64,000 nt of DNA from contig NZ_NISI01000001.1 of NCBI RefSeq assembly GCF_002205845.1, forward strand, positions 930,001 through 994,000, written 5' to 3'. The notes under the pieces are model-generated. The model was not told the origin of the DNA. It did no database searches and saw nothing but the letters and a program-made list of their open reading frames with translations. The DNA is from Roseateles puraquae. GTDB lineage: Bacteria > Pseudomonadota > Gammaproteobacteria > Burkholderiales > Burkholderiaceae_C. A program made the translations under genes and the position numbers. This document shows positions 1-64,000 of the stretch, in pieces. Every line of letters begins with the position of its first letter. Position 1 is the first letter of the stretch.

Positions 1-1
1 C

Positions 2-55
2 CAACTGGAAGCGATGAGCCGCACGACCTCGGCAGCATGCCGGAGTGCGGCATGA
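2..55 (+). CDS. 3' end of upstream gene, probably squalene synthase HpnD (partial)
   Basis: An open frame enters the window and ends at a TGA at 53-55, overlapping the ATG of hpnE in an ATGA junction. Only about 17 residues are visible, so the identity cannot be read from the sequence. In hopanoid loci the gene directly before hpnE is usually hpnD (presqualene diphosphate synthase), which is the basis for the guess. The overlap suggests translational coupling. Confidence 0.4.
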   Translation, partial: QLEAMSRTTSAACRSAA

Positions 56-1356
56 AGGCAGCGGTGGTCGGCGCCGGCTGGGCCGGTCTCGCCGCAGCCG
101 TCGAGCTGGCGGATGCGGGGCAGGACGTGACCGTCTTCGAGATGGCGCCTCAGCCCGGCGGCCGCGCGCGCAGCGTGGCCGGGCCCGACCCGACATGGCC
201 TTACGACAACGGCCAGCACATCTTGATCGGCGCCTACCGCGACAGCCTGGCGCTGATGCAGCGCCTGGGCGTCGGTCCGCAACACGTGCTGCAGCGCCTG
301 CCCCTGGCCCTGCCCTACCCCGGCGAGGCCGGCTTGCAACTCCCCCCGGGCTCGGCGCTCGTGAGCTTCACCCGCGGCGTGCTGGCCCACCGCGGCTGGC
401 CGCTCGGCGCTCGGCTGGGCTTGCTCATGGCGGCGGGTGGCTGGCTGGCGCGGGGGTTCCGCTGCGCGCCGGATCTGACCGTCGCTGCGCTGTGCGCCGG
501 CCTCCCCGCCGTCGTGCGGCGCGACCTGGTCGATCCGCTCTGCGTGGCGGCCCTGAACACACCGGCGGCCGAGGCGAGCGCGCGCGTCTTCCTGCGGGTT
601 CTGAAGGACGCGCTCTTCAGCGGCCCCGGCAGCGCCGACCTGCTGCTGCCTCGGCGCCCGCTATCCACCTTGCTGGCCGAACCGGCAGCGGCCTGGCTCG
701 GACCGCGCCTGCGCCTGGGGCATCGGGTTCAACAGCTGACGGCGCAGGGTCAGGTCGACGGCGAGGCCTTCGACGCTGTGGTGCTGGCCTGCACCAGCGT
801 CGAGGCGGCACGGCTGACGGCCGAGGTCGCGCCGGCCTGGTCGGCACTGGCGGGGGCGTTCAGCTTCCAGCCCATCATCACCGTCTATCTGCACAGCCCC
901 GGCAGCCGGCTCGCGGCACCGATGCTCGCGCTGAGGGAAGGCCCGCAGGCCCCGGCGCAGTTCGTGTTCGACCTGGGTCAGCTCGGCGGCGCACCGGGTC
1001 GGTTTGCCTTTGTCGTGAGCGGCGCGGCCGGCTGGGTGGCACGAGGTGGCTGCGGCGAAGCGGTACTGGCCCAGGCCCAAGCCGTGCTGGCTTGGGCGAC
1101 GCCGCCCGTCATCGACAAGGTGCTGATTGAAAAGCGCGCCACCTTCGCCTGCACGCCAGGCCTGGCGCGGCCGCCGGGCCGGATCGCACCGCGCCTGTGG
1201 GCCGCCGGCGACTATGTGGACGGGCCCTACCCCGCCACGCTGGAAGGCGCCGTGCGCTCGGGCCGGGCCGCCGCTCAGGGCGTCGAGGCGGAGGCTGCGG
1301 CGGCGGGCGGTGCCGCGAAAGGGGCCGCCAGCGGCTCGCCGACGAACACGCCCTGA
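52..1356 (+). CDS. hpnE: Hydroxysqualene dehydroxylase HpnE (FAD-dependent)
   Basis: The product is a flavin-dependent amine oxidase/desaturase-like protein of 434 residues. HpnE reduces hydroxysqualene to squalene, the last step of the bacterial HpnC-HpnD-HpnE route to hopanoids. The N-terminus has a Rossmann dinucleotide-binding motif (GAGWAG at residues 7-12) followed by the acidic end of strand 2 (VFE) and a GGRA loop. The C-terminal part contains an AAGDY.DGPYPATLEGAVRSG segment typical of FAD-dependent desaturases. The start at 52 is preferred over the in-frame ATG at 37 because it forms an ATGA overlap with the upstream frame and places the Rossmann motif at the very N-terminus. Its 3' end overlaps the convergent TIGR03790 gene by 82 nt. 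Confidence 0.85.
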   Translation: MKAAVVGAGWAGLAAAVELADAGQDVTVFEMAPQPGGRARSVAGPDPTWPYDNGQHILIGAYRDSLALMQRLGVGPQHVLQRLPLALPYPGEAGLQLPPGSALVSFTRGVLAHRGWPLGARLGLLMAAGGWLARGFRCAPDLTVAALCAGLPAVVRRDLVDPLCVAALNTPAAEASARVFLRVLKDALFSGPGSADLLLPRRPLSTLLAEPAAAWLGPRLRLGHRVQQLTAQGQVDGEAFDAVVLACTSVEAARLTAEVAPAWSALAGAFSFQPIITVYLHSPGSRLAAPMLALREGPQAPAQFVFDLGQLGGAPGRFAFVVSGAAGWVARGGCGEAVLAQAQAVLAWATPPVIDKVLIEKRATFACTPGLARPPGRIAPRLWAAGDYVDGPYPATLEGAVRSGRAAAQGVEAEAAAAGGAAKGAASGSPTNTP

Positions 1357-2432
1357 GCCGGCCAGGCCACGCTGTGCCAGTAGGCCTCCAGCGCGCTGAG
1401 GCCCTGGGCATAGGCCAGCAGCAACATCTGCGGATGCGGGAACTTCTGCAGATGGTTGCAAGGCTCGCTCACGCTGCCGTAGCTGGCAGTGGCGCCGGCG
1501 TCGATCCAGTCGAGGATGTTCATCTGGCCGTCGCCGACCGGCTTGTCGAGTTGGCCGCCGAAGGAGGTCAGGTGGTCGGCCAGTGCCCCGGGCAGCCATT
1601 CACCGCCCAGCGGTGAAGGCACCCGCGCCAGACCGGTTTCGTAGACCAGGATGCGTCGCATCGGCGGCAGGCTGTCGCTGTGCACCCGCGCCACCTCCAG
1701 AGCCGGCACGCCCGGCACGGGGCCAGCGGGCGGGAAGAGTCGTTCCCGTACGTTGCGGGTGGTGTCGGGCGTAGCGGCGAAGTAGGCCCGGGCCGGCGTG
1801 GGCAGGGGCGTGGCCAGCGTGTGGTCGGAGGCGATGCCACGCTCGATCAAGGCCAGCGCCGCAGGTACTGAACGGGCCGCGATCTGCATCGTGGGCCGAA
1901 CACCCAGCACCAGCCAGGGCCGGGCGCCGAAGTACTGGGTGTAGGGGCTGACCTTGGTCGCGGCACAACTGTTGGCGCACACCTGCGGCTGCAGGCCGAT
2001 GGCCAACGCACTGGTCAGGGCGTTGCAATCCACCGCGTAAGGCAGCGTCCAGGCCAGGGCCAGGCCGTGCACCTGTTCGGGCATCTGGCTGCGGATGGCC
2101 TCGTCCAAGGCCCTGAACTCCTCGGTGGTGAGGCTGGCTCGCACCGGCAGCTGCACGCGCAGGATGTGTTCGGGCGGAATGCCCCGGCGGCGGGCGTAGT
2201 GCTCGCCCACGGCCACCGAGTAGGGGTCCGAGGTGTTGATGACGAGCCCAAGTTCGCGAGCCGTGATCCGCCCGTAGAACTTGGGCACGCGCAGCCAGCG
2301 CGGCTCACCCGGCGCCGCCGAAGCCGCCGGCTCAGCCGCCTGGGCAGCGCGCGGGCCGGCAAGCGCCGCGCCGAGGCCCAACATCAGCGCCAGCACTCCC
2401 GCGTGCCACCTGCTGAAGCGCGCTTTCGCCAT
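1275..2432 (-). CDS. TIGR03790 family protein, secreted, function unknown
   Basis: The 385-residue product has a signal peptide (hydrophobic segment ending in GPRAAQAAE) and then a conserved domain with GRITARELGLVIN, DPYSVAVGEHYARRRGIP and LAWTLPYAVDCNALTSALA, which I recognise as the TIGR03790 family of betaproteobacterial and planctomycete proteins of unknown function. The start at 2432 is chosen because it begins directly before the signal peptide; an upstream in-frame ATG at 2519 would run into the divergent regulator gene. It is transcribed away from the IclR gene, 34 nt between starts, and its 3' end overlaps hpnE. No enzymatic motif was recognised. Confidence 0.75.
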   Translation of the reverse strand: MAKARFSRWHAGVLALMLGLGAALAGPRAAQAAEPAASAAPGEPRWLRVPKFYGRITARELGLVINTSDPYSVAVGEHYARRRGIPPEHILRVQLPVRASLTTEEFRALDEAIRSQMPEQVHGLALAWTLPYAVDCNALTSALAIGLQPQVCANSCAATKVSPYTQYFGARPWLVLGVRPTMQIAARSVPAALALIERGIASDHTLATPLPTPARAYFAATPDTTRNVRERLFPPAGPVPGVPALEVARVHSDSLPPMRRILVYETGLARVPSPLGGEWLPGALADHLTSFGGQLDKPVGDGQMNILDWIDAGATASYGSVSEPCNHLQKFPHPQMLLLAYAQGLSALEAYWHSVAWPAQGVFVGEPLAAPFAAPPAAAASASTP

Positions 2433-2466
2433 ACAAAACACTCGCAATCTCCCCCACAATGAAGGC

Positions 2467-3237
2467 ATGAAACCCAAAGACGCCCAGCAGACCCCGGCCA
2501 TCCAGGTGCTGGAGCGCATGTTTGCGCTGCTGGATGTGCTGGCCAGCCATCAGGACCCGGTGTCCCTGAAGGCCCTGTCCGAGGCCACCGGCCTGCATCC
2601 CTCCACGGCGCACCGGATTCTCAATGACCTCACCCTGGGCCGGTTCGTTGACCGGCCCGAAGCCGGCAGTTATCGACTCGGCATGCGCATGCTGGAGCTG
2701 GGCAACCTCGTGAAGGCCCGGCTGGATGTGCGTGACGCCGCGCTGCCGGCCATGCGCGAGCTGCACAAGTTCACCCACCAGCCAGTCAACCTGTCGGTGC
2801 GCCAGGGCGACGAGATCGTCTACATCGAACGCACCTACTCCGAGCGTTCGGGCATGCAGGTCGTGCGGGCGGTGGGCGGCCGGGCGCCGCTGCACCTCAC
2901 GTCGGTCGGCAAGCTCTTCCTGGCCAGTGACGACAGCCCCCGGGTGCGCGCCTATGCCACCCGCACCGGCCTCTCGGGCCACACCCGCAACAGCCTGACC
3001 GACATTGGCGCGCTGGAGCGCGAACTGGCCATGGTGCGTCAGCGCGGCATCGCCCGGGACGACGAAGAACTGGAGCTCGGCGTGCGTTGCATGGCCGCCG
3101 GCATCTACGACGACCAGGCCAAGCTCGTCGCCGGGCTGTCCATCTCGGCGCCCGCCGACCGGCTGGAGGAAAGCTGGGTGGTGCGACTGAAGGAAACCGC
3201 GGCGCAGATCTCGTCGGCGCTCGGCTACCGGGGCTAG
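2467..3237 (+). CDS. IclR family transcriptional regulator
   Basis: A 256-residue protein with the two-domain IclR layout. The N-terminal winged helix-turn-helix (about residues 12-75) has LKALSEATGLHPSTAHRIL as the recognition region and SYRLG as the wing. The C-terminal effector domain (about 90-250) has VNLSVRQGDEIVYIER, a conserved LTSVGKLFLA segment, and GVRCMAAGIYDDQAKLVAGLSIS. IclR proteins regulate catabolic or housekeeping genes in response to small ligands. The target here is unknown. It diverges from the TIGR03790 gene with only 34 nt between, so it may control both. Some IclR members (KdgR) control pectin genes, but this one is 38 kb from the pectin locus, so a link would be speculation. 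Confidence 0.9.
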   Translation: MKPKDAQQTPAIQVLERMFALLDVLASHQDPVSLKALSEATGLHPSTAHRILNDLTLGRFVDRPEAGSYRLGMRMLELGNLVKARLDVRDAALPAMRELHKFTHQPVNLSVRQGDEIVYIERTYSERSGMQVVRAVGGRAPLHLTSVGKLFLASDDSPRVRAYATRTGLSGHTRNSLTDIGALERELAMVRQRGIARDDEELELGVRCMAAGIYDDQAKLVAGLSISAPADRLEESWVVRLKETAAQISSALGYRG

Positions 3238-3250
3238 CCCGCAAAGCAAA

Positions 3251-3272
3251 ACGCGGCGCCGGGGCGCCGCGT
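3251..3272 (-). terminator. Intrinsic terminator of the D,D-peptidase gene
   Basis: A near-perfect GC-rich inverted repeat (acgcggcgcc / ggcgccgcgt, 10 bp arms) lies between two convergent genes. On the minus strand it is followed by TTTTG, so it fits a Rho-independent terminator for the peptidase gene ending at 3296. On the plus strand no T-run follows, though the hairpin may still help end the IclR transcript. Confidence 0.7.
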
Positions 3273-3295
3273 CGAGTGCCTCTGTGCCCGCAGGC

Positions 3296-4294
3296 TCAGA
3301 GCTTGGGTGCAGGGGCGGCCGACTCCGCTTCCACCTGCGTGGACAGCCACTTGCGCATGCGCTCGGCATCCGCAATCCGCGACGCCTTGCCGCTGGAATC
3401 CAGGAACACCATGATCAGCTGACGGCCGGCCATGCGGGCCTGCATGACCAGGCACTTGCCCGCCTCATTGATGAAACCGGTCTTCTGCAGGCCGATGTCC
3501 CACAGCGGGTTGGACAGCAGGCCATTGGTGGAGCGGAACTGCACCAGGCGCTTGCCCAGGGCCACGCGCGCTTCGCGGGAAGTCGACAGGTCACGCAGCA
3601 GCGGCACCTGGCTGGTCACGGCCACCAGCTTGGCCAGGTCGGCCGCACTGCTCTGGTTGCGGCTGGACAGCCCGGTCGGCTCCACGTAGTGGGTATCGGT
3701 CATGCCCAGGCTCTGGGCCTTGGCGTTCATCGCCGCGACAAAGGCCTCCAGGCCACCCGGGTAATGCCGGCCCAGCGCGTGCGCGGCGCGGTTCTCGCTG
3801 GCCATCAGGGCGAGGTGGAGCATGTCGCCGCGGGTCAGCGTGGTGCCGACCGCCAGGCGGGAGCGGGTGAACTTCTCGGTGTCGACGTCGTCCTGCGTGA
3901 CCGTCAGCTTTTCGTCGAGCGACAGGCCGGCCTCGACCACCACCAGCGCCGTCATCAGCTTGGTGATGGACGCGATGGGCAGCACGGCCTGAGGGTTCTT
4001 GGAGAACAGGACTTCGTTGGTGTCCTGGTCGAGCACGTAAGCGACGCTGGACTTCAGGGCCAGCGGGTCTTCCACGGCGTGCAGGCCGGCGACCTGGCCG
4101 AACGTGGGCACGGCGGCCACGACCGGTGCCGCCTTGCGCACGACGACGGAGCGCACCTTGCGGGTCGGGGTGGTCGTCTTGCTGCCGGACTTGGCGCTGG
4201 ATTTGGCTTTGGAGGGCGTGTCAGCAGCGGCGGCGACGCTCGGCAGCGTGGCCAGCAGGCTGAGGCTCAATAGGGCGGCGGCAAAAGTCTTCAA
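3296..4294 (-). CDS. D-alanyl-D-alanine endopeptidase, peptidase S11 (PbpG/DacA-like)
   Basis: A penicillin-binding, low-molecular-weight peptidase of 332 residues, acting on peptidoglycan cross-links or stem peptides in the periplasm. The three S11 active-site motifs are present: SITK (residues 109-112), SEN (166-168) and KTG (271-273). A signal peptide opens the protein (KTFAAALLSLSLLATLPSVAAAA), followed by a basic, Ser/Thr-rich linker. No C-terminal amphipathic anchor of the DacA kind is evident, which favours a PbpG-like endopeptidase. No ATG is available. The TTG at 4294 is chosen because GGGGA precedes it by a few bases and it begins exactly at the signal peptide; another TTG lies upstream at 4345. 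Confidence 0.85.
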   Translation of the reverse strand: MKTFAAALLSLSLLATLPSVAAAADTPSKAKSSAKSGSKTTTPTRKVRSVVVRKAAPVVAAVPTFGQVAGLHAVEDPLALKSSVAYVLDQDTNEVLFSKNPQAVLPIASITKLMTALVVVEAGLSLDEKLTVTQDDVDTEKFTRSRLAVGTTLTRGDMLHLALMASENRAAHALGRHYPGGLEAFVAAMNAKAQSLGMTDTHYVEPTGLSSRNQSSAADLAKLVAVTSQVPLLRDLSTSREARVALGKRLVQFRSTNGLLSNPLWDIGLQKTGFINEAGKCLVMQARMAGRQLIMVFLDSSGKASRIADAERMRKWLSTQVEAESAAPAPKL

Positions 4295-4645
4295 CGGGGT
4301 CCCCAGGTCTGGACGGCAGTGTAGCGCCGCCAAAAACACCGACAAGATAAGAACTTATGCAACATTCCTCAAGTGAACTCTGGAGCCAGGCAAGCGCCAC
4401 GGCGTCCGGGGTTGCGAACTTGTAAACAGTTGCAAGTAGGCCCGGTCAACCACGACCGCGGTATTGGGATCAGCCCCAAAACGGCGGGAGTGCTTGCGGC
4501 GGGATTCTGGGGGTGCAACGCGCCCGGCACCCCGGAAGGAGGACCGGCTTTACACGCCTGTTGCGACTTGAAGTCCAACCAACGGATGCCGGCGTGACGG
4601 GCGTCACGCCGGTTACAGGGGCCGTCCGGCGACGGGCCCGCGCCC
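4295..4645. other. Intergenic region without a recognisable gene
   Basis: About 350 nt separate the D,D-peptidase start from the leuA1 stop. It should hold the peptidase promoter near 4300-4370, where the sequence is locally AT-rich, including the imperfect palindrome ataagaacttat at 4346-4357. I saw no open frame with coding character and no tRNA cloverleaf. The only clear structure is the inverted repeat at 4589-4612, listed separately. Confidence 0.5.
4589..4612 (-). terminator. Hairpin downstream of leuA1
   Basis: A perfect 10-bp inverted repeat (ccggcgtgac / gtcacgccgg) with a 4-nt loop lies 34 nt after the leuA1 stop codon. There is no T-run after it on the minus strand, so it is better read as a 3' stabilising or Rho-assisted terminator hairpin than as a classic intrinsic terminator. 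Confidence 0.45.
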
Positions 4646-6187
4646 TCAACCTTGCGCGGCGACGCGCTCGGTCTTGCTCTGCAGCTTGTTGAGGGCCGAC
4701 AGATAGGCCTTGGCCGAAGCCACGACGATGTCGGGATCGGCGCCCACGCCGTTGACGACGCGCCCGGCATGCTGCAGGCGCACCGTTACCTCGCCCTGCG
4801 ACTCGGTGCTGCCGCCCGTGATGGCGTTCACCGAGTACAGCAGCATCTCGGCGCCCGACTGCACGACCGACTCGATGGCCTGTAGCGTGGCATCCACCGG
4901 GCCGTTGCCGTCGCTCTCGGCGCGGTGCTCCTGCGCCCCCATGGCGAACACGATGGCGGCATGCGGACGCTCGCCCGTCTCCGAGCGCTGCGACAGCGAC
5001 AGCAGCCGGAAGTGCTCCTGCTCTGCGGTCACCGACTCGTCCATCACGAGGGCGATGATGTCCTCGTCGAAGATCTCGTTCTTGCGGTCGGCCAGGTCCT
5101 TGAAGCGCTGGAAGGCCGCGTTCACCTCGGCCTCACTCTCCAGCTGGATGCCCAGCTCCTGCAGCCGCTGCTTGAAGGCATTGCGGCCCGACAGCTTGCC
5201 CAGCACGATCTTGTTGGCGGCCCAGCCCACGTCCTCGGCGCGCATGATCTCGTATGTGTCGCGCGCCTTGAGCACGCCGTCCTGGTGGATGCCGCTGGCG
5301 TGCGCGAAGGCATTGGCGCCCACCACCGCCTTGTTGGGTTGGACCACGAAGCCGGTTGTCTGCGAGACCAGCTTGGAGGCGGGCACGATCTGCGAGGTGT
5401 CGATGCCGACCTCCAGCCCGAAGTAGTCGCGCCGCGTCTTGACGGCCATGACCACCTCTTCCAGCGAGCAATTGCCCGCGCGCTCACCCAGGCCGTTGAT
5501 GGTGCATTCCACCTGCCGCGCGCCGCCGATCTTCACGCCGGCCAGCGAGTTGGCCACCGCCATGCCCAGGTCGTTGTGGCAGTGCACGCTCCAGATGGCC
5601 TGGTCGGAGTTGGGCACCTTCTCGCGCAGGCGGCGCAGGAAGTCGCCGTACAGCTCCGGGATGCCGTAGCCCACGGTGTCGGGGATGTTGATGGTGCCCG
5701 CGCCCTCGCGGATGACGGCCTCGCAGACGCGGGCCAGGAAGTCGATGTCCGAGCGGTAGCCGTCTTCCGGCGAGAACTCGATGTCGCCGCACAGGTTGCG
5801 GGCGAAGCGCACCGCCAGCGTGGCCTGCTCCAGCACCTGCTCGCGCGTCATGCGCAGCTTCTTCTCCATGTGGAGTTCGCTGGTGGCGATGAAGGTGTGG
5901 ATGCGCGAGCGCTGCGCCGGGGCGAGCGCTTCGGCCGCCCGCGAGATGTCACGGTCGTTGGCGCGGGCCAAGGAGCAGATGGTGCTGTCCTTGACGGCGG
6001 CAGCGATGGCCTTCACGGCCTCGAAGTCGCCATTGCTCGACGCGGCAAAGCCCGCCTCGATGACGTCGACCTTCATCCGCTCGAGCTGGCGGGCGATGCG
6101 CAGCTTCTCCTCGCGCGTCATCGACGCCCCGGGCGACTGCTCGCCGTCGCGCAGCGTGGTGTCGAAGATGATCAGCTTGTCGCTCAT
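4646..6187 (-). CDS. leuA: 2-isopropylmalate synthase, LeuA type 1
   Basis: The 513-residue enzyme condenses acetyl-CoA with 2-oxoisovalerate, the first committed step of leucine synthesis. The N-terminal TIM barrel carries [15 protein letters not shown] near residue 9 and the metal-binding [13 protein letters not shown] near 200. Then come NGLGERAGN and [11 protein letters not shown]. The C-terminal part (about 390-505) has the allosteric leucine-binding domain ([16 protein letters not shown]). The length is normal for the bacterial type-1 family. Its start forms an ATGA overlap with the end of the preceding leuA2 gene, so the two are co-transcribed and probably translationally coupled. Confidence 0.95.
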
Positions 6188-7872
6188 TGCACGTTCTCCT
6201 GATGTGTTTGCGGCACCGCAACCGGCGCGCGGGACAGGCCGGACAGCACCGCCTGCATCGATGCGCGCACGATGCTGCCATCAATCCCGACCCCGTGGCG
6301 CGTCACGTCGCCCACGCGGATCTCAAGGTAGGCCACGGCGCGGGCATCTGCGCCGCTGCCGATGGCATGTTCGTGGTAGTCCAGCACGCGCACCTCCTGG
6401 CCCAGGCGGGCGGACAGCGCGTTGACGAAGGCATCGATCGGCCCATTGCCCTCGCCCTGCACATGGCCCATCCAGCCTCCCAGCACCACCTCGGCCGACA
6501 GCCGCATCGCGCCACCCGCCACCTCGGTCATCTGCGGCTGCACGACCGATGCGCCCGCATGGCCGATGCCGTACTCGCGCTCGAAGATGGCGTAGATGTC
6601 GGCCGCGGTCAGCTCCTTGCCGGCATCGTCCATCACGCGCTGCACCACCTGGCTGAACTCGATCTGCAGACGACGCGGCAGCTCCAGGCCGTACTCGGCC
6701 TCCAGCAGGTAGGCGATGCCGCCCTTGCCGGACTGGCTGTTCACGCGGATGACGGCGTCATAGCTGCGGCCCAGGTCCTTGGGGTCGATGGGCAGATAGG
6801 GCATGTCCCAGATGTCGCCGTCGCGGCGCGCGGCGAAGGCCTTCTTGATGGCGTCCTGGTGGGAGCCGGAGAAGGAGGTGTACACGAGATCGCCCACGTA
6901 CGGATGGCGTGGATGGACCGGGATCTGCGTGCAGTGCTCAACGCAGCGGCGCACCTCGTCGATGTCCGAGAAGTCCAGCTGCGGGTCCACACCCTGGGTG
7001 TAGAGATTCAGTGCGATGTTGACGAGGTCGACGTTGCCGGTGCGCTCGCCATTGCCGAACAGGCAACCCTCGATGCGGTCCGCCCCGGCCATCAGGGCCA
7101 GCTCGCCAGCGGCGGTGCCCGTGCCGCGGTCGTTGTGCGGGTGCACCGACAGCACGATGGCCTCGCGCCGCGCGAGGTGGCGGTGCATCCACTCGATCAT
7201 GTCGGCAAAGATGTTGGGCGTGCTGTGCTCGACCGTGGACGGCAGGTTGATGATGCACTTGCGCTCGGGCGTGGGGGCCCAGACCTCGGTGACGGCGTCC
7301 ACCACCCGCTTGCTGAAGGCCAGCTCGGTGCCCGAGAACATCTCGGGCGAGTACTCGAAGCGCCAGTCGGTGCCCGGGCGCGCGTCGGCCAGTTGCTTGA
7401 TCTGGCGCGCATGCGTCGCGGCCAGCTCGACGATGCCGTCTTCATCCTGCCCCAGCACCACGCGGCGCATGATGGGCGCGACCGCGTTGTAGACGTGCAC
7501 GATCACGCGGCGGGCGCCGTCCAGCGCCTCGAAGGTGCGCTCGATGAGGTGGGCCCGCGCCTGCGTCAGCACCTGGATGGTCACGTCGTCAGGGATGTGC
7601 CCCCCGTCGATCAGCAGGCGCACGAAATCGAACTCGGTCTGGGACGCGGACGGGAAGCCCACCTCGATCTCCTTGAAGCCGATCTTCACGAGCTGCTGGA
7701 ACATGCGCAGCTTGCGGGCAATGTCCATCGGCTCGATCAGGGCCTGGTTGCCGTCGCGCAGGTCGGTACTCAGCCAGATCGGCGCACGGGTCAGCACGGC
7801 ATCGGGCCAGGTGCGGTCCGGCAGGGTGACGGGCGAGAAGGGGCGGTACTTGAGCTGCGGTTGCTTCAACAT
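6184..7872 (-). CDS. leuA: 2-isopropylmalate synthase, LeuA type 2
   Basis: The 562-residue product is the second, yeast-like class of 2-isopropylmalate synthase. It catalyses the same reaction as the neighbouring type-1 enzyme but is only distantly related. It carries [15 protein letters not shown] near the N-terminus, the metal-binding [28 protein letters not shown] and a C-terminal regulatory domain with [14 protein letters not shown]. The start at 7872 (MLKQPQ) matches the family; an ATG three codons upstream is also possible. The gene lies immediately downstream of a leader peptide and terminator (7914-8046) and overlaps leuA1 by 4 nt. Having both isoforms in one attenuated operon is notable. 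Confidence 0.93.
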
Positions 7873-7913
7873 GGTGTCCATCCAGGATGGTGGGTGGGGC
7901 AACCAGCAGCATC

Positions 7914-7954
7914 AGAAAACACGAACGGCCCGCTGCGGTTGCAATCGGGCCGTT
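7914..7954 (-). terminator. leu attenuator: intrinsic terminator in the leuA2 leader
   Basis: On the minus strand the arms AACGGCCCG (7954-7946) and CGGGCCGTT (7932-7924) form a perfect 9-bp stem with a 13-nt loop, followed by CGTTTTCT. This is a classic Rho-independent terminator. It sits 32 nt after the stop of a leucine-rich leader peptide and about 40 nt before leuA2. The arrangement is that of amino-acid attenuation: stalling at Leu codons should prevent formation of this stem. An unambiguous antiterminator stem could not be picked by eye. Confidence 0.85.
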
Positions 7955-7986
7955 GAGGTCAGGTGAGAGCGTGCGCGCGCGACTGA

Positions 7987-8046
7987 CTAGCGAACCCGAG
8001 GTTCCTCCAGGGCTAGTAGCAGGGCAATGAGCGCGGCGCGGTTCAT
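7987..8046 (-). CDS. Leucine-rich leader peptide of the leuA2-leuA1 operon
   Basis: A 19-codon frame reads MNRAALIALLLALEEPRVR. Five of the 19 residues are leucine, including three in a row at positions 9-11, two of which use CTA, a codon that is rare in such a GC-rich genome. Ile and Val, the other branched-chain residues, are also present. It is followed by an intrinsic terminator before leuA2, so it is almost certainly an attenuation leader. There is no Shine-Dalgarno sequence. A promoter-like pair (TTGCAC, 16 nt, TAGATT) would start the RNA just 2-3 nt before the ATG, so the leader may be translated as a leaderless mRNA. Confidence 0.85.
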   Translation of the reverse strand: MNRAALIALLLALEEPRVR

Positions 8047-8054
8047 GGGTCGGG

Positions 8055-8082
8055 AATCTAGCACGAAAGCCTATTGGTGCAA
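8055..8082 (-). promoter_or_regulatory. Candidate sigma-70 promoter for the leu leader
   Basis: On the minus strand TTGCAC (8082-8077) and TAGATT (8060-8055) are separated by 16 nt. The first hexamer overlaps the last codons and stop of pssA. Transcription would begin around 8048-8049, almost at the leader-peptide ATG at 8046. The hexamers match the consensus at 4 of 6 positions each, so this is a reasonable but unproven promoter. Read-through from pssA is also possible. Confidence 0.5.
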
Positions 8083-8895
8083 GCCGCGTTCATCGGGCTC
8101 ATCGGTGCTCGTGGAGATCACGCTGACCGGCTTGCCCTTGGCCTTGCGCCAGGCATAGATCACATAGCCCGACAGGCCGTAAACACAGAAGGCACCGAAG
8201 AGAACGCGCGATGGATCGAGCGCCGCCAGGCCGATGCCGAGCATGATCACGACCAGCACGACGAAGGGCACGGAGCGCCTTCTGTCAAAGACTTTGAAGC
8301 TGTAGAACGGAGCATTCGTCACCATCGAAAGCCCGGCGAACAGCGTGATGCCGTAGGCCGCCCAGGCCTCCCAGCTGCCCTGGCGCACGCCGGCGTAGTC
8401 CTTCTGGTCGACCACGGCCCAGATCAGGCCGATGACCAGGGCCGCTGCGGCGGGGCTGGGCAGCCCCTGGAAGTAGCGCTTGTCGACCACGCCGATGTTG
8501 ACGTTGAAGCGCGCCAGGCGCAGCGCAGCCCCGGCGATGTAGACGAAGGCCGGAATCCAGCCCGGCTTGCCCATGTCCTTCAGCGCCCACATGTAGACGA
8601 TGAGGGCGGGCGCAGCGCCGAAGGCGACCATGTCGGACAGGCTGTCCATCTGCTCGCCGAAGGCGGACTGGGTGTTGGTCATGCGCGCGACGCGGCCGTC
8701 CAGGCTGTCGAGCACGGCGGCGGCGAAGATGGCCACGCAGGCCACCTCGAAGCGGCCGTTCATGGCCATGACGATGGCGTAGAACGCACTGAAGAGCGCG
8801 CCCAGCGTGATGGCGTTGGGCAGCGCATAGATGCCTTTGCGGCGGGGGCGGACGGCGACGCTGGGCTCGTCGTCCTCGGTCGGTTCAGGGGTCAT
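8071..8895 (-). CDS. pssA: CDP-diacylglycerol-serine O-phosphatidyltransferase
   Basis: A 274-residue membrane enzyme that makes phosphatidylserine, the precursor of phosphatidylethanolamine. The CDP-alcohol phosphatidyltransferase signature is visible around residues 63-90: DSLDGRVAR, then an 11-residue gap, then EQMDSLSDMVAFG, giving the DG..AR...G...D...D pattern. About seven to eight hydrophobic segments follow. The start at 8895 gives the short acidic N-tail typical of type II PssA; the frame stays open further upstream but lacks conservation there. In Burkholderiales pssA commonly sits just before leuA, often after psd and ilvC; here it is next to leuA2, but upstream lies a divergent radical SAM gene instead. 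Confidence 0.93.
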   Translation of the reverse strand: MTPEPTEDDEPSVAVRPRRKGIYALPNAITLGALFSAFYAIVMAMNGRFEVACVAIFAAAVLDSLDGRVARMTNTQSAFGEQMDSLSDMVAFGAAPALIVYMWALKDMGKPGWIPAFVYIAGAALRLARFNVNIGVVDKRYFQGLPSPAAAALVIGLIWAVVDQKDYAGVRQGSWEAWAAYGITLFAGLSMVTNAPFYSFKVFDRRRSVPFVVLVVIMLGIGLAALDPSRVLFGAFCVYGLSGYVIYAWRKAKGKPVSVISTSTDEPDERGLHQ

Positions 8896-8951
8896 GGGCG
8901 TCAGGATAGCCGACGCCGCCGGCAGCCGGGCCGCCGCCCGGGCCGCAAGCG

Positions 8952-8983
8952 TTGAACCTTCCCGCCCTGGCGGGGCACCCACG
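8952..8983 (+). promoter_or_regulatory. ECF-type promoter-like motif, site 3 (before the B12 radical SAM gene)
   Basis: TTGAACCTT at 8952-8960 is followed after 16 nt by ACCCACG at 8977-8983. The same two blocks at identical spacing occur upstream of the ECF sigma gene (24081-24050, minus) and the cytochrome lipoprotein gene (20851-20820, minus). The site is 28 nt upstream of the chosen GTG start and would put the transcription start near 8990. The GAACC core resembles the -35 element of many ECF promoters. Confidence 0.65.
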
Positions 8984-9010
8984 GGCATGACTTCATGCCA
9001 AGGAGATGGC

Positions 9011-10408
9011 GTGCTCTCCATCCTGGTCGGCCACAGTTTCTTCCTGCGCTTCGACGCCAAGCAGTTCGAACGCGCCAAACCCTACCCGCCACTCGCGACC
9101 CTGCAGGTCGCGGCCCTGCTGCGCCGCCTGGGCCATCACGTCGAGTTCTTCGACGCCATGCTGGCCCATGGCACGCAGGATTTCGATGCCCGCCTGGACG
9201 CCAGCCGGCCCGATGTGGTGCTGCTGTACGAGGACAACTACAACTACCTCAGCAAGATGTGCCTGGCCAAGATGCGCGAGGCGGCCTGCACCATGATCGG
9301 GCGGGCCCGGGCAGCGGGTGCCCGGGTGCTGGTGGCCGGCTCCGACGCCAGCGACGCGCCGGACGTCTACCTCGCCGCCGGTGCCGATGTCGCGCTGCGC
9401 GGCGAAGGCCTGGACGCCCTGCCTGCCCTGCTGCGCCGCCTGCAGGAAGAGCCGGCCTTGAGCGGCGCCGCGCTGATGGCCGGGCTGGCGCAGCCGGTCG
9501 CCCTGCCCCGCCCCGAGGCTGCCGAGCTGGAAGCGCCGGTCGCCTGGGACCTGGTCGACATCGAGCGCTACCGCGCCACCTGGCAGGCGGCACACGGCCG
9601 CTTCAGCCTCAACATGGCCGCTTCCAAGGGGTGCTCGTTCCGCTGCAACTGGTGCGCCAAGCCGATCTGGGGCCAGCGCTACCAGCAACGCAGCCCGCAG
9701 GCGGTGGCGGCGGAGATGGCCGAACTCAAGGCCCGCTTCGCGCCCGACCACATCTGGTTCGCCGACGACATCTTCGGCTTCCGGGCCGACTGGGTGCAGC
9801 GCTTCGCCGATGAACTCGACCGGCTGGGCGGCGGCATCCCGTTCTCCATCCAGACCCGTGCCGACCTCATCAGCGACGCCATGGCGCAGGCGCTGGCTGA
9901 CGCCGGCTGCCACGAGGCCTGGATCGGCGCGGAGAGCGGCAGCCAGCAGGTGCTGGACGCCATGAACAAGGGCACCACGGTGCCCGAGATCCACGGCGCC
10001 CGACGGCGATTGCGCGCCGCCGGGGTGCGCGTGGGCTTCTTCATCCAGCTCGGCTACCTCGGCGAAGGCCTGACCGAACTGCTGCAGACCCGCGAGCTCA
10101 TCGAGCAGGCCCAGCCGGACGACATCGGCGTCAGCGTGTCCTACCCGCTGCCCGGCACGCGCTTTCACGAGCAGGTCAAGGCCCAGCTCGGTGCCAAGAC
10201 GCATTGGACCGACAGCGCCGACCTGGCCATGATGTTCCGGGGCACCTTCAGCACCGACACCTACCGCACGGTGCGCGACCTGCTGCATGCGCAGGTGGAC
10301 ATGCACCGCCTGGCTGGCGACGCGCACCGCCGCGCGCTGCAGTCGCTGCAGCAGCGCTGGGCCGCGCTGATCGACAGCCTCACGCCGGCCGCGGCCGTCA
10401 GCCCATGA
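9011..10408 (+). CDS. B12-binding-domain radical SAM protein
   Basis: A 465-residue protein with an N-terminal Rossmann-like cobalamin-binding region (about 1-170, including VLLYEDNYNY and VLVAGSDASDAPDVYLAAGADVALRGEG), then a radical SAM core with the [4Fe-4S] motif CSFRCNWC near residue 212. This class (BchE/P-methylase type) does methylations or ring rearrangements on unreactive carbons. The substrate is unknown. The usual DxHxxG base-off motif is not visible, so cobalamin may bind base-on or not at all. The GTG at 9011 is chosen because AGGAGA ends 4 nt before it; an ATG at 8987 lacks a good ribosome site. Its promoter motif matches those of the ECF sigma gene and the glycan operon, linking it to that regulon. 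Confidence 0.85.
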   Translation: MLSILVGHSFFLRFDAKQFERAKPYPPLATLQVAALLRRLGHHVEFFDAMLAHGTQDFDARLDASRPDVVLLYEDNYNYLSKMCLAKMREAACTMIGRARAAGARVLVAGSDASDAPDVYLAAGADVALRGEGLDALPALLRRLQEEPALSGAALMAGLAQPVALPRPEAAELEAPVAWDLVDIERYRATWQAAHGRFSLNMAASKGCSFRCNWCAKPIWGQRYQQRSPQAVAAEMAELKARFAPDHIWFADDIFGFRADWVQRFADELDRLGGGIPFSIQTRADLISDAMAQALADAGCHEAWIGAESGSQQVLDAMNKGTTVPEIHGARRRLRAAGVRVGFFIQLGYLGEGLTELLQTRELIEQAQPDDIGVSVSYPLPGTRFHEQVKAQLGAKTHWTDSADLAMMFRGTFSTDTYRTVRDLLHAQVDMHRLAGDAHRRALQSLQQRWAALIDSLTPAAAVSP

Positions 10409-11411
10409 GCAGCCGGCGCAGCGCCGCAGCACCCGCTTGAGGATGGGAGCCGCGATGCAGCACCCACCCCGGCAGATCGCCACAGGCGTGCACGAAGCGG
10501 GCCCAACCCGGCTGACCCATGGCGTAGGCCTGGTCTTCATGCAGGCGCGCCAGCAGGGTGTCACGCGGCAGGGGTTCGAGCAGGGCGCCGTCGGCCCGCA
10601 GCTCGGCCGACGTGAACACGAGATGCGCCAGCCGCACCGGCCGCGAGGCCAGCCGTGCCCAGCCCCCGCGCAGGTCCAGCTCGTACTTCTGCACGCCACT
10701 GCGGCGCCGAATGACCGGCGAGGCCAGCACACGGGCACGCAGGGCCGGGTCCCCGATCCAGCCCAGCGCATCAAAGCGCAGGTGCAGGAAATTGGCCACG
10801 CCCGACAGCGCCAGGCCGGTGGGGTCAACGAAGCTGCCGTCCTCGGTGACGACCTCCAGCCCCTGCAACGCGGCGTGCAGGGCCAGGGTCGACTTGCCGG
10901 CGCCGCTCACCCCCATCAACAGCGCGCCCGAGCCGCCCGCGCTGACCGCCCCCGCGTGCAGTGCCACCAACCCCTGGCTGCGCGCGGCCAGCTGAAAGAC
11001 GGCGAACTCGATCAGCTCGTAGCGGGCGTGATAGCCATGCGCCAGCAGGGCCGGCGACAGCTGCACCAGCGCGCGCCGCAGCGCCGGCATCACCAGCACA
11101 TGGTTGTGCGCATCCACCGCGGCGCCCACCACGCCGGCACCGCCCAGCATCTGCGGTCGCGGCGGCTCCCCGTCAAAAGCCGCATCCCCCGCGGCCATGC
11201 GCAACTCGACCTGCAGCTGGACCTGCGGCGAGCCCTCGGCGGGCAGGTCGCGGTAGGCAGCCTCGGCAAGGGCCATCAGCGCGGCGCTGTCGCTGAGGAA
11301 CTCCACGCGCGCGCCGAGCACGTCGACGCTGCGGCGCAGGGCCAGTGGCGCCCGCTCGCCGAAGGGGTCGGCCACGCGGCGGGGATCTTGGGGCCAGGTC
11401 ATGGATTTCAT
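10398..11411 (-). CDS. HprK-related kinase A family protein
   Basis: A 337-residue protein with a P-loop GVSGAGKST (residues 167-175) preceded by VALHAGAV, the layout of the HPr kinase/phosphorylase catalytic domain. The N-terminal 150 residues lack the usual HprK regulatory domain. I recall this as the HprK-related kinase A family, found beside PqqD-like proteins and NTP_transf_5 nucleotidyltransferases; here the nucleotidyltransferase is divergent, 14 nt away, and no PqqD-like gene is visible. The phosphorylated target is unknown. Start is 11411 or the ATG at 11402. The 3' end overlaps the convergent B12 radical SAM gene by 11 nt. Confidence 0.8.
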   Translation of the reverse strand: MKSMTWPQDPRRVADPFGERAPLALRRSVDVLGARVEFLSDSAALMALAEAAYRDLPAEGSPQVQLQVELRMAAGDAAFDGEPPRPQMLGGAGVVGAAVDAHNHVLVMPALRRALVQLSPALLAHGYHARYELIEFAVFQLAARSQGLVALHAGAVSAGGSGALLMGVSGAGKSTLALHAALQGLEVVTEDGSFVDPTGLALSGVANFLHLRFDALGWIGDPALRARVLASPVIRRRSGVQKYELDLRGGWARLASRPVRLAHLVFTSAELRADGALLEPLPRDTLLARLHEDQAYAMGQPGWARFVHACGDLPGWVLHRGSHPQAGAAALRRLLMG

Positions 11412-11425
11412 GGAGTATTGACGTG

Positions 11426-12679
11426 ATGCACAAGAGGGATGAGTTGCCGGCATGGCCCGTCGTGAGGCGAGCGCTGGCCCGGACGACGCACCGGCTGGCG
11501 CAGGAAGTGGCGGCGCCGGCCGCACAGGCGCCCGCATGGAACGAGTTCGAGTGGCGGATCGCCATGGCTGTCTCTGTGATGCACGGCGTCAGCGGGCTGC
11601 TCGCTGGCCGCCTGCGCTGGCAGGGGCCAGCCGCCTGGCAGGCCTTTCTGGAAGAGCAGCTCGAACAGAGCCGCCGCCGTGAAGCCCGGGCCCGCGGGCT
11701 GCTTCGCGCGCTCGACACCGAAGCCAGGCTTGCCGGCGTGCCGCTGCTCGGCCTCAAGGGCTCGGCCTTGCTGGCCCTGGGGCTCTATGCGCCCGGCGAG
11801 CGCCCGATGAGCGACGTGGACCTGCTCGTCCATCCCGAGCACCAGGACCGCGCCGACGCCGTCATCCGGTCGACCGGCTACCTGCCCGGCATCGACAGCT
11901 CGCGCCACCGCGCCTACGAGCCACCCGGCCTCGGGCTGGCGCGCGCCTTTGGCGAGCACGAAAGCAACCCCACCAAGATCGAGCTGCATGTCGAAATCCA
12001 GGAACGGCTCCCGGTGCGCCAGGTGGACATCACGGGCGAGCTCATGCCGCTGAGGTCTGCCGCCGGTCTGCAGGGTTATGCCAGCGCAGGCGCGTTGATG
12101 CGGCACCTGCTGCTGCACACGGCGGGCAATGTGTGCAATCGCTGCGTACGCCTGATCCAACTGCATGACATCGCGGTGCTCGGCGCCGAGCTGGATGACG
12201 CGGACTGGCAGGTCGCCCTCGCGCCAACCACCGACGGCCGGCCGGCCTGGTGGGCCGCTCCGCCGCTCACCCTGGCAGTGCGCCTGTTCCCGAGGCAGCT
12301 CGACGCTCAGAAGATTCAGCGCCCGCTTCAGACCGCACAGGCCGCTTGCCCCGCCGCGCTGCGTCGCAGCCTCCCGAATCGCAGCCTGAGCGCCGACTCG
12401 CTGTCGCACCTGGACACGCCGATGCTGCCCGGCATCGAGTGGTCGCAGTCCGCCCCCGAGGCGCTCGCGTTCGCGTGGCGCCGCCTGCGCCCGCCGCGCG
12501 ACCAGCGGATGACCCAGCGAGCCGTCGTGCAACGAGAGGCGCCCTTGGTTGCCTCCGCCTGGATGCACCTGCCCCGCTGGCGCAAGGCGCTGAGCTTTGT
12601 GCTGGGTGCGCCGCCCCGCGCACAGACCGTCTACCACCTGCACCACGCCCTCGCCTACCAGCCCAGCAGCTCGGCATAG
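11426..12679 (+). CDS. Nucleotidyltransferase family protein (NTP_transf_5-like)
   Basis: A 417-residue protein with the nucleotidyltransferase fold signature: KGSALLALGLY (Gly-Ser at 112-113) followed by the metal-binding pair in MSDVDLLV (Asp130 and Asp132), and a further HVEI segment that could supply the third acidic residue. I recognise it as the uncharacterised NTP_transf_5 type often found beside HprK-related kinases in polysaccharide loci. It is divergent from the kinase gene and ends overlapping the convergent glycosyltransferase by 25 nt. The C-terminal 150 residues are variable and rich in Arg and Ala. Substrate unknown. Confidence 0.78.
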   Translation: MHKRDELPAWPVVRRALARTTHRLAQEVAAPAAQAPAWNEFEWRIAMAVSVMHGVSGLLAGRLRWQGPAAWQAFLEEQLEQSRRREARARGLLRALDTEARLAGVPLLGLKGSALLALGLYAPGERPMSDVDLLVHPEHQDRADAVIRSTGYLPGIDSSRHRAYEPPGLGLARAFGEHESNPTKIELHVEIQERLPVRQVDITGELMPLRSAAGLQGYASAGALMRHLLLHTAGNVCNRCVRLIQLHDIAVLGAELDDADWQVALAPTTDGRPAWWAAPPLTLAVRLFPRQLDAQKIQRPLQTAQAACPAALRRSLPNRSLSADSLSHLDTPMLPGIEWSQSAPEALAFAWRRLRPPRDQRMTQRAVVQREAPLVASAWMHLPRWRKALSFVLGAPPRAQTVYHLHHALAYQPSSSA

Positions 12680-13755
12680 AGCTGCTCGAACGCCTGATGA
12701 CAATGATCCGCATCCTCCATCACCGCGCGGCGCTGGGCCTCTTGCGCCAGCGTGAGCCGCAGTGCCTCGTCGGCCTGCAGCCGCTGCAGCAATGCCGCCA
12801 GCCCTGGCACGTCCCCGGGCGCCACGGTCAGCGCGGCCTGCGGGCTCCATTCAGCCAGATGCCCCACGGCCGTACCGATGCTGGGCACGCCCTGCACTGC
12901 GGCCTCCAGCACGGCCAGCGGGCCGGCCTCATGCCGCGACGTGATGACGTGCAGATGAGCACGCGCCAGGAAAGGCTGCAAGGCGGCCTGCGTCTTGAAC
13001 CCGTGAAAACGCACCCGCGCACCGAGCCCGAGCGCCTCGGCCAGCGCCTGCATCTGCCCGCCGAGGGTGTCCTCGCCGACGAGGTCAAGCTCGGCGCCGG
13101 GTACTCGCGCCACGGCGCGCAACAGGCAGCCGGGGTCCTTCACGCGGTTCAGGCTGGCCACCTGCAGCAGCCGCAGCGGCTCGCCGGCCTGCCGGCGACG
13201 TGGTGGCTGCGGAGGCCAGATGTTCAGGTCAACGCCCAGCGGCAGGCGGCGGCCCTCGCGGCCGAGGGCAGCCAGTTGGTCGAGGATGGGGCGGCTTGCG
13301 GCGGTCAGCGCGTCAGCAGCCCGAAGCACGCAGGCCTCATGCAGGCGCCCCCGCCAACTCAAGCGGCCGCCGTAGCCGATGTCGGGCAGCGCCTGCAGTT
13401 CACCGCCGGCGACATGGACCGCGCTCGGAAGCTTCAGCCAACGCGCGGCCGCCACAGCCGTGGCCCCCGCCGCCCCCGACCACACCGACTGCACCAGCGC
13501 GAAACGACCACGCCGGTGCTCGCGTGCGATGGCGGCCACTGCCCGCCACTGCGCCACCGCCATCCGCACCCCGGCCACGTTGTGCACACGGGCACCGCAC
13601 AGCCACCACTGGTCGTCCTGCGGCTCCTGGCGCAGGGCGAACACATGCACCTCATGCCGGCTCGCCAGGCGCTTGAGCAAGGCCAGCAGCGCCGGCACCA
13701 CCCTCACCTCGCCGGAGCGGTCCACACCACCCGGCACCACCACCGCCAACTTCAC
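12655..13755 (-). CDS. Glycosyltransferase family 4
   Basis: A 366-residue GT-B glycosyltransferase. The N-terminal domain begins KLAVVVPGGVDRSGEVRVVPALLALLKRLA, an acceptor-domain start with a Gly-rich loop. The C-terminal domain has LLQVASLNRVKDP and HVITSRHEAGPLAVLEAAVQGVPSIGTAVG, containing the E-x7-E motif of retaining GT4 enzymes. The GTG at 13755 is chosen because GGAGG lies 7 nt upstream. It probably adds a sugar to the product of this locus. It faces the methyltransferase gene divergently with only 14 nt between. Confidence 0.85.
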   Translation of the reverse strand: MKLAVVVPGGVDRSGEVRVVPALLALLKRLASRHEVHVFALRQEPQDDQWWLCGARVHNVAGVRMAVAQWRAVAAIAREHRRGRFALVQSVWSGAAGATAVAAARWLKLPSAVHVAGGELQALPDIGYGGRLSWRGRLHEACVLRAADALTAASRPILDQLAALGREGRRLPLGVDLNIWPPQPPRRRQAGEPLRLLQVASLNRVKDPGCLLRAVARVPGAELDLVGEDTLGGQMQALAEALGLGARVRFHGFKTQAALQPFLARAHLHVITSRHEAGPLAVLEAAVQGVPSIGTAVGHLAEWSPQAALTVAPGDVPGLAALLQRLQADEALRLTLAQEAQRRAVMEDADHCHQAFEQLYAELLGW

Positions 13756-13769
13756 GACGCCACCTCCGC

Positions 13770-14609
13770 ATGAACACGACCCATACCACCACCCCGACGC
13801 TGCTGGACGAACGCCTGGCAGACACCCAGCAGGCCTTCGACAGCGTGGCCGCCGACTACGACGGACCCCGTGGCAACAACATCGCCATCCAGGACATGCG
13901 CGCCGAGATGTGGCGCTGGCTCGAGGCCAGCTTCGCACCGGGGAGCCGGCTCATCGACCTGGGCTGCGGCACCGGCCTGGACGCCGTGCACCTGGCCGGG
14001 CAGGGTCACCAGGTCACGGCTACCGACTGGTCGCCTGGCATGGTGGCGCGCACCCGCGAGCGGGCCGAGCAAGCCGGGCTGTCGGTCGACACCCATGTGC
14101 TGGGGGCGCATGAACTGCAGCACCTGCCGGGCGAGGGTCGGTTCGACGGTGCCTACTCCAACCTCGGCCCCCTCAACTGCGTGCCCGACCTGACGGCGGT
14201 TGCCGCCGAGTGCGCACGCCTGATCCGGCCGGGTGGCCGGCTGGTATTCACGGTCATTGGCCGCTGGTGCCCCTGGGAGATCGCCCACTACGCCCGGCAG
14301 CGCCGCTGGCAGCGACTGGCCGTGCGCTTTGCGCGCGAAACCGTCGCCGTGGGCATGAACGGCCGCACCATCTGGACCCGCTACTACACGCCGGCCGAGT
14401 TCTACGCCGCGTTCCAGCCGCACTTCGCACTGGAAGTACAGCGCGGACTGTGCGTCTTCGTGCCGCCGCCCTATCTCACGGGCCTGGCTGAGCGTCACCC
14501 GCGCTGGCATCAGCGGCTGTGGGCGCTGGACCGGCGCGTGGCCGGCTGGCCGGGGATCAACAGGCTGGGTGATCATTTCCTGCTCGTCATGCGGCGTCGC
14601 GACAGCTGA
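13770..14609 (+). CDS. Class I SAM-dependent methyltransferase
   Basis: A 279-residue protein with motif I LIDLGCGTGLDAVHLA (near residue 60), an acidic residue ending strand 2 (TATDWS), and the post-I motif FDGAYSNLGPLNCVPDL, typical of small-molecule or glycan methyltransferases. The C-terminal half is longer than in minimal enzymes and aromatic-rich, perhaps for substrate binding. It sits between two glycosyltransferase genes, so it may methylate a sugar or the lipid carrier product. Its end overlaps the flippase gene by 37 nt. Confidence 0.82.
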   Translation: MNTTHTTTPTLLDERLADTQQAFDSVAADYDGPRGNNIAIQDMRAEMWRWLEASFAPGSRLIDLGCGTGLDAVHLAGQGHQVTATDWSPGMVARTRERAEQAGLSVDTHVLGAHELQHLPGEGRFDGAYSNLGPLNCVPDLTAVAAECARLIRPGGRLVFTVIGRWCPWEIAHYARQRRWQRLAVRFARETVAVGMNGRTIWTRYYTPAEFYAAFQPHFALEVQRGLCVFVPPPYLTGLAERHPRWHQRLWALDRRVAGWPGINRLGDHFLLVMRRRDS

Positions 14610-15982
14610 GCCCATTCGTCCAGCAAGGGGTGCCGGCTGGCGCGCAACACGGCCAGCCAGGCCAGCGGCGCCACCGTCACCGGCACCACCACCACCACCG
14701 CCGCCGCCAGCGCACTGCCGCGCACCGCGGCCCACACCGCCGCAGGCGGCTGGCCCAGATGTCGGGCACTGACCACGAGCTGCACCGGGAGCGTGGCCAG
14801 CGCAGCCGCCGCCAGCGCCCAGGCAAACGAGGCCACGCTGCCCTCGAACATCCACGCCACAGCCGCAAGGCGCAGCAGCATGGACACCGCCAATGGCAAC
14901 ACAGCCCGGTGCGCACCGCCCGCCGCGGCCAGCGCGGTGCCCAGCTGAGAGAACATCAAGGACAACGCCGCCACGATCGCCAGCGGCAGCAAGGCCGGCA
15001 CCGCCTCCAGCCACGCCGGGCCATACAGCAGCCGCACCAGCGGCGCCCCGTAGGCCACCGTGAGGGCCAGCAAGGGCCAGCCCACGCCGGTGATGACGGC
15101 CATGGCCCGCCGCAACGCCGGCTCCAGGGGCAGCGCCTGCGCCTGCCGCTGGGCCAGCACCGGCAGGCTGCCAAAGGCCAGCACCCGGCCGGCAAGCAGC
15201 TGCGTCAAGCCGACCACGCCCTGGGCCCGGCCCAGCAGGCCCAGGGCGTGTGCGCCGCCGAGCCGACCCAGCAACAGATCGGGCAGCAAGCCATGCAGCG
15301 TGAACAAGGCTGCCGGGGGCAGCCCACCCACCGCGCGCCGCAGCACCTCGCCCATGCCTCGCCACCGGGGGCGCCACGCAAGCCCCGCCGGCCGCATGCC
15401 CAGATGGGCCAGGCCACAGACCAGCGTGGTGGCCACCTGGGCCCAGGCCAGTCCCATCGCACCGCCGCCCTGGGCGCTGCATGCCAGCGACACCAACGCC
15501 TGCACCCACAGACCCAGCCAGCTCGTGCGCGCCAGCGCACCCGCCGCCAGAGCTCGCAACTGCAGGGCCGCCATGACGCTGCTGAAGGCCGACAGCGGCA
15601 GCACCGGCGCCAGCACCCACAGCAGACGGGCCAGCCCGGGCTGACCCCAGTGCCGCGCCAGCGGCTCGGCCAACACGAGCAGGGCCAGCGTCAGCACCGC
15701 GGTGCTGAGGGTCAGCAGGCCGAGGGCCGCCGAGAAGTGCGCCTGCGTCAGCGCCGACTCGCGCTGCAGCCAGGTCGACACGCCCAGGTCACGCAACAGC
15801 TGGGCCACGCCGAACACCGCCATCGCCAGCGCGAACTGCCCCATCTCGGCCGGCGCGAGCCACCGCGCCAGCACGAGGCTCAGCAGCAAGCGCGCGCCAC
15901 TCTCGCCCACCGACGACACCAGCTGACCCACGACCGCGCGGCGCAGCGCCAACGGCGTGATCTGCAGGGGCAGCACGCTCAT
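14573..15982 (-). CDS. Oligosaccharide flippase family protein (Wzx/MATE-like)
   Basis: A 469-residue integral membrane protein with roughly 12-14 hydrophobic helices. It opens with LRRAVVGQLVSSVGESGARLLLSLVLARWLAPAEMGQFALA, the characteristic N-terminus of polysaccharide flippases, and has the LGRAQGVVGLTQLLAGRV loop. Such proteins move lipid-linked saccharides across the inner membrane. It overlaps the preceding glycosyltransferase by 4 nt (ATGA), so it is the last gene of the minus-strand operon. It implies that this locus exports a lipid-linked glycan. Confidence 0.87.
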   Translation of the reverse strand: MSVLPLQITPLALRRAVVGQLVSSVGESGARLLLSLVLARWLAPAEMGQFALAMAVFGVAQLLRDLGVSTWLQRESALTQAHFSAALGLLTLSTAVLTLALLVLAEPLARHWGQPGLARLLWVLAPVLPLSAFSSVMAALQLRALAAGALARTSWLGLWVQALVSLACSAQGGGAMGLAWAQVATTLVCGLAHLGMRPAGLAWRPRWRGMGEVLRRAVGGLPPAALFTLHGLLPDLLLGRLGGAHALGLLGRAQGVVGLTQLLAGRVLAFGSLPVLAQRQAQALPLEPALRRAMAVITGVGWPLLALTVAYGAPLVRLLYGPAWLEAVPALLPLAIVAALSLMFSQLGTALAAAGGAHRAVLPLAVSMLLRLAAVAWMFEGSVASFAWALAAAALATLPVQLVVSARHLGQPPAAVWAAVRGSALAAAVVVVVPVTVAPLAWLAVLRASRHPLLDEWAQLSRRRMTSRK

Positions 15983-17097
15983 GGCTGCAACGCGTCCTGG
16001 TAGGCAGCCAGCAAGCCCTGGCCCAGCGCGTCCAGCGAGCAATGCGCCTCGAAACGCGCCCGCACCTGCTGCCGTCGGCGCAGCCCGTCACCGCCGGCCA
16101 GTCGCACCAGGGCATCCGCCAGCGCCGCCGGCTGGCCGACGGGCCACAGCGCAGCGGCCTGATGCCCAGGCAGATCGCCCAGCAGGCTGCGGAAGGACGG
16201 AATGTCCGTCACCACCGGGCTGAGCCCGCAGGCCAACGCCTCGATGACGCTGTAGCCCGAACCCTCGCGGTGACTGCCCTGCACGAGGAAGTCGGCTGCC
16301 GGCATCCAGTGGGCCACCTGCGCATGCGGCACGGCGCCGAGCAGGTGCACCCGGCCGGCCAGATCGGGCGCCCGGGCACGCGCGATCACTTCGGCCCGCA
16401 GGGGCGCCCGGCCGAAGCACATCCAGAGCTGCAAGCCGGGCAGCTCACGCGCCGCCAGGGCCACGCCGCCCAGCACCGCCAGCGGGTCCTTGTTGGCATC
16501 CAGGTGCCCGACCCACAACAGTGCCGGATCGCCGGCCAGGCCGGTCAGCTCGCGCGCCACGGCGCCATCGATGGGCCGCAGGTGACTGCTGGCCTCGGGC
16601 ACTTCATAGACCCGCGTGCGCCGCGGCAGCAGCCCCCAGCGCCTGAACGGCAGCGCCTGCGCCCGGGCGCAGAAGATCACCCCGCGCGCCCGCGACAACG
16701 CGCGGCGCCAGCGCCACCACAGCCATGGCCGGCGCGGGTGGCGGGCGGCGTGGTCCTGCAGCAGCAGGGGCACACCAGGTGCGAGCTGCGCGAGCCATTG
16801 CACCTCGCGGGTGAAGCCCAGGCCATGCAGGTGGATGACGTCGGGCCTGAGCTGGGCCAGCAGCGCGGCGAAGCCCGGATCCACGCCGCCGCCGGCGCCC
16901 GCGATCGGCAGGAAGTGATAGTCCACGCCGTGGCGCTGCAGATGATCGCTGCGCAGGCTGCTCTGCAGCACCGACACCCGCGCGCCGGCCTGCGCCACCG
17001 AGCGGGCGCACTGCTCCACCGTCCACCAGGCCGCCAGCAGGTCTTGCGGCGGGCGCCCGAGGGGGTCGGTCACCGGGTCGATCTGGACCACATGCAT
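15979..17097 (-). CDS. Glycosyltransferase family 4
   Basis: A 372-residue GT-B enzyme. The N-domain has MHVVQIDPVTDPLGRPPQDLL and DVIHLHGLGF. The C-domain has LLWVGHLDANKDP and GSHREGSGYSVIEALACGLSPVVTDIPSFR, including the E-x7-E retaining-transferase motif. It overlaps the flippase by ATGA and follows the amidohydrolase by 11 nt, so it is part of the same operon. Donor and acceptor sugars cannot be read from sequence. Confidence 0.87.
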   Translation of the reverse strand: MHVVQIDPVTDPLGRPPQDLLAAWWTVEQCARSVAQAGARVSVLQSSLRSDHLQRHGVDYHFLPIAGAGGGVDPGFAALLAQLRPDVIHLHGLGFTREVQWLAQLAPGVPLLLQDHAARHPRRPWLWWRWRRALSRARGVIFCARAQALPFRRWGLLPRRTRVYEVPEASSHLRPIDGAVARELTGLAGDPALLWVGHLDANKDPLAVLGGVALAARELPGLQLWMCFGRAPLRAEVIARARAPDLAGRVHLLGAVPHAQVAHWMPAADFLVQGSHREGSGYSVIEALACGLSPVVTDIPSFRSLLGDLPGHQAAALWPVGQPAALADALVRLAGGDGLRRRQQVRARFEAHCSLDALGQGLLAAYQDALQP

Positions 17098-17108
17098 CGG
17101 GCGCCCCT

Positions 17109-18254
17109 TCAGGCCATGCAGCGCGAGTCGGCCGCGGCGAGGGTCAGCCCCGGCTCCTCGGCATGGCCGAGCAAGTCCGGGGCAAGGGTCTTGCGGCGCC
17201 CGTCCAGCAGCACCGGCACCAGGCCCAGCGGCTCGCCCAGGTCGGCATCCGCCACCAGCACCCGGCCGCCCACCATCACCAGCCGCAGGTCGGCCCGCGT
17301 GGCCTGCGCCAGCGGCAGCCCGCGCGGCAGGGCCACCAGATCAGCGCAGAGCCCGGGCGCGAGGCGGCCGCGGTCGTGCAAGCCCAGCACTTGCGCCGCC
17401 TCCTCCGTGACCCAGCGCCACAGCCGCTCGTCAGGCCAGCCCGTCAGCGCCTGCACCAGCTGCAGCTCCGCCAGCAGGTCGCGGCCACCGCTGATGCGGG
17501 AGTCACTGCCGAGCACGAGGCGACCTGCCGCAGCCAGCAGCGTCGGGTCCAGCGTGTTGCCGAACAGATGCAAGTTGGAGCCCGGGCACCACGCCACGGC
17601 CGCCCCGGCGCTGATCACCTGCTCTTGCTGCGCGGCGCTCAGGCCCAGGCCGTGGACCAGCAGCGTGCCGGGGCCGATGCAGCCCAGCGCCTGCAGCCGG
17701 TCGCCCTCGGCGGCCGCGGCGGCATCGCAGCCCTCAGCGGCGTGGATGACCCACAGCGCGCCATCGGGCGTTGCGCGGCGCGACGCCTGCACCGCGGCCT
17801 CCCCCTCCAGCGCCAGCGAGTGCGACCAGCCGCCGGGCGCCGGCGCACGGACGGGAAAGCCGGGCGATGCCAGCACCGGCTCGCGTGGGTCGTGGTGCAG
17901 CACCGTCGTCACGCCGCTGAGCAGGTTCTTCAGCCCGCCGGCCCAGAGTCGCTCGGCCCGGGGGCGGGCCCGGTGCGCGAGCAGCTGGGGATCGTGCTGC
18001 AGGCGTGGTGTGATGTCGGCGATCCATTCGCTCGCATTGCGGTAAGCGCTGCGGTAGGCCAGGCGCGGCAGCGCGCCGTTCAAGTGCAGATGGTCGTGGG
18101 CATTGATGAAGCCCGGCAGCAGCCGGGCACCGCCCAGGTCGAGGCGACGACCGCGAGCGCTGCGCGTCAGCCGGCCGTCTTGCACACCCCACGCTTGTGG
18201 GTGCCCCCAGGCATCGGTGGCGTTCGTCAGCTGCAGCGGCTCTGTCAGGTTCAT
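17109..18254 (-). CDS. Amidohydrolase family protein (SsnA/ATZ-TRZ type)
   Basis: A 381-residue metal-dependent hydrolase of the amidohydrolase superfamily. LLPGFINAHDHLHLNG gives the HxH metal ligands, WVIHAAEG the next His, LLVHGLGLS another, and VLGSDSRIS the metal-binding Asp. The end has GRLAPGLCADLVALPRG, the common closing beta-sandwich segment. The superfamily deaminates or hydrolyses ring or amide bonds. A stand-alone member inside a glycan/radical SAM operon is unusual. It overlaps the radical SAM gene by ATGA, so the two probably act in one pathway. Confidence 0.8.
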   Translation of the reverse strand: MNLTEPLQLTNATDAWGHPQAWGVQDGRLTRSARGRRLDLGGARLLPGFINAHDHLHLNGALPRLAYRSAYRNASEWIADITPRLQHDPQLLAHRARPRAERLWAGGLKNLLSGVTTVLHHDPREPVLASPGFPVRAPAPGGWSHSLALEGEAAVQASRRATPDGALWVIHAAEGCDAAAAAEGDRLQALGCIGPGTLLVHGLGLSAAQQEQVISAGAAVAWCPGSNLHLFGNTLDPTLLAAAGRLVLGSDSRISGGRDLLAELQLVQALTGWPDERLWRWVTEEAAQVLGLHDRGRLAPGLCADLVALPRGLPLAQATRADLRLVMVGGRVLVADADLGEPLGLVPVLLDGRRKTLAPDLLGHAEEPGLTLAAADSRCMA

Positions 18255-19219
18255 GCCGGTGCAAACCACTTGGCGCAGACGCAGCGCTCGCAGGCCGCCT
18301 GTGCACCTGCCGCGATCGCAGCCCGCAGGCGGCGCTCCGCTGGCGCGTTCAGGGCGGCTTCGAGGCCGCCTGCCCCCAGGCGCTGCGTGCCGCCGATGAA
18401 GAAGCACGGGCGCAGGCGGCCATCCGCCTCGATGACCGCCGAATGCGCCGGCGCGTTGCAGCGCGGTGCGGTCAGCGGGCCCAGCCCCAGGCGGGCCCGG
18501 GCATGCGCCTCGATGCGCCTCAACTTGGCCGGGCTCTCGGCGATGAAGCCACCGGCCAGATCGTCGGCGTGGGTCTGCTCGATCGCATCAAGGCTGGCCG
18601 CCAGCAGCGGCAGGTCTTCCGGGCGCAGCGCCACGCCATCAGGCGCCGGTGCCTGGCGGCCGAAGGCCTCGTCATGCGCCACGTCGGCCGCCAGAAAGGA
18701 GATGCCATTCACCCCCAGACCATGCGCCAGCCTGACCAGCGCCGGCAGCTCGGCCACATTGCCACGCTGCACGGTCACACGCAGCGTCACCGGCAAGCCC
18801 GCGCGCACGGCGGCCCGCACGCCTGCGCACACCACCTCGAAGGCGTCCAGCCCGCGGATGCGCGCGTAGCTCGCGGCGGTGGCCCCGTCCAGCGACACCG
18901 TGACCTGCTCGACATGCCGGGCCACGTCGTCCAGCTGCTTGGCGAGCGCCAGCCCCGCGGTCAACAGCCAAAGCTTCAGGCCTTGCGCCCGCAGCAGGGT
19001 GGCCATCTCGACCCAGTGCGGATGCAGCAGCGGCTCGCCGCCAGACAGCAGCACCTGTTCGACGCCCAGCGCCTTCAGCCCGGGCAGCAGCTGCTGCACC
19101 GTGGCCAGCGCCATGTCCTGCCGGCCGTGTCGCCAGTAGTCGCAGCTCACGCAGCGCGAGTTGCAGCGCTCGGTGAGGTACAGCGTGACCAGGCGCAGCT
19201 GCACCAGCTCGGGTGCCAT
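18251..19219 (-). CDS. Radical SAM protein with a C-terminal cysteine cluster
   Basis: A 322-residue protein with a radical SAM core: TERCNSRCVSCDYW carries the CxxxCxxC cluster near residue 19 and LLSGGEPLLHP is the GGE SAM-binding motif. The C-terminal 90 residues hold more cysteines (PRCNAPAHSAVIEADGRLRPCFF and CERCVCAKW), arranged like a SPASM or twitch auxiliary-cluster region. Such enzymes modify peptides or small molecules; the substrate is unknown. The start at 19219 is the only ATG placed just before the core and has GGGAG upstream. It overlaps the amidohydrolase by 4 nt. Confidence 0.85.
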   Translation of the reverse strand: MAPELVQLRLVTLYLTERCNSRCVSCDYWRHGRQDMALATVQQLLPGLKALGVEQVLLSGGEPLLHPHWVEMATLLRAQGLKLWLLTAGLALAKQLDDVARHVEQVTVSLDGATAASYARIRGLDAFEVVCAGVRAAVRAGLPVTLRVTVQRGNVAELPALVRLAHGLGVNGISFLAADVAHDEAFGRQAPAPDGVALRPEDLPLLAASLDAIEQTHADDLAGGFIAESPAKLRRIEAHARARLGLGPLTAPRCNAPAHSAVIEADGRLRPCFFIGGTQRLGAGGLEAALNAPAERRLRAAIAAGAQAACERCVCAKWFAPA

Positions 19220-19247
19220 CGGGGCTCCCGGCCGGTCGATCAGGACG

Positions 19248-20330
19248 CTAGAACATGGCATGCAGTTCGGCGAAGGTCTGCCGCCGGTTGTCGACCGCGT
19301 TCTGCGGAATGCCGCCGAACTTGCGCGTGCCAAAGCGCAGCTGCACGAAGCCGATCGGCGTGTACTCGTAGACGAGGCTGTAGCGCACCTTGTTGTCGTG
19401 GGCGACGCGCCGGTCGGGGTCCAGGTATTCGCTGGTGAGCTTGAGGTTGTGCCCCTGCTGCACCAGCCAGTTGGCCTCCAGCAGCGTCGCCACCTGCCGT
19501 CGTTTGCCCTCGGGGTAGCCGGCATCGCTGACGAGGTCGATCTCGGCCAGCCAGGCCACCGGCCCGGTCACGGTGCCGGCGAACAGGCCCCAGGCCTGGC
19601 GGTCACCGGCCGACGACTTCACCTGCGCGGCAGCGGCGCCGATGCGGCCCCAGGGCTGCATCCAGATCGCCTGCGCCGTGGTCTGGTGCCCGGTCACGCT
19701 GCCCTTGTTGCCGGGCCCATTGCTGCGCACGAGCTGGATGGACCATTCGTCGCTCTCATGCCCCAGCTCCAGGCCCTTGTCGGGCACCGTCATGCTGACG
19801 CCGCTGAGCTGGCGCACGAAGGCCAGGCTGTCCTGCAGCCGCCAGCCGAAAGGCAGGTAGAACTGACCGGCCTTGGCATACCAGCCCAGCCCCGGCGTGG
19901 ACAGGCGCACATAGGCCTCCTGCCGCTCCGACTTGCCGGGCGCCAGCTGCTGGTCGAGGTAGGCGCCGAGGTAGTCCTTGATGAGCTGCACGTCGGCGTA
20001 CAGGCGCGTCTGCTCCGTGCCGCCCACGCTGCGGGTGGGCTGGCCGGACACCGACGTGCGCGTGGTCGCCGTGCGCAGGTCGCCGCCCAGGCGCAGGCGG
20101 TCGTCCAGCAGCGAGCCGTTCCAGCCCTGCAGGGCATCCGGCAGCGCATTGCTCGGGATGACGTTCTGCGCGAAGGCGTTGCCCACCGCGTTGCGCAGGC
20201 CGCCGCCGGTCGGGTTCACGTGGCAGGCCACGCACTTGAGCCCCGCGCGAATGGCCAGGTAGGGCTCGGCCTGCACGGCCGGCAGCGTCAGGGTCAGGGC
20301 CAGGCCCAGCAGCCATCGAAGGGCCTTCAT
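19248..20330 (-). CDS. Single-heme cytochrome c motif joined to a predicted outer-membrane beta-barrel
   Basis: A 360-residue protein with a signal peptide (MKALRWLLGLALTLTLPAVQA) followed at once by one heme-binding motif CVACH in a segment ending PTGGGLRNAVGNAFAQ. The remaining 290 residues alternate polar and hydrophobic residues, are rich in Gly, Tyr and Trp, and end in AMF, i.e. a terminal Phe typical of outer-membrane barrels. It resembles porin-like proteins with an N-terminal heme, perhaps for electron transfer at the outer membrane. It overlaps the cytochrome lipoprotein by ATGA and precedes the radical SAM gene by 28 nt. Confidence 0.7.
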   Translation of the reverse strand: MKALRWLLGLALTLTLPAVQAEPYLAIRAGLKCVACHVNPTGGGLRNAVGNAFAQNVIPSNALPDALQGWNGSLLDDRLRLGGDLRTATTRTSVSGQPTRSVGGTEQTRLYADVQLIKDYLGAYLDQQLAPGKSERQEAYVRLSTPGLGWYAKAGQFYLPFGWRLQDSLAFVRQLSGVSMTVPDKGLELGHESDEWSIQLVRSNGPGNKGSVTGHQTTAQAIWMQPWGRIGAAAAQVKSSAGDRQAWGLFAGTVTGPVAWLAEIDLVSDAGYPEGKRRQVATLLEANWLVQQGHNLKLTSEYLDPDRRVAHDNKVRYSLVYEYTPIGFVQLRFGTRKFGGIPQNAVDNRRQTFAELHAMF

Positions 20331-20785
20331 TTCTGGGCTCCGTTGTTGATCCACTGGCGGATGAGGTTGATGCTGGCCGCGTCGAGGTACGGGCCGCCGA
20401 AGGGCATGCGCGCACCGACGGCCTGATGACCCTCCAGCTTGTGGATGAGGTAGCTGTTGTCCGCATCGCCCGGCGCCACGCGCTTGAGGCCCGGCACCTC
20501 GCTGCTTGCAACACCCACCAGCAGCGCGTAGCTGTTGGTCGCATCGAGCCGCAGGCCCTGCGGCGCGGCGGCGCCGGCATGGCAGCCGGTGCACACGGGC
20601 GTGAACACATGCGACTGGATGGAGCTGAACGAGGCCGTCATCGGCCCGCTCGGGTCATTGCCCTCACCCAGCGGGCGGCCATTGCTGTCCAGCCCCTCGC
20701 CGCTGCCGCCGCCACACCCGACGACCACCATCGTCGCCGTCACCACGGCAGCCAGCGCCGCCCATCCTCGTGTTGTCCTTGTCAT
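20327..20785 (-). CDS. Cytochrome c-like lipoprotein
   Basis: A 152-residue protein with a lipobox (VVVGC) after a hydrophobic signal, so it should be lipid-anchored, and one heme c motif CTGCH within SHVFTPVCTGCHAGAAAPQGLRL. The end, RMPFGGPYLDAASINLIRQWINNGA, matches the C-terminal part of small c-type cytochrome domains in which the Met of MPFGG is the distal heme ligand. It is the first gene of the operon that runs through the barrel cytochrome to the flippase, and it is preceded by the shared ECF-like promoter motif at 20820-20851. Confidence 0.8.
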   Translation of the reverse strand: MTRTTRGWAALAAVVTATMVVVGCGGGSGEGLDSNGRPLGEGNDPSGPMTASFSSIQSHVFTPVCTGCHAGAAAPQGLRLDATNSYALLVGVASSEVPGLKRVAPGDADNSYLIHKLEGHQAVGARMPFGGPYLDAASINLIRQWINNGAQK

Positions 20786-20819
20786 TGCCGACCTTTCCCG
20801 TTCGCGGACCTCATTGCGC

Positions 20820-20851
20820 CGTGAGTGCCGGTCGGCGCGGCCAAGGTTCAA
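20820..20851 (-). promoter_or_regulatory. ECF-type promoter-like motif, site 2 (before the cytochrome-glycan operon)
   Basis: On the minus strand TTGAACCTT (20851-20843) is followed after 16 nt by ACTCACG (20826-20820). Block sequence and spacing equal those before the sigma gene and the B12 radical SAM gene. The second block ends 34 nt before the lipoprotein ATG. It lies in the 93-nt gap after the TorF-like gene, marking the start of a new transcription unit. Confidence 0.65.
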
Positions 20852-20878
20852 GCGGTCGAGAAAAGCTTCGGCAGCAGT

Positions 20879-21589
20879 TCAGAAGGCGGCCGTGAGGTTG
20901 AGCACCACGGTGCGGCGGCGCGTGGCGTCGGTCCACACATAGGGCCCGCCTCGGCTGGCGGCCACCCAGGCCAGTTGCAGCTCGCCCATCTCACCGAGCT
21001 GACGAGACAGCCCCAGTCGCACATCAGCCCGCGACGGGCTGCGCCCCTGCGCATAGGCCGGATCGCCCTGGCGCCAGCCGCGCAGCAGGCCAGCATGGCC
21101 CACCGCCGCCAGACCGTCGCCGAGCGGCCAGCGGCCGTTGAGCTCGACGTACACGCTGCGCTGGCCGACGCCGTAGTAGTCGGGCGAGGCGTAGGCGCGC
21201 AGCGACCACTGGCCGCCGATCAGGCCGATGTAGGCCTCCTGGTAGTCGTAGTGCGAGACGTTCTCGTGCAGGTGCGCGACGACGCCCGCTTCGGCATCCA
21301 GCCCCGGCGCCATCGGCAGCACGCGCCCACCGTACAACTGCAACGTGGCGCCCCGCCGCTGCGTGAACCGCGCGTGGCCCAGCTGGGTACCGCCATACCA
21401 GCCGCCGGCGCCGTCCCAGGCCAGGCCCAGCTGGGCGCTGGGCCGGTTGTCGCTGTACGACATGCCGCGTTCGCGCGCATCGGTCTGCAGGCTGAGCGTG
21501 CCGCCGACGTCCGCATGCGACAACGCCACACCGGCCAGCAGTGTGGCGAACAGCAGGCAATGGGAAGCCAGGCGGGCGGGGGGAGCCAT
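20879..21589 (-). CDS. TorF family putative porin
   Basis: A 236-residue outer-membrane protein with a signal peptide ending SHADV. GGTLSLQTDARERGMSYSDNRPSAQLGLAWDGAGGWYGGTQLG resembles the start of the TIGR02001/TorF family, in which an opening strand pair is followed by a RG.S.S..PA.Q motif. The protein alternates residues as in beta-strands and ends in NLTAAF with a terminal Phe. Its ATG overlaps the subtilase stop by 1 nt, so it belongs to the ECF sigma operon. Transport substrate unknown. Confidence 0.72.
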   Translation of the reverse strand: MAPPARLASHCLLFATLLAGVALSHADVGGTLSLQTDARERGMSYSDNRPSAQLGLAWDGAGGWYGGTQLGHARFTQRRGATLQLYGGRVLPMAPGLDAEAGVVAHLHENVSHYDYQEAYIGLIGGQWSLRAYASPDYYGVGQRSVYVELNGRWPLGDGLAAVGHAGLLRGWRQGDPAYAQGRSPSRADVRLGLSRQLGEMGELQLAWVAASRGGPYVWTDATRRRTVVLNLTAAF

Positions 21590-22800
21590 CAGTCGGCCGT
21601 CGGCTCCCGTGAGGCGCAGGCGGGTGCGCGGCCCGCCACATGCCGCGCGAGCGTGGCGCAGCTGTCGATGCGGCCCTGGCTGGCCGTCACAAGGGCCGCC
21701 TGCAGCACCTGCGAGCCGCGGGGCCCGTCGAGCTCACGCACCAGGGCCAGCAACCCCGCCGCATGCGCCGCCGCAAACGACGAGCCGGTGACCAGCGCAT
21801 AGCCGCCGCCCACCGCCGTGCTCGGCACGTCCCGCCCGGGCGCGGTGACGGCGCCCGCCGGCAGCGGGGGGGCGGTGCCCACCACCAGCACGCCCCGGTG
21901 GTTGGCGGGGAAGGGTCCGCCGCTGCTGGGCAGTGCCGCCACCACGGTGGTGCCCCGGGCCAGGGCCTGGTCGAGCAGCACCGACAGCAGCCGGTCGTCC
22001 GGCCCGCCGAGGCTCAGGTTGATGATCTGGGCCCCCTGCTGGATGGCGGCGTGCAAGGCCTTGGCCAGGCCCAGGCTGGTGCACAGGGTCTGGGCCTGCG
22101 GCGCCTGCCAGCAGGCGCGCAAGGCGATCAGCCGCGCCTGCGGGGCCACGCCGGCAATGCCCAGCCCGTTGTCGGCCCGCGCCGCGATGATGCCGGCCAC
22201 CGCCGTGCCGTGCGCCTCGGCGGGCACCGGGCCCTCGTCGACGAAGTTCTCGTTGACCACCACCTGGCCGGCCAGGTCGGGGTGGCGGGCCTCGACGCCG
22301 CTGTCCACCACGGCCACCCGCACGCCGCGGCCGGTGGCCAGCTTGTGCAGCTCGGCCAGATGCCATTGCTGGGCTGCCGGCTGCGCGGCATACAGCGGCT
22401 CCTGCTGCGTGCCCTGGGCCCGGTAGACGGCCACCGGCTGGGCCCAGGCCACGCGGTGGTCGTCCGACACGGCGCGCGCCGCCTCGGCCGAGCTGCGGGT
22501 GTCGCCCTCGGGCAGGCGCATCACGAAGCAGTCCAGCCCCGCCAGCGGCATGGCCCACTGGCTGCGCACCTCCAGCCGGTAGGCCTTGGCCAGCGCCTGG
22601 GCCACCTGCTGGCGCGACTGCCGGCCGACGCCTTCGCCATACGTGCCCGCGTAGCTGCCGTCAGGCCGGTAGTGGGCCTTGGGCAGCTGCAGCATCACCA
22701 GCACCTGGCGCTCCGCCTCCTCGGCCCCGGACACCTGGGCGCGGGCCAGGCCGGCGGCCACCATCAGCAGCGCGGCCAGCAGCTTGAGCAGCACCTTCAT
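21589..22800 (-). CDS. Subtilase (S8) family serine peptidase, secreted
   Basis: A 403-residue protein with a signal peptide (MKVLLKLLAALLMVAAGLARA), a prodomain-like region (about 30-130) and an S8 catalytic domain. The triad is Asp166 (VVDSGVEARHPD), His197 (AHGTAVAG) and Ser341 (GSSFAAAHAAG). The usual oxyanion-hole AAGN motif is not seen; the equivalent stretch reads VVAALPSSGG, so activity may be altered. It overlaps the anti-sigma gene by ATGA and is followed by the TorF-like porin. A role in envelope signalling or processing of exported products under the ECF sigma factor is inferred. Confidence 0.85.
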   Translation of the reverse strand: MKVLLKLLAALLMVAAGLARAQVSGAEEAERQVLVMLQLPKAHYRPDGSYAGTYGEGVGRQSRQQVAQALAKAYRLEVRSQWAMPLAGLDCFVMRLPEGDTRSSAEAARAVSDDHRVAWAQPVAVYRAQGTQQEPLYAAQPAAQQWHLAELHKLATGRGVRVAVVDSGVEARHPDLAGQVVVNENFVDEGPVPAEAHGTAVAGIIAARADNGLGIAGVAPQARLIALRACWQAPQAQTLCTSLGLAKALHAAIQQGAQIINLSLGGPDDRLLSVLLDQALARGTTVVAALPSSGGPFPANHRGVLVVGTAPPLPAGAVTAPGRDVPSTAVGGGYALVTGSSFAAAHAAGLLALVRELDGPRGSQVLQAALVTASQGRIDSCATLARHVAGRAPACASREPTAD

Positions 22801-23411
22801 CGCCCCGGCCCCGGCTGCAAGGGCTCGGCCATCGCGACGATCGGCGCCTGGCGCAAGGCAGCCAGGCCCGGGGCATCCACGCGCAGCAGCCAGGCCCCGG
22901 TCTCCGTGGGGCCGGACACCACGCCGGCCTTCTGGGCCTGCAGCAGCTCGCGCACCGCCTGCTCGCTGGTGCCGGGCTTGAACATCACCAGCGCATCGGC
23001 CGCCACCGGCGCCGTGCCGGCGGCCGACAGGCCCTGGTAGGCCGGCGGGTCCTGCCGCGTGGTCAACAGCACACCCAGCAGCACCGCCACGGCGGCCCCT
23101 TGCAAGCCCAGCGCCCAGGGCACCCAGCGCGGGGCAGGCGCCGCGGCGCGGGGAGGCCGGGGGGACATGAGCGCGTGCATGCGGGCCAGCCCGGCCTCGA
23201 CATCACCCACCGGGGCGGCAGCGCCCGCCACGTTCAGCAGGGTCTGCATCGGCTGCTCGGCGGCCAGCTCCTGGCGGCAGGTGGCGCAGTGCAGCAGGTG
23301 CTGCTGCACCTGGAGGCGCTCGCCCTCGTCCAGCTGGCCGCGGGCATACCAGGGCAGCAGGGCCTGCACGGCGGCATGCTCGTCGTTGTCCATCGGGATC
23401 ACCACACTCAT
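22797..23411 (-). CDS. Anti-sigma factor with zinc-finger-like N-terminus
   Basis: A 204-residue membrane protein. The N-terminal 50 residues hold a ZAS-like motif (VQQHLLHCATCRQELA, H-x3-C-x2-C), which binds ECF sigma factors. A single transmembrane helix follows (WVPWALGLQGAAVAVLLGVLLT), and a periplasmic domain (ADALVMFKPGTSEQAVRELLQ...) resembles the C-terminal domain of many proteobacterial anti-sigma proteins. The ATG at 23411 overlaps the sigma stop by one base (TGATG); an ATG at 23393 is an alternative. It should hold the ECF sigma inactive at the membrane until an envelope signal. Confidence 0.85.
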   Translation of the reverse strand: MSVVIPMDNDEHAAVQALLPWYARGQLDEGERLQVQQHLLHCATCRQELAAEQPMQTLLNVAGAAAPVGDVEAGLARMHALMSPRPPRAAAPAPRWVPWALGLQGAAVAVLLGVLLTTRQDPPAYQGLSAAGTAPVAADALVMFKPGTSEQAVRELLQAQKAGVVSGPTETGAWLLRVDAPGLAALRQAPIVAMAEPLQPGPGR

Positions 23412-24031
23412 CACAGGTCTCCATGATGACCGGCCAGGTCATCGAGCAGCAGGCGGAGGCGCTTGCGTGCGTAGAACATCCGCGTCTTCACGGTCTCGGG
23501 CGGGCAGCCCACGATGTCGGCGATCTCGCCGTAGGCCATGTCGTGGAAGTAGCACAGCTCCACCACGGCGCGGTGCTCAGGCGACAGCTCGGCCATGGCC
23601 GAGCGCAGCCGCTCGCGCACCTGCGCCTGGCCCAGGCGCTGCTCCGGGCCGGGCGCGCTGTCGGCCGGCTCCTCGGCGTCGTCGCCGTCCACCGGCAGGT
23701 CCAGCCGGCTCAGGGCCTTCAGGCCCTTGCGGTAGGCAATGCCGAAGATCCAGGTCGACAGCTTGCTGCGCCCGTCGAAGCTGTCCGGCCGCTGCCAGAG
23801 CACCAGCAGGGTGTCGTTCAGCACCTCCTCCAGCAGGTCGGTCTGGCGCAGCATGTGGGCCAGGAAGCGGGTCAGCCGGGGGTGGTAGATGCGGTAGAGC
23901 GCATCGAAATCCCCGCGCCGCCCCCGACGCACCCCTGCGAGCAGCTCGAGCTCCAACGCGTCGGCGGCCGGCCCGCGGGCGGGGTCGGGCGCGTCGCTGC
24001 GCGGTTTCTTGAGGGTGAGCCACTTCAACAT
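23411..24031 (-). CDS. ECF sigma factor (RNA polymerase sigma-70 family)
   Basis: A 206-residue sigma factor with region 2 (about 40-105: FDALYRIYHPRLTRFLAHML, LLEEVLNDTLLVLWQRPDSFDGRSKLSTWIFGIAYRKGL) and region 4 (about 145-200: LSPEHRAVVELCYFHDMAYGEIADIVGCPPETVKTRMFYARKRL). It lacks regions 1 and 3, as ECF factors do. It is followed directly by its anti-sigma gene and then the subtilase and TorF-like porin. The promoter-like motif at 24050-24081 is upstream, and two similar motifs precede the glycan operon and the B12 radical SAM gene. Autoregulation and control of those units are inferred. Confidence 0.9.
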   Translation of the reverse strand: MLKWLTLKKPRSDAPDPARGPAADALELELLAGVRRGRRGDFDALYRIYHPRLTRFLAHMLRQTDLLEEVLNDTLLVLWQRPDSFDGRSKLSTWIFGIAYRKGLKALSRLDLPVDGDDAEEPADSAPGPEQRLGQAQVRERLRSAMAELSPEHRAVVELCYFHDMAYGEIADIVGCPPETVKTRMFYARKRLRLLLDDLAGHHGDL

Positions 24032-24049
24032 CGGGGGTCCTGGGTTTCG

Positions 24050-24081
24050 CGTGTGTTCCCGGCAGGCGCGAAAAGGTTCAA
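24050..24081 (-). promoter_or_regulatory. ECF-type promoter-like motif, site 1 (before the sigma gene)
   Basis: On the minus strand TTGAACCTT (24081-24073) is followed after 16 nt by ACACACG (24056-24050), 18 nt before the sigma factor ATG. The block-spacer-block structure is the same as at sites 2 and 3. Its position before the sigma gene suggests positive autoregulation, which is usual for ECF factors. Confidence 0.65.
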
Positions 24082-24110
24082 CGACATGCTAAGGGCGCTA
24101 TCGTTGCGCC

Positions 24111-25277
24111 ATGACCGACGCTGGCGCCCTGCCCCTGCCCTCGCCGCCCCTGACGGGCGACGCCCCGGCCGGCCCGGACGCGCCGCCCCGGCTGGAGGCT
24201 CTCGAGCCGCGCGCCTGGCGGGTGGCCGGCGACTGGACCGTGCTGGGCCTGCGTGGCCGGTATGACGAACTCCGCCAGCAGGTGGCCGCCATCCAGGCCG
24301 ACACGCCCGACGCCCTGTGGGACCTGCGCACCCTCGGCCGGCTCGACACCGCCGGCGCCCTGACGCTCTGGCAGGGCTGGGGCGGCAAGCCGCCGGGCCG
24401 GCTGCTGTGGCTGCCCGAGCAGGTGACGCTGTTCTCGCAGTTCATGCAGCCCACCGCGCTGCCCCGCGCGCGGCCGCAGCTCGGGCCGGGCCTGGCACTG
24501 GCGGCCCAGCGGCTGGTGGGCTTTGCGCGCCACGGCGTCGACCTCATCGCCCTGACCGGCCGGCTGCTGCTCGACGCCGTACAGATGGTGCGCCACCCGG
24601 CGCTGATCGGCTGGCGCGAGATCTCGGCCAATGTGTTCCGCACCGGCGCCCAGGCCTTGCCGATCACGGCCCTGGTGGGCTTTCTCGTCGGGCTGACGCT
24701 GTCCTACCTGATCTCCAAGCAGCTCAAGACCTACGGCGCCGACATCTTCGTCATCAACATCCTGGGCCTGGCGGTGCTGCGCGAGCTGGGCCCGCTGCTG
24801 GCGGCCATCATCGTGGCCGGGCGCTCGGGCTCGGCCATGACGGCCCAGATCGGCGTGATGCGGGTGACGCAGGAGCTGGATGCGCTGTCGGTCATGGGCA
24901 TCTCGCACACCGTGCGGCTGGTGGCACCCAAGGTGCTGGCGCTGGCGATCTCGCTGCCGCTGGTGGCACTCTGGACGAGCGCGCTGATGCTGCTGGGCGG
25001 CATGACCGCGGCCCGCGCCCAGCTCGGCCTGGACCCGGCCCAGTTCCTGCACACCCTGCCCACCGTGGTAGAGCCGGCCAACCTGTGGCTGGGCTGGAGC
25101 AAGTCCATGATCTTCGGCGGGCTGATTGCCCTGCTGGCCTCGCACTTCGGCCTGCGGGTCAAGCCCAACACCGAAAGCCTGGGGCAGAGCGTGACGCAAT
25201 CCGTGGTGACGGCGATCACGCTGGTCATCGTGGTGGATGCGATCTTCGCGGTGCTGTTCTCCAACGTGGGGCTTTGA
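24111..25277 (+). CDS. MlaE family ABC transporter permease with N-terminal STAS-like region
   Basis: A 388-residue protein. The first 125 residues resemble a degenerate STAS domain (VAGDWTVLGLRGRYDELRQQ, RLDTAGALTLW), as in long MlaE homologues. The MlaE permease domain follows, with GWREISANVFRTGAQALPITALVGFLVGLTLSY, LGLAVLRELGPLLAAIIVAGRSGSAMTAQIGVMRVTQELDAL and five or so membrane segments. It forms the membrane part of a lipid transporter of the Mla/MCE type in the inner membrane, probably moving phospholipids or sterol/hopanoid-like lipids across the envelope. A 141-nt gap with a hairpin repeat separates it from its ATPase gene. Confidence 0.88.
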   Translation: MTDAGALPLPSPPLTGDAPAGPDAPPRLEALEPRAWRVAGDWTVLGLRGRYDELRQQVAAIQADTPDALWDLRTLGRLDTAGALTLWQGWGGKPPGRLLWLPEQVTLFSQFMQPTALPRARPQLGPGLALAAQRLVGFARHGVDLIALTGRLLLDAVQMVRHPALIGWREISANVFRTGAQALPITALVGFLVGLTLSYLISKQLKTYGADIFVINILGLAVLRELGPLLAAIIVAGRSGSAMTAQIGVMRVTQELDALSVMGISHTVRLVAPKVLALAISLPLVALWTSALMLLGGMTAARAQLGLDPAQFLHTLPTVVEPANLWLGWSKSMIFGGLIALLASHFGLRVKPNTESLGQSVTQSVVTAITLVIVVDAIFAVLFSNVGL

Positions 25278-25322
25278 CATGCGGCTGGCTCATCCCGTCT
25301 CGACCGCTTGGCGACAACCGAA

Positions 25323-25387
25323 GGCCACAGAGACACAGAGGCACAGAGAGGCTGGATGTCTCTCTGTGCCTCTGTGTCTCTGTGGCC
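25323..25387. repeat. Perfect 28-bp inverted repeat of the CAGAGACACAGAGG type
   Basis: Arms at 25323-25350 and 25360-25387 are perfectly complementary over 28 bp with a 9-nt loop. The arms are built of short CACAGAG units, and translations of such repeats give the frequent spurious ATEAQRHRE string. A related, imperfect copy lies at 45928-45987. Both copies follow a transporter gene's stop directly, inside an operon, and both share a TTTGACATGCG flank upstream. It is probably a REP/BIME-like dispersed element. No T-run follows it, so it should not simply terminate transcription, but it may tune downstream expression. Confidence 0.9.
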
Positions 25388-25418
25388 ATGGGCGCCAGCA
25401 AGGCAGGAGACCGAAGCC

Positions 25419-26270
25419 ATGACCACGGCGGAAGTCGTCATCGAGGTCGACAACGTCACGACGGCCTATGCCGGGCACGTCATCCATCGCCACCTGAACC
25501 TCACCGTGCACCGCGGCGAGGTGATGGCGCTGATCGGCGGCTCCGGCTCGGGCAAGACCACGCTGCTGCGGCTGCTGCTCGGGCTGGAGGTGCCGCAGGC
25601 CGGCAGCGTGAAGATCTTCGGCCACCCGCTGGGCCGCTGCGCCGCGCGCGACCTGGAGCGGGTGCGCTACCGCTGGGGCGTGCTGTTCCAGAACGGCGCG
25701 CTGTTCTCGGCGCTCAGCGTGTTCGACAACATCGCGCTGCCGCTGCGCGAGCTCGGCAGCGTGCCCCCCGACCTCGTCAAGCCGCTGGTGCTGCTCAAGC
25801 TCGCCCAGGTGGGCCTCAGGCCGGAAGACGCGCTCAAGCGGCCGGCGGAGCTGTCGGGCGGCATGGTCAAGCGCGTGGCGCTGGCGCGCGCCCTCATCCT
25901 CGACCCCCAGCTGCTCTTCCTGGACGAACCCACCGCCGGACTGGACCCCGACAGCAGCAAGCAGTTCGTGAAGCTGCTGCGCCGCCTGCGCCAGGAGCTG
26001 GGGCTGACGGTGGTGATGGTCACGCACGACGTGGACACCCTCTTCGCGGTCGTCGACCGCGTGGCCGTGCTGGCCGACCAGCACATCATCGCCTGCGGGC
26101 CACTCGCCGAAGTGGCCCGCCTGCCCCACCCCTTCGTGCGCAACTTCTTTCTCGGCCACATCGAGCGCTGCGCGGAAGAAGACCTGCGGCGGTTCCGCCT
26201 CAGCCTGGACGACACCTCCGACGACGGCGGCGTGCCCGCCGTGCTGCGCGGCGAAGAAACCACCCACTGA
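25419..26270 (+). CDS. MlaF-like ABC transporter ATP-binding protein
   Basis: A 283-residue ATPase with Walker [10 protein letters not shown] (near residue 42), a Q-loop ([18 protein letters not shown]), the [15 protein letters not shown] signature, and Walker [13 protein letters not shown]. The [14 protein letters not shown] element is typical of MlaF/Ttg2A-type ATPases that power MCE lipid transporters. The start at 25419 follows AGGAGA; the frame extends further upstream into the inverted repeat, where a coding role is unlikely. It pairs with the MlaE-like permease and the MCE protein that follows 9 nt later. Confidence 0.9.
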
Positions 26271-26279
26271 ATCCACACC

Positions 26280-27245
26280 ATGGAAAACAAAGCCCACGCC
26301 CTCGCTGCCGGATGCTTCCTGCTGCTGCTTGGCCTGGCCCTGGCCGCCTGCGTCGCCTGGTTCCAGGGCGACCGCACGGAGCGCGTGCACTACACCGTGG
26401 TCGCCCGCAGCGGCGTGCCCGGCCTCAACCTGAAGGCGCCGGTCAAGCTGCGCGGCGTGGAGGTCGGCTTCGTCGAGAGCATCGGCTTCGACCCGCAGGA
26501 CCCGCGGCAGATCCTCGTCGGCATCGCGGTGGATGCCAGCGCGCCGGTGTCGGCCGGCACCCACGCCCAGCTCGGACTGCAGGGCGTGACTGGCCTGTCC
26601 TTCGTCAGCCTGGAAGAAGCTGACGCCAGCGCACCGCTGCAGCGCGCCGCGCCCGGCGCCCGCATTGCTCTGCGCCCCACGCTGCTGGACCGCCTGGCCG
26701 AGAGCGGCCCGGGCCTGGTGGCCGGCTTTGCCGAGACCGCCACGCGGCTCAATGCGCTGCTGAACGACGCCAACCGCGCCCAGCTCACCCGCACCCTGGC
26801 CGAGCTGGAGCGGGCCGCCACCGACACCAGCCGCCTGATGGCCGCCCTGCAACCCGGCGCGCGGCAACTGCCCGGTCTGCTGCAAGACGCTGACCGCGCC
26901 ACCCAGCGCGCCGACGCCGCGCTGCAAAGGCTGGAGGCCCTGGCCGCCGACGGCCAGCAGCTCGCCCAGGACCTGCGGGCCCGCACCGCGGTGCTCGACC
27001 AGCTCGGCAGCGCCGCCGCCCAGGTGCAGGCCACCAGCCGCAACCTCGAACTCGCCCTCGTCGGCGACACCCCCGCCCGCACCCGCCCGCTGCTGGCCGA
27101 CATCGGCGCCGCCAGCCGCAGCGTGGAGCGCGCCGCCACCGAGCTGGGTGAACAGCCGCAGAGCCTGCTATTCGGCCGCAGTGGCCGGCCCCCCGGCCCG
27201 GGCGAGCCCGGCTTCGCGGCACGCTTGCCGGGAGGCGCACGATGA
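26280..27245 (+). CDS. MlaD/MCE domain lipid-transport protein
   Basis: A 321-residue protein with one N-terminal transmembrane anchor (AAGCFLLLLGLALAACVAWF) and an MCE domain (about 35-115: YTVVARSGVPGLNLKAPVKLRGVEVGFVESIGFDP...ILVGIAVD... THAQLGLQGVTGLSFVSLEE). A long helical, Ala/Leu-rich region with LQPGARQLPGLLQDADRATQRADAALQRLEAL follows and may form a coiled-coil needle-like stalk as in PqiB/YebT proteins. It binds lipid in the periplasm for the MlaEF transporter. It overlaps the lipoprotein gene by ATGA. Confidence 0.9.
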   Translation: MENKAHALAAGCFLLLLGLALAACVAWFQGDRTERVHYTVVARSGVPGLNLKAPVKLRGVEVGFVESIGFDPQDPRQILVGIAVDASAPVSAGTHAQLGLQGVTGLSFVSLEEADASAPLQRAAPGARIALRPTLLDRLAESGPGLVAGFAETATRLNALLNDANRAQLTRTLAELERAATDTSRLMAALQPGARQLPGLLQDADRATQRADAALQRLEALAADGQQLAQDLRARTAVLDQLGSAAAQVQATSRNLELALVGDTPARTRPLLADIGAASRSVERAATELGEQPQSLLFGRSGRPPGPGEPGFAARLPGGAR

Positions 27246-27835
27246 AGCGCCTGCCTCCGTTCACCGCCCTGCTCGCGACTGCCATGCTGCTTGCCGGCTG
27301 TGCCTTGACCCCCAGCGTGCCGCCACGCGCGGTGTATGACCTCGGCCCGCCACCCGCGCCGCCTGCGGCGTCAACCGCCGCCGGCCCCATCGCCTGGCGC
27401 CTGGCCGACGTGACCGCCGCACCCGCCATCGCCGGTGAAGGCATCGCCTACCGCCTGGCCTTCCAGCAGGCCCAGCGCCTGGAGGTCTACCGAGACAGCA
27501 CCTGGGCCGCCCCACCCGCTGCCCTCCTCACCCAGCGCCTGCGCGAACAGGCGGCCGCTGCGGCGCCCTGCACGCCACGCGCCCCGGGCCTGATCACCGT
27601 GCACCTGGACGCCTTCGAGCAGGTCTTCAGCAGCCCCGCGCAGAGCGAGGTGGTGCTGCGCGTGCAGGCCACCCACTGGCCTGCGGACGGCAGCGCAGCC
27701 ACGCAACAGTCCTGGCGCCTCACGCGCCCTGCCCCCTCCCCTGATGCGACAGGCGCCGTGCGCGGGCTGGCCGAGGCGGTGGACGCCTGGGTGCCGCAGT
27801 GGGTGGTGTGGGCGAAGGGTGTGGGGTGTCGGTGA
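27242..27835 (+). CDS. ABC-type transport auxiliary lipoprotein (PqiC/LptE-like)
   Basis: A 197-residue lipoprotein with lipobox LLAGC at residues 16-20 and the family's YDLGPP-type start, then IAWRLADVTAAPAIAGEGIAYRL and LEVYRDSTWAAPPAALLTQRLREQ. This is the auxiliary lipoprotein family (DUF330/PqiC) that accompanies MCE transporters and probably anchors the complex at the outer membrane. It is the fourth gene of the mla-like operon, overlapping the MCE gene by 4 nt. Confidence 0.85.
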   Translation: MKRLPPFTALLATAMLLAGCALTPSVPPRAVYDLGPPPAPPAASTAAGPIAWRLADVTAAPAIAGEGIAYRLAFQQAQRLEVYRDSTWAAPPAALLTQRLREQAAAAAPCTPRAPGLITVHLDAFEQVFSSPAQSEVVLRVQATHWPADGSAATQQSWRLTRPAPSPDATGAVRGLAEAVDAWVPQWVVWAKGVGCR

Positions 27836-27881
27836 GGCGGACTGACCAGGTGACTCGGCACCGCCGCGCCAGCAGGTGCCC

Positions 27882-28271
27882 TCACCCCACCGCCGCCATG
27901 CACTCGATCTCCACCCGTGCGCCCAGCGCCAGGCCGTTGCAGCCCAGGGCGCTGCGGGCCGGCAGGGGTGTGTTGCCGAAGAACTCGCGGTAGACCTCGT
28001 TGAAGGCGGGCCAGTCGGCCATGTCGGCGAGCATGACGGTGCAGCGCACCAGGTGCTGCAGGTCCAGGCCCTGACCGCGCAGGATGGTGCGGATGTTCTC
28101 CAGCGTCTGCCGGGCCTCGGCGCGCAGGCCGCCTTCCACCAGGCGCAGCTCGCCGGGCACGTTGCCGAGCTGGCCCGACAGGTAGAGCATGCCACCCACG
28201 CGCACGCCCTCGGGGAAGGGCACGCTGGTGGGCACGACGCGGCCGCTGTTGAAGCGTTGAAGGCTGGTCAT
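27882..28271 (-). CDS. RidA family protein (enamine/imine deaminase-like)
   Basis: A 129-residue protein with the RidA/YjgF fold. GGMLYLSGQLG, EARQTLENIRTIL, CTVMLADMADWPAFNEVYREFF and PARSALGCNGLALGARVEIECMA are the conserved stretches. The Arg of PARSA, which holds the carboxylate in deaminating members, is present. RidA removes reactive enamines/imines left by PLP enzymes or by hydrolysis of N-containing compounds. It is the last gene of the MFS-dipeptidase-amidohydrolase operon, with a 4-nt ATGA overlap. Confidence 0.9.
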   Translation of the reverse strand: MTSLQRFNSGRVVPTSVPFPEGVRVGGMLYLSGQLGNVPGELRLVEGGLRAEARQTLENIRTILRGQGLDLQHLVRCTVMLADMADWPAFNEVYREFFGNTPLPARSALGCNGLALGARVEIECMAAVG

Positions 28272-30271
28272 GGTGAGCTGAGTCCCAAGGCTTGTTCAAG
28301 GGCGGCCGGGTCGTAGACACGGCCGCCCTTCACGGTGCGCCATACACGGCGGATGTCGCTCATCGAGGCGAGCGGGTCGCCATCGATGAGCACGAGGTCG
28401 GCGAGCTTGCCGGCGGTGATGCTGCCGCGGTCTTTCTCGACACCGAGCACGCGTGCCGGCGTGAGCGTGGCCAGGCGCAGCACCTCGGCGTTGGCGATGC
28501 CGGCCTGGGCGTAGAGCTCCAGCTCGCGGTGCAGGCTGTAGCCGGCGAAGCCATCGCTGCCGGGCATGATCGTCACGCCGCCGTCGTGCAGCGCCTTGAG
28601 CATGCGCAGCAGGCCGGGCAGCGCCTGCGCATACGCGGCCTCCTGGCCCGGCGGCACGGCCACGGCGCCGGACAGCAGCCGGCGCCGCACCACGGCCGGA
28701 AAACGCTGCACCACTGGCCGCAGGGCCGGCGCTGCGCGCGCCGGCTCGCCGGAGAACAGGCCCTCCAGCACCACCATCGTGGGGTCGAGCACGGTATGGC
28801 GCTCGCGCAGAAAGGCCACGAACTCGGCAAACCGCGGCTCACGCAGGTCGAAGCGCGACAGCCGGTCGGCCAGCACGGTGTAGCGGTCGCGGGTGCGGGT
28901 GTCCTGCACCTCGGGGAAGAAGTTCAGCAGGATGAAGTTCAGGTGCTGGATTTCGTCCGCACCGGCTTCGATGAAGGCACGCGCATAGGTGAAGGCGGGC
29001 ACATGGCCGCTGACCCGCAGGCCGCGCTCGTGCGCGCGGTCGGCCACCGCTTCGACGAGTGCGGGGCTGAAGGACGAGTAGATCTTGACCTGCGCGTAGC
29101 CGCGGTCGGCGTACCAGTCCACCGCGGCGCGGGCTTGCTCGGCGGTGCTGACCTTGACGTCGGTCGGGCCGGCCAGCGGGCCCACGCCTTCGATGATGCC
29201 GGCCAGCGTGACCCGCGGCCCGAGTTCGGTGCCAGCGTCGAAGCGTTTCACACGGGCCAGCAGAGGCTCGTTGTCGTTGGCCATGTCGCGGGCGCTGGTG
29301 ACGCCGGCGATGAGGTCGAACACACCGTCCACGTTGCTGAAGTGCTGATGCACATCCCACAGCCCCGGCATCAGGAAGCGGCCCGCCGCCGCGATGACCT
29401 CGGCCCCGGGTGGTGCCGTCACGTCGGCGTCGGCGCCGACGCGCACGATGCGCTCGCCGCGGATGAGCACGCTGCGACCGGCCTGCACCGTGAGGCTGAC
29501 GGGGTCGAACAGCCGTGCGCCCCGGATCAGCAGCGCGCCGGCTGGCTGGCGGGTGTGGCGCCGGGCGAGCTCGGCATGCCAGGCCTGGGCGGCGGCCTGC
29601 TGCGCGGCCTGCAGCCGGGGCAGTTGCGGCGCCGCGGCGTCATCGAGCACCTCGAACCAGTCGTCCACGACCGCGGCCGTGTCGCCGTTGTCGTGCAGCC
29701 AGACGGGGACCGGCGTGAACTCGATGCCGCGCAGGCTGACCCGGCGCAGCGTGCCGAGCCGCTCATCGCCCTCGATCCAGGCCGCGCCGCTGGGCAGCAG
29801 CGGCAGCCGCCGGCCCGGGGCTTTCAGCAGCGCGCGCGCCAGTACGCCCATGAACTCGGGCGGCGGGTTCGCCGGCAGGTAGAAGCCGGCGGCGCGCGTC
29901 TCGCCGGTCTCGATGCGGTTGGCCCAACGGGCGAGGCCACCGGGGTCGGCAGGCACCCGCTCGAAGCGCTCGCGGAACGCGACCTTCCAGTAGTCGTTGC
30001 CCTCGGCCTCGTACCAGACCGGCAGGCCCTGCGCATCCAGCCGCCAGCGCGCCTGGACGACGTCACCGCGACCGCGGTCGTTGTAGCGGTAGTCCACCAC
30101 CGTGAGGCCGGGCTCGGGCTGGGTCAGGGTCTGCGTGCCGGCGGGGTTGCCGTGGATCTGGACGCGGTCTTCGCGCGCACTGGCGCCGGTGGCCAGCACC
30201 AGCAGGCCGGCGCTGAGCCAGGCGCCGAGCCACACGGTCAGCCAGGACGCCCGCCGCTGTCGGCCGCTCAC
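28268..30271 (-). CDS. Secreted amidohydrolase family protein
   Basis: A 667-residue protein with a predicted signal segment (WLTVWLGAWLSAGLLVLATGASAREDR). An N-terminal domain of about 240 residues, not recognised, precedes an amidohydrolase domain of the prolidase/imidazolonepropionase type: LMPGLWDVHQHFSNVDG (HxH), GVTSARDMAND, YAQVKIYSSFSPALVEAV (Lys that may be carboxylated), VSGHVPAFTYARAFIEAGADEIQHLN (His ligands) and TIMPGSDGFAGYSLH (Asp). It is coupled by overlaps to an M19 dipeptidase and RidA, suggesting a role in breaking down amide- or peptide-like substrates in the periplasm. Confidence 0.85.
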   Translation of the reverse strand: MSGRQRRASWLTVWLGAWLSAGLLVLATGASAREDRVQIHGNPAGTQTLTQPEPGLTVVDYRYNDRGRGDVVQARWRLDAQGLPVWYEAEGNDYWKVAFRERFERVPADPGGLARWANRIETGETRAAGFYLPANPPPEFMGVLARALLKAPGRRLPLLPSGAAWIEGDERLGTLRRVSLRGIEFTPVPVWLHDNGDTAAVVDDWFEVLDDAAAPQLPRLQAAQQAAAQAWHAELARRHTRQPAGALLIRGARLFDPVSLTVQAGRSVLIRGERIVRVGADADVTAPPGAEVIAAAGRFLMPGLWDVHQHFSNVDGVFDLIAGVTSARDMANDNEPLLARVKRFDAGTELGPRVTLAGIIEGVGPLAGPTDVKVSTAEQARAAVDWYADRGYAQVKIYSSFSPALVEAVADRAHERGLRVSGHVPAFTYARAFIEAGADEIQHLNFILLNFFPEVQDTRTRDRYTVLADRLSRFDLREPRFAEFVAFLRERHTVLDPTMVVLEGLFSGEPARAAPALRPVVQRFPAVVRRRLLSGAVAVPPGQEAAYAQALPGLLRMLKALHDGGVTIMPGSDGFAGYSLHRELELYAQAGIANAEVLRLATLTPARVLGVEKDRGSITAGKLADLVLIDGDPLASMSDIRRVWRTVKGGRVYDPAALEQALGLSSP

Positions 30272-31329
30272 GCCCAGGCCTCCTGCATCAGCCGGCGGAA
30301 GTTGCCGCCCAGGATCTTGTCGATGCGCGACCCCGGGTGGCCGCGTGCGGCGAGCAGCTCGGCCAGGCGGGTGAACTGCGTCGGGCCGCAGAGGTCGGGC
30401 AGGAAGAGGCTGACATCCGGCGTCTCGCCCGGCGCGCCGATGCCCAGGCTGCGCCGCAGCTCGGTCTCGGCGGCCAGCATGCGGCGGTAGGCGGCCATGT
30501 CGTCGATGGCGGTGGTGCCGCCGTCGGTGCCCAGGCCGACGTGGTCTTCGCCGCAGACCTGCAGCGCATGTTCCAGATGGGCGATGAGGTCGGCGGCCAT
30601 GGGCTGGCCCGCCAGGCGCAGGTAGGGCATGAAGTACAGGCCCACCACGCCGCCGCGCTCGGCCAGCAGGCGCAGTTCGGCGTCGCTCTTGTTGCGCGGG
30701 TGGTCGGCCACCGCACGGCAGCCGGTGTGGGTGATGGCCAGCGGCCGGCGGGCTTCGCGCAGGGCGTCGAGGCAGGTGCGCTCGCTGCTGTGGCTCAGGT
30801 CGAGCAGCACGCCTTCGGCCTGGATGCGCGCCACCACCTCGGCGCCGAAGGCGGTCAGGCCGGTGTCGTCGGGCACGGTGGCGCCGCAGCCGACGGTATT
30901 GCGGCCGTTGTAGGTCAGCTGCATGACCCGCACGCCCAGGCCGGCAAAGAGCGCCACGCGGTCCGCCGTTGCGCCCAGCATCTCGGTGTTCTGGAAGCCG
31001 TAGATCACGCCGACCTGGCCGCCCGCCGCCGCGGCATCGAGGTCGGCCACGTCATGCACCTTGCGCAGTGCCGGGGGCTGCGTGCGGATGAAACGGTCCC
31101 AACTGGCGATGTCGGCCACGGTGGCCTCGAAGGGCTCGGCGCTGCCGGCCACATGGCCCAGCGTGATGTTGACCGCGGTCAGCCCGGCGGCACGGGCGTC
31201 GGCGAGGGCCCGGGCATCCACGCCCTGGCCGGTGCTGGTGTAGGCCATGGCCGCCCGGTCACCGGGGTTGGAGCTCAGGCTGAGGTTGGGGTTGTCAAGC
31301 ACGCCCAGGGCGTTGATCACAGGCTTCAT
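30268..31329 (-). CDS. Membrane dipeptidase-like peptidase (M19)
   Basis: A 353-residue zinc dipeptidase of the renal-dipeptidase family. Signature pieces include INITLG at the front, IYGFQNTEMLG, VRVMQLTYNGRNTVGCG, LLDLSHSSERTCLDALREARRPLAITHTGCRAV and VGLGTDGGTTAIDD. M19 enzymes cleave dipeptides, including D-amino-acid ones, and some act on related amide substrates. No signal peptide is seen, so it may be cytoplasmic. The start at 31329 overlaps the MFS gene stop by ATGA; an earlier in-frame ATG at 31437 lies inside that gene. Confidence 0.88.
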   Translation of the reverse strand: MKPVINALGVLDNPNLSLSSNPGDRAAMAYTSTGQGVDARALADARAAGLTAVNITLGHVAGSAEPFEATVADIASWDRFIRTQPPALRKVHDVADLDAAAAGGQVGVIYGFQNTEMLGATADRVALFAGLGVRVMQLTYNGRNTVGCGATVPDDTGLTAFGAEVVARIQAEGVLLDLSHSSERTCLDALREARRPLAITHTGCRAVADHPRNKSDAELRLLAERGGVVGLYFMPYLRLAGQPMAADLIAHLEHALQVCGEDHVGLGTDGGTTAIDDMAAYRRMLAAETELRRSLGIGAPGETPDVSLFLPDLCGPTQFTRLAELLAARGHPGSRIDKILGGNFRRLMQEAWA

Positions 31330-32597
31330 CGTCGAGCTTTCAGGAAGGGCAGCACCAGCAGGCCGGCCAGACCCACCAGGGCGTCCCAGCCAAGGGTGGC
31401 GGCATAGCCGAACTGCTGCACGGCATGGCCCTGCCACAGCAGGCTGTACGTGATGGAGAGGTTGGTGAAGGCCATGTAGGCCGCAAACTGCGTGGCCGCG
31501 ACCTCAGGCCGGGTGATGCCGATGAACACCGCGACCCGCGCACCGTAGATGAAGCCGAACAGCGCGTTGTAGGCCAGCACGGCTGCCATGAAGGCCGTGA
31601 CCAGGTCCGGCGGGGCCACCTGCCCCGGGGCCCAGCCCTGCCGCTGCAGCGCCAGCATCAGTGCCAGCCCCGGCAGGCTCAGCAGCACCATGTAGGTGGC
31701 CAGGGCCCGCCGCAGCGGCAGACGGTCAGACAGCCAGCCACCCAGGATGCAGGTGATGGCCGTGGCGGCCTGCGAGGCCGAGGCAAGCCCGCCGATCTGC
31801 TCATTGCTCAGGCCCAGGTCCACCGCCAGGTTGGACTGCAGGCCGCGTGCCAACGCCATGGCCGAGATGGGCAGCACCGCGAACAGCAGGCCGGCCCAGG
31901 CGAGCCGGCTGCCGAACAGCGCCTGCAGGGCCTGGCGCAGAAAGCCCGCCACCTCGCCTGCCACCGCGCGCCAACCCCGGACCACCGCTGTCGCCTCAGG
32001 CACGAGTTCCCGCATGGGCAGCACCACGCCGGTCATGACCGCCAGGATGACCAGCGCCATGATGCCGACCGCACCAGCCAGACCGATCTGCCCGACCAGC
32101 AGCAGCGTGCCCCCGCCACCGAGCAGCACGCCGAGCGACTGGCCGCCGAACATCATGCCGCTGGCAAAGGCACGCTCGTCTTCATGCAGGGTGGTGACCG
32201 CGAGCGCATCCACCGCGACGTCCTGCACCGCACCGCTCAGGTTGTGCAGGAACAGCAGCACCAGGAACGGCCCGAACTGGGCGCTGGGCGTCAGCACCGC
32301 CAGCGGCAGCAGGGTCAGCACCATCAGCGCTTGCGCGCCGAGAATCCACCCCCGCCGCGGCCCGAGGCGCGGTGACGCGATGAGGTCGACGAAGGGGCCG
32401 TACAGCCACTTGAAGGCCCAGGGCAGCAAGGCTAGCGCCAGAAAGCCGCCGATCTCGGCCGGGCCAGCCCCGGTGCGCCGCAGCTGCGTGGCCACCGCCG
32501 TCATCGCGAAGCCGACCGGCAGGCCTTCGGTGAGGTACATCAGGAAGAACGCCGCGATGCGCCCCTTGCGGGTGGCCAGCAGCTTGGGCAGAGGCAT
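31326..32597 (-). CDS. MFS transporter (AmpG-like)
   Basis: A 423-residue permease with about 12 transmembrane helices. It begins IAAFFLMYLTEGLPVGFAMTAVATQLRRTGAGPAEIGG and has FKWLYGPFVDLIASPRLGPRRGWIL and VQDVAVDALAV, which match the AmpG/PAT family that imports muropeptides. The partner genes (dipeptidase, amidohydrolase, RidA) fit uptake of a peptide or amide compound. As the first gene of the overlapping operon it may be the entry point of the pathway. The muropeptide substrate is inferred from family only. Confidence 0.85.
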   Translation of the reverse strand: MPLPKLLATRKGRIAAFFLMYLTEGLPVGFAMTAVATQLRRTGAGPAEIGGFLALALLPWAFKWLYGPFVDLIASPRLGPRRGWILGAQALMVLTLLPLAVLTPSAQFGPFLVLLFLHNLSGAVQDVAVDALAVTTLHEDERAFASGMMFGGQSLGVLLGGGGTLLLVGQIGLAGAVGIMALVILAVMTGVVLPMRELVPEATAVVRGWRAVAGEVAGFLRQALQALFGSRLAWAGLLFAVLPISAMALARGLQSNLAVDLGLSNEQIGGLASASQAATAITCILGGWLSDRLPLRRALATYMVLLSLPGLALMLALQRQGWAPGQVAPPDLVTAFMAAVLAYNALFGFIYGARVAVFIGITRPEVAATQFAAYMAFTNLSITYSLLWQGHAVQQFGYAATLGWDALVGLAGLLVLPFLKARR

Positions 32598-32650
32598 CGT
32601 CCCGGTTCCCTTCGCGTCGTTGCCGCTTCAGTGCCGGGCGATTCTGCAAG

Positions 32651-32673
32651 CGGGGCCGTGCGTGGCGGCCCCG
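32651..32673 (-). terminator. Hairpin after the aspartyl-protease gene
   Basis: An 8-bp perfect GC inverted repeat (cggggccg / cggccccg) with a 7-nt loop lies 20 nt after the stop of the aspartyl-protease gene and 54 nt before the MFS start. No T-run follows on the minus strand, so only a weak terminator call is possible. Confidence 0.4.
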
Positions 32674-32692
32674 GGCTTCCACCAGCCCGCGC

Positions 32693-34456
32693 TCAGGGCG
32701 GGGGTGCGTCGTCGGCCACAGGCAGGCCCTCACGGCGGGCCCGGGCATCGATCTCCGGCTGCTGTTCGCGCGCCGCGGCCAGGTCGCGCCGGGCGGCGGT
32801 GGCATCGCCCTGGCGCTGCCGGGCCAGCGCGCGGCCGTAGTGCGAGAAGGCCACCGGCCGCAGGGCCAGTGCCTCGTCGAAGGCCTTCACCGCGGCGCTC
32901 AGGTCGCCGGCCTGCAGCTGCACCCAGCCGAGGCTGTCGCGGTAGGACGCTTCCTGGCCGTCCAGCCGCACGGCCATCCGGCAATCCTGCAGAGCCAGCG
33001 GGAGGTCCAGCTTCAACCGGGCCCGCAGCCAGCAGCGGCTGTTGAGCACCTGGGCCAGGTGGGCATCGCTGCCGTGCGAGGCCACCCACAGGTCCCACTG
33101 CCGCAGGGCCTGGGGCACCATGCCCAGCACGGTGTACTGATCGGCCATGATCTCGCGCAGATGGGATGATGCCGGCAGCGCCTCGTCCAGCACTTGCAGG
33201 TCGGCCTGGGCACCGGCCTTGTCGTCGGCCCGCAGGCGCAGGCCTACGCGCAAGGCGCGCGCCTCGTGCAGCGACGGTTGCAGGCGCAATGCCTCGTCCA
33301 GGTCAGGCGCGGCCTTGTCCCGCTCGCGCTGCTCCAGCAGCACCCGGGCGCGGGCCAGCCGGTTGATGGCGGCATTCGGCGCGAGCTCGATGGCGCGGTT
33401 CAGGTCCGCCAGGGCGCCCGCGGCGTCGCCCTTGGCCGCACGGGCCTCGCCACGGCGGGCCAGGGCTTCGGCATCGTCCGCGAGGTCGGCGGGGCGGGCG
33501 GCATACCGCTCGTCATAGGCCCCGACGGCATTGCCGCGCGCGAACACCGGCCCGCCGTTCCAGGTGGCATACACCTTGCGCTGCAGGCGCGACACATAGA
33601 TGCGATGCGACAGGAAGTAGTCGAGGCCGATGAGCATGTCCTGCTCGAAATGGTCGGTGTCGTCCACCTGGAACTCGTTGTTGGAGATCTTCTCGCCACC
33701 GAACTCGAACGCGGCAATCGACGCACGCCAGGACTGCACCCGCCCCTCGCCCGCGCCGCCGACACGCCCGACCGGCGTCAGCATCTCGTCCGTCACGCCG
33801 GCCCGGCGGGCCGAGCGCAGCTTGAGAGCCGTGAAGGGCGCACCGGTGTCCATCACCGCCACCAGCGACCGGTTGTTGACCCGCACCGGCACGCGGATGT
33901 CGGTGTTGCCCTCGCGGTGGTTGTTGCGCAGCTCGGCTTCGATGACGGGCGCGTCGCCCGCCCAGTGGGCCAGGTTCACCTTCTCGCAATCGCCCTTCGG
34001 GAAGACCAGCCGCAACACGCCGTGGCCCAGGTCGTACTCCGTGTCGGCCATCGACAGGAAGTTGCGACCCAGCACGCCCTGGATGCCCGAGCCGAGCTCA
34101 TTGCCACCGACGATGAAGTCCACGTTCTGTAGCGTCGATCCCTGCAGGCCGACCTTCTCCACCCGCGTGAGCTTGGATTCGATCGCGCCGGTGTAGCCGG
34201 TGACCTGGATGTGGTCGGGCAACCGGGTCAGCTTCAAGCCCAGCTGGGCCGCGGTGGACGGCTGCAGGAAGCTGAAGAAGGCCCCGCTGTCCACCAGCAT
34301 GGGCACCTCCACGCCGTTGAGCTTGCGCGTGGCCACCGGACGCTGATTGACGATGCGCACCGGCATCTCGACGTGGCCCAGATGGCAATCCGCCCAGGCG
34401 CTGCCTGCGGTGAAGACGGCCAGCAGCGCGGCGCTGGCGATGGTTCTGAATGTCAT
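32693..34456 (-). CDS. Periplasmic retropepsin-like aspartyl protease with C-terminal TPR domain
   Basis: A 587-residue protein with a signal peptide (MTFRTIASAALLAVFTAGSAWA). Two retropepsin-like domains follow, each with a DSG/DTG catalytic motif: VPMLVDSGAFFSFL (about residue 53) and LVAVMDTGAPFTALKL (about 185). The C-terminal half (about 330-580) is TPR-like repeats (AAKGDAAGALADLNRAIELAPN, LQAGDLSAAVKAFDEALALRPVAF). Two motifs in one chain suggest a pseudo-symmetric, single-chain protease. The start at 34456 has GGGAGG upstream. It is divergent from the TpsA gene (177 nt between), so it might process the exported adhesin, but this is only an inference from position. Confidence 0.82.
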   Translation of the reverse strand: MTFRTIASAALLAVFTAGSAWADCHLGHVEMPVRIVNQRPVATRKLNGVEVPMLVDSGAFFSFLQPSTAAQLGLKLTRLPDHIQVTGYTGAIESKLTRVEKVGLQGSTLQNVDFIVGGNELGSGIQGVLGRNFLSMADTEYDLGHGVLRLVFPKGDCEKVNLAHWAGDAPVIEAELRNNHREGNTDIRVPVRVNNRSLVAVMDTGAPFTALKLRSARRAGVTDEMLTPVGRVGGAGEGRVQSWRASIAAFEFGGEKISNNEFQVDDTDHFEQDMLIGLDYFLSHRIYVSRLQRKVYATWNGGPVFARGNAVGAYDERYAARPADLADDAEALARRGEARAAKGDAAGALADLNRAIELAPNAAINRLARARVLLEQRERDKAAPDLDEALRLQPSLHEARALRVGLRLRADDKAGAQADLQVLDEALPASSHLREIMADQYTVLGMVPQALRQWDLWVASHGSDAHLAQVLNSRCWLRARLKLDLPLALQDCRMAVRLDGQEASYRDSLGWVQLQAGDLSAAVKAFDEALALRPVAFSHYGRALARQRQGDATAARRDLAAAREQQPEIDARARREGLPVADDAPPP

Positions 34457-34633
34457 GGTTCCTCCCGGCATGGCCCGCCTGCGTTGGGCGGCCCGAAGCA
34501 CGATGCCCGGGATTCTGGACGAAGGCGCAGCACCACGCACATCGACCGGATGCCGAAAACCACCGGCCCGGGCCGCCTTGTACAGAGAGCGCGGGCAGGC
34601 CGGATGGCAACATTTCGGAACACTTTCGAACCC

Positions 34634-37600
34634 ATGCCTGCGCCCTCGGCCATGACCGCCCTCCGCCCCGTCCAAGCTCCCGACTTCCTCCGCACGATTC
34701 CCCGCCTGGGCCAGCCTGCCCTGCAGCATGCGTTCGCCCACCAGGGTCAGGGCTTGCGCGCCGTGGCCGCCGCCGTGCTGGCGATGTTGTCGACGGCCAC
34801 ATGGGCGGCCGGCGCGCTGCCCACGGGAGGGCAGGTGACAGCCGGCAGTGCCAGCATCACGCAGGCCGGGCAGACGATGACCATCACCCAGACCAGCGCC
34901 CGGCTGGCCACCGACTGGCAGCAGTTCGACATCGGCCGCGGCTACACGGTGCAGTTCGTGCAGCCGTCGCGCAGCGCGGTGGCCTTCAACCGCGTCATCG
35001 GGCCCGATGTCTCAACGATTCAGGGTGCGCTGAAGGCCAATGGCCAGGTCTTCCTGATCAATCCCAACGGCGTGCTCTTCACCCCCACGGCGCAGGTGAA
35101 CGTGGGCACCCTGGTGGCGTCGACGCTCGCGCTGAGCGCTGACGACGGCACGGGCCGCACCACCTTCACCGGTCCCACCGCCACCACCGTCACCAGCCCG
35201 GCCATCGTCAACCAGGGCAGCCTGCAGGCCGCCGAGGGCGGCGCGGTGGCGCTGATCGCAGCGCGGATCGACAACACCGGCAGCATCACGGCGACCAAGG
35301 GCCAGGTCTTGATGGGCGCAGGCAGCCGGGTGACCCTGGACCTGGGCGGGCCAGTGAAGCTCAGCGTGGACCGCGGCGCGGTCGAGACCTGGATCGCCAA
35401 CGGCGGCGTGATCCGTGCGGACGGCGGCCAGGTGCTGCTGACGTCACGCGCCGCGGGCGATCTCACACGCAGCGTGATCAACCACACCGGCGTGACGCAG
35501 GCGGAGTCCCTCGCCACAGGGGAGCGCGGCGAGATCATCCTCTTCGCCCACGACGGCACCCTGCAGGCCGGCGGCAGCCTGCGCGCGCCCGGCGGCTTCG
35601 TGGAGACCTCGGGCCAGGTGCTCGCCATGCCGGCCGGTACCACGGTGACCGCGGCGCAATGGCTGGTGGACCCGGTCAACCTCAACATCGACGCCAGCCT
35701 GGCCGGCACGGTGCAAAGCGCGCTGGCCTCGGGCCATGTGACGCTGACCACCAGCGGCAACAACACGCCCAGCACCGCGGCGGGCGAGAGCGGCAGCGAT
35801 GGCGACATCACCGTCAATGCCGCCATCCAGTGGAGCGCCAACACCACCCTGACGCTCAGCGCGCACCGCAACATCACCATCAACCAGGCCATCACCGCCA
35901 CCGGCGCGAATGGCGGGCTGGCCCTGCAGTACGGCCAGGGCGCGGTGGCGGCCGGCAACACGGCCAGCTATGCCGTCAATGCGCCCGTCAGCCTGCGCGC
36001 CGGGCCCAACTTCAGCACCCGGCTCGGCAGCGACGGCGCGGTCACGACCTACACCGTCATCACCAGCCTGGGCAGCGCAGGCAGCACCAGCACGACCGAC
36101 CTGCAGGGCATCAATGGGGGCCTGGCTGGCAACTACGCGCTGGGGGCCGACATCGACGCCAGCAGCAGCGCCAACTGGAACTTCGCCACCAGCCCGGGCG
36201 GCTCGGGCTACACCGGCTTCACGTCCCTCGGCAGCACCGCCACGCCCTTCACCGGCACCTTCGAAGGCCTGGGCCACCGGGTCGATGGGCTCTACCAGGG
36301 CTACGGGCTCTTCCACACCGGCCTGTTCGGGCAGATCGGCGCCGCAGGCGTGGTGCGAAACCTGGGCGTGACCAACATCTACGTGGCCAAGGCGGGCTAC
36401 AACGACAACACCTACTTGATCCCGATCGGCGCGGTCGCGGGTGGCAACGCCGGCACGCTGCGCAACGTGTACAGCACCGGCCAACTCAACAACGGCGGGC
36501 CCGACTACAACGCCATGGGCGGCCTGGTGGGCATCAACACCGGCAGCATCGACAGCAGCACCTCGTCCGCGACCATCAGCTCCGCCAACTGGGGCACCTA
36601 CGCCGGCGGCATTGCGGGCACCAACAGCGGCACCATCACCCGGGCCTATGCCACCGGCGCGCTCACGGCCAGTGGCCGCTATGTCTATCTCGGCGGCCTG
36701 GTTGGCCGCATGACCGGCGGCTCGGTCAGCAACGCCTACGCCACGAATGCGCTCACCAGCGGCGGCTTCGGCAACGGGTCGCTCAACTACGTGGGCGGCC
36801 TGATCGGCGCCATGAGCGGCGGCACGGTCACCAACACCTATGCCACCGGCCTGATCAGCACGTCGGGGGGCGGCGGGCTGGTCTACCAGCGCACGGCCGG
36901 CACCGTCAGCAACAGCTTCTGGGACACCAGCACCACCGGCCGCAGCACCTCGGCCGGCGGCACCGGCCGCACGACGACCCAGATGAAGACCGCCAGCACC
37001 TTCACCGGGGCCGGCTGGTCGAGCAGCAGCTGGGGCTTGGCGTCAGGCATCAACAGCGGCTACCCCGTGCTGGTGGCCTTCTACCCGGACGCGAGCTTCG
37101 CCACCCCGATCTACCTGCGGCTCATCTCGGGCAGCAGCGTCTACGGCAACGCCCCCACCCTGACCTACGGCCTCTACACCAGCAGCAGCGGGGGCAGCCT
37201 GGTGACCGATGCCTCGCCCGGTGGCAGCGTCATCTGGTCGGGCGCAGTGCCCTCGGCCAGCTCGGGCGCGGGCAGCTACAGCCTGAGCTACGGCAGCGGC
37301 GTCACGCTGGGCAACAGCAGCTACACGCTGCGGGCTGGCGCCGCCGCCACCTGGACGGTCACGCCCCGGCCCATCACCGTCACGGCCAATGACCTGGGCA
37401 AGGTCTACGGCGACGCCGACCCGGCGCTGACCTACGGCATCACCACCGGCAGCCTGGTGGCGGGCGACCTGCTCTACGGCAACCTGACGCGCAGCACCGG
37501 CGAGCAGGTGGGCCGCTACACCATCGACGCCGGCGGACTGTCCAACAGCAACTACCTGATCACGGCGCAGAGCGGCAGCTTCAGCATCTCGCCGCGGCCG

Positions 37601-38749
37601 ATCACCGTCACGGCAGACAGCCTCGACAAGGTCTACGGCGCCAGCGACCCGGCCCTGAGCTACCGCATCAGCCAAGGCAGCCTCGTCGCGGGTGACAGCC
37701 TCAGCGGCACGCTCTCGCGCGCCGCCGGCGAGAACGTCGGCCACTACCTCATCGACGCGAGCAGCCTGGCCAATCCGAACTACCTCGTCACCTCACAAAA
37801 CGGCACGCTGACCATCAGCCCGCGCCCGCTGACCGTCACCGTCAACGACGCCGCCAAGACCTACGGCAACGCCGACCCCGCCTGGGGCTACACCGTGAGC
37901 AGCGGCAGCCTCGTGGGCAACGACCAGCTCAGCGGCAACCTCACGCGCACCCCGGGCGAAAACGCGGGCCGCTACACCATCGATGGCAGCGCCCTGGGCA
38001 ACGGCAACTACTTGGTCACGGTGCGCAACGGCACCCTGGCCATCGACCCCCGGCCCATCACCGTCACGGCCAGCGACCAGACCAAGGTGTACGGCAACGC
38101 CGACCCCGGCTTCACCTACGCCGTGACCGGCGGCAGCCTGGTCGGCACCGATCAGCTCACCGGCCGCGTGACGCGCGCTGCTGGCGAGAACGTGGGGCTC
38201 TACGTCCTGGATGCCAGCGGCTTGAGCAACCCCAACTACACCGTCACGTCACGCAACGGCAGCCTGAGCATCACGCCGCGCCCGATCACCGTGACCGCGG
38301 ATGACCAGGGCAAGACCTATGGCAATGCCGACCCCGCACTCACCTACACCGTCACCACTGGCAGCCTGGTGAGCGGCGACGCACTCAGCGGCAGCCTCAA
38401 GCGCGCCCCGGGCGAGAACGTCGGTCGCTACACCATCGACGCCAGTGGCCTGGCCAACGGCAACTACCTGATCACCGCGCAGAACGGCCTGCTGACCATC
38501 CGCGAGAGCGCGGCCTACAACGCGGCCGTGGCGTCGCTGGGCAGCGCGGCAGCTGCGGTGTCGGCGGCGACGTCACCCGCCGGCACATCCAGCACAGCTG
38601 GAACAAGCCGAGGCGACCCGCCGCCCTCCACCGCCCTGCCGGGCAGCCCGCGGGGCGATGCGCTCTCGCGCGTCACGGTGCTGCGTGGCGGCATCAACCT
38701 GGGCCTCGCAACGGCACAGGCCGACGAACCGGCCGAGGCCGCGCGATGA
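34634..38749 (+). CDS. TpsA: two-partner secretion exoprotein with FHA N-domain, GLUG and MBG repeats
   Basis: A 1371-residue exported protein. After a long signal region ending AMLSTATWAAG comes the TPS (hemagglutination activity) domain with NGQVFLINPNGVLFTPTAQVNVGTLVAST. The middle (about 590-800) has GLUG motifs (GGLVGINTGSIDSS, GGIAGTNSGTITRAYATG, GGLVGRMTGGSVSNAYAT). The C-terminal part holds five MBG repeats, each 76 residues. It is probably an adhesin or matrix protein secreted by the TpsB encoded next, with which it overlaps by ATGA. The start is uncertain: ATGs at 34604, 34634 and 34652 are in frame and none has a clear ribosome site. Confidence 0.85.
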   Translation: MPAPSAMTALRPVQAPDFLRTIPRLGQPALQHAFAHQGQGLRAVAAAVLAMLSTATWAAGALPTGGQVTAGSASITQAGQTMTITQTSARLATDWQQFDIGRGYTVQFVQPSRSAVAFNRVIGPDVSTIQGALKANGQVFLINPNGVLFTPTAQVNVGTLVASTLALSADDGTGRTTFTGPTATTVTSPAIVNQGSLQAAEGGAVALIAARIDNTGSITATKGQVLMGAGSRVTLDLGGPVKLSVDRGAVETWIANGGVIRADGGQVLLTSRAAGDLTRSVINHTGVTQAESLATGERGEIILFAHDGTLQAGGSLRAPGGFVETSGQVLAMPAGTTVTAAQWLVDPVNLNIDASLAGTVQSALASGHVTLTTSGNNTPSTAAGESGSDGDITVNAAIQWSANTTLTLSAHRNITINQAITATGANGGLALQYGQGAVAAGNTASYAVNAPVSLRAGPNFSTRLGSDGAVTTYTVITSLGSAGSTSTTDLQGINGGLAGNYALGADIDASSSANWNFATSPGGSGYTGFTSLGSTATPFTGTFEGLGHRVDGLYQGYGLFHTGLFGQIGAAGVVRNLGVTNIYVAKAGYNDNTYLIPIGAVAGGNAGTLRNVYSTGQLNNGGPDYNAMGGLVGINTGSIDSSTSSATISSANWGTYAGGIAGTNSGTITRAYATGALTASGRYVYLGGLVGRMTGGSVSNAYATNALTSGGFGNGSLNYVGGLIGAMSGGTVTNTYATGLISTSGGGGLVYQRTAGTVSNSFWDTSTTGRSTSAGGTGRTTTQMKTASTFTGAGWSSSSWGLASGINSGYPVLVAFYPDASFATPIYLRLISGSSVYGNAPTLTYGLYTSSSGGSLVTDASPGGSVIWSGAVPSASSGAGSYSLSYGSGVTLGNSSYTLRAGAAATWTVTPRPITVTANDLGKVYGDADPALTYGITTGSLVAGDLLYGNLTRSTGEQVGRYTIDAGGLSNSNYLITAQSGSFSISPRPITVTADSLDKVYGASDPALSYRISQGSLVAGDSLSGTLSRAAGENVGHYLIDASSLANPNYLVTSQNGTLTISPRPLTVTVNDAAKTYGNADPAWGYTVSSGSLVGNDQLSGNLTRTPGENAGRYTIDGSALGNGNYLVTVRNGTLAIDPRPITVTASDQTKVYGNADPGFTYAVTGGSLVGTDQLTGRVTRAAGENVGLYVLDASGLSNPNYTVTSRNGSLSITPRPITVTADDQGKTYGNADPALTYTVTTGSLVSGDALSGSLKRAPGENVGRYTIDASGLANGNYLITAQNGLLTIRESAAYNAAVASLGSAAAAVSAATSPAGTSSTAGTSRGDPPPSTALPGSPRGDALSRVTVLRGGINLGLATAQADEPAEAAR
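37364..38503 (+). repeat. Five tandem MBG repeats (76 residues / 228 bp each)
   Basis: Each unit starts PRP(I/L)TVT and contains K(V/T)YG..DP near residue 13, GSLV at 29-32, a GE..G.Y..D turn and a closing NYL(I/V)T segment. The units follow each other with no spacer. They start at 37364, 37592, 37820, 38048 and 38276, and the last ends at 38503. A more divergent related region precedes them from about 37110. At the DNA level they are similar but not identical. Confidence 0.9.
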
Positions 38750-40401
38750 GGGGCGCCGTCACCCTCCTGGCCAGCCTGCTGGGCTGCGCCACGGCGGCGC
38801 TCGCCCAGGCGCAGACGGCCACGCCGCCGGACACCGCCACGCCGGAGCTCCAGCAACCGCCCGCCCCGCGCCCGTCGCGTGCCGCGCCTGCACTCCGGCT
38901 GGACGCGCCGCTGCCCACGCGTGCTGCCGGCCCGGCCGGTGGCGGGCCCCAGGTCACGCTGGCGGCCGTGCAATTCAGCGGCCACAGCGTGTTCACCGAG
39001 GCTGAGTTGTTCGCGGCGCTGGGCGAAGTACGGGGCCAGGCTTTCGACCTCGCCGGGCTGCGCGGGCTGGCGGATCGCATCACGGCGCATTACCGCGCCC
39101 GGGGCTATCCCTTCGCGCGGGCGCTCATCCCTGCGCAGACGATGACCGCCGGCACGCTGCGCATCGACATCATCGAAGGCCGCTTCGGGGCGGTGCGCGC
39201 CACGGGTGACGACGCGCTGGCCACGGCCGCGCAAGCCTTTTTCGCATCCCTCGCGCCGGGTCAGGTCATCGACAGCGCCCGGCTGGAGCGCGCAGTGCTC
39301 GTGCTGGGCGACCAGCCGGGCGTGCGCGTCACGCCCGTGCTGCGCCCGGGCCAGGCCGTGGGCACCGGCGATCTGGACGTGGCCGTCGAGCGCACCGCGC
39401 CCTGGCGCGCCAGCCTGAGCCTGGACAACCACGGCAGCCGCTACACCGGCCGCGGCCGCGTCAATGCCGCGCTGGACGCCGACAGCGCCCTCACGTTGGG
39501 CGACCAGATCAGCGCGCGGCTGCAGCGCACCGAGCGCTCGCTGTGGTTCGGCCATCTTGGCTACAGCCGCCCGCTGGGTGGCTCGGGCCTGCGCGCCGAG
39601 CTCAGCGCCGCGCGCATGGCCTACACCCTGGGCCAGGAGTTCGCCACGCTGGGCGCCAGCGGCACGGCCGCTGTCACAAGCGTCGGGCTCTCGTATCCGC
39701 TGCTGCGCTCGTCCCAAGCCAACCTGTCGCTGGCGGGCAGCTGGCAGCACCGCGCGCTGCAGGACCGCCCGAGCCAGGCCGGCCAGCCGACCGACAAGAC
39801 CAGCCGCAGCCTGCCGCTGACCTTGAGCTTCGATGCCCGTGACGGCTGGGGCGGTGGCGGCCTCACCTACGGCAGCCTCACCCACACGCCCGGCCGCCTG
39901 CGGCTGGACGCCACCGCCGCCGCGATGGACGCCGCCACGGCCGGCACCGCCGGCCATTACAGCAAGACCACGCTCGCCCTGGCGCGGCTGCAAGCCCTTG
40001 CGCCGGCCTGGAGCCTGCATGCGCGGGCCACCGTGCAGTGGGCCCGGCAGAACCTGGACGCGTCCGAGAAGCTGTCGCTCGGGGGCGCCAGCGGCGTGCG
40101 TGCCGCGCCCAGCGGCGACGCCAGTGGCGACCGTGGCTGGCTCACCCAATGGGAACTGCGGCACGCCCACGGCGCCTGGGCACCGTTTGCCTTCGTGGAC
40201 GCCGGTGCGGTGACGGTCAATGCCCGACCCTGGCTGGGCGGGCTGCGGCAGGAACGCCGGGCGGGCGGCGGCATCGGCACGCGCTACAGCCAGGGCGGCG
40301 TGTTCTGCGAGGCGACCCTGGCCTGGCGGGACGGCCACCGCGGCGCCGACCCCCAGGCGCGCGGCCGGCAGGGCTGGGTGTCCATCGGCAGCAGCTTCTG
40401 A
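38746..40401 (+). CDS. TpsB: ShlB/FhaC/HecB outer-membrane transporter
   Basis: A 551-residue outer-membrane protein. A signal peptide is followed by a Pro/Ala-rich linker, a POTRA domain (about 65-145: VTLAAVQFSGHSVFTEAELFAALGEVRGQAFDLAGLRGLADRITAHYRARGYPFARALIPAQTM) and a second POTRA-like part. The C-terminal barrel includes WLTQWELRHAHGAWAPFAFVDAGAV, then RAGGGIGTRYSQGG, and ends in SSF. It exports the TpsA encoded immediately upstream (4-nt overlap). Confidence 0.9.
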   Translation: MRGAVTLLASLLGCATAALAQAQTATPPDTATPELQQPPAPRPSRAAPALRLDAPLPTRAAGPAGGGPQVTLAAVQFSGHSVFTEAELFAALGEVRGQAFDLAGLRGLADRITAHYRARGYPFARALIPAQTMTAGTLRIDIIEGRFGAVRATGDDALATAAQAFFASLAPGQVIDSARLERAVLVLGDQPGVRVTPVLRPGQAVGTGDLDVAVERTAPWRASLSLDNHGSRYTGRGRVNAALDADSALTLGDQISARLQRTERSLWFGHLGYSRPLGGSGLRAELSAARMAYTLGQEFATLGASGTAAVTSVGLSYPLLRSSQANLSLAGSWQHRALQDRPSQAGQPTDKTSRSLPLTLSFDARDGWGGGGLTYGSLTHTPGRLRLDATAAAMDAATAGTAGHYSKTTLALARLQALAPAWSLHARATVQWARQNLDASEKLSLGGASGVRAAPSGDASGDRGWLTQWELRHAHGAWAPFAFVDAGAVTVNARPWLGGLRQERRAGGGIGTRYSQGGVFCEATLAWRDGHRGADPQARGRQGWVSIGSSF

Positions 40402-40424
40402 CCCGCGCCCCGGCGCCCGGCGCG

Positions 40425-40441
40425 CAACGCCTTGAGCGTTG
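40425..40441 (+). terminator. Small hairpin after the TPS operon
   Basis: caacgc (40425-40430) and gcgttg (40436-40441) form a 6-bp stem with a 5-nt loop within a GC-rich stretch that may extend it. It follows the TpsB stop by 23 nt. No T-run follows, so this is only a possible termination element. Confidence 0.3.
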
Positions 40442-40507
40442 GCCGGCGCCCGCACCCGACGCGGGGTAAACCATGTGATCGGAATGAACCAGCCGAGTTA
40501 TCTTATT

Positions 40508-40522
40508 TGAACCGCTGTTTCA
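40508..40522 (+). promoter_or_regulatory. KdgR-like palindrome before kdgK
   Basis: TGAACC-GCT-GTTTCA is a 15-bp imperfect palindrome with AT-rich flanks (ATT before, TTTT after), 12 nt before the GTG start. It resembles the enterobacterial KdgR box (half sites TGAAAC and GTTTCA, 3-nt centre). Two related palindromes precede kduD. Binding by an IclR-type KdgR is inferred. Confidence 0.55.
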
Positions 40523-40534
40523 TTTTCTGATCTC

Positions 40535-41488
40535 GTGACTCTCTCCCCTGGCGCCGCCCACCGCCCCGTGTCCATCGCCGCCCTGGGCGAATGCATGCTC
40601 GAACTGCAGGGCCAGGCCTTTGGCCAGCTGCGCCAGACCTTCGGCGGCGACACCCTGAACACGGCCGTCTACCTCGCCCGCTGCGGCGGCCCGGCGCTGC
40701 GCGTGCACTACGCCACCGCGCTGGGTGACGACAGCCTGAGCGGCGGCATGCTGGAGCGCTGGGCTGCCGAAGGCCTGCAGACCGGCCTGGTGCAGCGCCT
40801 GCCGGGCCGCCTGCCCGGGCTCTACCTCATTGAGCTGGACGCGGGTGGCGAACGGCGCTTCCACTACTGGCGCGGCCAGGCCGCGGCGAGGTCGTATTTC
40901 GAGACCGCCAGCACCGCGCTGGAGGAGCAGGCCGATGCGCTGGACGCGCTCTACCTGTCAGGCATCAGCCTGGCCATCCTGCCGCCCTCGGGCCGTGAAC
41001 GCGTGTTGGCGCTGATGGCGCGCATGCGCGCGGCCGGCAAGCTCGTGGCCTTCGACAACAACTACCGCCCGCGGCTGTGGGAGTCGGTGGCCGACGCTCG
41101 GTACTGGTACGGGCGCGCCTTCGCCACGGCCAGCGTGGCCCTGATCACGGCTGACGACCACCAGGCCCTGCACGGCCTGCCGTCGCTGGAAGCCGCCGTC
41201 AGCGCGGCCCAGGCGCTGTCGGTGGAGGAAGTTGCCATCAAGCGCGGCGCCCTGCCCACGCTGATCGGCGGTGACGCCGTCTGGCAGGAGGTGGCCACCG
41301 AGCCCGTGGCCCGCGTGGTGGACACCACCGCGGCGGGTGACTCCTTCGCCGCCGGCTACCTGAGCCAGCGCCTGCGGGGCGCGGCCGCGGCCGAGGCAGC
41401 CGCCTTCGGCAACCGGCTGGCTGCGCGCGTCATCCAGCATCCGGGCGCCCTCATCCCACGCGACGCCATGCAAGACCTGCTCGCCTGA
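40535..41488 (+). CDS. kdgK: 2-dehydro-3-deoxygluconate kinase (PfkB family)
   Basis: A 317-residue sugar kinase of the ribokinase fold. The N-terminal substrate part has IAALGECMLEL and FGGDTLNTAVYLAR. The C-terminal DTTAAGDSFAAGYL holds the catalytic Asp269 and the anion hole, and FDNNYRPRLW is typical of KDG kinases. It phosphorylates KDG, the common intermediate of pectin and uronate breakdown. The start is a GTG at 40535; a second GTG at 40568 is possible. It heads the operon with the pectate lyase, GH43 and TRAP genes, and a KdgR-like palindrome lies just upstream. Confidence 0.87.
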   Translation: MTLSPGAAHRPVSIAALGECMLELQGQAFGQLRQTFGGDTLNTAVYLARCGGPALRVHYATALGDDSLSGGMLERWAAEGLQTGLVQRLPGRLPGLYLIELDAGGERRFHYWRGQAAARSYFETASTALEEQADALDALYLSGISLAILPPSGRERVLALMARMRAAGKLVAFDNNYRPRLWESVADARYWYGRAFATASVALITADDHQALHGLPSLEAAVSAAQALSVEEVAIKRGALPTLIGGDAVWQEVATEPVARVVDTTAAGDSFAAGYLSQRLRGAAAAEAAAFGNRLAARVIQHPGALIPRDAMQDLLA

Positions 41489-41502
41489 ACCGGACCCTCC
41501 CC

Positions 41503-42822
41503 ATGCGCCTTCTCTGGACCCTGGCCCTGCTGGCCGGCGCCTGCCACGCGCAGGTCAACACCGCACCGCTGCATCCCGCGACCTACGTGCATGCCGGCTG
41601 GGCACAGACCACCGGCGGCCAGGGCGGCAAGATCCTGCGCGTGACGACGCTCGCGTCCGATGGCCCCGGCAGCCTCAAGGCGGCGCTGGACACGCCGGGC
41701 CCGCGCATCATCGTGTTCGAGGTGGGCGGCGTCATCGACCTCGGCGGCAAGAGCTGGCCCCTGCGCGAAGGCCGCGTCACCATCGCCGGCCAGACCGCGC
41801 CGGACCCCGGCATCACGCTGGTGAAAGGCGAGCTGGAGGTGTTCGCCAAGGACGTGATCCTGCAGCACCTCACCATCCGCCCCGGCGCCTATGGCCGGCC
41901 CAAGCGCAGCGGCAACGACCACGACGCCTTCTCCACCGGCACCGGGGCCGAGCGCGTCATCGTCGACCACTGCACCTTCTCCTGGGCGACGGACGAAAAC
42001 CTCTCGGCCAGCGGCAAGCGCTTCGAGGGCGCCACACCCGACGACTGGCGCGCCGCGACCTCGCATGCCATCACCTTCAGCCACAACCTCGTCTACGAGG
42101 GCCTCGGCGAGGCGGTGCACCTGAAGGGCGAGCACAGCAAGGGCTCGCTGATCCACGACAACGTCACGCAAGTGCTGCTGCTGGGCAACGTCTACGCCTC
42201 CAACCGCGAGCGCAACGCGCTCTTCAAGGGCGGCGTGTGGGGTGCCATGGTCAACAACCTGATCTACAACCCCGGCTGGCGGGCGGTGCACTACAACCTG
42301 ATCGCCCACGAATGGCTGGGCCGCCCCTACCAGACCGGCAAGATCACGCTGGCCGGCAACGTCTACCGCGCCGGGCCCGGCACCGAGCGCAACCTGCCGC
42401 TGTTCACGCTGGGCGGCGTGGGCGATGTGCAGCTTTTCGAGCAGGACAACCTCGCGCTGGACCGCCAGGGCAACCCGCTGCCGCTCACGGGCCGCTACAC
42501 CAGCAGCCCGGCGCAGATCATCCCGGCGCGTGACCCCTACCTGCCGCCCGGCCTGAGCTGGCTGGCGCCGCGCGACGTGGAGCGGCTGCTGCCGCTGTAT
42601 GCCGGCGCACGGCCCTGGGCGCGCGACCCGCTGGACTTCAAGCAGCTCTCCGACATCGCCGAAGACCGCGGCCAGCTCATCAACGACGAGACCGAGAACA
42701 ACCCCGAAGGCCTGCCGCGCCGCAAGGCCACGCAGCGCGCCTTCGTCGAGGCCGACTGGAACCTGGCCGACATGAGCCCCAAGGCCGGCTGGATGTCGCT
42801 CTTCACGCAAGTCTCGAAATGA
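41503..42822 (+). CDS. Pectate lyase family protein (PL1-like), secreted
   Basis: A 439-residue protein with a signal peptide (MRLLWTLALLAGACHA) and a parallel beta-helix pectate-lyase domain: IIVFEVGGVIDLGGKSW, VTIAGQTAPDPGITL, VIVDHCTFSWATDENLS and GEHSKGSLIHDN. It cleaves polygalacturonate by beta-elimination outside the cytoplasm. It follows kdgK by 14 nt and overlaps the GH43 gene by 4 nt. A paralogue sits on the other strand at 50422-51774, with matching blocks such as GEHSKGSLIHDN and NALFKGG. Confidence 0.88.
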   Translation: MRLLWTLALLAGACHAQVNTAPLHPATYVHAGWAQTTGGQGGKILRVTTLASDGPGSLKAALDTPGPRIIVFEVGGVIDLGGKSWPLREGRVTIAGQTAPDPGITLVKGELEVFAKDVILQHLTIRPGAYGRPKRSGNDHDAFSTGTGAERVIVDHCTFSWATDENLSASGKRFEGATPDDWRAATSHAITFSHNLVYEGLGEAVHLKGEHSKGSLIHDNVTQVLLLGNVYASNRERNALFKGGVWGAMVNNLIYNPGWRAVHYNLIAHEWLGRPYQTGKITLAGNVYRAGPGTERNLPLFTLGGVGDVQLFEQDNLALDRQGNPLPLTGRYTSSPAQIIPARDPYLPPGLSWLAPRDVERLLPLYAGARPWARDPLDFKQLSDIAEDRGQLINDETENNPEGLPRRKATQRAFVEADWNLADMSPKAGWMSLFTQVSK

Positions 42823-44432
42823 GCCTGGCCCGCCGGCACCTGCTCGCCTTCGCGGGCGCACTGAGCCTGCCGGCCTCGGCACGGGCAGCCGCCGACTGTG
42901 CTGCGGCGCCCGGCCTGCCCTATTTGCCGCCCTGCACCCCCTGGCCGCAGGGCATCGAAGGGCAGCGCAAGGCCGACATGGGCGACGGCCGCTACCTCAA
43001 CCCCGTGTTGTCGGGCGACCGGCCGGACCCGACGGTGCTGAAGGACGGTGACGACTACTACCTCACCCACTCCAGCTTCGAAGCGGTGCCCGGCCTGCTC
43101 ATCTGGCGTTCGCGCGACCTCGTCAACTGGCAACCCATCGGCCCCGCCCTGCATGAGGCCGTGGGCAGCGTCTGGGCACCCGACCTGTGCAAGCACCAAG
43201 GCCGCTACTTCCTCTACCTGCCGGTGAAGGCGTCGCCCAACGACATCCTGGTGAGCTGGGCCGAGCGCATCGAGGGCCCGTGGTCCACACCGCAGCCGCT
43301 GGGCCTGCCGCGCCATATCGACCCGACCCATGTGGTCGACGACAACGGCGAGCGCTGGCTCTTCCTGTCGGGCGGCGACCGGGTGCGGCTGAGCGCTGAC
43401 GGCCTGCGCGTGGCCGGCCCGATCGAGCATGTCTACGACCCCTGGCGCTACCCGGACGACTGGGACGTCGAGAGCTTCTCGCCCGAGGGCCCGAAGATGC
43501 TGCGCCACGGCGGCTGGTGGCACATGCTGCTGGCGGTGGGCGGCACCGCCGGCCCGCCGACCGGGCATATGGTGATCGCCGCGCGCAGCCGCAGCCTTGC
43601 CGGCCCCTGGGAGCAGGCGCCGCACAACCCGCTGATGCGCACCCGCTCCACCCGCGAGCGCTGGTGGTCCCGCGGCCACGGCAGCCTGGTGCAGGGGCCG
43701 GCCGGTGACTGGTGGATGCTGTATCACGGCTACGAGAACAGCTTTCACACGCTTGGGCGGCAGATGCTGCTCGTGCCGGCGCGCTTCGGCAGCGACGGCT
43801 GGTTCCATGTCGACGCCGACGACGGCGCGCCGCTCCCCAAGCCCCGCGGCGGCCAGGCGCTGCCGCACGGGCAGCCGCTGTCCGACGCCTTCGACGGCGC
43901 GACGCTCAAGCCCCACTGGCAGTTCCTGAGCGGCAGCGGGCAGCGCGGCCGGGTGCGTGTGGCCGACGGGCAACTGCATCTGCTCGCCACGGGCGCCAAG
44001 GGGCCTGGCGACAGCCCGCCGCTGGGGTTCATCCAGGGCGACCCGGCCTTCGAGCTCACGCTGGACCTGGCCATCGACGATGGCGTGCAGGCCGGCCTCG
44101 TGATGTTCTACAGCCCGCGGCTGTACGCCGGCATGGGCGTGAACGCCAGCAGCTTGCAGCTGCACCGCTACGGCCAGGACATCCGCACCGTGCCCAAGCC
44201 CGCCGGCATCGGCACCCGGATGCAGCTGAGGCTGCGCTGCGTGCGGCACGTGCTCACCCTGTTCAGCCGGGCAGACGCGAGCCAGCCCTGGGCCAAGTTC
44301 CCGGTGCAGATGGACGTGTCCGGCTACCACCACAACACGGCAGGCGGCTTCGCCAGCCTGCGCCCGGCCGTCTATGCGGCGGGCCGCGGCGAAGCCCGCT
44401 TCTCGAACCTGCGCTATCGCGCCCTCGACTAG
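42819..44432 (+). CDS. Glycoside hydrolase family 43 protein with C-terminal beta-sandwich
   Basis: A 537-residue protein with a probable Tat-type or Sec signal (SLARRHLLAFAGALSLPASARA). The five-bladed GH43 propeller is marked by LSGDRPDPTVLKDGDDYYLTHSSFEAVPGL (catalytic base Asp in RPDP), VWAPDLCKHQGRYFLYL and DVESFSPEGPK (acid Glu). The C-terminal 190 residues (LSDAFDGATLKPHWQFLSG onwards) form a DUF1349-like sandwich as in GH43 enzymes with xylosidase or arabinofuranosidase activity. It probably removes arabinose or xylose side chains from pectin. It overlaps the pectate lyase gene by 4 nt. Confidence 0.85.
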   Translation: MSLARRHLLAFAGALSLPASARAAADCAAAPGLPYLPPCTPWPQGIEGQRKADMGDGRYLNPVLSGDRPDPTVLKDGDDYYLTHSSFEAVPGLLIWRSRDLVNWQPIGPALHEAVGSVWAPDLCKHQGRYFLYLPVKASPNDILVSWAERIEGPWSTPQPLGLPRHIDPTHVVDDNGERWLFLSGGDRVRLSADGLRVAGPIEHVYDPWRYPDDWDVESFSPEGPKMLRHGGWWHMLLAVGGTAGPPTGHMVIAARSRSLAGPWEQAPHNPLMRTRSTRERWWSRGHGSLVQGPAGDWWMLYHGYENSFHTLGRQMLLVPARFGSDGWFHVDADDGAPLPKPRGGQALPHGQPLSDAFDGATLKPHWQFLSGSGQRGRVRVADGQLHLLATGAKGPGDSPPLGFIQGDPAFELTLDLAIDDGVQAGLVMFYSPRLYAGMGVNASSLQLHRYGQDIRTVPKPAGIGTRMQLRLRCVRHVLTLFSRADASQPWAKFPVQMDVSGYHHNTAGGFASLRPAVYAAGRGEARFSNLRYRALD

Positions 44433-44441
44433 GAGACATGC

Positions 44442-45398
44442 ATGAAACCTCTGCTCGCCCTCGCGGCCTTGCTGGCCCTGCCCACGGCGCAAGCCCTGGA
44501 GCTGAAGTCCGCTGACGTGCACAACAGCGACGACTACCCCACCGTGGTCGCCGTGAAGCATCTCGGCCAGGTGCTTGCCAAGAGCAGCGGCGGCACGCTC
44601 AAGGTCAAGGTGTTCAACAAGGGTGCACTGGGCAGCGAGAAGGAGACGGTCGACCAGGTCAAGCTCGGCGCACTGGCCATGACGCGCGTCAACCTCGGGC
44701 AGCTCACGGCCATGTGCCCCAAGACGCTGGTGCCTGCCCTGCCCTTCCTGTTCCGCGACACCGCCCACATGCGCCGCGCCTTCGACGGCGCCCCCGGCGC
44801 CGAGATCCTGAAGGCCTGCGAGCACCAGGGCATGGTGGGCCTGGCGCTGTACGACTCCGGCGCCCGCTCCATCTATGCCCGCAAGCCGGTCAAGACGCTG
44901 GCCGACATGAAGGGCCTGAAGATCCGCGTGCAGCAGACCGACCTCTGGGTGGCCGCGATGAACGCGCTGGGCGCCAATCCGTCGCCCATGCCCATCGGCG
45001 AGGTCTACACCGGCCTGAAGACGAGCCTGATCGACGCCGCCGAGAACAACGTGCCCAGCTACGAGGGCTTCCGCCATTTCGAGGCGGCCAAGTTCTACAG
45101 CCGCACCGAGCATGCGATGACGCCTGACGCGCTGTTCATCAGCAAGAAGGTCTGGGACAAGCTCAAGCCCGAGCAGCAGGCGCAGCTGCGCGAGGCCGCC
45201 AAGGCCTCGGTGGTGGTGCAGCGCGAGCGCTGGGACGCGCAGGAAGCCAAGTCCCTGGCGACGGTCAAGGCGGCTGGCGCCGAGATCGTCCAGCCCAACC
45301 GCGAGGCCTTCCGCCAGGCGGTGCAGCCGGTGCTGGCCAAGTTCGTCAACACGCCGGAACTGCAGGCACTGGTCAAGTCCATCCAGGACACGAAATGA
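44442..45398 (+). CDS. TRAP transporter substrate-binding protein (DctP family)
   Basis: A 318-residue periplasmic binding protein with a signal peptide ([18 protein letters not shown]). The DctP domain has [86 protein letters not shown] and LLF-like strands; the Arg of GLKIRVQ is the usual carboxylate anchor. The partners DctQ and DctM follow. In this pectin locus the cargo is likely a uronate or unsaturated oligogalacturonide, an inference from position. Confidence 0.92.
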
Positions 45399-45889
45399 AC
45401 GCCTACACCCGTTTCTGCGCGGCGCTGTCGCGCTGGTCGCTGCGCGCCGCCGTGCTGGGCCTGGTCACGCTCGTGATCTGCGTGCAATGGCAGGTGCTCG
45501 GCCGCTATCTGCTGAACGACTCTCCCACCTGGACCGAGCCCGTGGCCCTGCTGCTGGTGCTCTACATCACCGCGCTGGCCGTGGCCGTGGGCGTGCGCGA
45601 TGCCGGGCACCTGGGCATGGAGTCCATCGTCGCGCTGCTGCCGCGCGCAGCCCAGCGCGTGGCCGAGGCGCTCATCCACCTGTGCGTGATGGCCTTTGCA
45701 GTTCTGCTGGGCATGGCGGGCTGGGAATGGCTCTCGCTGAAGTGGGACGAGCCCAAGCCCATGCTCGGCGTGCCCGAAGGGCTGGACTACCTGCCGTTGG
45801 TGATTGCCGGCGTGCTCATCGTGCTGGTCTGCATCGAGCACCTCATTGCACTGTGGCGGGACACGCCGGTGCAAGAAGCCGGGGTTTGA
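45395..45889 (+). CDS. TRAP transporter small permease (DctQ family)
   Basis: A 164-residue membrane protein with four hydrophobic helices. [27 protein letters not shown] and [25 protein letters not shown] match the DctQ family. It forms a small subunit that pairs with DctM. It overlaps dctP by 4 nt and is followed by a 127-nt gap carrying a dispersed hairpin repeat before dctM. Confidence 0.9.
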
Positions 45890-45927
45890 CATGCGCTGGC
45901 TTGATGCCCACCCACTGAACAACACAG

Positions 45928-45987
45928 CCCCGGAGGCCCAGAGACGCGGAGGAAACCGATGTTCTCTGTGTCTCTGTGCCTCTGTGG
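45928..45987. repeat. Imperfect inverted repeat of the CAGAGACACAGAGG type
   Basis: Arms at 45928-45953 and 45962-45987 pair at 20 of 26 positions, with several of the rest G-U pairable in RNA, around an 8-nt loop. The right arm is close to that of the perfect repeat at 25323-25387. It lies between dctQ and dctM, after TTTGACATGCG. On the plus strand it is followed by CGTTTTTGAATTT, so unlike the other copy it could act as an intrinsic terminator and lower dctM expression. Confidence 0.85.
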
Positions 45988-46016
45988 CGTTTTTGAATTT
46001 GAGGAGCGCCTGAGCA

Positions 46017-47321
46017 ATGGAAGGCATGGAACTTTGGGTCATGTGCGGCAGCTTCGTGCTGCTGCTGTTGCTGGGCGTGCCGGTCGCCTTTGCCATCGGG
46101 CTGTCGTCGGTGGCCACGGCGTTCGCGGCCGACCTGCCGATGGCCATCGTCTTTCAGAAGATGGTGGGCGGCATGCAGGTGTTCAGCTTCCTGGCCATCC
46201 CGTTCTTCATCTTTGCGGGCGAGTTGATGCTGCACGGCGGCATCGCGGAGCGCATCGTGGTGTTCGCCAACCGGCTGGTGGGCCACGTGCGCGGCGGGCT
46301 GGGCATGAGCAACGTGGTCGGCTGCACGCTGTTCGGTGGCGTGGCGGGTTCGCCGCTGGCCGACGTGTCGGCCATGGGCTCGGTGATGATCCCGCTGATG
46401 AAGCGCCAGGGCTATGACGCCGACTACGCGGTCAACGTCACCACCCACGCCGCGCTGGTCGGCGCGCTGATGCCCACCTCGCACAACCTCATCATCTACG
46501 TGCTGGCCACCGCCGGCATCGCGGCGGTGAGCGTGTTCAACCTCATCCTGGCTGCGCTGCTGCCGGCGGTGCTGTTGACCGTGGCCAACCTGGTGGCGGC
46601 GTATGGCGTGGCGGTCAAGCGCGGCTACCCGACGAATGGCGCCTTCCCGGGCTGGGGCGCGGTGTTCTCGGCTTTCGTCGCTGCGCTGCCAGGCCTGCTG
46701 GTCATCGTCATCATCCTGGGCGGCATCCTGAGCGGCGTGTTCACGGCCACCGAGTCGGCCGCCACGGCCGTGTGCTGGGCGCTGATCGTCACGGGCGTGG
46801 CCTACAAGTCGCTGTCCTGGCGGGGCTTCCTGGCCGCCTGTGCCAAGGCCTGCAAGACGACCGGCGTGGTGCTGCTGCTGATCGGCATCTCGTCGGCCTT
46901 CGGCTACTTCATGGCGCTGTACGAGGTGCCGCAGAAGACGGGCGAATGGCTGGAGCAGATGAGCGGCAACCAGGCCTGGCTGATCTTCCTGTGGGTGAAC
47001 GTGCTGCTCTTCCTGCTCGGCACCTTCCTGGACATGGCCGCCACCATCCTGATCTGCACGCCGATCTTCCTGCCCATCTGCATGAAGGCCGGCATGGACC
47101 CCACGCAGTTCGGCATCGTGATGCTGCTGAACTGCGCCCTCGGCCTGAACACGCCGCCGGTGGGCAGCACGCAGTTCGTGGGCTGCGCGATCGGCGGGGT
47201 CAGCGTGGGCCAGGTGATGCGCTCCATCGCGCCGTTCTATGGCGCGCTGCTCGCCACGCTGCTGGCGGTGACCTACATCCCGGCGCTGTCGTTGGCGCTG
47301 CCGCGTTGGATCGGCGGCTGA
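46017..47321 (+). CDS. TRAP transporter large permease (DctM family)
   Basis: A 434-residue integral membrane protein with about 12 helices. Characteristic DctM parts include LLLLLGVPVAFAIGLSSVATAFAADLP, FLAIPFFIFAGELMLHGGIAERIVVFANRLVGHVRGGLGMSNVVGCTLFGGVAGSPLADVSAMGSVMIPLM and LNTPPVGSTQFVGCAIGGV. It drives substrate uptake with the sodium or proton gradient. It completes the kdgK-PL-GH43-TRAP operon. GAGGAG lies 10 nt before the ATG. Confidence 0.93.
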   Translation: MEGMELWVMCGSFVLLLLLGVPVAFAIGLSSVATAFAADLPMAIVFQKMVGGMQVFSFLAIPFFIFAGELMLHGGIAERIVVFANRLVGHVRGGLGMSNVVGCTLFGGVAGSPLADVSAMGSVMIPLMKRQGYDADYAVNVTTHAALVGALMPTSHNLIIYVLATAGIAAVSVFNLILAALLPAVLLTVANLVAAYGVAVKRGYPTNGAFPGWGAVFSAFVAALPGLLVIVIILGGILSGVFTATESAATAVCWALIVTGVAYKSLSWRGFLAACAKACKTTGVVLLLIGISSAFGYFMALYEVPQKTGEWLEQMSGNQAWLIFLWVNVLLFLLGTFLDMAATILICTPIFLPICMKAGMDPTQFGIVMLLNCALGLNTPPVGSTQFVGCAIGGVSVGQVMRSIAPFYGALLATLLAVTYIPALSLALPRWIGG

Positions 47322-47329
47322 CGTCCGGC

Positions 47330-48103
47330 TCAGGTGCTGGCGCCCGGGTAGCGGGCCAGCACCCGCTGCCATTCCGGCCGCTGGCGCGCACGCTGGATGG
47401 CCTGGTTGAGTCGCTTCACCAGGTCGGGCCGCAGCTGCAGCACATGCCGGCTGACGAAAAGGTGCACCGGGCTCACGGCCAGCTCCAGCACCACCTTCAG
47501 CGGCTCACCGGCCTGACGCTCGGCACGCTGCATCAGCGTGGTGGGGTCGTCGATGACGTAGTCCACCCGGTGACCGCGCAGGGCCGACAGCGTCAGGTCG
47601 TTGGCGTACAGCGGCACCATCAGGCTGGCCAGCTCCGGGTCTTCCAGGGCCTGGCGCACCGACGCCGGAAAGGTGACGCCGCGGATGAAGCCGATGCGCA
47701 GGTTGCGGCCTTTGAGGTCCGCCAGGCGCCGCACCGGCGCCGACTCGGGGCCGAGCGCGATGAGTGCCACCCGCTCCTGCCGGTAGGGCAGCGTGAACTC
47801 ACCCAGCGCCAGGCGCTCCGGAGACGGCGTGGCCGAGCCCATCAGGTCGAGTTCGCCCTGGCTGATGTCGGGCACCTGACGCGCCCATGGGCGGCGCGAC
47901 CACGACAGCTTCTCGCCCGCCTCCTGGGCAATCAGTTCGATCAACTCGACATCCAGCCCCTGCGGCTGCCCGTTCTCGCCCCGCACCTGGAAGGGCGGGT
48001 AGTCGCTCCAGGCTATGCGCAGAGCCGGCAGCCCCTGCGCCCGCGCCAGCACAGCCGGGCAAAGCAAGGCAAACAGGCAGGCATGGCGACGATCAACAAT
48101 CAC
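47330..48103 (-). CDS. Periplasmic substrate-binding protein (SBP_bac_3 type)
   Basis: A 257-residue binding protein with signal segment HACLFALLCPAVLARAQ, then LRIAWSDYPPFQVRGENGQPQGLDVELIELIAQ, the opening of the polar amino-acid binding fold, and GELDLMGSATPSPERLALGEFTLPYRQERVALIAL. It lacks ABC transporter partners nearby, so its role may be sensing. The start is a GTG at 48103. Its stop is 8 nt from the end of dctM, with which it converges. Confidence 0.75.
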   Translation of the reverse strand: MIVDRRHACLFALLCPAVLARAQGLPALRIAWSDYPPFQVRGENGQPQGLDVELIELIAQEAGEKLSWSRRPWARQVPDISQGELDLMGSATPSPERLALGEFTLPYRQERVALIALGPESAPVRRLADLKGRNLRIGFIRGVTFPASVRQALEDPELASLMVPLYANDLTLSALRGHRVDYVIDDPTTLMQRAERQAGEPLKVVLELAVSPVHLFVSRHVLQLRPDLVKRLNQAIQRARQRPEWQRVLARYPGAST

Positions 48104-48150
48104 CCGCGCACTGTCTCACAGCGCCTTTGCGCAGCCACTCCAGACTGACC

Positions 48151-49251
48151 ATGACACGCCTCGGCCGCCGCCAACTGATCACTGCCCTGGGCGCTTCAGC
48201 CTGGGTGGGCCTGGGCCGCACCGAGCCGCTGGACGAGACCCTCGCCGCCCTGCTGCGCCGCTACCAGCCGCGCCAGGCCTGGCGCGCCGACGGGGCCTGG
48301 CGCCCCCAGGCCCTGGCCACCGCGCAGCGGCTGATGCTGCGGCCCGGGGATGACGGCAGCGCCTTCGCGACGGAGGTGCTGGCCGAGCAGGACCGGGGCG
48401 ACCACCGCATACAACACCTGCAGCTGCGCGGCGCGCTCGGCGACCGCGTGCCCGCCCTCTTCCTGCAGCCCAAGGGCCCCGGGCCCCACCCTGCCGTGCT
48501 GGCCCTGCACGACCATGGCGCGCGCTTTGACATTGGCAAGGAGAAGCTGGTGCGGCCACTGGCCGCCAGCCCCGCCGCCGAGGCCTGGGCGCAGCGCTAC
48601 TTCGACGGCCGCTTCGTGGGCGAGGCGCTGGTGCAGGCCGGCTTCGCCGTGCTGGCCATCGACGCCCTGGGCTGGGGCGAACGCAGCCGTCCGGGCCTGG
48701 CCCGCGACGACCAGCAGGCGCTGGCCAACCACCTGATGCAGCTCGGCCACAGCTGGGCTGGCGTGATCGCGAGCGACGACCTGCGCGCCCACCGCTGGCT
48801 GCGCGAGCAGCCGGGCATCGCCCCGCGGCGCGTGGCGGTGCTGGGGTTCTCGATGGGGGCCTTCCGCGCCTGGCAGCTGGCCGCCGTCTGCAGCGAGGTG
48901 TCGGCCTGCGTGGCCGCCCACTGGATGTGCACCCGCGCGGGTCTGCTGCGCCCGGGCGAGCACACCCTGGTGGGCCAGTCGGCCTTCAGCATGGCCCATC
49001 CGGGCCTGGCGGCCGAACTCGACCACCCGGACGTGGCGGCGCTCATCGCGCCGCGCCCGCTGTTGCTGATGGGCTCCCCCGAGGACCGCCTGTTCCCCTG
49101 GGACGCCGTCCAGCAGGCCTGGGCGCGGCTGGCGCCGGCGTGGGAACCCGGCGGGGGCTTGCGCACACTCAGTCTGCCGGGGGGACACCGCTTTGGCCTG
49201 GACGCCCAGCAGGCCGCCACGGCCTGGCTGGCCATGCAGGCGACCGCCTGA
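48151..49251 (+). CDS. Alpha/beta hydrolase (dienelactone hydrolase/acetylesterase-like), exported
   Basis: A 366-residue hydrolase. It opens with RLGRRQLITALGASAWVGLG, a twin-arginine-like signal. The catalytic parts are VLALHDHGARFDIGKEKL (oxyanion side), GFSMGAF (nucleophilic Ser in GxSxG), MGSPEDRLFPWDAVQQAW (Asp region) and GGHRFG (His). It resembles esterases that deacylate sugars. Next to the pectin genes it could remove acetyl or methyl groups from pectin pieces, but this is inferred from position only. Confidence 0.72.
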   Translation: MTRLGRRQLITALGASAWVGLGRTEPLDETLAALLRRYQPRQAWRADGAWRPQALATAQRLMLRPGDDGSAFATEVLAEQDRGDHRIQHLQLRGALGDRVPALFLQPKGPGPHPAVLALHDHGARFDIGKEKLVRPLAASPAAEAWAQRYFDGRFVGEALVQAGFAVLAIDALGWGERSRPGLARDDQQALANHLMQLGHSWAGVIASDDLRAHRWLREQPGIAPRRVAVLGFSMGAFRAWQLAAVCSEVSACVAAHWMCTRAGLLRPGEHTLVGQSAFSMAHPGLAAELDHPDVAALIAPRPLLLMGSPEDRLFPWDAVQQAWARLAPAWEPGGGLRTLSLPGGHRFGLDAQQAATAWLAMQATA

Positions 49252-49324
49252 CATCCCCAGATGCACGATGGCGTGGCGCCCCAACCCGCGCCACACTTGC
49301 GCCATCGCCGGACTGACGCCTGCC

Positions 49325-49657
49325 ATGAACGAACTCCTCGCCGCCTACCGCTACACCACCAACAACCATGCCCAGATCGAGGGCAGCAAACTGTGCGGTT
49401 GCTGCCACTGCGTGCGGCTGTTCAAGCCCGAGGAAATCGTTGGCTGGACGGGCCTGACCGTGGAGAACATCGACGACCCCCAGGCCATTGCCGCGCAGAC
49501 CGCGATGTGCCCCTACTGCGGCAGCGAGGCGGTGCTCGGCGACGGCTGCGGATTCCCGATCAACGGCCATTTCCTGGCGCGCATGAACGAGGCCTGGTAC
49601 CAGGCCACACTCATCCGGCGCCCACCCAAGAAGCCGGCCAACGCGACCGGCGCCTGA
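49325..49657 (+). CDS. Cytoplasmic zinc-ribbon-like protein, function unknown
   Basis: A 110-residue protein with two cysteine pairs that could bind zinc: CGCCHC near residue 25 and CPYCGSEAVLG near 63. No signal or membrane segment. The family is a small uncharacterised protein type. It lies between the esterase and the CE12 gene, ending 9 nt before the latter's stop. Confidence 0.65.
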   Translation: MNELLAAYRYTTNNHAQIEGSKLCGCCHCVRLFKPEEIVGWTGLTVENIDDPQAIAAQTAMCPYCGSEAVLGDGCGFPINGHFLARMNEAWYQATLIRRPPKKPANATGA

Positions 49658-49666
49658 GCCAAGGCC

Positions 49667-50419
49667 TCAGGGCTGCAGCGTCTGGGCTGCGGCCAGCTCG
49701 GGCTTGAGGCGAACCAACCCGTCCAGCACCTGGCCTGAGAACAGGGCTGCGCCCTTGGGGCCGAGGTGGGTGCGGTCAAACCGCGGTGGCGCTTCGGCCA
49801 GGGTGTCGGCCCCGGCCTGGCCCATCGCAGCCACCGCCGCATGGCTGATGGCATTCAGGTCCAGCACCGGCACGCCCTGCTCGGCGCCGACCTTCAGGAT
49901 GGCCTCGGCCCAGGGGCGCAGGTCGTTGGGCAGCTCCCCGTCCTTGAAGGTCCGGCGGGTCAGCGGGGTGATCAGCACGACTTCGGCACCCGCGGCGCGC
50001 ACTTCCTTCACATAGCCGGCCATGTTGGGGCCGAACTCGGTGGCGAGGTCCGTCGAGCGGCCCGGCTTGCCGGGCTGGTCGTTGTGGCCGAACTGGATCA
50101 GCACCAGGGTCTTCTGCCGGCTGGTGCCTTCGTTGAGCAAGGCCATCACCGTGGACCACAGGCCCTCGGCGCGAAAACTCATGCTGGAGCGCCCGCCGCG
50201 GGCCAGGTTCAAGCAGGCCACCTGCTGCAGGCGCGCACACAAGGCATTGCCGTAGCCGCTGCGCGGCGCCATGGTGGAGTCGCCCACGAGGATGACGCGC
50301 GGGCCAGTGGCCACGTTGGCGGTGGTCTCGCCGCGCGGGGCGGAGGCCGCCGGCGACTGTGCGTGCGCAACGCTCGCGCAAGCGGCGGTCAGAAGGATCA
50401 GTGCAAGCCGTCGTTTCAT
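49667..50419 (-). CDS. Rhamnogalacturonan acetylesterase (CE12/GDSL family)
   Basis: A 250-residue secreted SGNH hydrolase. After a signal peptide (MKRRLALILLTAACASVAHA) it has the GDSTM block with nucleophile Ser48, the oxyanion residues of LARGGRS and FGHNDQPGKPG (Asn113), and the Asp215/His218 dyad in FDRTHLGPKG. These match CE12 rhamnogalacturonan acetylesterases, which deacetylate the pectin backbone. It follows the pectate lyase gene by 2 nt and ends the minus-strand pectin operon. Confidence 0.9.
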   Translation of the reverse strand: MKRRLALILLTAACASVAHAQSPAASAPRGETTANVATGPRVILVGDSTMAPRSGYGNALCARLQQVACLNLARGGRSSMSFRAEGLWSTVMALLNEGTSRQKTLVLIQFGHNDQPGKPGRSTDLATEFGPNMAGYVKEVRAAGAEVVLITPLTRRTFKDGELPNDLRPWAEAILKVGAEQGVPVLDLNAISHAAVAAMGQAGADTLAEAPPRFDRTHLGPKGAALFSGQVLDGLVRLKPELAAAQTLQP

Positions 50420-50421
50420 GG

Positions 50422-51774
50422 TCAGGTCGCAGGCAGGGCCGGCCAGCCGGCCTTGGGGCTCATGTCGTCCAGATGCCAGTCGTCGGGCTGGAAAGCCCGC
50501 TGGCGGGGCGCGTGGCGCGGGTAGCCGAGGGGATTCTCGACCTCGCTGTCGATGATGCGGCCCGCGCCGCGGGCCATCTCGGCCAGCACGCGCGCGTCCA
50601 GCGGGTCACGTGCCCAGGGCCGGGCGCCGACGAAGACCGGCAGCTCGCGCGACAGCACGGCCGCCGGCCGCAGCGGCGGCAGCTGGGGCGGCAGCTCTGG
50701 CTGGGCGGCCACGATCAGCTTCGCGGTGGTGGTGGCATGGCGGCCGAGCAGCGGCACCGGCGCACCGTGCGCATCCTGGGCGAGGTTGTCGGCCAGATAG
50801 AGCTCCAGGTCGCCCTGCCCGAGCAACATGAAGAACGGCGTGCCCGCCACCGTGCTGGGGCCGTGGCGCAGCGAATTGCCCACCAGCGCCAGCCGGCCCA
50901 CCTGGTAGGGCTGCGCCTCCCATTCGTTGGCCAGCAGGTTGTAGTGCACCGCGCGGTCGCCGGGGTTGAAGATGTGGTTGTTGACCATCGCCCCCTGTGC
51001 CCCACCCTTGAACAGCGCGTTGCGCTGCCGGTTGGAGATGTACAGGTTGGCGTAGAGCAGCACGCCGGTGGTGTTGTCGTGGATGAGGCTGCCCTTGCTG
51101 TGCTCGCCCTTGGCATGCACCGAGTTGCTCAGGCCCTCGTAGATGAGGTTGTGGCTGTAGGTGATGCGATGCGAGGTGGCCTCGCGCCACTGCTCCACCG
51201 TCTTGCCCTGGAAGCGCGGGCCACTGGCCGAGAGGTTCTCGTCGGTGGCCCAGGAGAAGCTGCAGTGGTCCACGATGACGTCGTGCGCGCCACCGACGGT
51301 CGAGATGCCGTCCTGGTCGCCGCCACTCTTCTTGGGCCGGCCGAACTCACCCGGGCGAAAGCTCAGGTGCTGCAGGATCACATCGTGCGTGGCGATGGTC
51401 GTCTCGGCCTTGATGACGGTGATGCCGGGGTCCGGCGCGGTCTGGCCGGCCACGGTGACGAAGGGCTCGGTGATCTTCAGCGGCTGGCCGCCCATGTCGA
51501 TGACGCCTCCCACCTCGAACACGATGACGCGCGGCCCGCTGGCCGCCAGCGCCGCCTGCAGGCTGCCGGGGCCGCTGGCGGCCAGCGTCGTCACCTTCAG
51601 CAGGCGCCCGCCGCGGCCGCCCTGGGTGCTGGTCCAGCCGCGGGTAACGATGCCCAGGGGCCGCTCGGCCGGGCGGTCACCCGCCTGCGCCAAGGCCGGT
51701 GCCCAGGCTGCCAGGCCCAGGCTGCCACCCGCGGCCAGCAGGCCACGGCGGCGCAAGTGTGCCGAGATCGTCAT
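50422..51774 (-). CDS. Pectate lyase family protein (PL1-like), secreted
   Basis: A 450-residue protein with a twin-arginine-like signal (HLRRRGLLAAGGSLGLAAWAPALA). The beta-helix domain has VIVFEVGGVIDMGGQPLK, VTVAGQTAPDPGITVIK, VIVDHCSFSWATDENLSASG, GEHSKGSLIHDN and NALFKGGAQGAMVNNHIFN. It is a paralogue of the lyase at 41503 and should cleave polygalacturonate. Its start is 2 nt after the stop of the frameshifted TonB receptor, so the two are one transcript. Confidence 0.88.
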   Translation of the reverse strand: MTISAHLRRRGLLAAGGSLGLAAWAPALAQAGDRPAERPLGIVTRGWTSTQGGRGGRLLKVTTLAASGPGSLQAALAASGPRVIVFEVGGVIDMGGQPLKITEPFVTVAGQTAPDPGITVIKAETTIATHDVILQHLSFRPGEFGRPKKSGGDQDGISTVGGAHDVIVDHCSFSWATDENLSASGPRFQGKTVEQWREATSHRITYSHNLIYEGLSNSVHAKGEHSKGSLIHDNTTGVLLYANLYISNRQRNALFKGGAQGAMVNNHIFNPGDRAVHYNLLANEWEAQPYQVGRLALVGNSLRHGPSTVAGTPFFMLLGQGDLELYLADNLAQDAHGAPVPLLGRHATTTAKLIVAAQPELPPQLPPLRPAAVLSRELPVFVGARPWARDPLDARVLAEMARGAGRIIDSEVENPLGYPRHAPRQRAFQPDDWHLDDMSPKAGWPALPAT

Positions 51775-51776
51775 GC

Positions 51777-54673
51777 TCAGAAGGTGTAGTCGGCGGTCAG
51801 CTTGTAGGCCCGGCCCAGCACATCCGCCAGGCTCGTGATGTAGCCGGTGTAGATCGTGTTGGACGTGATCGGCGGGTTGGCGTTGGTGAAGTTGTTGACC
51901 GCCAGGCTGAGCTTCAGGCCCTTGAAGCCGCTGTAGGCCACACTGGCACCGTACTGGCTGTAGGGGCTCACCTGCGTGATCGACGAGCCCGCGCGCGGCG
52001 TCAGGTCGGTCAGCCCGGTGTTGTAGCGCACCGAAACCAGCCCCGACCACGGCCCGTTGCGCAGGCCGATCGACGCAGTGTGCTTCCAGCGCGGGTTGAT
52101 CTGCGGCATGCCGGCCAGGCCGGAGTTGACACCTGCGCCGCCGTAGCGCGCATCGTTGGTGATGACGCCGACGTTGCTCAGCATCTCGCCCCCCTTCTCG
52201 GCACTGAAGCGGTAGCTCTCGTAATAGGTGCCTTCGAGCTGGAAGGTGGCCTGGCCGATGGGCGTGGCCACGCGGTAGAGCGCGACAGGTCCAGCCCGCG
52301 GATGCTGGTGTCGCCCCGGTTGGCCTGGCTGGCCACGATGTAGTCGATGGTGCCGTCCGCCTTGCGCACGATGTTCTGCACGTACTTGGCGGGCTGCTGC
52401 TGCACCTCGGCGATGGCGACCGCGCCCAGCATGTCGGTCAGCCTGATGCCCCAGTAGTCGGCCGTCATCAGCAGGCCCTTGGTGGGCTCCAGCGCCAGGC
52501 CTACGGTCCAGCCCTTGGACTTCTCGGGCTTCAGGAAGCTGTTGTCGGGTGACTTGGTCCAGTAGTTGGTCTGCACGTTGCAGACCTGGTCGCGCGTGTA
52601 GCCATTGACCGGGTTGCCGGTGTTGGCCACGGTAGGCGTGGCACTGGGGCACAGCACCGGGTCGTCCATCAGCTGGCTGCGCACCTCGGGCGTGGGGTTC
52701 TGGATGTCCATGATGGACGGCGCCCGGAAGCCCGTGTTGGCCGAGCCACGCAGCACCAGCTGGTCCAGCGCCTGGTAGCGCACCGACAGCTTGGGGTTGA
52801 CGGTGGTGGTCTTGAGGTCGTTGTAAGTGTCAGAGCGCACCGCGGCATTGAGGCTCCACCGGCGGGTCACCGGCGCGTCCACCTCGATGACGGCGGACTT
52901 GATATCACGGCTGAGGTCGCGCGCCACGCCGGTCGGCGTCTCGCCCACGAGGTCGTGCTTGGTGACGTTGCCGAAGGCATCGATCAAGTATTTGCCGTTG
53001 GCGTCCTTGGCCACGTAATCCAGCGGCGCGGCATCGACCTTGGCCGAATCGCGGCGCAGCTCGCCGCTGACCGCCAGCACCAGCGGGCCGCCCGAGAGCT
53101 CCATGAGCGTGCGCGTCAGCGTGGCGTCGACGCTGCGGTTGTAAGCATGGTTGACGCGGTAGGTGTAGTCGCTCGCCTCGATGCTCTTCAGGTAGGCCAG
53201 GCCTTCGGCGTCCTGCAGGCCGAAGGGGTTGAGGATGCCCTTGGTGAAGCCCTCCTGTGCCTTGGAGTACAGGATGTAGCCGCCACCGGCACGGGTGTCG
53301 CGCAACGACTTGCCGTAGTTCAGGCCCACGCGGTAGTCGAAGCCCGCCACCGTGCCTTCGGCGCTGAGCACCAGGCGGTCGTTGGTCTGCTCGTCATTGC
53401 GATAGGCCGAGCCCAGCTCGGCCGGGCCCCAGACGAAATAGATCGTCCGGTTGTTCATGTTGAGGTCGCTGACCGTGCCGGGCGTCTTGGTGGCGTCGAT
53501 GTACATGGCCGGCGAATTGCTGCCGGTGTTGCTGCCCACCACCTTGACCGCCGGCGTGATGCCCTTGCCGGGGTAGTACTTGCTGGTGGCCGGCATGCTG
53601 TAGGTGGTGGCCGGCGCGGTGCTGCCGGGCGTCTGCATGCCGCGGAACTTCTGCACGTTGAAGGTCGAGTGCAGGCCTTCCAGGCTCAGGCTGTGCGCGT
53701 TGTTGATGCGCCAGCTCAGCTTGGCGAAGACGTTGGTGATCTTGCTGCCGTCGGTCACCGCGTCGTAGTAGTTCGGGTTGCGGTAGCAGCCGGCGTTCGT
53801 GTAGGTGGGCGTGGCCGCGACGCTGCCTGCGCCCAGCGTGGGCAGCGAATACGGCGCTGCGCAGCCCGCGGCGAAGGCTGGGTTGTAGTTGGAGTTCGCG
53901 CTGGTGCTGAAACCGAAGTTGGCCGTGGGGCTGGGGTTCTTGTTGTCCGGCAGCAGGCCCAGGCCCATGGCCGACAGCACCGAGTAGTCGTACAGCTCGG
54001 GGCGGTCGATCTTGAACAGGGCCGACTTGCGCTGGTGGTCCAGCGACACATAGGCGTTCCAGCCGTCGGTGCCGATGTCGCCCACGCCCAGGATGGCGCC
54101 GATGGCCTTGGTCTCGCCACCGCCCGAGTGCTCGGGCTGGTTCCACTCGACCTTGAGCCGCCGGCCCTTGTAGGTGTTGTAGGTCCAGAAGTTCTGCACG
54201 CCGCCGATCGCGTCGGAGCCGTAGATGGACGAGGCGCCGTCGCGCAGCGTCTCGGCCCGGTCCAGCGCCATGCGCGGGATGACGTTGACCGACACGTACT
54301 GATCCTGCAGCGGCTCGTTGGCCATGCGGCGGCCATTGAGCAGCGTCAGCGTGCGCATCGCACCGAGCCCGCGCAGGTTCAGCATCGGGCCGGCAGCACC
54401 GCTGTTGGTGCCCAGGGACAAGGACTGGGGCATCTCCAGCACCAGATCCTTGAGCTCGGTGTGGCCGCGCGCTTCCAGGTCTTCGGACTTGACGACGGAC
54501 ACCGGCAGCGCGGTCTCGCCGGCCAGCCGCTTGATGGATGACCCCGTGATCTGGATGCGCTCCAGCGCCTGCGGTGCATCGCTGGTTTGCGCTTGTGCTG
54601 CGCCGATGAGGCTGAGCGCGGCCGCGGCGCACAGGTTCAGGCGCCGGGCGGCCTGCGGAATCCTGGAAGTCAT
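51777..54673 (-). pseudogene. TonB-dependent receptor with a single-base frameshift
   Basis: The first part (54673 down to about 52285) encodes a signal peptide, a plug with LPVSVVKSEDLEARGHTELKDLV and RDGASSIYGSDAIGGVQNFW, and most of the barrel, ending RGDTSIRGLDLS. The frame then shifts and the rest of the barrel, from ALYRVATPIGQATFQLEG to the terminal ADYTF, continues in another frame to 51777. One base (a C on the plus strand near 52283-52284) appears to be missing; restoring it gives a receptor of about 965 residues. Intact it would import pectin oligomers. It may be a real mutation or a sequencing error. A second receptor at 58229-61180 is intact. Confidence 0.88.
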
Positions 54674-54708
54674 GTCGTCTCCTGTTCTTGATTTTTCAGG
54701 CGAGGCGC

Positions 54709-57516
54709 TCAGGGCGCGGGCACCCAGCCGCCCGGCGCGCCGGTGGCGATGGTCGAGTTCTGGAAGATGTCGGCGCGGCTGGTCAGGCCTGCGGCGCTAC
54801 CCAGCTGGCGTGCCAGCGACAGGCTCACCGACTGGCCATTCACCGTGACCAGGCCCTGCGACAGCCGGGCACTGATGTTCAGCGGCGCGCCGTTCAGGTC
54901 GGTGCTGCCGTACTCGCGCCAGCCCACCGCGTCGGTGGCCGCACCATCGGCCGTGCCGGCCCAGGGCGGCGGATTGCTGCTGCAGCTGCCGGTGCCCACG
55001 CCGGTCTTGCTGGTGCCGGTGCCCACGCACCAGCCCACCGGCAGGATGTGCGAGCCCATCTTCGTGTTCACGAAGGCGATGTGGTCGATGTAGGTGGTCG
55101 AGGTCGTGCCCCCGCTGCGGGCCAGGTAGGCCTGGGTCACGCCCGGGTCGGCGGTGAGGCGGCTGTTCAGGAAGATGAAGCCCTTGTCACCCGGCGTGGC
55201 GCGCGCCTGCAGGATGTAGCCGGGCGAGCTGCTGCCGGTGTCCACCACCGAGCGGATCTCGCACTCCTCGAACAGGCTGGCCATCACGCTGCCCCAGATG
55301 AAGTCGACGTTGCCGGCGACCAGCGACTGGTAGATCCAGTTGTAGCCCTTGAGCTGCAGCGTGTCCTGCTGGCTCAGGAAGTTCATCTGCTTGGCCACCA
55401 ACCGCGCCGCCGCGGCGGTGGTGCTGGTGTTGAAGTACAGCGCCTCGGCCTGGTTGTCCCAGCTGGTGCTGCGCACATGCGGGTTCTGCAGGGTGAAGTT
55501 CTGCAGCGTGAGCAGATCGGCCGTCTCGACGAGGAAGGACGCGCGCCCGCCGCCCAGCACGCGGTGGCCGAGCGTGCGGCCAGACGTGCTGAGGGCTGTG
55601 CCCGCGGCGGCACTGCTGGCGCCGCTGCCCGAGTTCAGCGACTCGAAGTTCACGTCCCCCACCACCACGCCGTCGCGGCTTTCGCCCACGATGCTCAGGT
55701 TGGACACCTTGCGCAGGATGTTCAGCTCCGGGTAGCTGCCGTTGGCCAGCGTGATGAGCTTCGGGGTGGCCACCGTGTTGCAGCCGTTGGCGGCCGGGCT
55801 GTTGGTGGAGCAGTTCTTCATGATCCAGTTCAACGCGCCCTGCAGCGTGCGGAAGTCTGCGGTGCTGCCGTTGTCGTCGACGCTGACGCTGGTGAAGCTG
55901 GCCGGCGCCGGTCGGGTGGTGAACTTCCAGCCGTCGGCCTTGCCGATGCCCGCGAACGCCGTGCCCTTGATCGTGCCGACGAGCACGCCGGCATCCACGG
56001 TGACGTAGTAGCTGGTGTTGAAGTCGAGCTTGTTGTTGTGCGGCTTGATCCAGGCGGTGCTGCCCTTGACGCTGACGGGGCGATACCAGACGTAGCGCGC
56101 AAAAGTGGCGCCGTCAGGCATGGCACCCAGGCCGAGGGCATCGATCTCCAGGTTGGTCCGCGGCAGCACCGTCTGCGTGTCGGTGGCCGACGGCGCATTG
56201 CTCAGGTCGAGGCTGTCGACCAGCACGTCGTCGCTCGTGCGGTAGATGTTGATCTTGCCGCTGCTGCCAATGGTGGGCGGTGCATCGAAGGCGATGGCCA
56301 GTCGCGTGTCGTTGGGCACACGCGTTTCATTTGCAGCCGGGAAGCGGGTGCCGGCGACTTCGGCCACGTTGCCGCTGCCGGTGATTTGCGTGGTCACCTT
56401 GCCGGCGCCGGCCAGCAGCAGCGCATTGGCCTTGACCAGGGCGGTCGGCCGGGGCTTGTAGGCATACGGCGGCGTGAACGGCGTGCCAGGCGCCACCGTG
56501 CAGTTGCCCAGCGCCAGGCCGTTGACGGTGGAACCGCTGTCCAGGAAGACACCGGTGCGGTCGCTGCTCGGGTAGGTCACGACGCTGTCGCAGCCCACCG
56601 CGCCGTCAATGGCGAACACGTTGTTGTGCGACAGGATGTTGGCCTGCTTGCCCACGCCAATGCTGTAGGAATGCGGATAGGGGTTGGCCGTCTTGCTGCC
56701 GACAAAATAGTTGTTGAACAGGTGCACCTGGCCGAACCGCACCCGCGGCACGCGCTGCGTCACGCCGTTGAAGACGTTGTTGGTGAGGGTGATGCGCAGC
56801 TTGCCGGCGTCACTGGTGAGGCTGTCGGACCCGCCGACCAGCATCGTCTTGTCGTGCTTGGTGATCAGGTTGTTGGAGATGGTGATGAGGTCGGCACCCT
56901 TGGTGATGTCGATCGCCCCGTCGTGGCACTGCTTGGTCTTGCCGTTCTCGATGGGCAGGGTGTCATCGGTGACCGGCGCGTCGGTGATGGTGTTGCGGTC
57001 GATCCAGACCTGGGTGGCGGTCACGATGCCGATGGCGTCGTACTGGGAGTTCCAGTTGCCGGTGGCGCCGTCGGTCGGGTCCCATACCGGGCCGACGTCG
57101 CAGGGGGCCACGATCGTCAGGTTGCGCACGATGACCTGGCTGACGCTGGTGATGTCGATCCAGGCATTGATGAAGCCGGCTCCGGGGCCGTCACCGATCA
57201 GAGTGGTGTTGCTGGGCAGCTTCACGCGCGCGCGCACCTTCTGGTCGGCGGTGCTGGAGAAGCGCACGCCTTCGGTCATGTCGATGGTGCCGACGACCTT
57301 GATGATCTTGGGCAGGTCGCCGCCGTTGGTGATGGCGTTCAGCAGCTCGGCGCGGTTGCGCACGGTGTAGATGCGCTCGGCGGTGGCGGCGCTACCGCCC
57401 ACCGTGCCGGCGCCCCAGCCGTCAGCGGGCGCGGTCTGGCGGGCCACGTCTTGCGCCTGGGCCGCGAGGCCGCAGGCCGCCAGCGCGAAGGCGATCAGAT
57501 GGTGCAGCGGCTTCAT
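54709..57516 (-). CDS. Pectate lyase (PL1)-pectin methylesterase (CE8) fusion, secreted
   Basis: A 935-residue protein with a signal peptide (MKPLHHLIAFALAACGLAAQAQ). Residues about 25-390 are a PL1 pectate-lyase helix: WGAGTVGGSAATAERIYTV, IIKVVGTIDMTEG, QYDAIGIV, WIDRNTITDAPV, DGAIDITKGADLITISNNLITKHDKTMLVG and RVPRVRFGQVHLFNNYF. An Ig-like linker follows (about 390-540). Residues about 545-900 are a pectin methylesterase with QQDTLQ (Gln717, Asp718), DFIWG (Asp738) and YLARSGG (Arg800). One chain thus de-esterifies and cleaves pectin. The start has GGAGG 5 nt upstream. It overlaps the PEP-CTERM gene by ATGA. Confidence 0.93.
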   Translation of the reverse strand: MKPLHHLIAFALAACGLAAQAQDVARQTAPADGWGAGTVGGSAATAERIYTVRNRAELLNAITNGGDLPKIIKVVGTIDMTEGVRFSSTADQKVRARVKLPSNTTLIGDGPGAGFINAWIDITSVSQVIVRNLTIVAPCDVGPVWDPTDGATGNWNSQYDAIGIVTATQVWIDRNTITDAPVTDDTLPIENGKTKQCHDGAIDITKGADLITISNNLITKHDKTMLVGGSDSLTSDAGKLRITLTNNVFNGVTQRVPRVRFGQVHLFNNYFVGSKTANPYPHSYSIGVGKQANILSHNNVFAIDGAVGCDSVVTYPSSDRTGVFLDSGSTVNGLALGNCTVAPGTPFTPPYAYKPRPTALVKANALLLAGAGKVTTQITGSGNVAEVAGTRFPAANETRVPNDTRLAIAFDAPPTIGSSGKINIYRTSDDVLVDSLDLSNAPSATDTQTVLPRTNLEIDALGLGAMPDGATFARYVWYRPVSVKGSTAWIKPHNNKLDFNTSYYVTVDAGVLVGTIKGTAFAGIGKADGWKFTTRPAPASFTSVSVDDNGSTADFRTLQGALNWIMKNCSTNSPAANGCNTVATPKLITLANGSYPELNILRKVSNLSIVGESRDGVVVGDVNFESLNSGSGASSAAAGTALSTSGRTLGHRVLGGGRASFLVETADLLTLQNFTLQNPHVRSTSWDNQAEALYFNTSTTAAAARLVAKQMNFLSQQDTLQLKGYNWIYQSLVAGNVDFIWGSVMASLFEECEIRSVVDTGSSSPGYILQARATPGDKGFIFLNSRLTADPGVTQAYLARSGGTTSTTYIDHIAFVNTKMGSHILPVGWCVGTGTSKTGVGTGSCSSNPPPWAGTADGAATDAVGWREYGSTDLNGAPLNISARLSQGLVTVNGQSVSLSLARQLGSAAGLTSRADIFQNSTIATGAPGGWVPAP

Positions 57517-58079
57517 GCGGACCTCCGCGTGCGACGCAGCGCCAGCAGGCCGAGGCCGGCCCCGAAGAGCGCCAGGCTGGCGGGCTCCGGCACGGCCGCG
57601 GCCGTCACCTGGGCCGTGAGGATGCCCCACTGACTCGTGAAGCTGAGGTTGTCGAGCGTGAGGCTGACGGTGTCCGGCCCGGTGAGCACGAAGCTGTAGC
57701 TGCCGCTGCTCAAGGCAGTGACGTCCACCGGCGCCAAGGCCGCCAGCGGCTGGGTCAGGCCGGCGAAGCTGAAGCTCAGCGTGTAGCGGCCAGGCAGTGC
57801 GAGGTCGCCGGTGTTGTTCCAGACCTGGATGCGGCCATCGGTGAAGAAGTCCACCTGCAGCGCGCCATCGGCCGAGATGAACTCGATCTCGGTCGCCGAC
57901 AGGCGCGTGATGTTGCTGGCGGTGTCGTCACCGGACAGGAAATCCAGACCATACAGCTGCGTACTGGCGCCGCTGACTTGGCCCGTAATGAGGATGCCCG
58001 CGGGCAAGGTGTCGTCGGCGTGCGCCGACGCGGTCAGGCATGCAGCAGCCAGGACCGCCAGGGTCTTGCAAGTCTTCAC
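57513..58079 (-). CDS. PEP-CTERM sorting domain protein
   Basis: A 188-residue exported protein with a signal peptide (MKTCKTLAVLAAACLTASAHA), a beta-rich body and the C-terminal sorting signal VPEPASLALFGAGLGLLALRRTRR, i.e. PEP motif, hydrophobic helix and Arg cluster. Exosortase recognises this tail and releases or attaches the protein. It sits between a TonB receptor and the lyase-esterase fusion and overlaps the latter by 4 nt. The body is not recognised; it may bind polysaccharide at the surface. Confidence 0.85.
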   Translation of the reverse strand: MKTCKTLAVLAAACLTASAHADDTLPAGILITGQVSGASTQLYGLDFLSGDDTASNITRLSATEIEFISADGALQVDFFTDGRIQVWNNTGDLALPGRYTLSFSFAGLTQPLAALAPVDVTALSSGSYSFVLTGPDTVSLTLDNLSFTSQWGILTAQVTAAAVPEPASLALFGAGLGLLALRRTRRSA

Positions 58080-58177
58080 GTGTTGTCTCCATCGAGGCCG
58101 GTCCTGCCCGTGGGCGGCCGGCGCTTCTTGGTGTTACGGCGGAAGACCTGCAGGGTCTTGTGTGCGCCTCAAGCGCA

Positions 58178-58206
58178 AGAGGGTGCAGACGCAGGCCGCA
58201 CCCTCT
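58178..58206 (-). terminator. Hairpin between TonB receptor and PEP-CTERM gene
   Basis: agagggtgc (58178-58186) and gcaccctct (58198-58206) form a perfect 9-bp stem with an 11-nt loop, 22 nt after the receptor stop. No T-run follows, so it may be an mRNA-stabilising or partial-termination element that sets a high receptor to enzyme ratio. Confidence 0.5.
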
Positions 58207-58228
58207 GGTGTTCTCAACCTGTCAGGGC

Positions 58229-61180
58229 TTAGAACTTGTAGCGGCCGCCGATGATGAACTCACGGCCGGTGTAGTTGTTGACCACGACGTTGTTCATCGC
58301 GCGGGAGATGAACTGGTCGTTGGGCTGGTTGGTGAGGTTGGTGGCCTCGAAGGTCAGCTGCAACTGCTTGTTGAGCTGATAGCCCATCGACAGGTCGACG
58401 TTGAGCGTCTTGTTCTTGCCTTGCTCCAGCTGGTTGTTGGTCAGCAGCACGGTGGTCAGGAAGGCTGCACGCGCCGAGGTCGAGATGCGGCCGCTCAGGG
58501 TGCCGTCATCGTAGTAGAACGACAGGTTCCAGGAGCGCGGCGACAGGTTGATCAGGTCCTCGGTGATGTAGGTCGTCGTCGTGGCCGTAGCCGACGACGG
58601 GTACTTCATCTTGGACTTGACCTGCGTGTAGTTCGCCAGCACGCCGAAGTTCTTGCCCCAACCCGGCAGGAAGGTGAAGGGCTGCTGCACGTTGATCTCG
58701 AAGCCCTGCAGCTTGCCGCCCTCGGTGTTCACCGGTGCGCTGACGGTGAAGATTTCGTCGCCCGTGAAGTTGGCCGGCAGCAGCGACAACGGCAGGCCGG
58801 TGTCCTTGTAGGCCACGTTGCGGCCGTTGGTCACGACGAAGCTCTTGATGTTCTTCTGGAACAGGCCCAGGCCGATGAAGCCATTCTTGGAGTGGTACCA
58901 CTCACCGCTGAGGTCGAAGGTGTTCGCGCGATACGGGTCCAGCGCCGGGTTGCCACCGGTGTAGCTGAGCGTGCCCACCGTGCTCAAGGTGCCGCCCGGG
59001 TTGAGGTTGGGCAGCGGCGGACGCGACATGACCTTGGCCGCCGCGGCGCGCACGATGAGGTCCTTGGTCAGGTTGACGCCGACGTTGAACGAAGGCAGCC
59101 AGTCGGTGTACTGGCGCGTGGCCGTCACGGGGCTGCCGCCGCCCGTGGCCAGGTAGCCGGTGGCCGACAGGGCCGTCTTCACGTAACGGGTGCCGAGGTT
59201 GCCGCGCACGGGCATGCCGCCCAGGCGGGTCTCGAAGTCGGCCTGCAGCCAGCTGCCGGTGTCGGTTTCGGTGATCGCGCGGTTGTTGCCGCGGGCATTG
59301 CCGTTGGTGATGGAGGTGAGCGTGAAGTCGCCGGAGCCGCCCGCCTGACCGGTCTTCAGGCAGTTGCAGTAGATGTCGTACGCATTGGCGATGGCGTTCA
59401 GGTTCGGGATGAGCCAGGACGTCGTGGAGCCGGCGGGCAGGTTCTGCCCCTTGCCGAAGCCCGACAGCGTCGTCACCAGCATGGACGCGTCCACACCGGC
59501 CGGCAGCGTGTTCATCGTCTCGACGGTGCGGCGCGATTCGTAGCTGATGAACTTGAACTGCTTGTAGCTGACGCCGGCCCGCAGCGTCAGTGCGTCGGGG
59601 ATGAAATCCCAGGCGACTTCGGCGGTGGCCACGTCCTGGCGGTTGGTGGCGCCGTTGGGACGGATGCGGATCTCGCTGGGCGTGAAGTTGGTGATGCCCG
59701 TGGCGCCCACCGGCACGCCGTAGATCTTCAGGCCGCCGTTGGGGTCGCTGGGGTTGAGGTTGCCGTAGCCCAGCAGCGGTGCGCGGTCATCGCCCCGCGC
59801 GTCGTAGACGTAGCCGTTGACGTTCGGCGCATCCAGCGTCGTGGTGGTCTGGATGGGGTTGCGGAAGCGCGACGTGGCACGGCCGAGCTTGGCCGTGAGC
59901 TTCAGCGACTCACCGATCTCCTGCTCAACCGTCAGCGTGGGCTGGGTGAACTCGGTGCTGAGCTTGTCAAAGCGCGACTCGGAGCGGATGTCCACCCCAT
60001 TGAACTTGCCATAGATCATCTGACCGCTGGCCGCGTACTGGGCTTCGACGACGCTGGTCTGCGGCTTGCCGCCCTGGGCGAGCGTGCGGCTGAACGAAAT
60101 GGCTTCGAGGAAGTCTTCCTGGCGCGTGGCTTCGAGCTTGGAGTACAGCATGTCGAAGGTGAGCAACATGCTGTCCGCCGGGCGGACCTGGATGGAGCCG
60201 GTCAGGCCCAGGCGATCCTGGTCGTGCGTGAGGCGGCCATAGCGCGGCAGGCGCGGGTGGAAGTTGGTGGCGCTGCTCGCCAGGTTGTAGGCGGCCACGC
60301 TGTCAGCGGTGTTGGCAGGCCGGGTCGGGACGGCGGTGGCCGGCACCGTGGTACCGGAAGTGCCGCAGGTGGTGGCGGGCGTGGTCGGGTTCAGCGGGGT
60401 GGTGCCGGCCGGCGAGCACCAGCCGCCGCTGGAAGCGCCGTTGTCCCAACGCACGGTGCTGAAGCCCTCTTCGTAGACCTGGCGCTTGGAGTAGGCGCCC
60501 GACAGCAGCACGCCGATCTTCTTGTCGGCGAAGGTGTTGGAGATCAGGAACGACGCCTTGGGCGTGGTCTTGCCGCGGATGTCGTTGTACGTGCCCTTCA
60601 CCGACACGGCCGCCACGAAGTTCTTCATGTCGAAGGGGCGCGCGGTCTGCAGATCGACCGTGGCGCCCAGCGAGCCTTCGTCGACATCGGCCGAGCTGCT
60701 CTTGCGCACCGTCAGCGAGCTGAAGAGGTCAGCCGCGAAGACGTTGAAGTCGAAGGCGCGGGTGCGGTTGGCGCCGCCCGAGCTGTCGGTACCGCCCGTG
60801 GTGGCCAGGGCCTCGACACCATTGATGCGCGTGCGGGTGAAGTCACCGCCCAGGCCGCGCACCGAGATATTCCGGCCTTCGCCGGCGTCACGGTCGATCA
60901 CCACACCGGGCACGCGCTGCAGCGACTCGGCCAGGTTGGTGTCGGGGAACTTGCCCATGTCCTCGGCCTTGATGACATCGACGATGCCCTTGTCCTGGCG
61001 CTTGGCGTTCAGGGCACTCTCCAGCGAGGCGCGGATGCCGGTGACGGTCACCGTCTCCAGTTGTGCCGAGGTTGCCGGCGTCGTCTGGGCCCACGCGGGT
61101 GCGGCAGACAACGTCGCGAGAGTGGCGGCCAGGGCCACCGGGCTGAGGGCCAGACGGTGGGACGGACGGAATGCGGACAT
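58229..61180 (-). CDS. TonB-dependent receptor (TIGR01782-like)
   Basis: A 983-residue outer-membrane receptor. After the signal (LALSPVALAATLATLSAAPAWAQ) comes the plug: VTVTGIRASLESALNAKRQDKGIVDVIKAEDMGKFPDTNLAESLQRVPGVVIDRDAGEGRNISVRGLGGDFTRTRINGVEAL, typical of carbohydrate-linked TBDRs of the TIGR01782 type. The barrel ends in GGRYKF. AGGAGA precedes the start by 6 nt. It starts the minus-strand pectin operon, with kduD divergent, and probably imports oligogalacturonides across the outer membrane. Confidence 0.93.
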   Translation of the reverse strand: MSAFRPSHRLALSPVALAATLATLSAAPAWAQTTPATSAQLETVTVTGIRASLESALNAKRQDKGIVDVIKAEDMGKFPDTNLAESLQRVPGVVIDRDAGEGRNISVRGLGGDFTRTRINGVEALATTGGTDSSGGANRTRAFDFNVFAADLFSSLTVRKSSSADVDEGSLGATVDLQTARPFDMKNFVAAVSVKGTYNDIRGKTTPKASFLISNTFADKKIGVLLSGAYSKRQVYEEGFSTVRWDNGASSGGWCSPAGTTPLNPTTPATTCGTSGTTVPATAVPTRPANTADSVAAYNLASSATNFHPRLPRYGRLTHDQDRLGLTGSIQVRPADSMLLTFDMLYSKLEATRQEDFLEAISFSRTLAQGGKPQTSVVEAQYAASGQMIYGKFNGVDIRSESRFDKLSTEFTQPTLTVEQEIGESLKLTAKLGRATSRFRNPIQTTTTLDAPNVNGYVYDARGDDRAPLLGYGNLNPSDPNGGLKIYGVPVGATGITNFTPSEIRIRPNGATNRQDVATAEVAWDFIPDALTLRAGVSYKQFKFISYESRRTVETMNTLPAGVDASMLVTTLSGFGKGQNLPAGSTTSWLIPNLNAIANAYDIYCNCLKTGQAGGSGDFTLTSITNGNARGNNRAITETDTGSWLQADFETRLGGMPVRGNLGTRYVKTALSATGYLATGGGSPVTATRQYTDWLPSFNVGVNLTKDLIVRAAAAKVMSRPPLPNLNPGGTLSTVGTLSYTGGNPALDPYRANTFDLSGEWYHSKNGFIGLGLFQKNIKSFVVTNGRNVAYKDTGLPLSLLPANFTGDEIFTVSAPVNTEGGKLQGFEINVQQPFTFLPGWGKNFGVLANYTQVKSKMKYPSSATATTTTYITEDLINLSPRSWNLSFYYDDGTLSGRISTSARAAFLTTVLLTNNQLEQGKNKTLNVDLSMGYQLNKQLQLTFEATNLTNQPNDQFISRAMNNVVVNNYTGREFIIGGRYKF

Positions 61181-61477
61181 GGAGGTCTCCTGGTGCAAGG
61201 CCACCTGGGCGCGGGCCGCGCTGGTGGCTCTCGGGGTTATGTAAGGCGTCGAACCCGGGCGCACGCAGGGCACCCGTCAATGCGAGCCGGCGACGCGGCA
61301 GTGCGTGCGCTGGCGGGTGTCGTCGCGCTGACAGAGGGTCAACGCGCTGACGAACTGAAGCTCATCGCGCTGGGCTCGCATCACGCCCCGTGAGGTGGGA
61401 AGCGTCAGTGGCGACTGCTCACAAAGCTGCTTGCTTGGCCCGGCTTGTAGACGATGATAGGGGGAAGCGACAAAATT

Positions 61478-61492
61478 CGGAACATCGGTTCA
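61478..61492 (+). promoter_or_regulatory. KdgR-like palindrome A upstream of kduD
   Basis: CGGAAC-ATC-GGTTCA; read on the other strand it is TGAACC-GAT-GTTCCG, which shares the left half site TGAACC with the kdgK palindrome at identical 3-nt spacing. It is 140 nt upstream of kduD and could serve either direction. Confidence 0.5.
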
Positions 61493-61554
61493 CTAATTAG
61501 AAACCATGATTCCGCGGGCCTTGCCACGTGACTAAAGTCGCGCCGTCGGAAAAG

Positions 61555-61569
61555 TGGAACTGCGTTTCA
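61555..61569 (+). promoter_or_regulatory. KdgR-like palindrome B upstream of kduD
   Basis: TGGAAC-TGC-GTTTCA shares the right half site GTTTCA and the spacing with the kdgK palindrome. It lies 62 nt before the chosen kduD start, where an operator overlapping a promoter would be expected. Confidence 0.5.
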
Positions 61570-61631
61570 ACATTTCCCAACCCCCTCGCGGCACACCGAG
61601 CGCCGTGCAACCGGTGCCTGCGGCACCTTGG

Positions 61632-62402
61632 ATGACTGACATGGTTCTTCAGAACTTCAACCTGGCCGGCAAGACGGCCATCGTGACCGGCTGCAACACA
61701 GGCCTTGGCCAGGGCATGGCCCTCGCCCTGGCGCAAGCCGGCGCCGACATCGTGGGCGTCAATGTGTCCGAGCCGGACGAAACCAAGGCCGCTGTCGAGG
61801 CCCTGGGCCGGCGCTTCCTGGATCTGCGCGCCAACCTCGGCGACGTCAGCTGCATCCCCGACCTCGTCGCCCAGGCCAAGGCGCTGAACGGCTCGGTGCA
61901 CATCCTCGTGAACAACGCGGGCATCATCCGCCGCGAAGACGCCATCAAGTTCACCGAGGCCGACTGGGACGACGTGATGGACCTGAACCTGAAGTCGGTG
62001 TTCTTCCTGTCGCAGGCCGTGGCCAAGGTGTTCATGGCCCAGGGCAGCGGCGGCAAGATCATCAACATCGCCTCCATGCTGAGCTTCCAGGGCGGCATCC
62101 GCGTGCCTTCCTACACCGCCAGCAAGAGCGGCGTCATGGGCATCACGCGCCTGATGGCCAACGAATGGGCTTCCCACGGCATCAACGTGAACGCCATCGC
62201 CCCGGGCTACATGGCCACCAACAACACGGCGCAGCTGCGCGCCGACGAGCAGCGCAACAGCGCCATCCTGGAGCGCATCCCGGCCGGCCGCTGGGGCAAG
62301 CCCGAGGACCTGGCCGGCCCGGTGGTGTTCCTGGCCTCGCCGGCGTCGGACTACGTCAACGGCTACACCATCGCCGTGGACGGTGGCTGGCTCGCCCGCT
62401 GA
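61632..62402 (+). CDS. kduD: 2-dehydro-3-deoxy-D-gluconate 5-dehydrogenase (KduD, SDR family)
   Basis: A 256-residue short-chain dehydrogenase. TGCNTGLGQG binds NAD, NNAG is near residue 95, and the catalytic residues Ser148, Tyr161 and Lys165 are present (SMLSFQGGIRVPSYTASKSG). Long stretches match E. coli KduD as I recall it (IIRREDAI, INVNAIAPGYMATNNT, YVNGYTIAVDGGWLAR). It reduces the 2,5-diketo-3-deoxygluconate formed from unsaturated galacturonides to KDG, the KdgK substrate. The start is 61632 or the ATG at 61641. Two KdgR-like palindromes lie upstream. It leads the operon with ogl and a pectinesterase. Confidence 0.95.
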   Translation: MTDMVLQNFNLAGKTAIVTGCNTGLGQGMALALAQAGADIVGVNVSEPDETKAAVEALGRRFLDLRANLGDVSCIPDLVAQAKALNGSVHILVNNAGIIRREDAIKFTEADWDDVMDLNLKSVFFLSQAVAKVFMAQGSGGKIINIASMLSFQGGIRVPSYTASKSGVMGITRLMANEWASHGINVNAIAPGYMATNNTAQLRADEQRNSAILERIPAGRWGKPEDLAGPVVFLASPASDYVNGYTIAVDGGWLAR

Positions 62403-62435
62403 ACCTCGCGCCCAGCCGCTGCAGACAATCGAGCC

Positions 62436-63611
62436 ATGAAAGCCACCGAACGCAAGTTCCAGTTCCTCACCCGCGAGGACCCCGACACCGGCGCCCGCGT
62501 CACGCGGCTCACGCCGCCCGACGTCACCTGCCACCGCAACTACTTCTATCAGAAGTGCTTCACCAACGACGGCACAAAGCTGATGTTCGGCGGCGAGTTC
62601 GGCCCTGAGCCGAGCCCGAACTGGAACCTGCACCTGCTGGACCTGACCTCGCAGACCGCCCTGCAGCTCACCGAAGGCCCGGGCGAGAACACCTTCGGCG
62701 CCTTCATGAGCCCGGATGACCGCTTCGTGTTCTTCGTGCGCGGCGACCGCAACCTGATCCGGCTCGAACTCGCCACGCTGCGCGAGGAGATCGTCTACAT
62801 CGTGCCCGAGGGCTGGGTGGGCTACGGCACCTGGGTGGCCAACAGCGCCTGCACCAAGATGGTCGGCATCGAGATCGCCGCCGCCGACTGGTTCCCGCTG
62901 ACCACCTGGCAGAAGTTCAACGAGATGTTCCACAAGAAGCCGCTGTGCCGGCTCTTCAGCGTGGACCTGCAGACGGGCAAACGCAGCGTCATCCTGGAGC
63001 AGCGCGGCTGGCTCGGACACCCGCAGTACCGGCCGTTTGACGACAACACCGTCGCTTATTGCCACGAGGGCCCGCACGACCTGATCGACGCGCGCATGTG
63101 GTTCATCAACGAGGACGGCACGAACCGCCGCTGCGGCAAGGAACATACCGACGGCGAGAGCTGCACGCACGAGTTCTGGGTGCCCGACGGCAGCGCCATG
63201 ATCTACGTGAGCTACAACGCCAAGTCACCGGAGCGCTGGATCTACAGCCTCGACCCGGTCACGCTGGAGAACAAGCTCCTCACCGCGATGCCGCAGTGCT
63301 CGCACCTGATGAGCAACTTCGACGGCACCCTCATCGTCGGCGACGGCTGCGGCACGGTCAGCCACGACAGCACGGCCAGCAATGCCATGCTGGTGGGCGA
63401 CCCCTATCTGCACCTGTTCGACCTGCGCGGCGGCCAGGCCGCCACCCGCAAGATCGCACGCCACGACAGCGGCTGGGACGTCTACAAGGACAACCGCCAA
63501 GTCACCCACCCCCACCCCAGCTTCACGCCGGACGAGAAGCAGGTGCTGTTCAGCTGCGACAAGGAGCGCGCGAACGGCGTCGAGCCAGCCCTGTACCTGG
63601 CCGATCTGTGA
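62436..63611 (+). CDS. ogl: Oligogalacturonate lyase (PL22)
   Basis: A 391-residue cytoplasmic beta-propeller lyase without signal peptide. Conserved blocks CHRNYFYQKCFTNDG, GYGTWVANSACTKMVGIEI, RGWLGHPQYRPFDDNTVAYCHEGPHDL, ARMWFINEDGTN, SCTHEFWVPDGSAMIYVSY and VTHPHPSFTPDEKQVLF match the oligogalacturonate lyases of pectin-degrading enterobacteria, with the metal-binding histidines in place. It splits di- and oligogalacturonides to 5-keto-4-deoxyuronate. It lies 33 nt after kduD and its stop overlaps the next start (GTGA). Confidence 0.96.
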   Translation: MKATERKFQFLTREDPDTGARVTRLTPPDVTCHRNYFYQKCFTNDGTKLMFGGEFGPEPSPNWNLHLLDLTSQTALQLTEGPGENTFGAFMSPDDRFVFFVRGDRNLIRLELATLREEIVYIVPEGWVGYGTWVANSACTKMVGIEIAAADWFPLTTWQKFNEMFHKKPLCRLFSVDLQTGKRSVILEQRGWLGHPQYRPFDDNTVAYCHEGPHDLIDARMWFINEDGTNRRCGKEHTDGESCTHEFWVPDGSAMIYVSYNAKSPERWIYSLDPVTLENKLLTAMPQCSHLMSNFDGTLIVGDGCGTVSHDSTASNAMLVGDPYLHLFDLRGGQAATRKIARHDSGWDVYKDNRQVTHPHPSFTPDEKQVLFSCDKERANGVEPALYLADL

Positions 63612-64000
63612 AGCGCGCGCTCGCCCTGCTCGCTGGCCTGGCGTGTGTGCTGACCACCGCCCACGGTCAGCCGCGCCCGCAGCTGAGCGCCGAGCAGGCC
63701 GCGCGCCACACCGCGGCCGCCTACCTCGGCGACTGGCAACCCGGCCCGCTGGCCGACCTGGCCGCGACAACCCCCGACTTCATCGTGAAGCCGGGTGAGT
63801 CGCTGCAGGCCGCCATCGACCGCGTGCCCGCCCGGGACAGCCGGCGCTGGGTCATCCAGCTGCTGCCCGGCACCTACCGCGGCCCGGTCTGCATCAAGGA
63901 CAAGGCGCCGCTGGCCTTGGTCGGCTCGCCCCTGGATGCGGCCGCCGTGGTGCTGGTGGACGGCCGCTATGCCGGCAAGCCCAAGGGCGAGCAGGAGGCG
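63608..64000 (+). CDS. Pectinesterase (CE8), N-terminal part, cut by the window end
   Basis: The frame starts with GTG overlapping the ogl stop and remains open for 131 codons to the window edge. It has a signal peptide (KRALALLAGLACVLTTAHGQ) and then FIVKPGESLQAAIDRVP, WVIQLLPGTYRGPVCI and LALVGSP, the first strands of the pectin methylesterase beta-helix. The catalytic residues lie beyond the window. It is probably periplasmic or secreted and complements the CE8 domain of the fusion protein. Confidence 0.85.
   Translation, partial: MKRALALLAGLACVLTTAHGQPRPQLSAEQAARHTAAAYLGDWQPGPLADLAATTPDFIVKPGESLQAAIDRVPARDSRRWVIQLLPGTYRGPVCIKDKAPLALVGSPLDAAAVVLVDGRYAGKPKGEQEA

Follow-up and report, generated by a model that had tools for sequence, protein, structure and literature searches.

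A bipartite motif points to one ECF sigma regulon across a glycan and radical SAM locus of Roseateles puraquae

Introduction

The window, a 64,000-nucleotide stretch of the Roseateles puraquae genome, encodes an ECF sigma factor operon beside a cluster that combines cell-surface glycan genes with radical SAM and cytochrome-like genes, and raises the question of whether one sigma factor governs both. The original prediction held that a shared motif, TTGAACCTT-N16-ACNCACG, placed before the sigma gene, a cytochrome-like lipoprotein gene and a gene for a B12-binding radical SAM protein, marks a single ECF sigma regulon spanning the locus. Conservation of the motif and its co-occurrence with the sigma gene support this reading, under which the three sites P1 to P3 (Table 1) are very probably promoters dependent on that sigma factor. 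The regulon is thus supported well enough to be taken as real, while transcription of the gene array from both strands and the nature of the sensor are offered as hypotheses with conserved anatomy.

Table 1. Predicted promoters and genes of the locus, in window coordinates
Feature	Coordinates	Strand	Evidence
Promoter P1 of sigma operon, TTGAACCTT-N16-ACACACG	24050..24081	-	Motif match; kept in 19/19 loci scanned
ECF sigma factor, 206 aa, sigma-70 regions 2 and 4	23411..24031	-	Pfam; NCBIfam TIGR02937 above cut-off
Anti-sigma: zf-HC2, one hydrophobic helix (~97-118), C-terminal domain (138-197) with predicted subtilisin-prodomain fold	22797..23411	-	Pfam, alignment, predicted model
S8 subtilase, N-terminal signal-like segment, own prodomain; D166/H197/S341 kept	21589..22800	-	Pfam and alignment
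TorF/Gcw_chp-type putative porin	20879..21589	-	PF09694 and TIGR02001 above cut-off
Promoter P2, TTGAACCTT-N16-ACTCACG	20820..20851	-	Motif match; in 12/15 loci having the cytochrome-like gene
CxxCH lipoprotein, cytochrome-like	20327..20785	-	Sequence; PSCyt1 below cut-off
CxxCH protein, signal-like N-terminus, no Pfam/NCBIfam match	19248..20330	-	Sequence
Radical SAM protein	18251..19246	-	
Amidohydrolase	17109..18254	-	
GT4-type glycosyltransferase 1	15979..17097	-	
Polysaccharide flippase	14573..15982	-	
SAM methyltransferase, interleaved	13770..14609	+	
GT4-type glycosyltransferase 2; head-to-head with methyltransferase, 14 bp between likeliest starts	12655..13755	-	
NTP_transf_5 nucleotidyltransferase	11426..12679	+	
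HprK-like protein, match below cut-off; head-to-head with nucleotidyltransferase, 14 bp between likeliest starts	10398..11411	-	
B12-binding radical SAM protein	9011..10408	+	
Promoter P3, TTGAACCTT-N16-ACCCACG, converging on P2	8952..8983	+	Motif match; in 9/9 genomes with gene and upstream DNA

Motif sites in the window and the genome

All three sites were found at the coordinates originally given, with zero mismatches, and the distances from motif end to start codon were 18 nt for the sigma gene (ATG 24031), 27 nt for the B12 radical SAM gene (GTG 9011) and 34 nt for the cytochrome-like lipoprotein gene (ATG 20785), in agreement with the 18-34 nt originally reported. Tolerating up to three mismatches left the count of the full motif at 3, against a mean of 0.56 in shuffled windows, of which 1 in 100 reached three matches. 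The upstream block TTGAACCTT, noticed nowhere else in the window in the original prediction, does have exactly three copies there, the nearest other being a one-mismatch copy at 50204-50212. Across the whole genome (6,057,990 bases, 6.06 Mb), the full pattern at up to two mismatches returned the same three sites and none further, rather than matches strewn over coding regions; a reversed control pattern likewise gave three matches under these settings, so that the weight falls on the exactness of the sites and their clustering at a single locus. A chance repeat as the source of the motif was rejected on the shuffled, genome, congener and out-of-genus scans with their controls.

Consensus and predicted transcription start

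Alignment of 48 compiled sites gave the consensus TTGAACC-N15-GGnA(C/T)(T/A/C)CA. The GG dinucleotide, separated by a single base from the ACNCACG block that follows it and unremarked in the original prediction, is present at position 23 in 47 and at position 24 in all 48 sites, in nine of which the search pattern itself had required it. The upstream block fits a GAAC-type -35 element, which we take to be that of an ECF factor, and the -10 region GGnACTCA is not known as a usual ECF -10 and may mark a distinct specificity, as first proposed. Motif position 37 is an A in 34/48 sites, in 12 of which it is the A of an ATG start codon; this conserved A sits 5 nt past the CACG block, within the 5-9 nt range proposed earlier, and is the likely +1. 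In a second ECF gene found in relatives (see below), position 37 coincides exactly with the ATG in 9/9 sites (L101-L106, L109-L111), as it does in the sigma orthologs of L041, L042 and L050, and if position 37 is the start, the transcripts of all these genes would be leaderless.

Conservation of the promoters in related loci

Loci with relatives of the sigma gene numbered 22, of which the 19 closest (L033-L051) were scanned and three (L052-L054, 23-30% identity) were dropped. In keeping with the original prediction, the motif (up to three mismatches) lies just upstream of the orthologous sigma gene throughout, including in a Rudaea record and a gammaproteobacterial MAG. A second site, some 3.2-3.4 kb downstream, precedes the cytochrome-like lipoprotein gene in most of the loci having that gene; the other three have no P2 match at up to three mismatches, with weaker PWM sites in L045 and L047 and none above threshold in L040. 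Before the B12 radical SAM gene the motif is invariably present where upstream DNA is available, with the GG replaced in two of the nine genomes by AG (L065) or CG (L153).

Two further observations concern the same regions. TTGAACC-like stretches followed by other downstream blocks occur before the distant sigma homologs of L019, L022-L024 and L029; these were left out of the counts, and ORF calls there are crude. In the Rudaea record (L049:9834-9949) and the gammaproteobacterial MAG (L051:321-406), the sigma promoter is closely preceded by another motif-like site in divergent orientation.

Co-occurrence of motif and sigma gene across genomes

The refined pattern matched 43 times in 20 congeners, against one match for the control, and all 43 matches fell in the 14 genomes with a sigma ortholog of 72-100% identity. 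The six congeners lacking an ortholog, among them G011 with only a 34% relative, gave none, so that motif and sigma gene were both present in 14 genomes and both absent in six, with no exception; the congeners are related to one another and these counts are therefore not independent. Outside the genus, 80 genomes gave seven matches against six for the control, which is the chance level; a single match, in G026, is close to a sigma homolog, standing 54 nt ahead of the region of sigma similarity, and those in G075 and G088 are on contigs other than those of their sigma matches. In the window genome itself, the refined pattern with one mismatch gave four extra matches against three in the control, and these were accordingly treated as chance.

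Assigned by position and neighbouring gene, the 43 matches precede the sigma gene in 15 cases (one of them, in G003, at what seems to be a degenerate copy), the cytochrome-like lipoprotein gene in 12, the second ECF gene in nine and the B12 radical SAM gene in five. The other two lie before a methyltransferase gene in G013 that heads an alternative module containing different B12 radical SAM genes and before a PEP-CTERM gene in G016. By coordinates, a PEP-CTERM gene follows the second ECF gene in eight of the nine genomes. The set is wider than the membership originally proposed (two radical SAM enzymes, an amidohydrolase, a glycosyltransferase, a flippase, cytochromes, a subtilase and a porin), taking in the second ECF sigma gene and the PEP-CTERM gene elsewhere in the genomes of relatives. 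Neither was accepted as a member in the window genome, where the nearest counterpart of the second ECF factor has no more than 49% identity, its matching stretch being broken by an in-frame stop, and a search for the PEP-CTERM gene gave no match at E<=1e-15. G018 has both genes, and lacks both the sigma gene and the motif. The rule is not strict, since in G012 the sigma gene is present and yet a 71% PEP-CTERM ortholog has no motif match.

G003 also appears to have a second, split copy of the locus (L107, L108; contigs 20 and 62). One part has the motif before the seemingly degenerate sigma start, together with glycosyltransferase and flippase genes, and the other has the motif before cytochrome-like genes and a radical SAM gene.

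The sigma operon

The sigma protein scores above curated cut-offs for PF04542, PF08281 and TIGR02937; its best NCBIfam subfamily is PRK12515, below that family's cut-off. The anti-sigma gene is present in 38/38 loci, and among 20 aligned proteins PF13490 and the HxxxCxxC residues H38, C42 and C45 are found without exception. Relatives of the anti-sigma protein at E<=1e-8 number 265, the named ones being mostly Roseateles or Pelomonas among the 120 matches listed. Its C-terminal domain, taken to be periplasmic, is predicted to have a subtilisin-prodomain fold: the AF2 model has a pLDDT of about 95 in this part (whole-model mean 83, pTM 0.38), and the top structure matches are prosubtilisin structures, although Foldseek matched the anti-sigma model at 4e-3 at best, with none at E<=0.001. 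The prodomain profile PF22148 scores 25.0 bits in L047 and 14.1 bits in the window anti-sigma protein, the gathering cut-off being 21.

The Asp-His-Ser triad of the co-encoded subtilase is present in 22/22 aligned proteins and falls in invariant alignment columns, and the oxyanion-hole Asn is absent at the aligned position in all 22, with the register taken from the alignment of the window protein. In L037, L039 and L049 an Asn stands a few residues further on and could possibly take a shifted oxyanion role. The anti-sigma domain and the subtilase were compared by hhalign, which found no profile similarity, and homology of their sequences was rejected.

An array of alternating strands between P3 and P2

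The array extends 11.9 kb from P3 (8952, plus strand) to P2 (20851, minus strand) and contains five strand switches, its last six genes lying on the minus strand. The long minus-strand operon originally proposed to be headed by the cytochrome-like gene is contiguous only from 20785 to 14573, six genes in all, and past that point the strands alternate. Overlaps between gene tails are identical in six of six close genomes (11, 25 and 37 bp). In 299 genomes of the family, the B12 radical SAM protein was matched at E<=1e-130 in four: the window genome and, under other genus labels, G142, G169 and G263. The last three preserve both the strand alternation and the sigma operon, with an end promoter at either side. 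At least the sigma-proximal part of the array stands at the sigma operon in nine of 22 relative genomes (from 38 loci), with L044 seen in part; the other 13 have no array there, and two of them have the alternative module. At L063:1071-13500 and L064 that module, with different B12 radical SAM and methyltransferase genes, replaces the glycan module, and in L063 the motif is also found at its far end, facing the sigma operon. A terminator scan found five candidates against 3.5 expected, an uninformative result.

Weighing the alternatives

That the motif is an operator for some other DNA-binding regulator is very unlikely. Its tie to the sigma factor comes from sequence comparison; against the operator reading stand a presumed GAAC-type -35, a constant spacer length, the A where a +1 would be expected, a location just before start codons, and the co-occurrence of motif and sigma gene without exception in 20 congeners. 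We regard it as improbable, if slightly less so, that some members of the set are controlled by the second ECF factor through recognition of this motif. The motif does precede the gene for that factor in nine genomes, yet G018 has the second factor and no motif, and the window genome has the motif with only the interrupted relative described above.

With strands alternating and gene heads mostly 2-34 bp apart, P2 and P3 of one sigma factor may transcribe both strands, a reading to which we give an even chance. Its rival accepts the sigma promoters but has unrecognised promoters of their own drive the genes inside the array, with no read-through of both strands; its chance falls somewhat below even. 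In its favour, a consensus scan is weak in DNA of 70% GC and promoters can sit within coding sequence. Three more distant genomes (G142, G169 and G263) also have head gaps of 2-34 bp, with one of up to about 65 bp whose exact start is ambiguous. Against interior promoters, no sigma-70-like sites were found in 7900-24300 (0.5 expected in shuffles), the likeliest starts of the glycosyltransferase and methyltransferase genes lie 11-14 bp apart in six close genomes and those of the HprK-like and nucleotidyltransferase genes 8-14 bp apart in the three where this was measurable, and the same alternation with end promoters recurs in 9/9 genomes.

A possible mechanism

Under the favoured reading of a single sigma regulon, the sigma factor would be held by its zinc-domain membrane anti-sigma protein until an envelope signal, perhaps read through the prodomain-like domain and the co-encoded S8 partner, frees it. 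This sensing step is plausible at slightly less than an even chance. The freed factor would read the consensus given above and start transcription about 5 nt past the CACG block; P1 would amplify the sigma factor, anti-sigma protein, subtilase and porin in the self-amplifying manner of a stress-type sigma, and P2 and P3 would fire toward each other over the glycan, radical SAM and cytochrome-like genes, whose divergent pairs seem to leave little promoter room. Taken jointly, a prodomain-fused anti-sigma protein that senses or is processed by an oxyanion-altered subtilase, converging promoters over a two-strand array and a second ECF factor downstream in relatives make up a scheme that we put forward only tentatively.

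Several components have counterparts in RpoE-ChrR, SigL-RslA and SigW-RsiW, autoregulated pairs of an ECF sigma factor and a zinc anti-sigma protein, which likewise combine sigma regions 2 and 4, an overlapping anti-sigma gene, a ZAS-like N-terminal domain and a motif before the sigma gene itself. The best PDB match of the window sigma factor is RpoE, and the anti-sigma protein matches ChrR at E 3e-5, with weak matches to RslA (0.012) and RsiW (0.1). Unlike these systems, the locus has a subtilisin-prodomain-fold domain, as predicted, on the anti-sigma protein, a co-encoded subtilase and a -10 region that is not known to be usual among ECF factors. Subtilisin prodomains and POIA1-type inhibitors offer another comparison, with the difference that here a membrane helix links the prodomain-like part to an anti-sigma domain; sequence similarity is marginal. 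Within a limited literature collection, we found no paper pairing an anti-sigma factor with a subtilisin prodomain or an S8-family protease in ECF control, and a text search for TTGAACC gave none on this system by title among the matches listed. A subtilase encoded beside the ECF sigma factor, with a proposed role in its control, is described for ECF54-type contexts (PMC8999054); the subtilase is common to both, and here an anti-sigma gene is present in all 38 loci.

The array resembles a noncontiguous operon in having opposite-strand genes interleaved in one functional cluster, with overlapping transcripts implied. In the S. aureus menE-menC-MW1733-ytkD-MW1731 case, such a noncontiguous operon or excludon is described as showing reciprocal regulation (PMC7154746). 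Unlike that case, the present array has five strand switches and appears to have end promoters sharing one sigma factor, which would favour co-induction over reciprocal regulation.

As an ECF regulon the system is unusually clean and testable: its promoters are few, its motif is explicit, and nature provides a control genome. An interaction of the prodomain-like part of the anti-sigma protein with the subtilase, if it exists, would give signals a new way of reaching an ECF factor. Should a single sigma factor drive the array from its two ends, the array would be an extreme, conserved example of overlapping transcription with joint induction of the products. On the other side of P1, MlaE/MlaD-type lipid transport genes (24111-27835) diverge from the sigma operon, which they adjoin in 11 of the 19 loci L033-L051.
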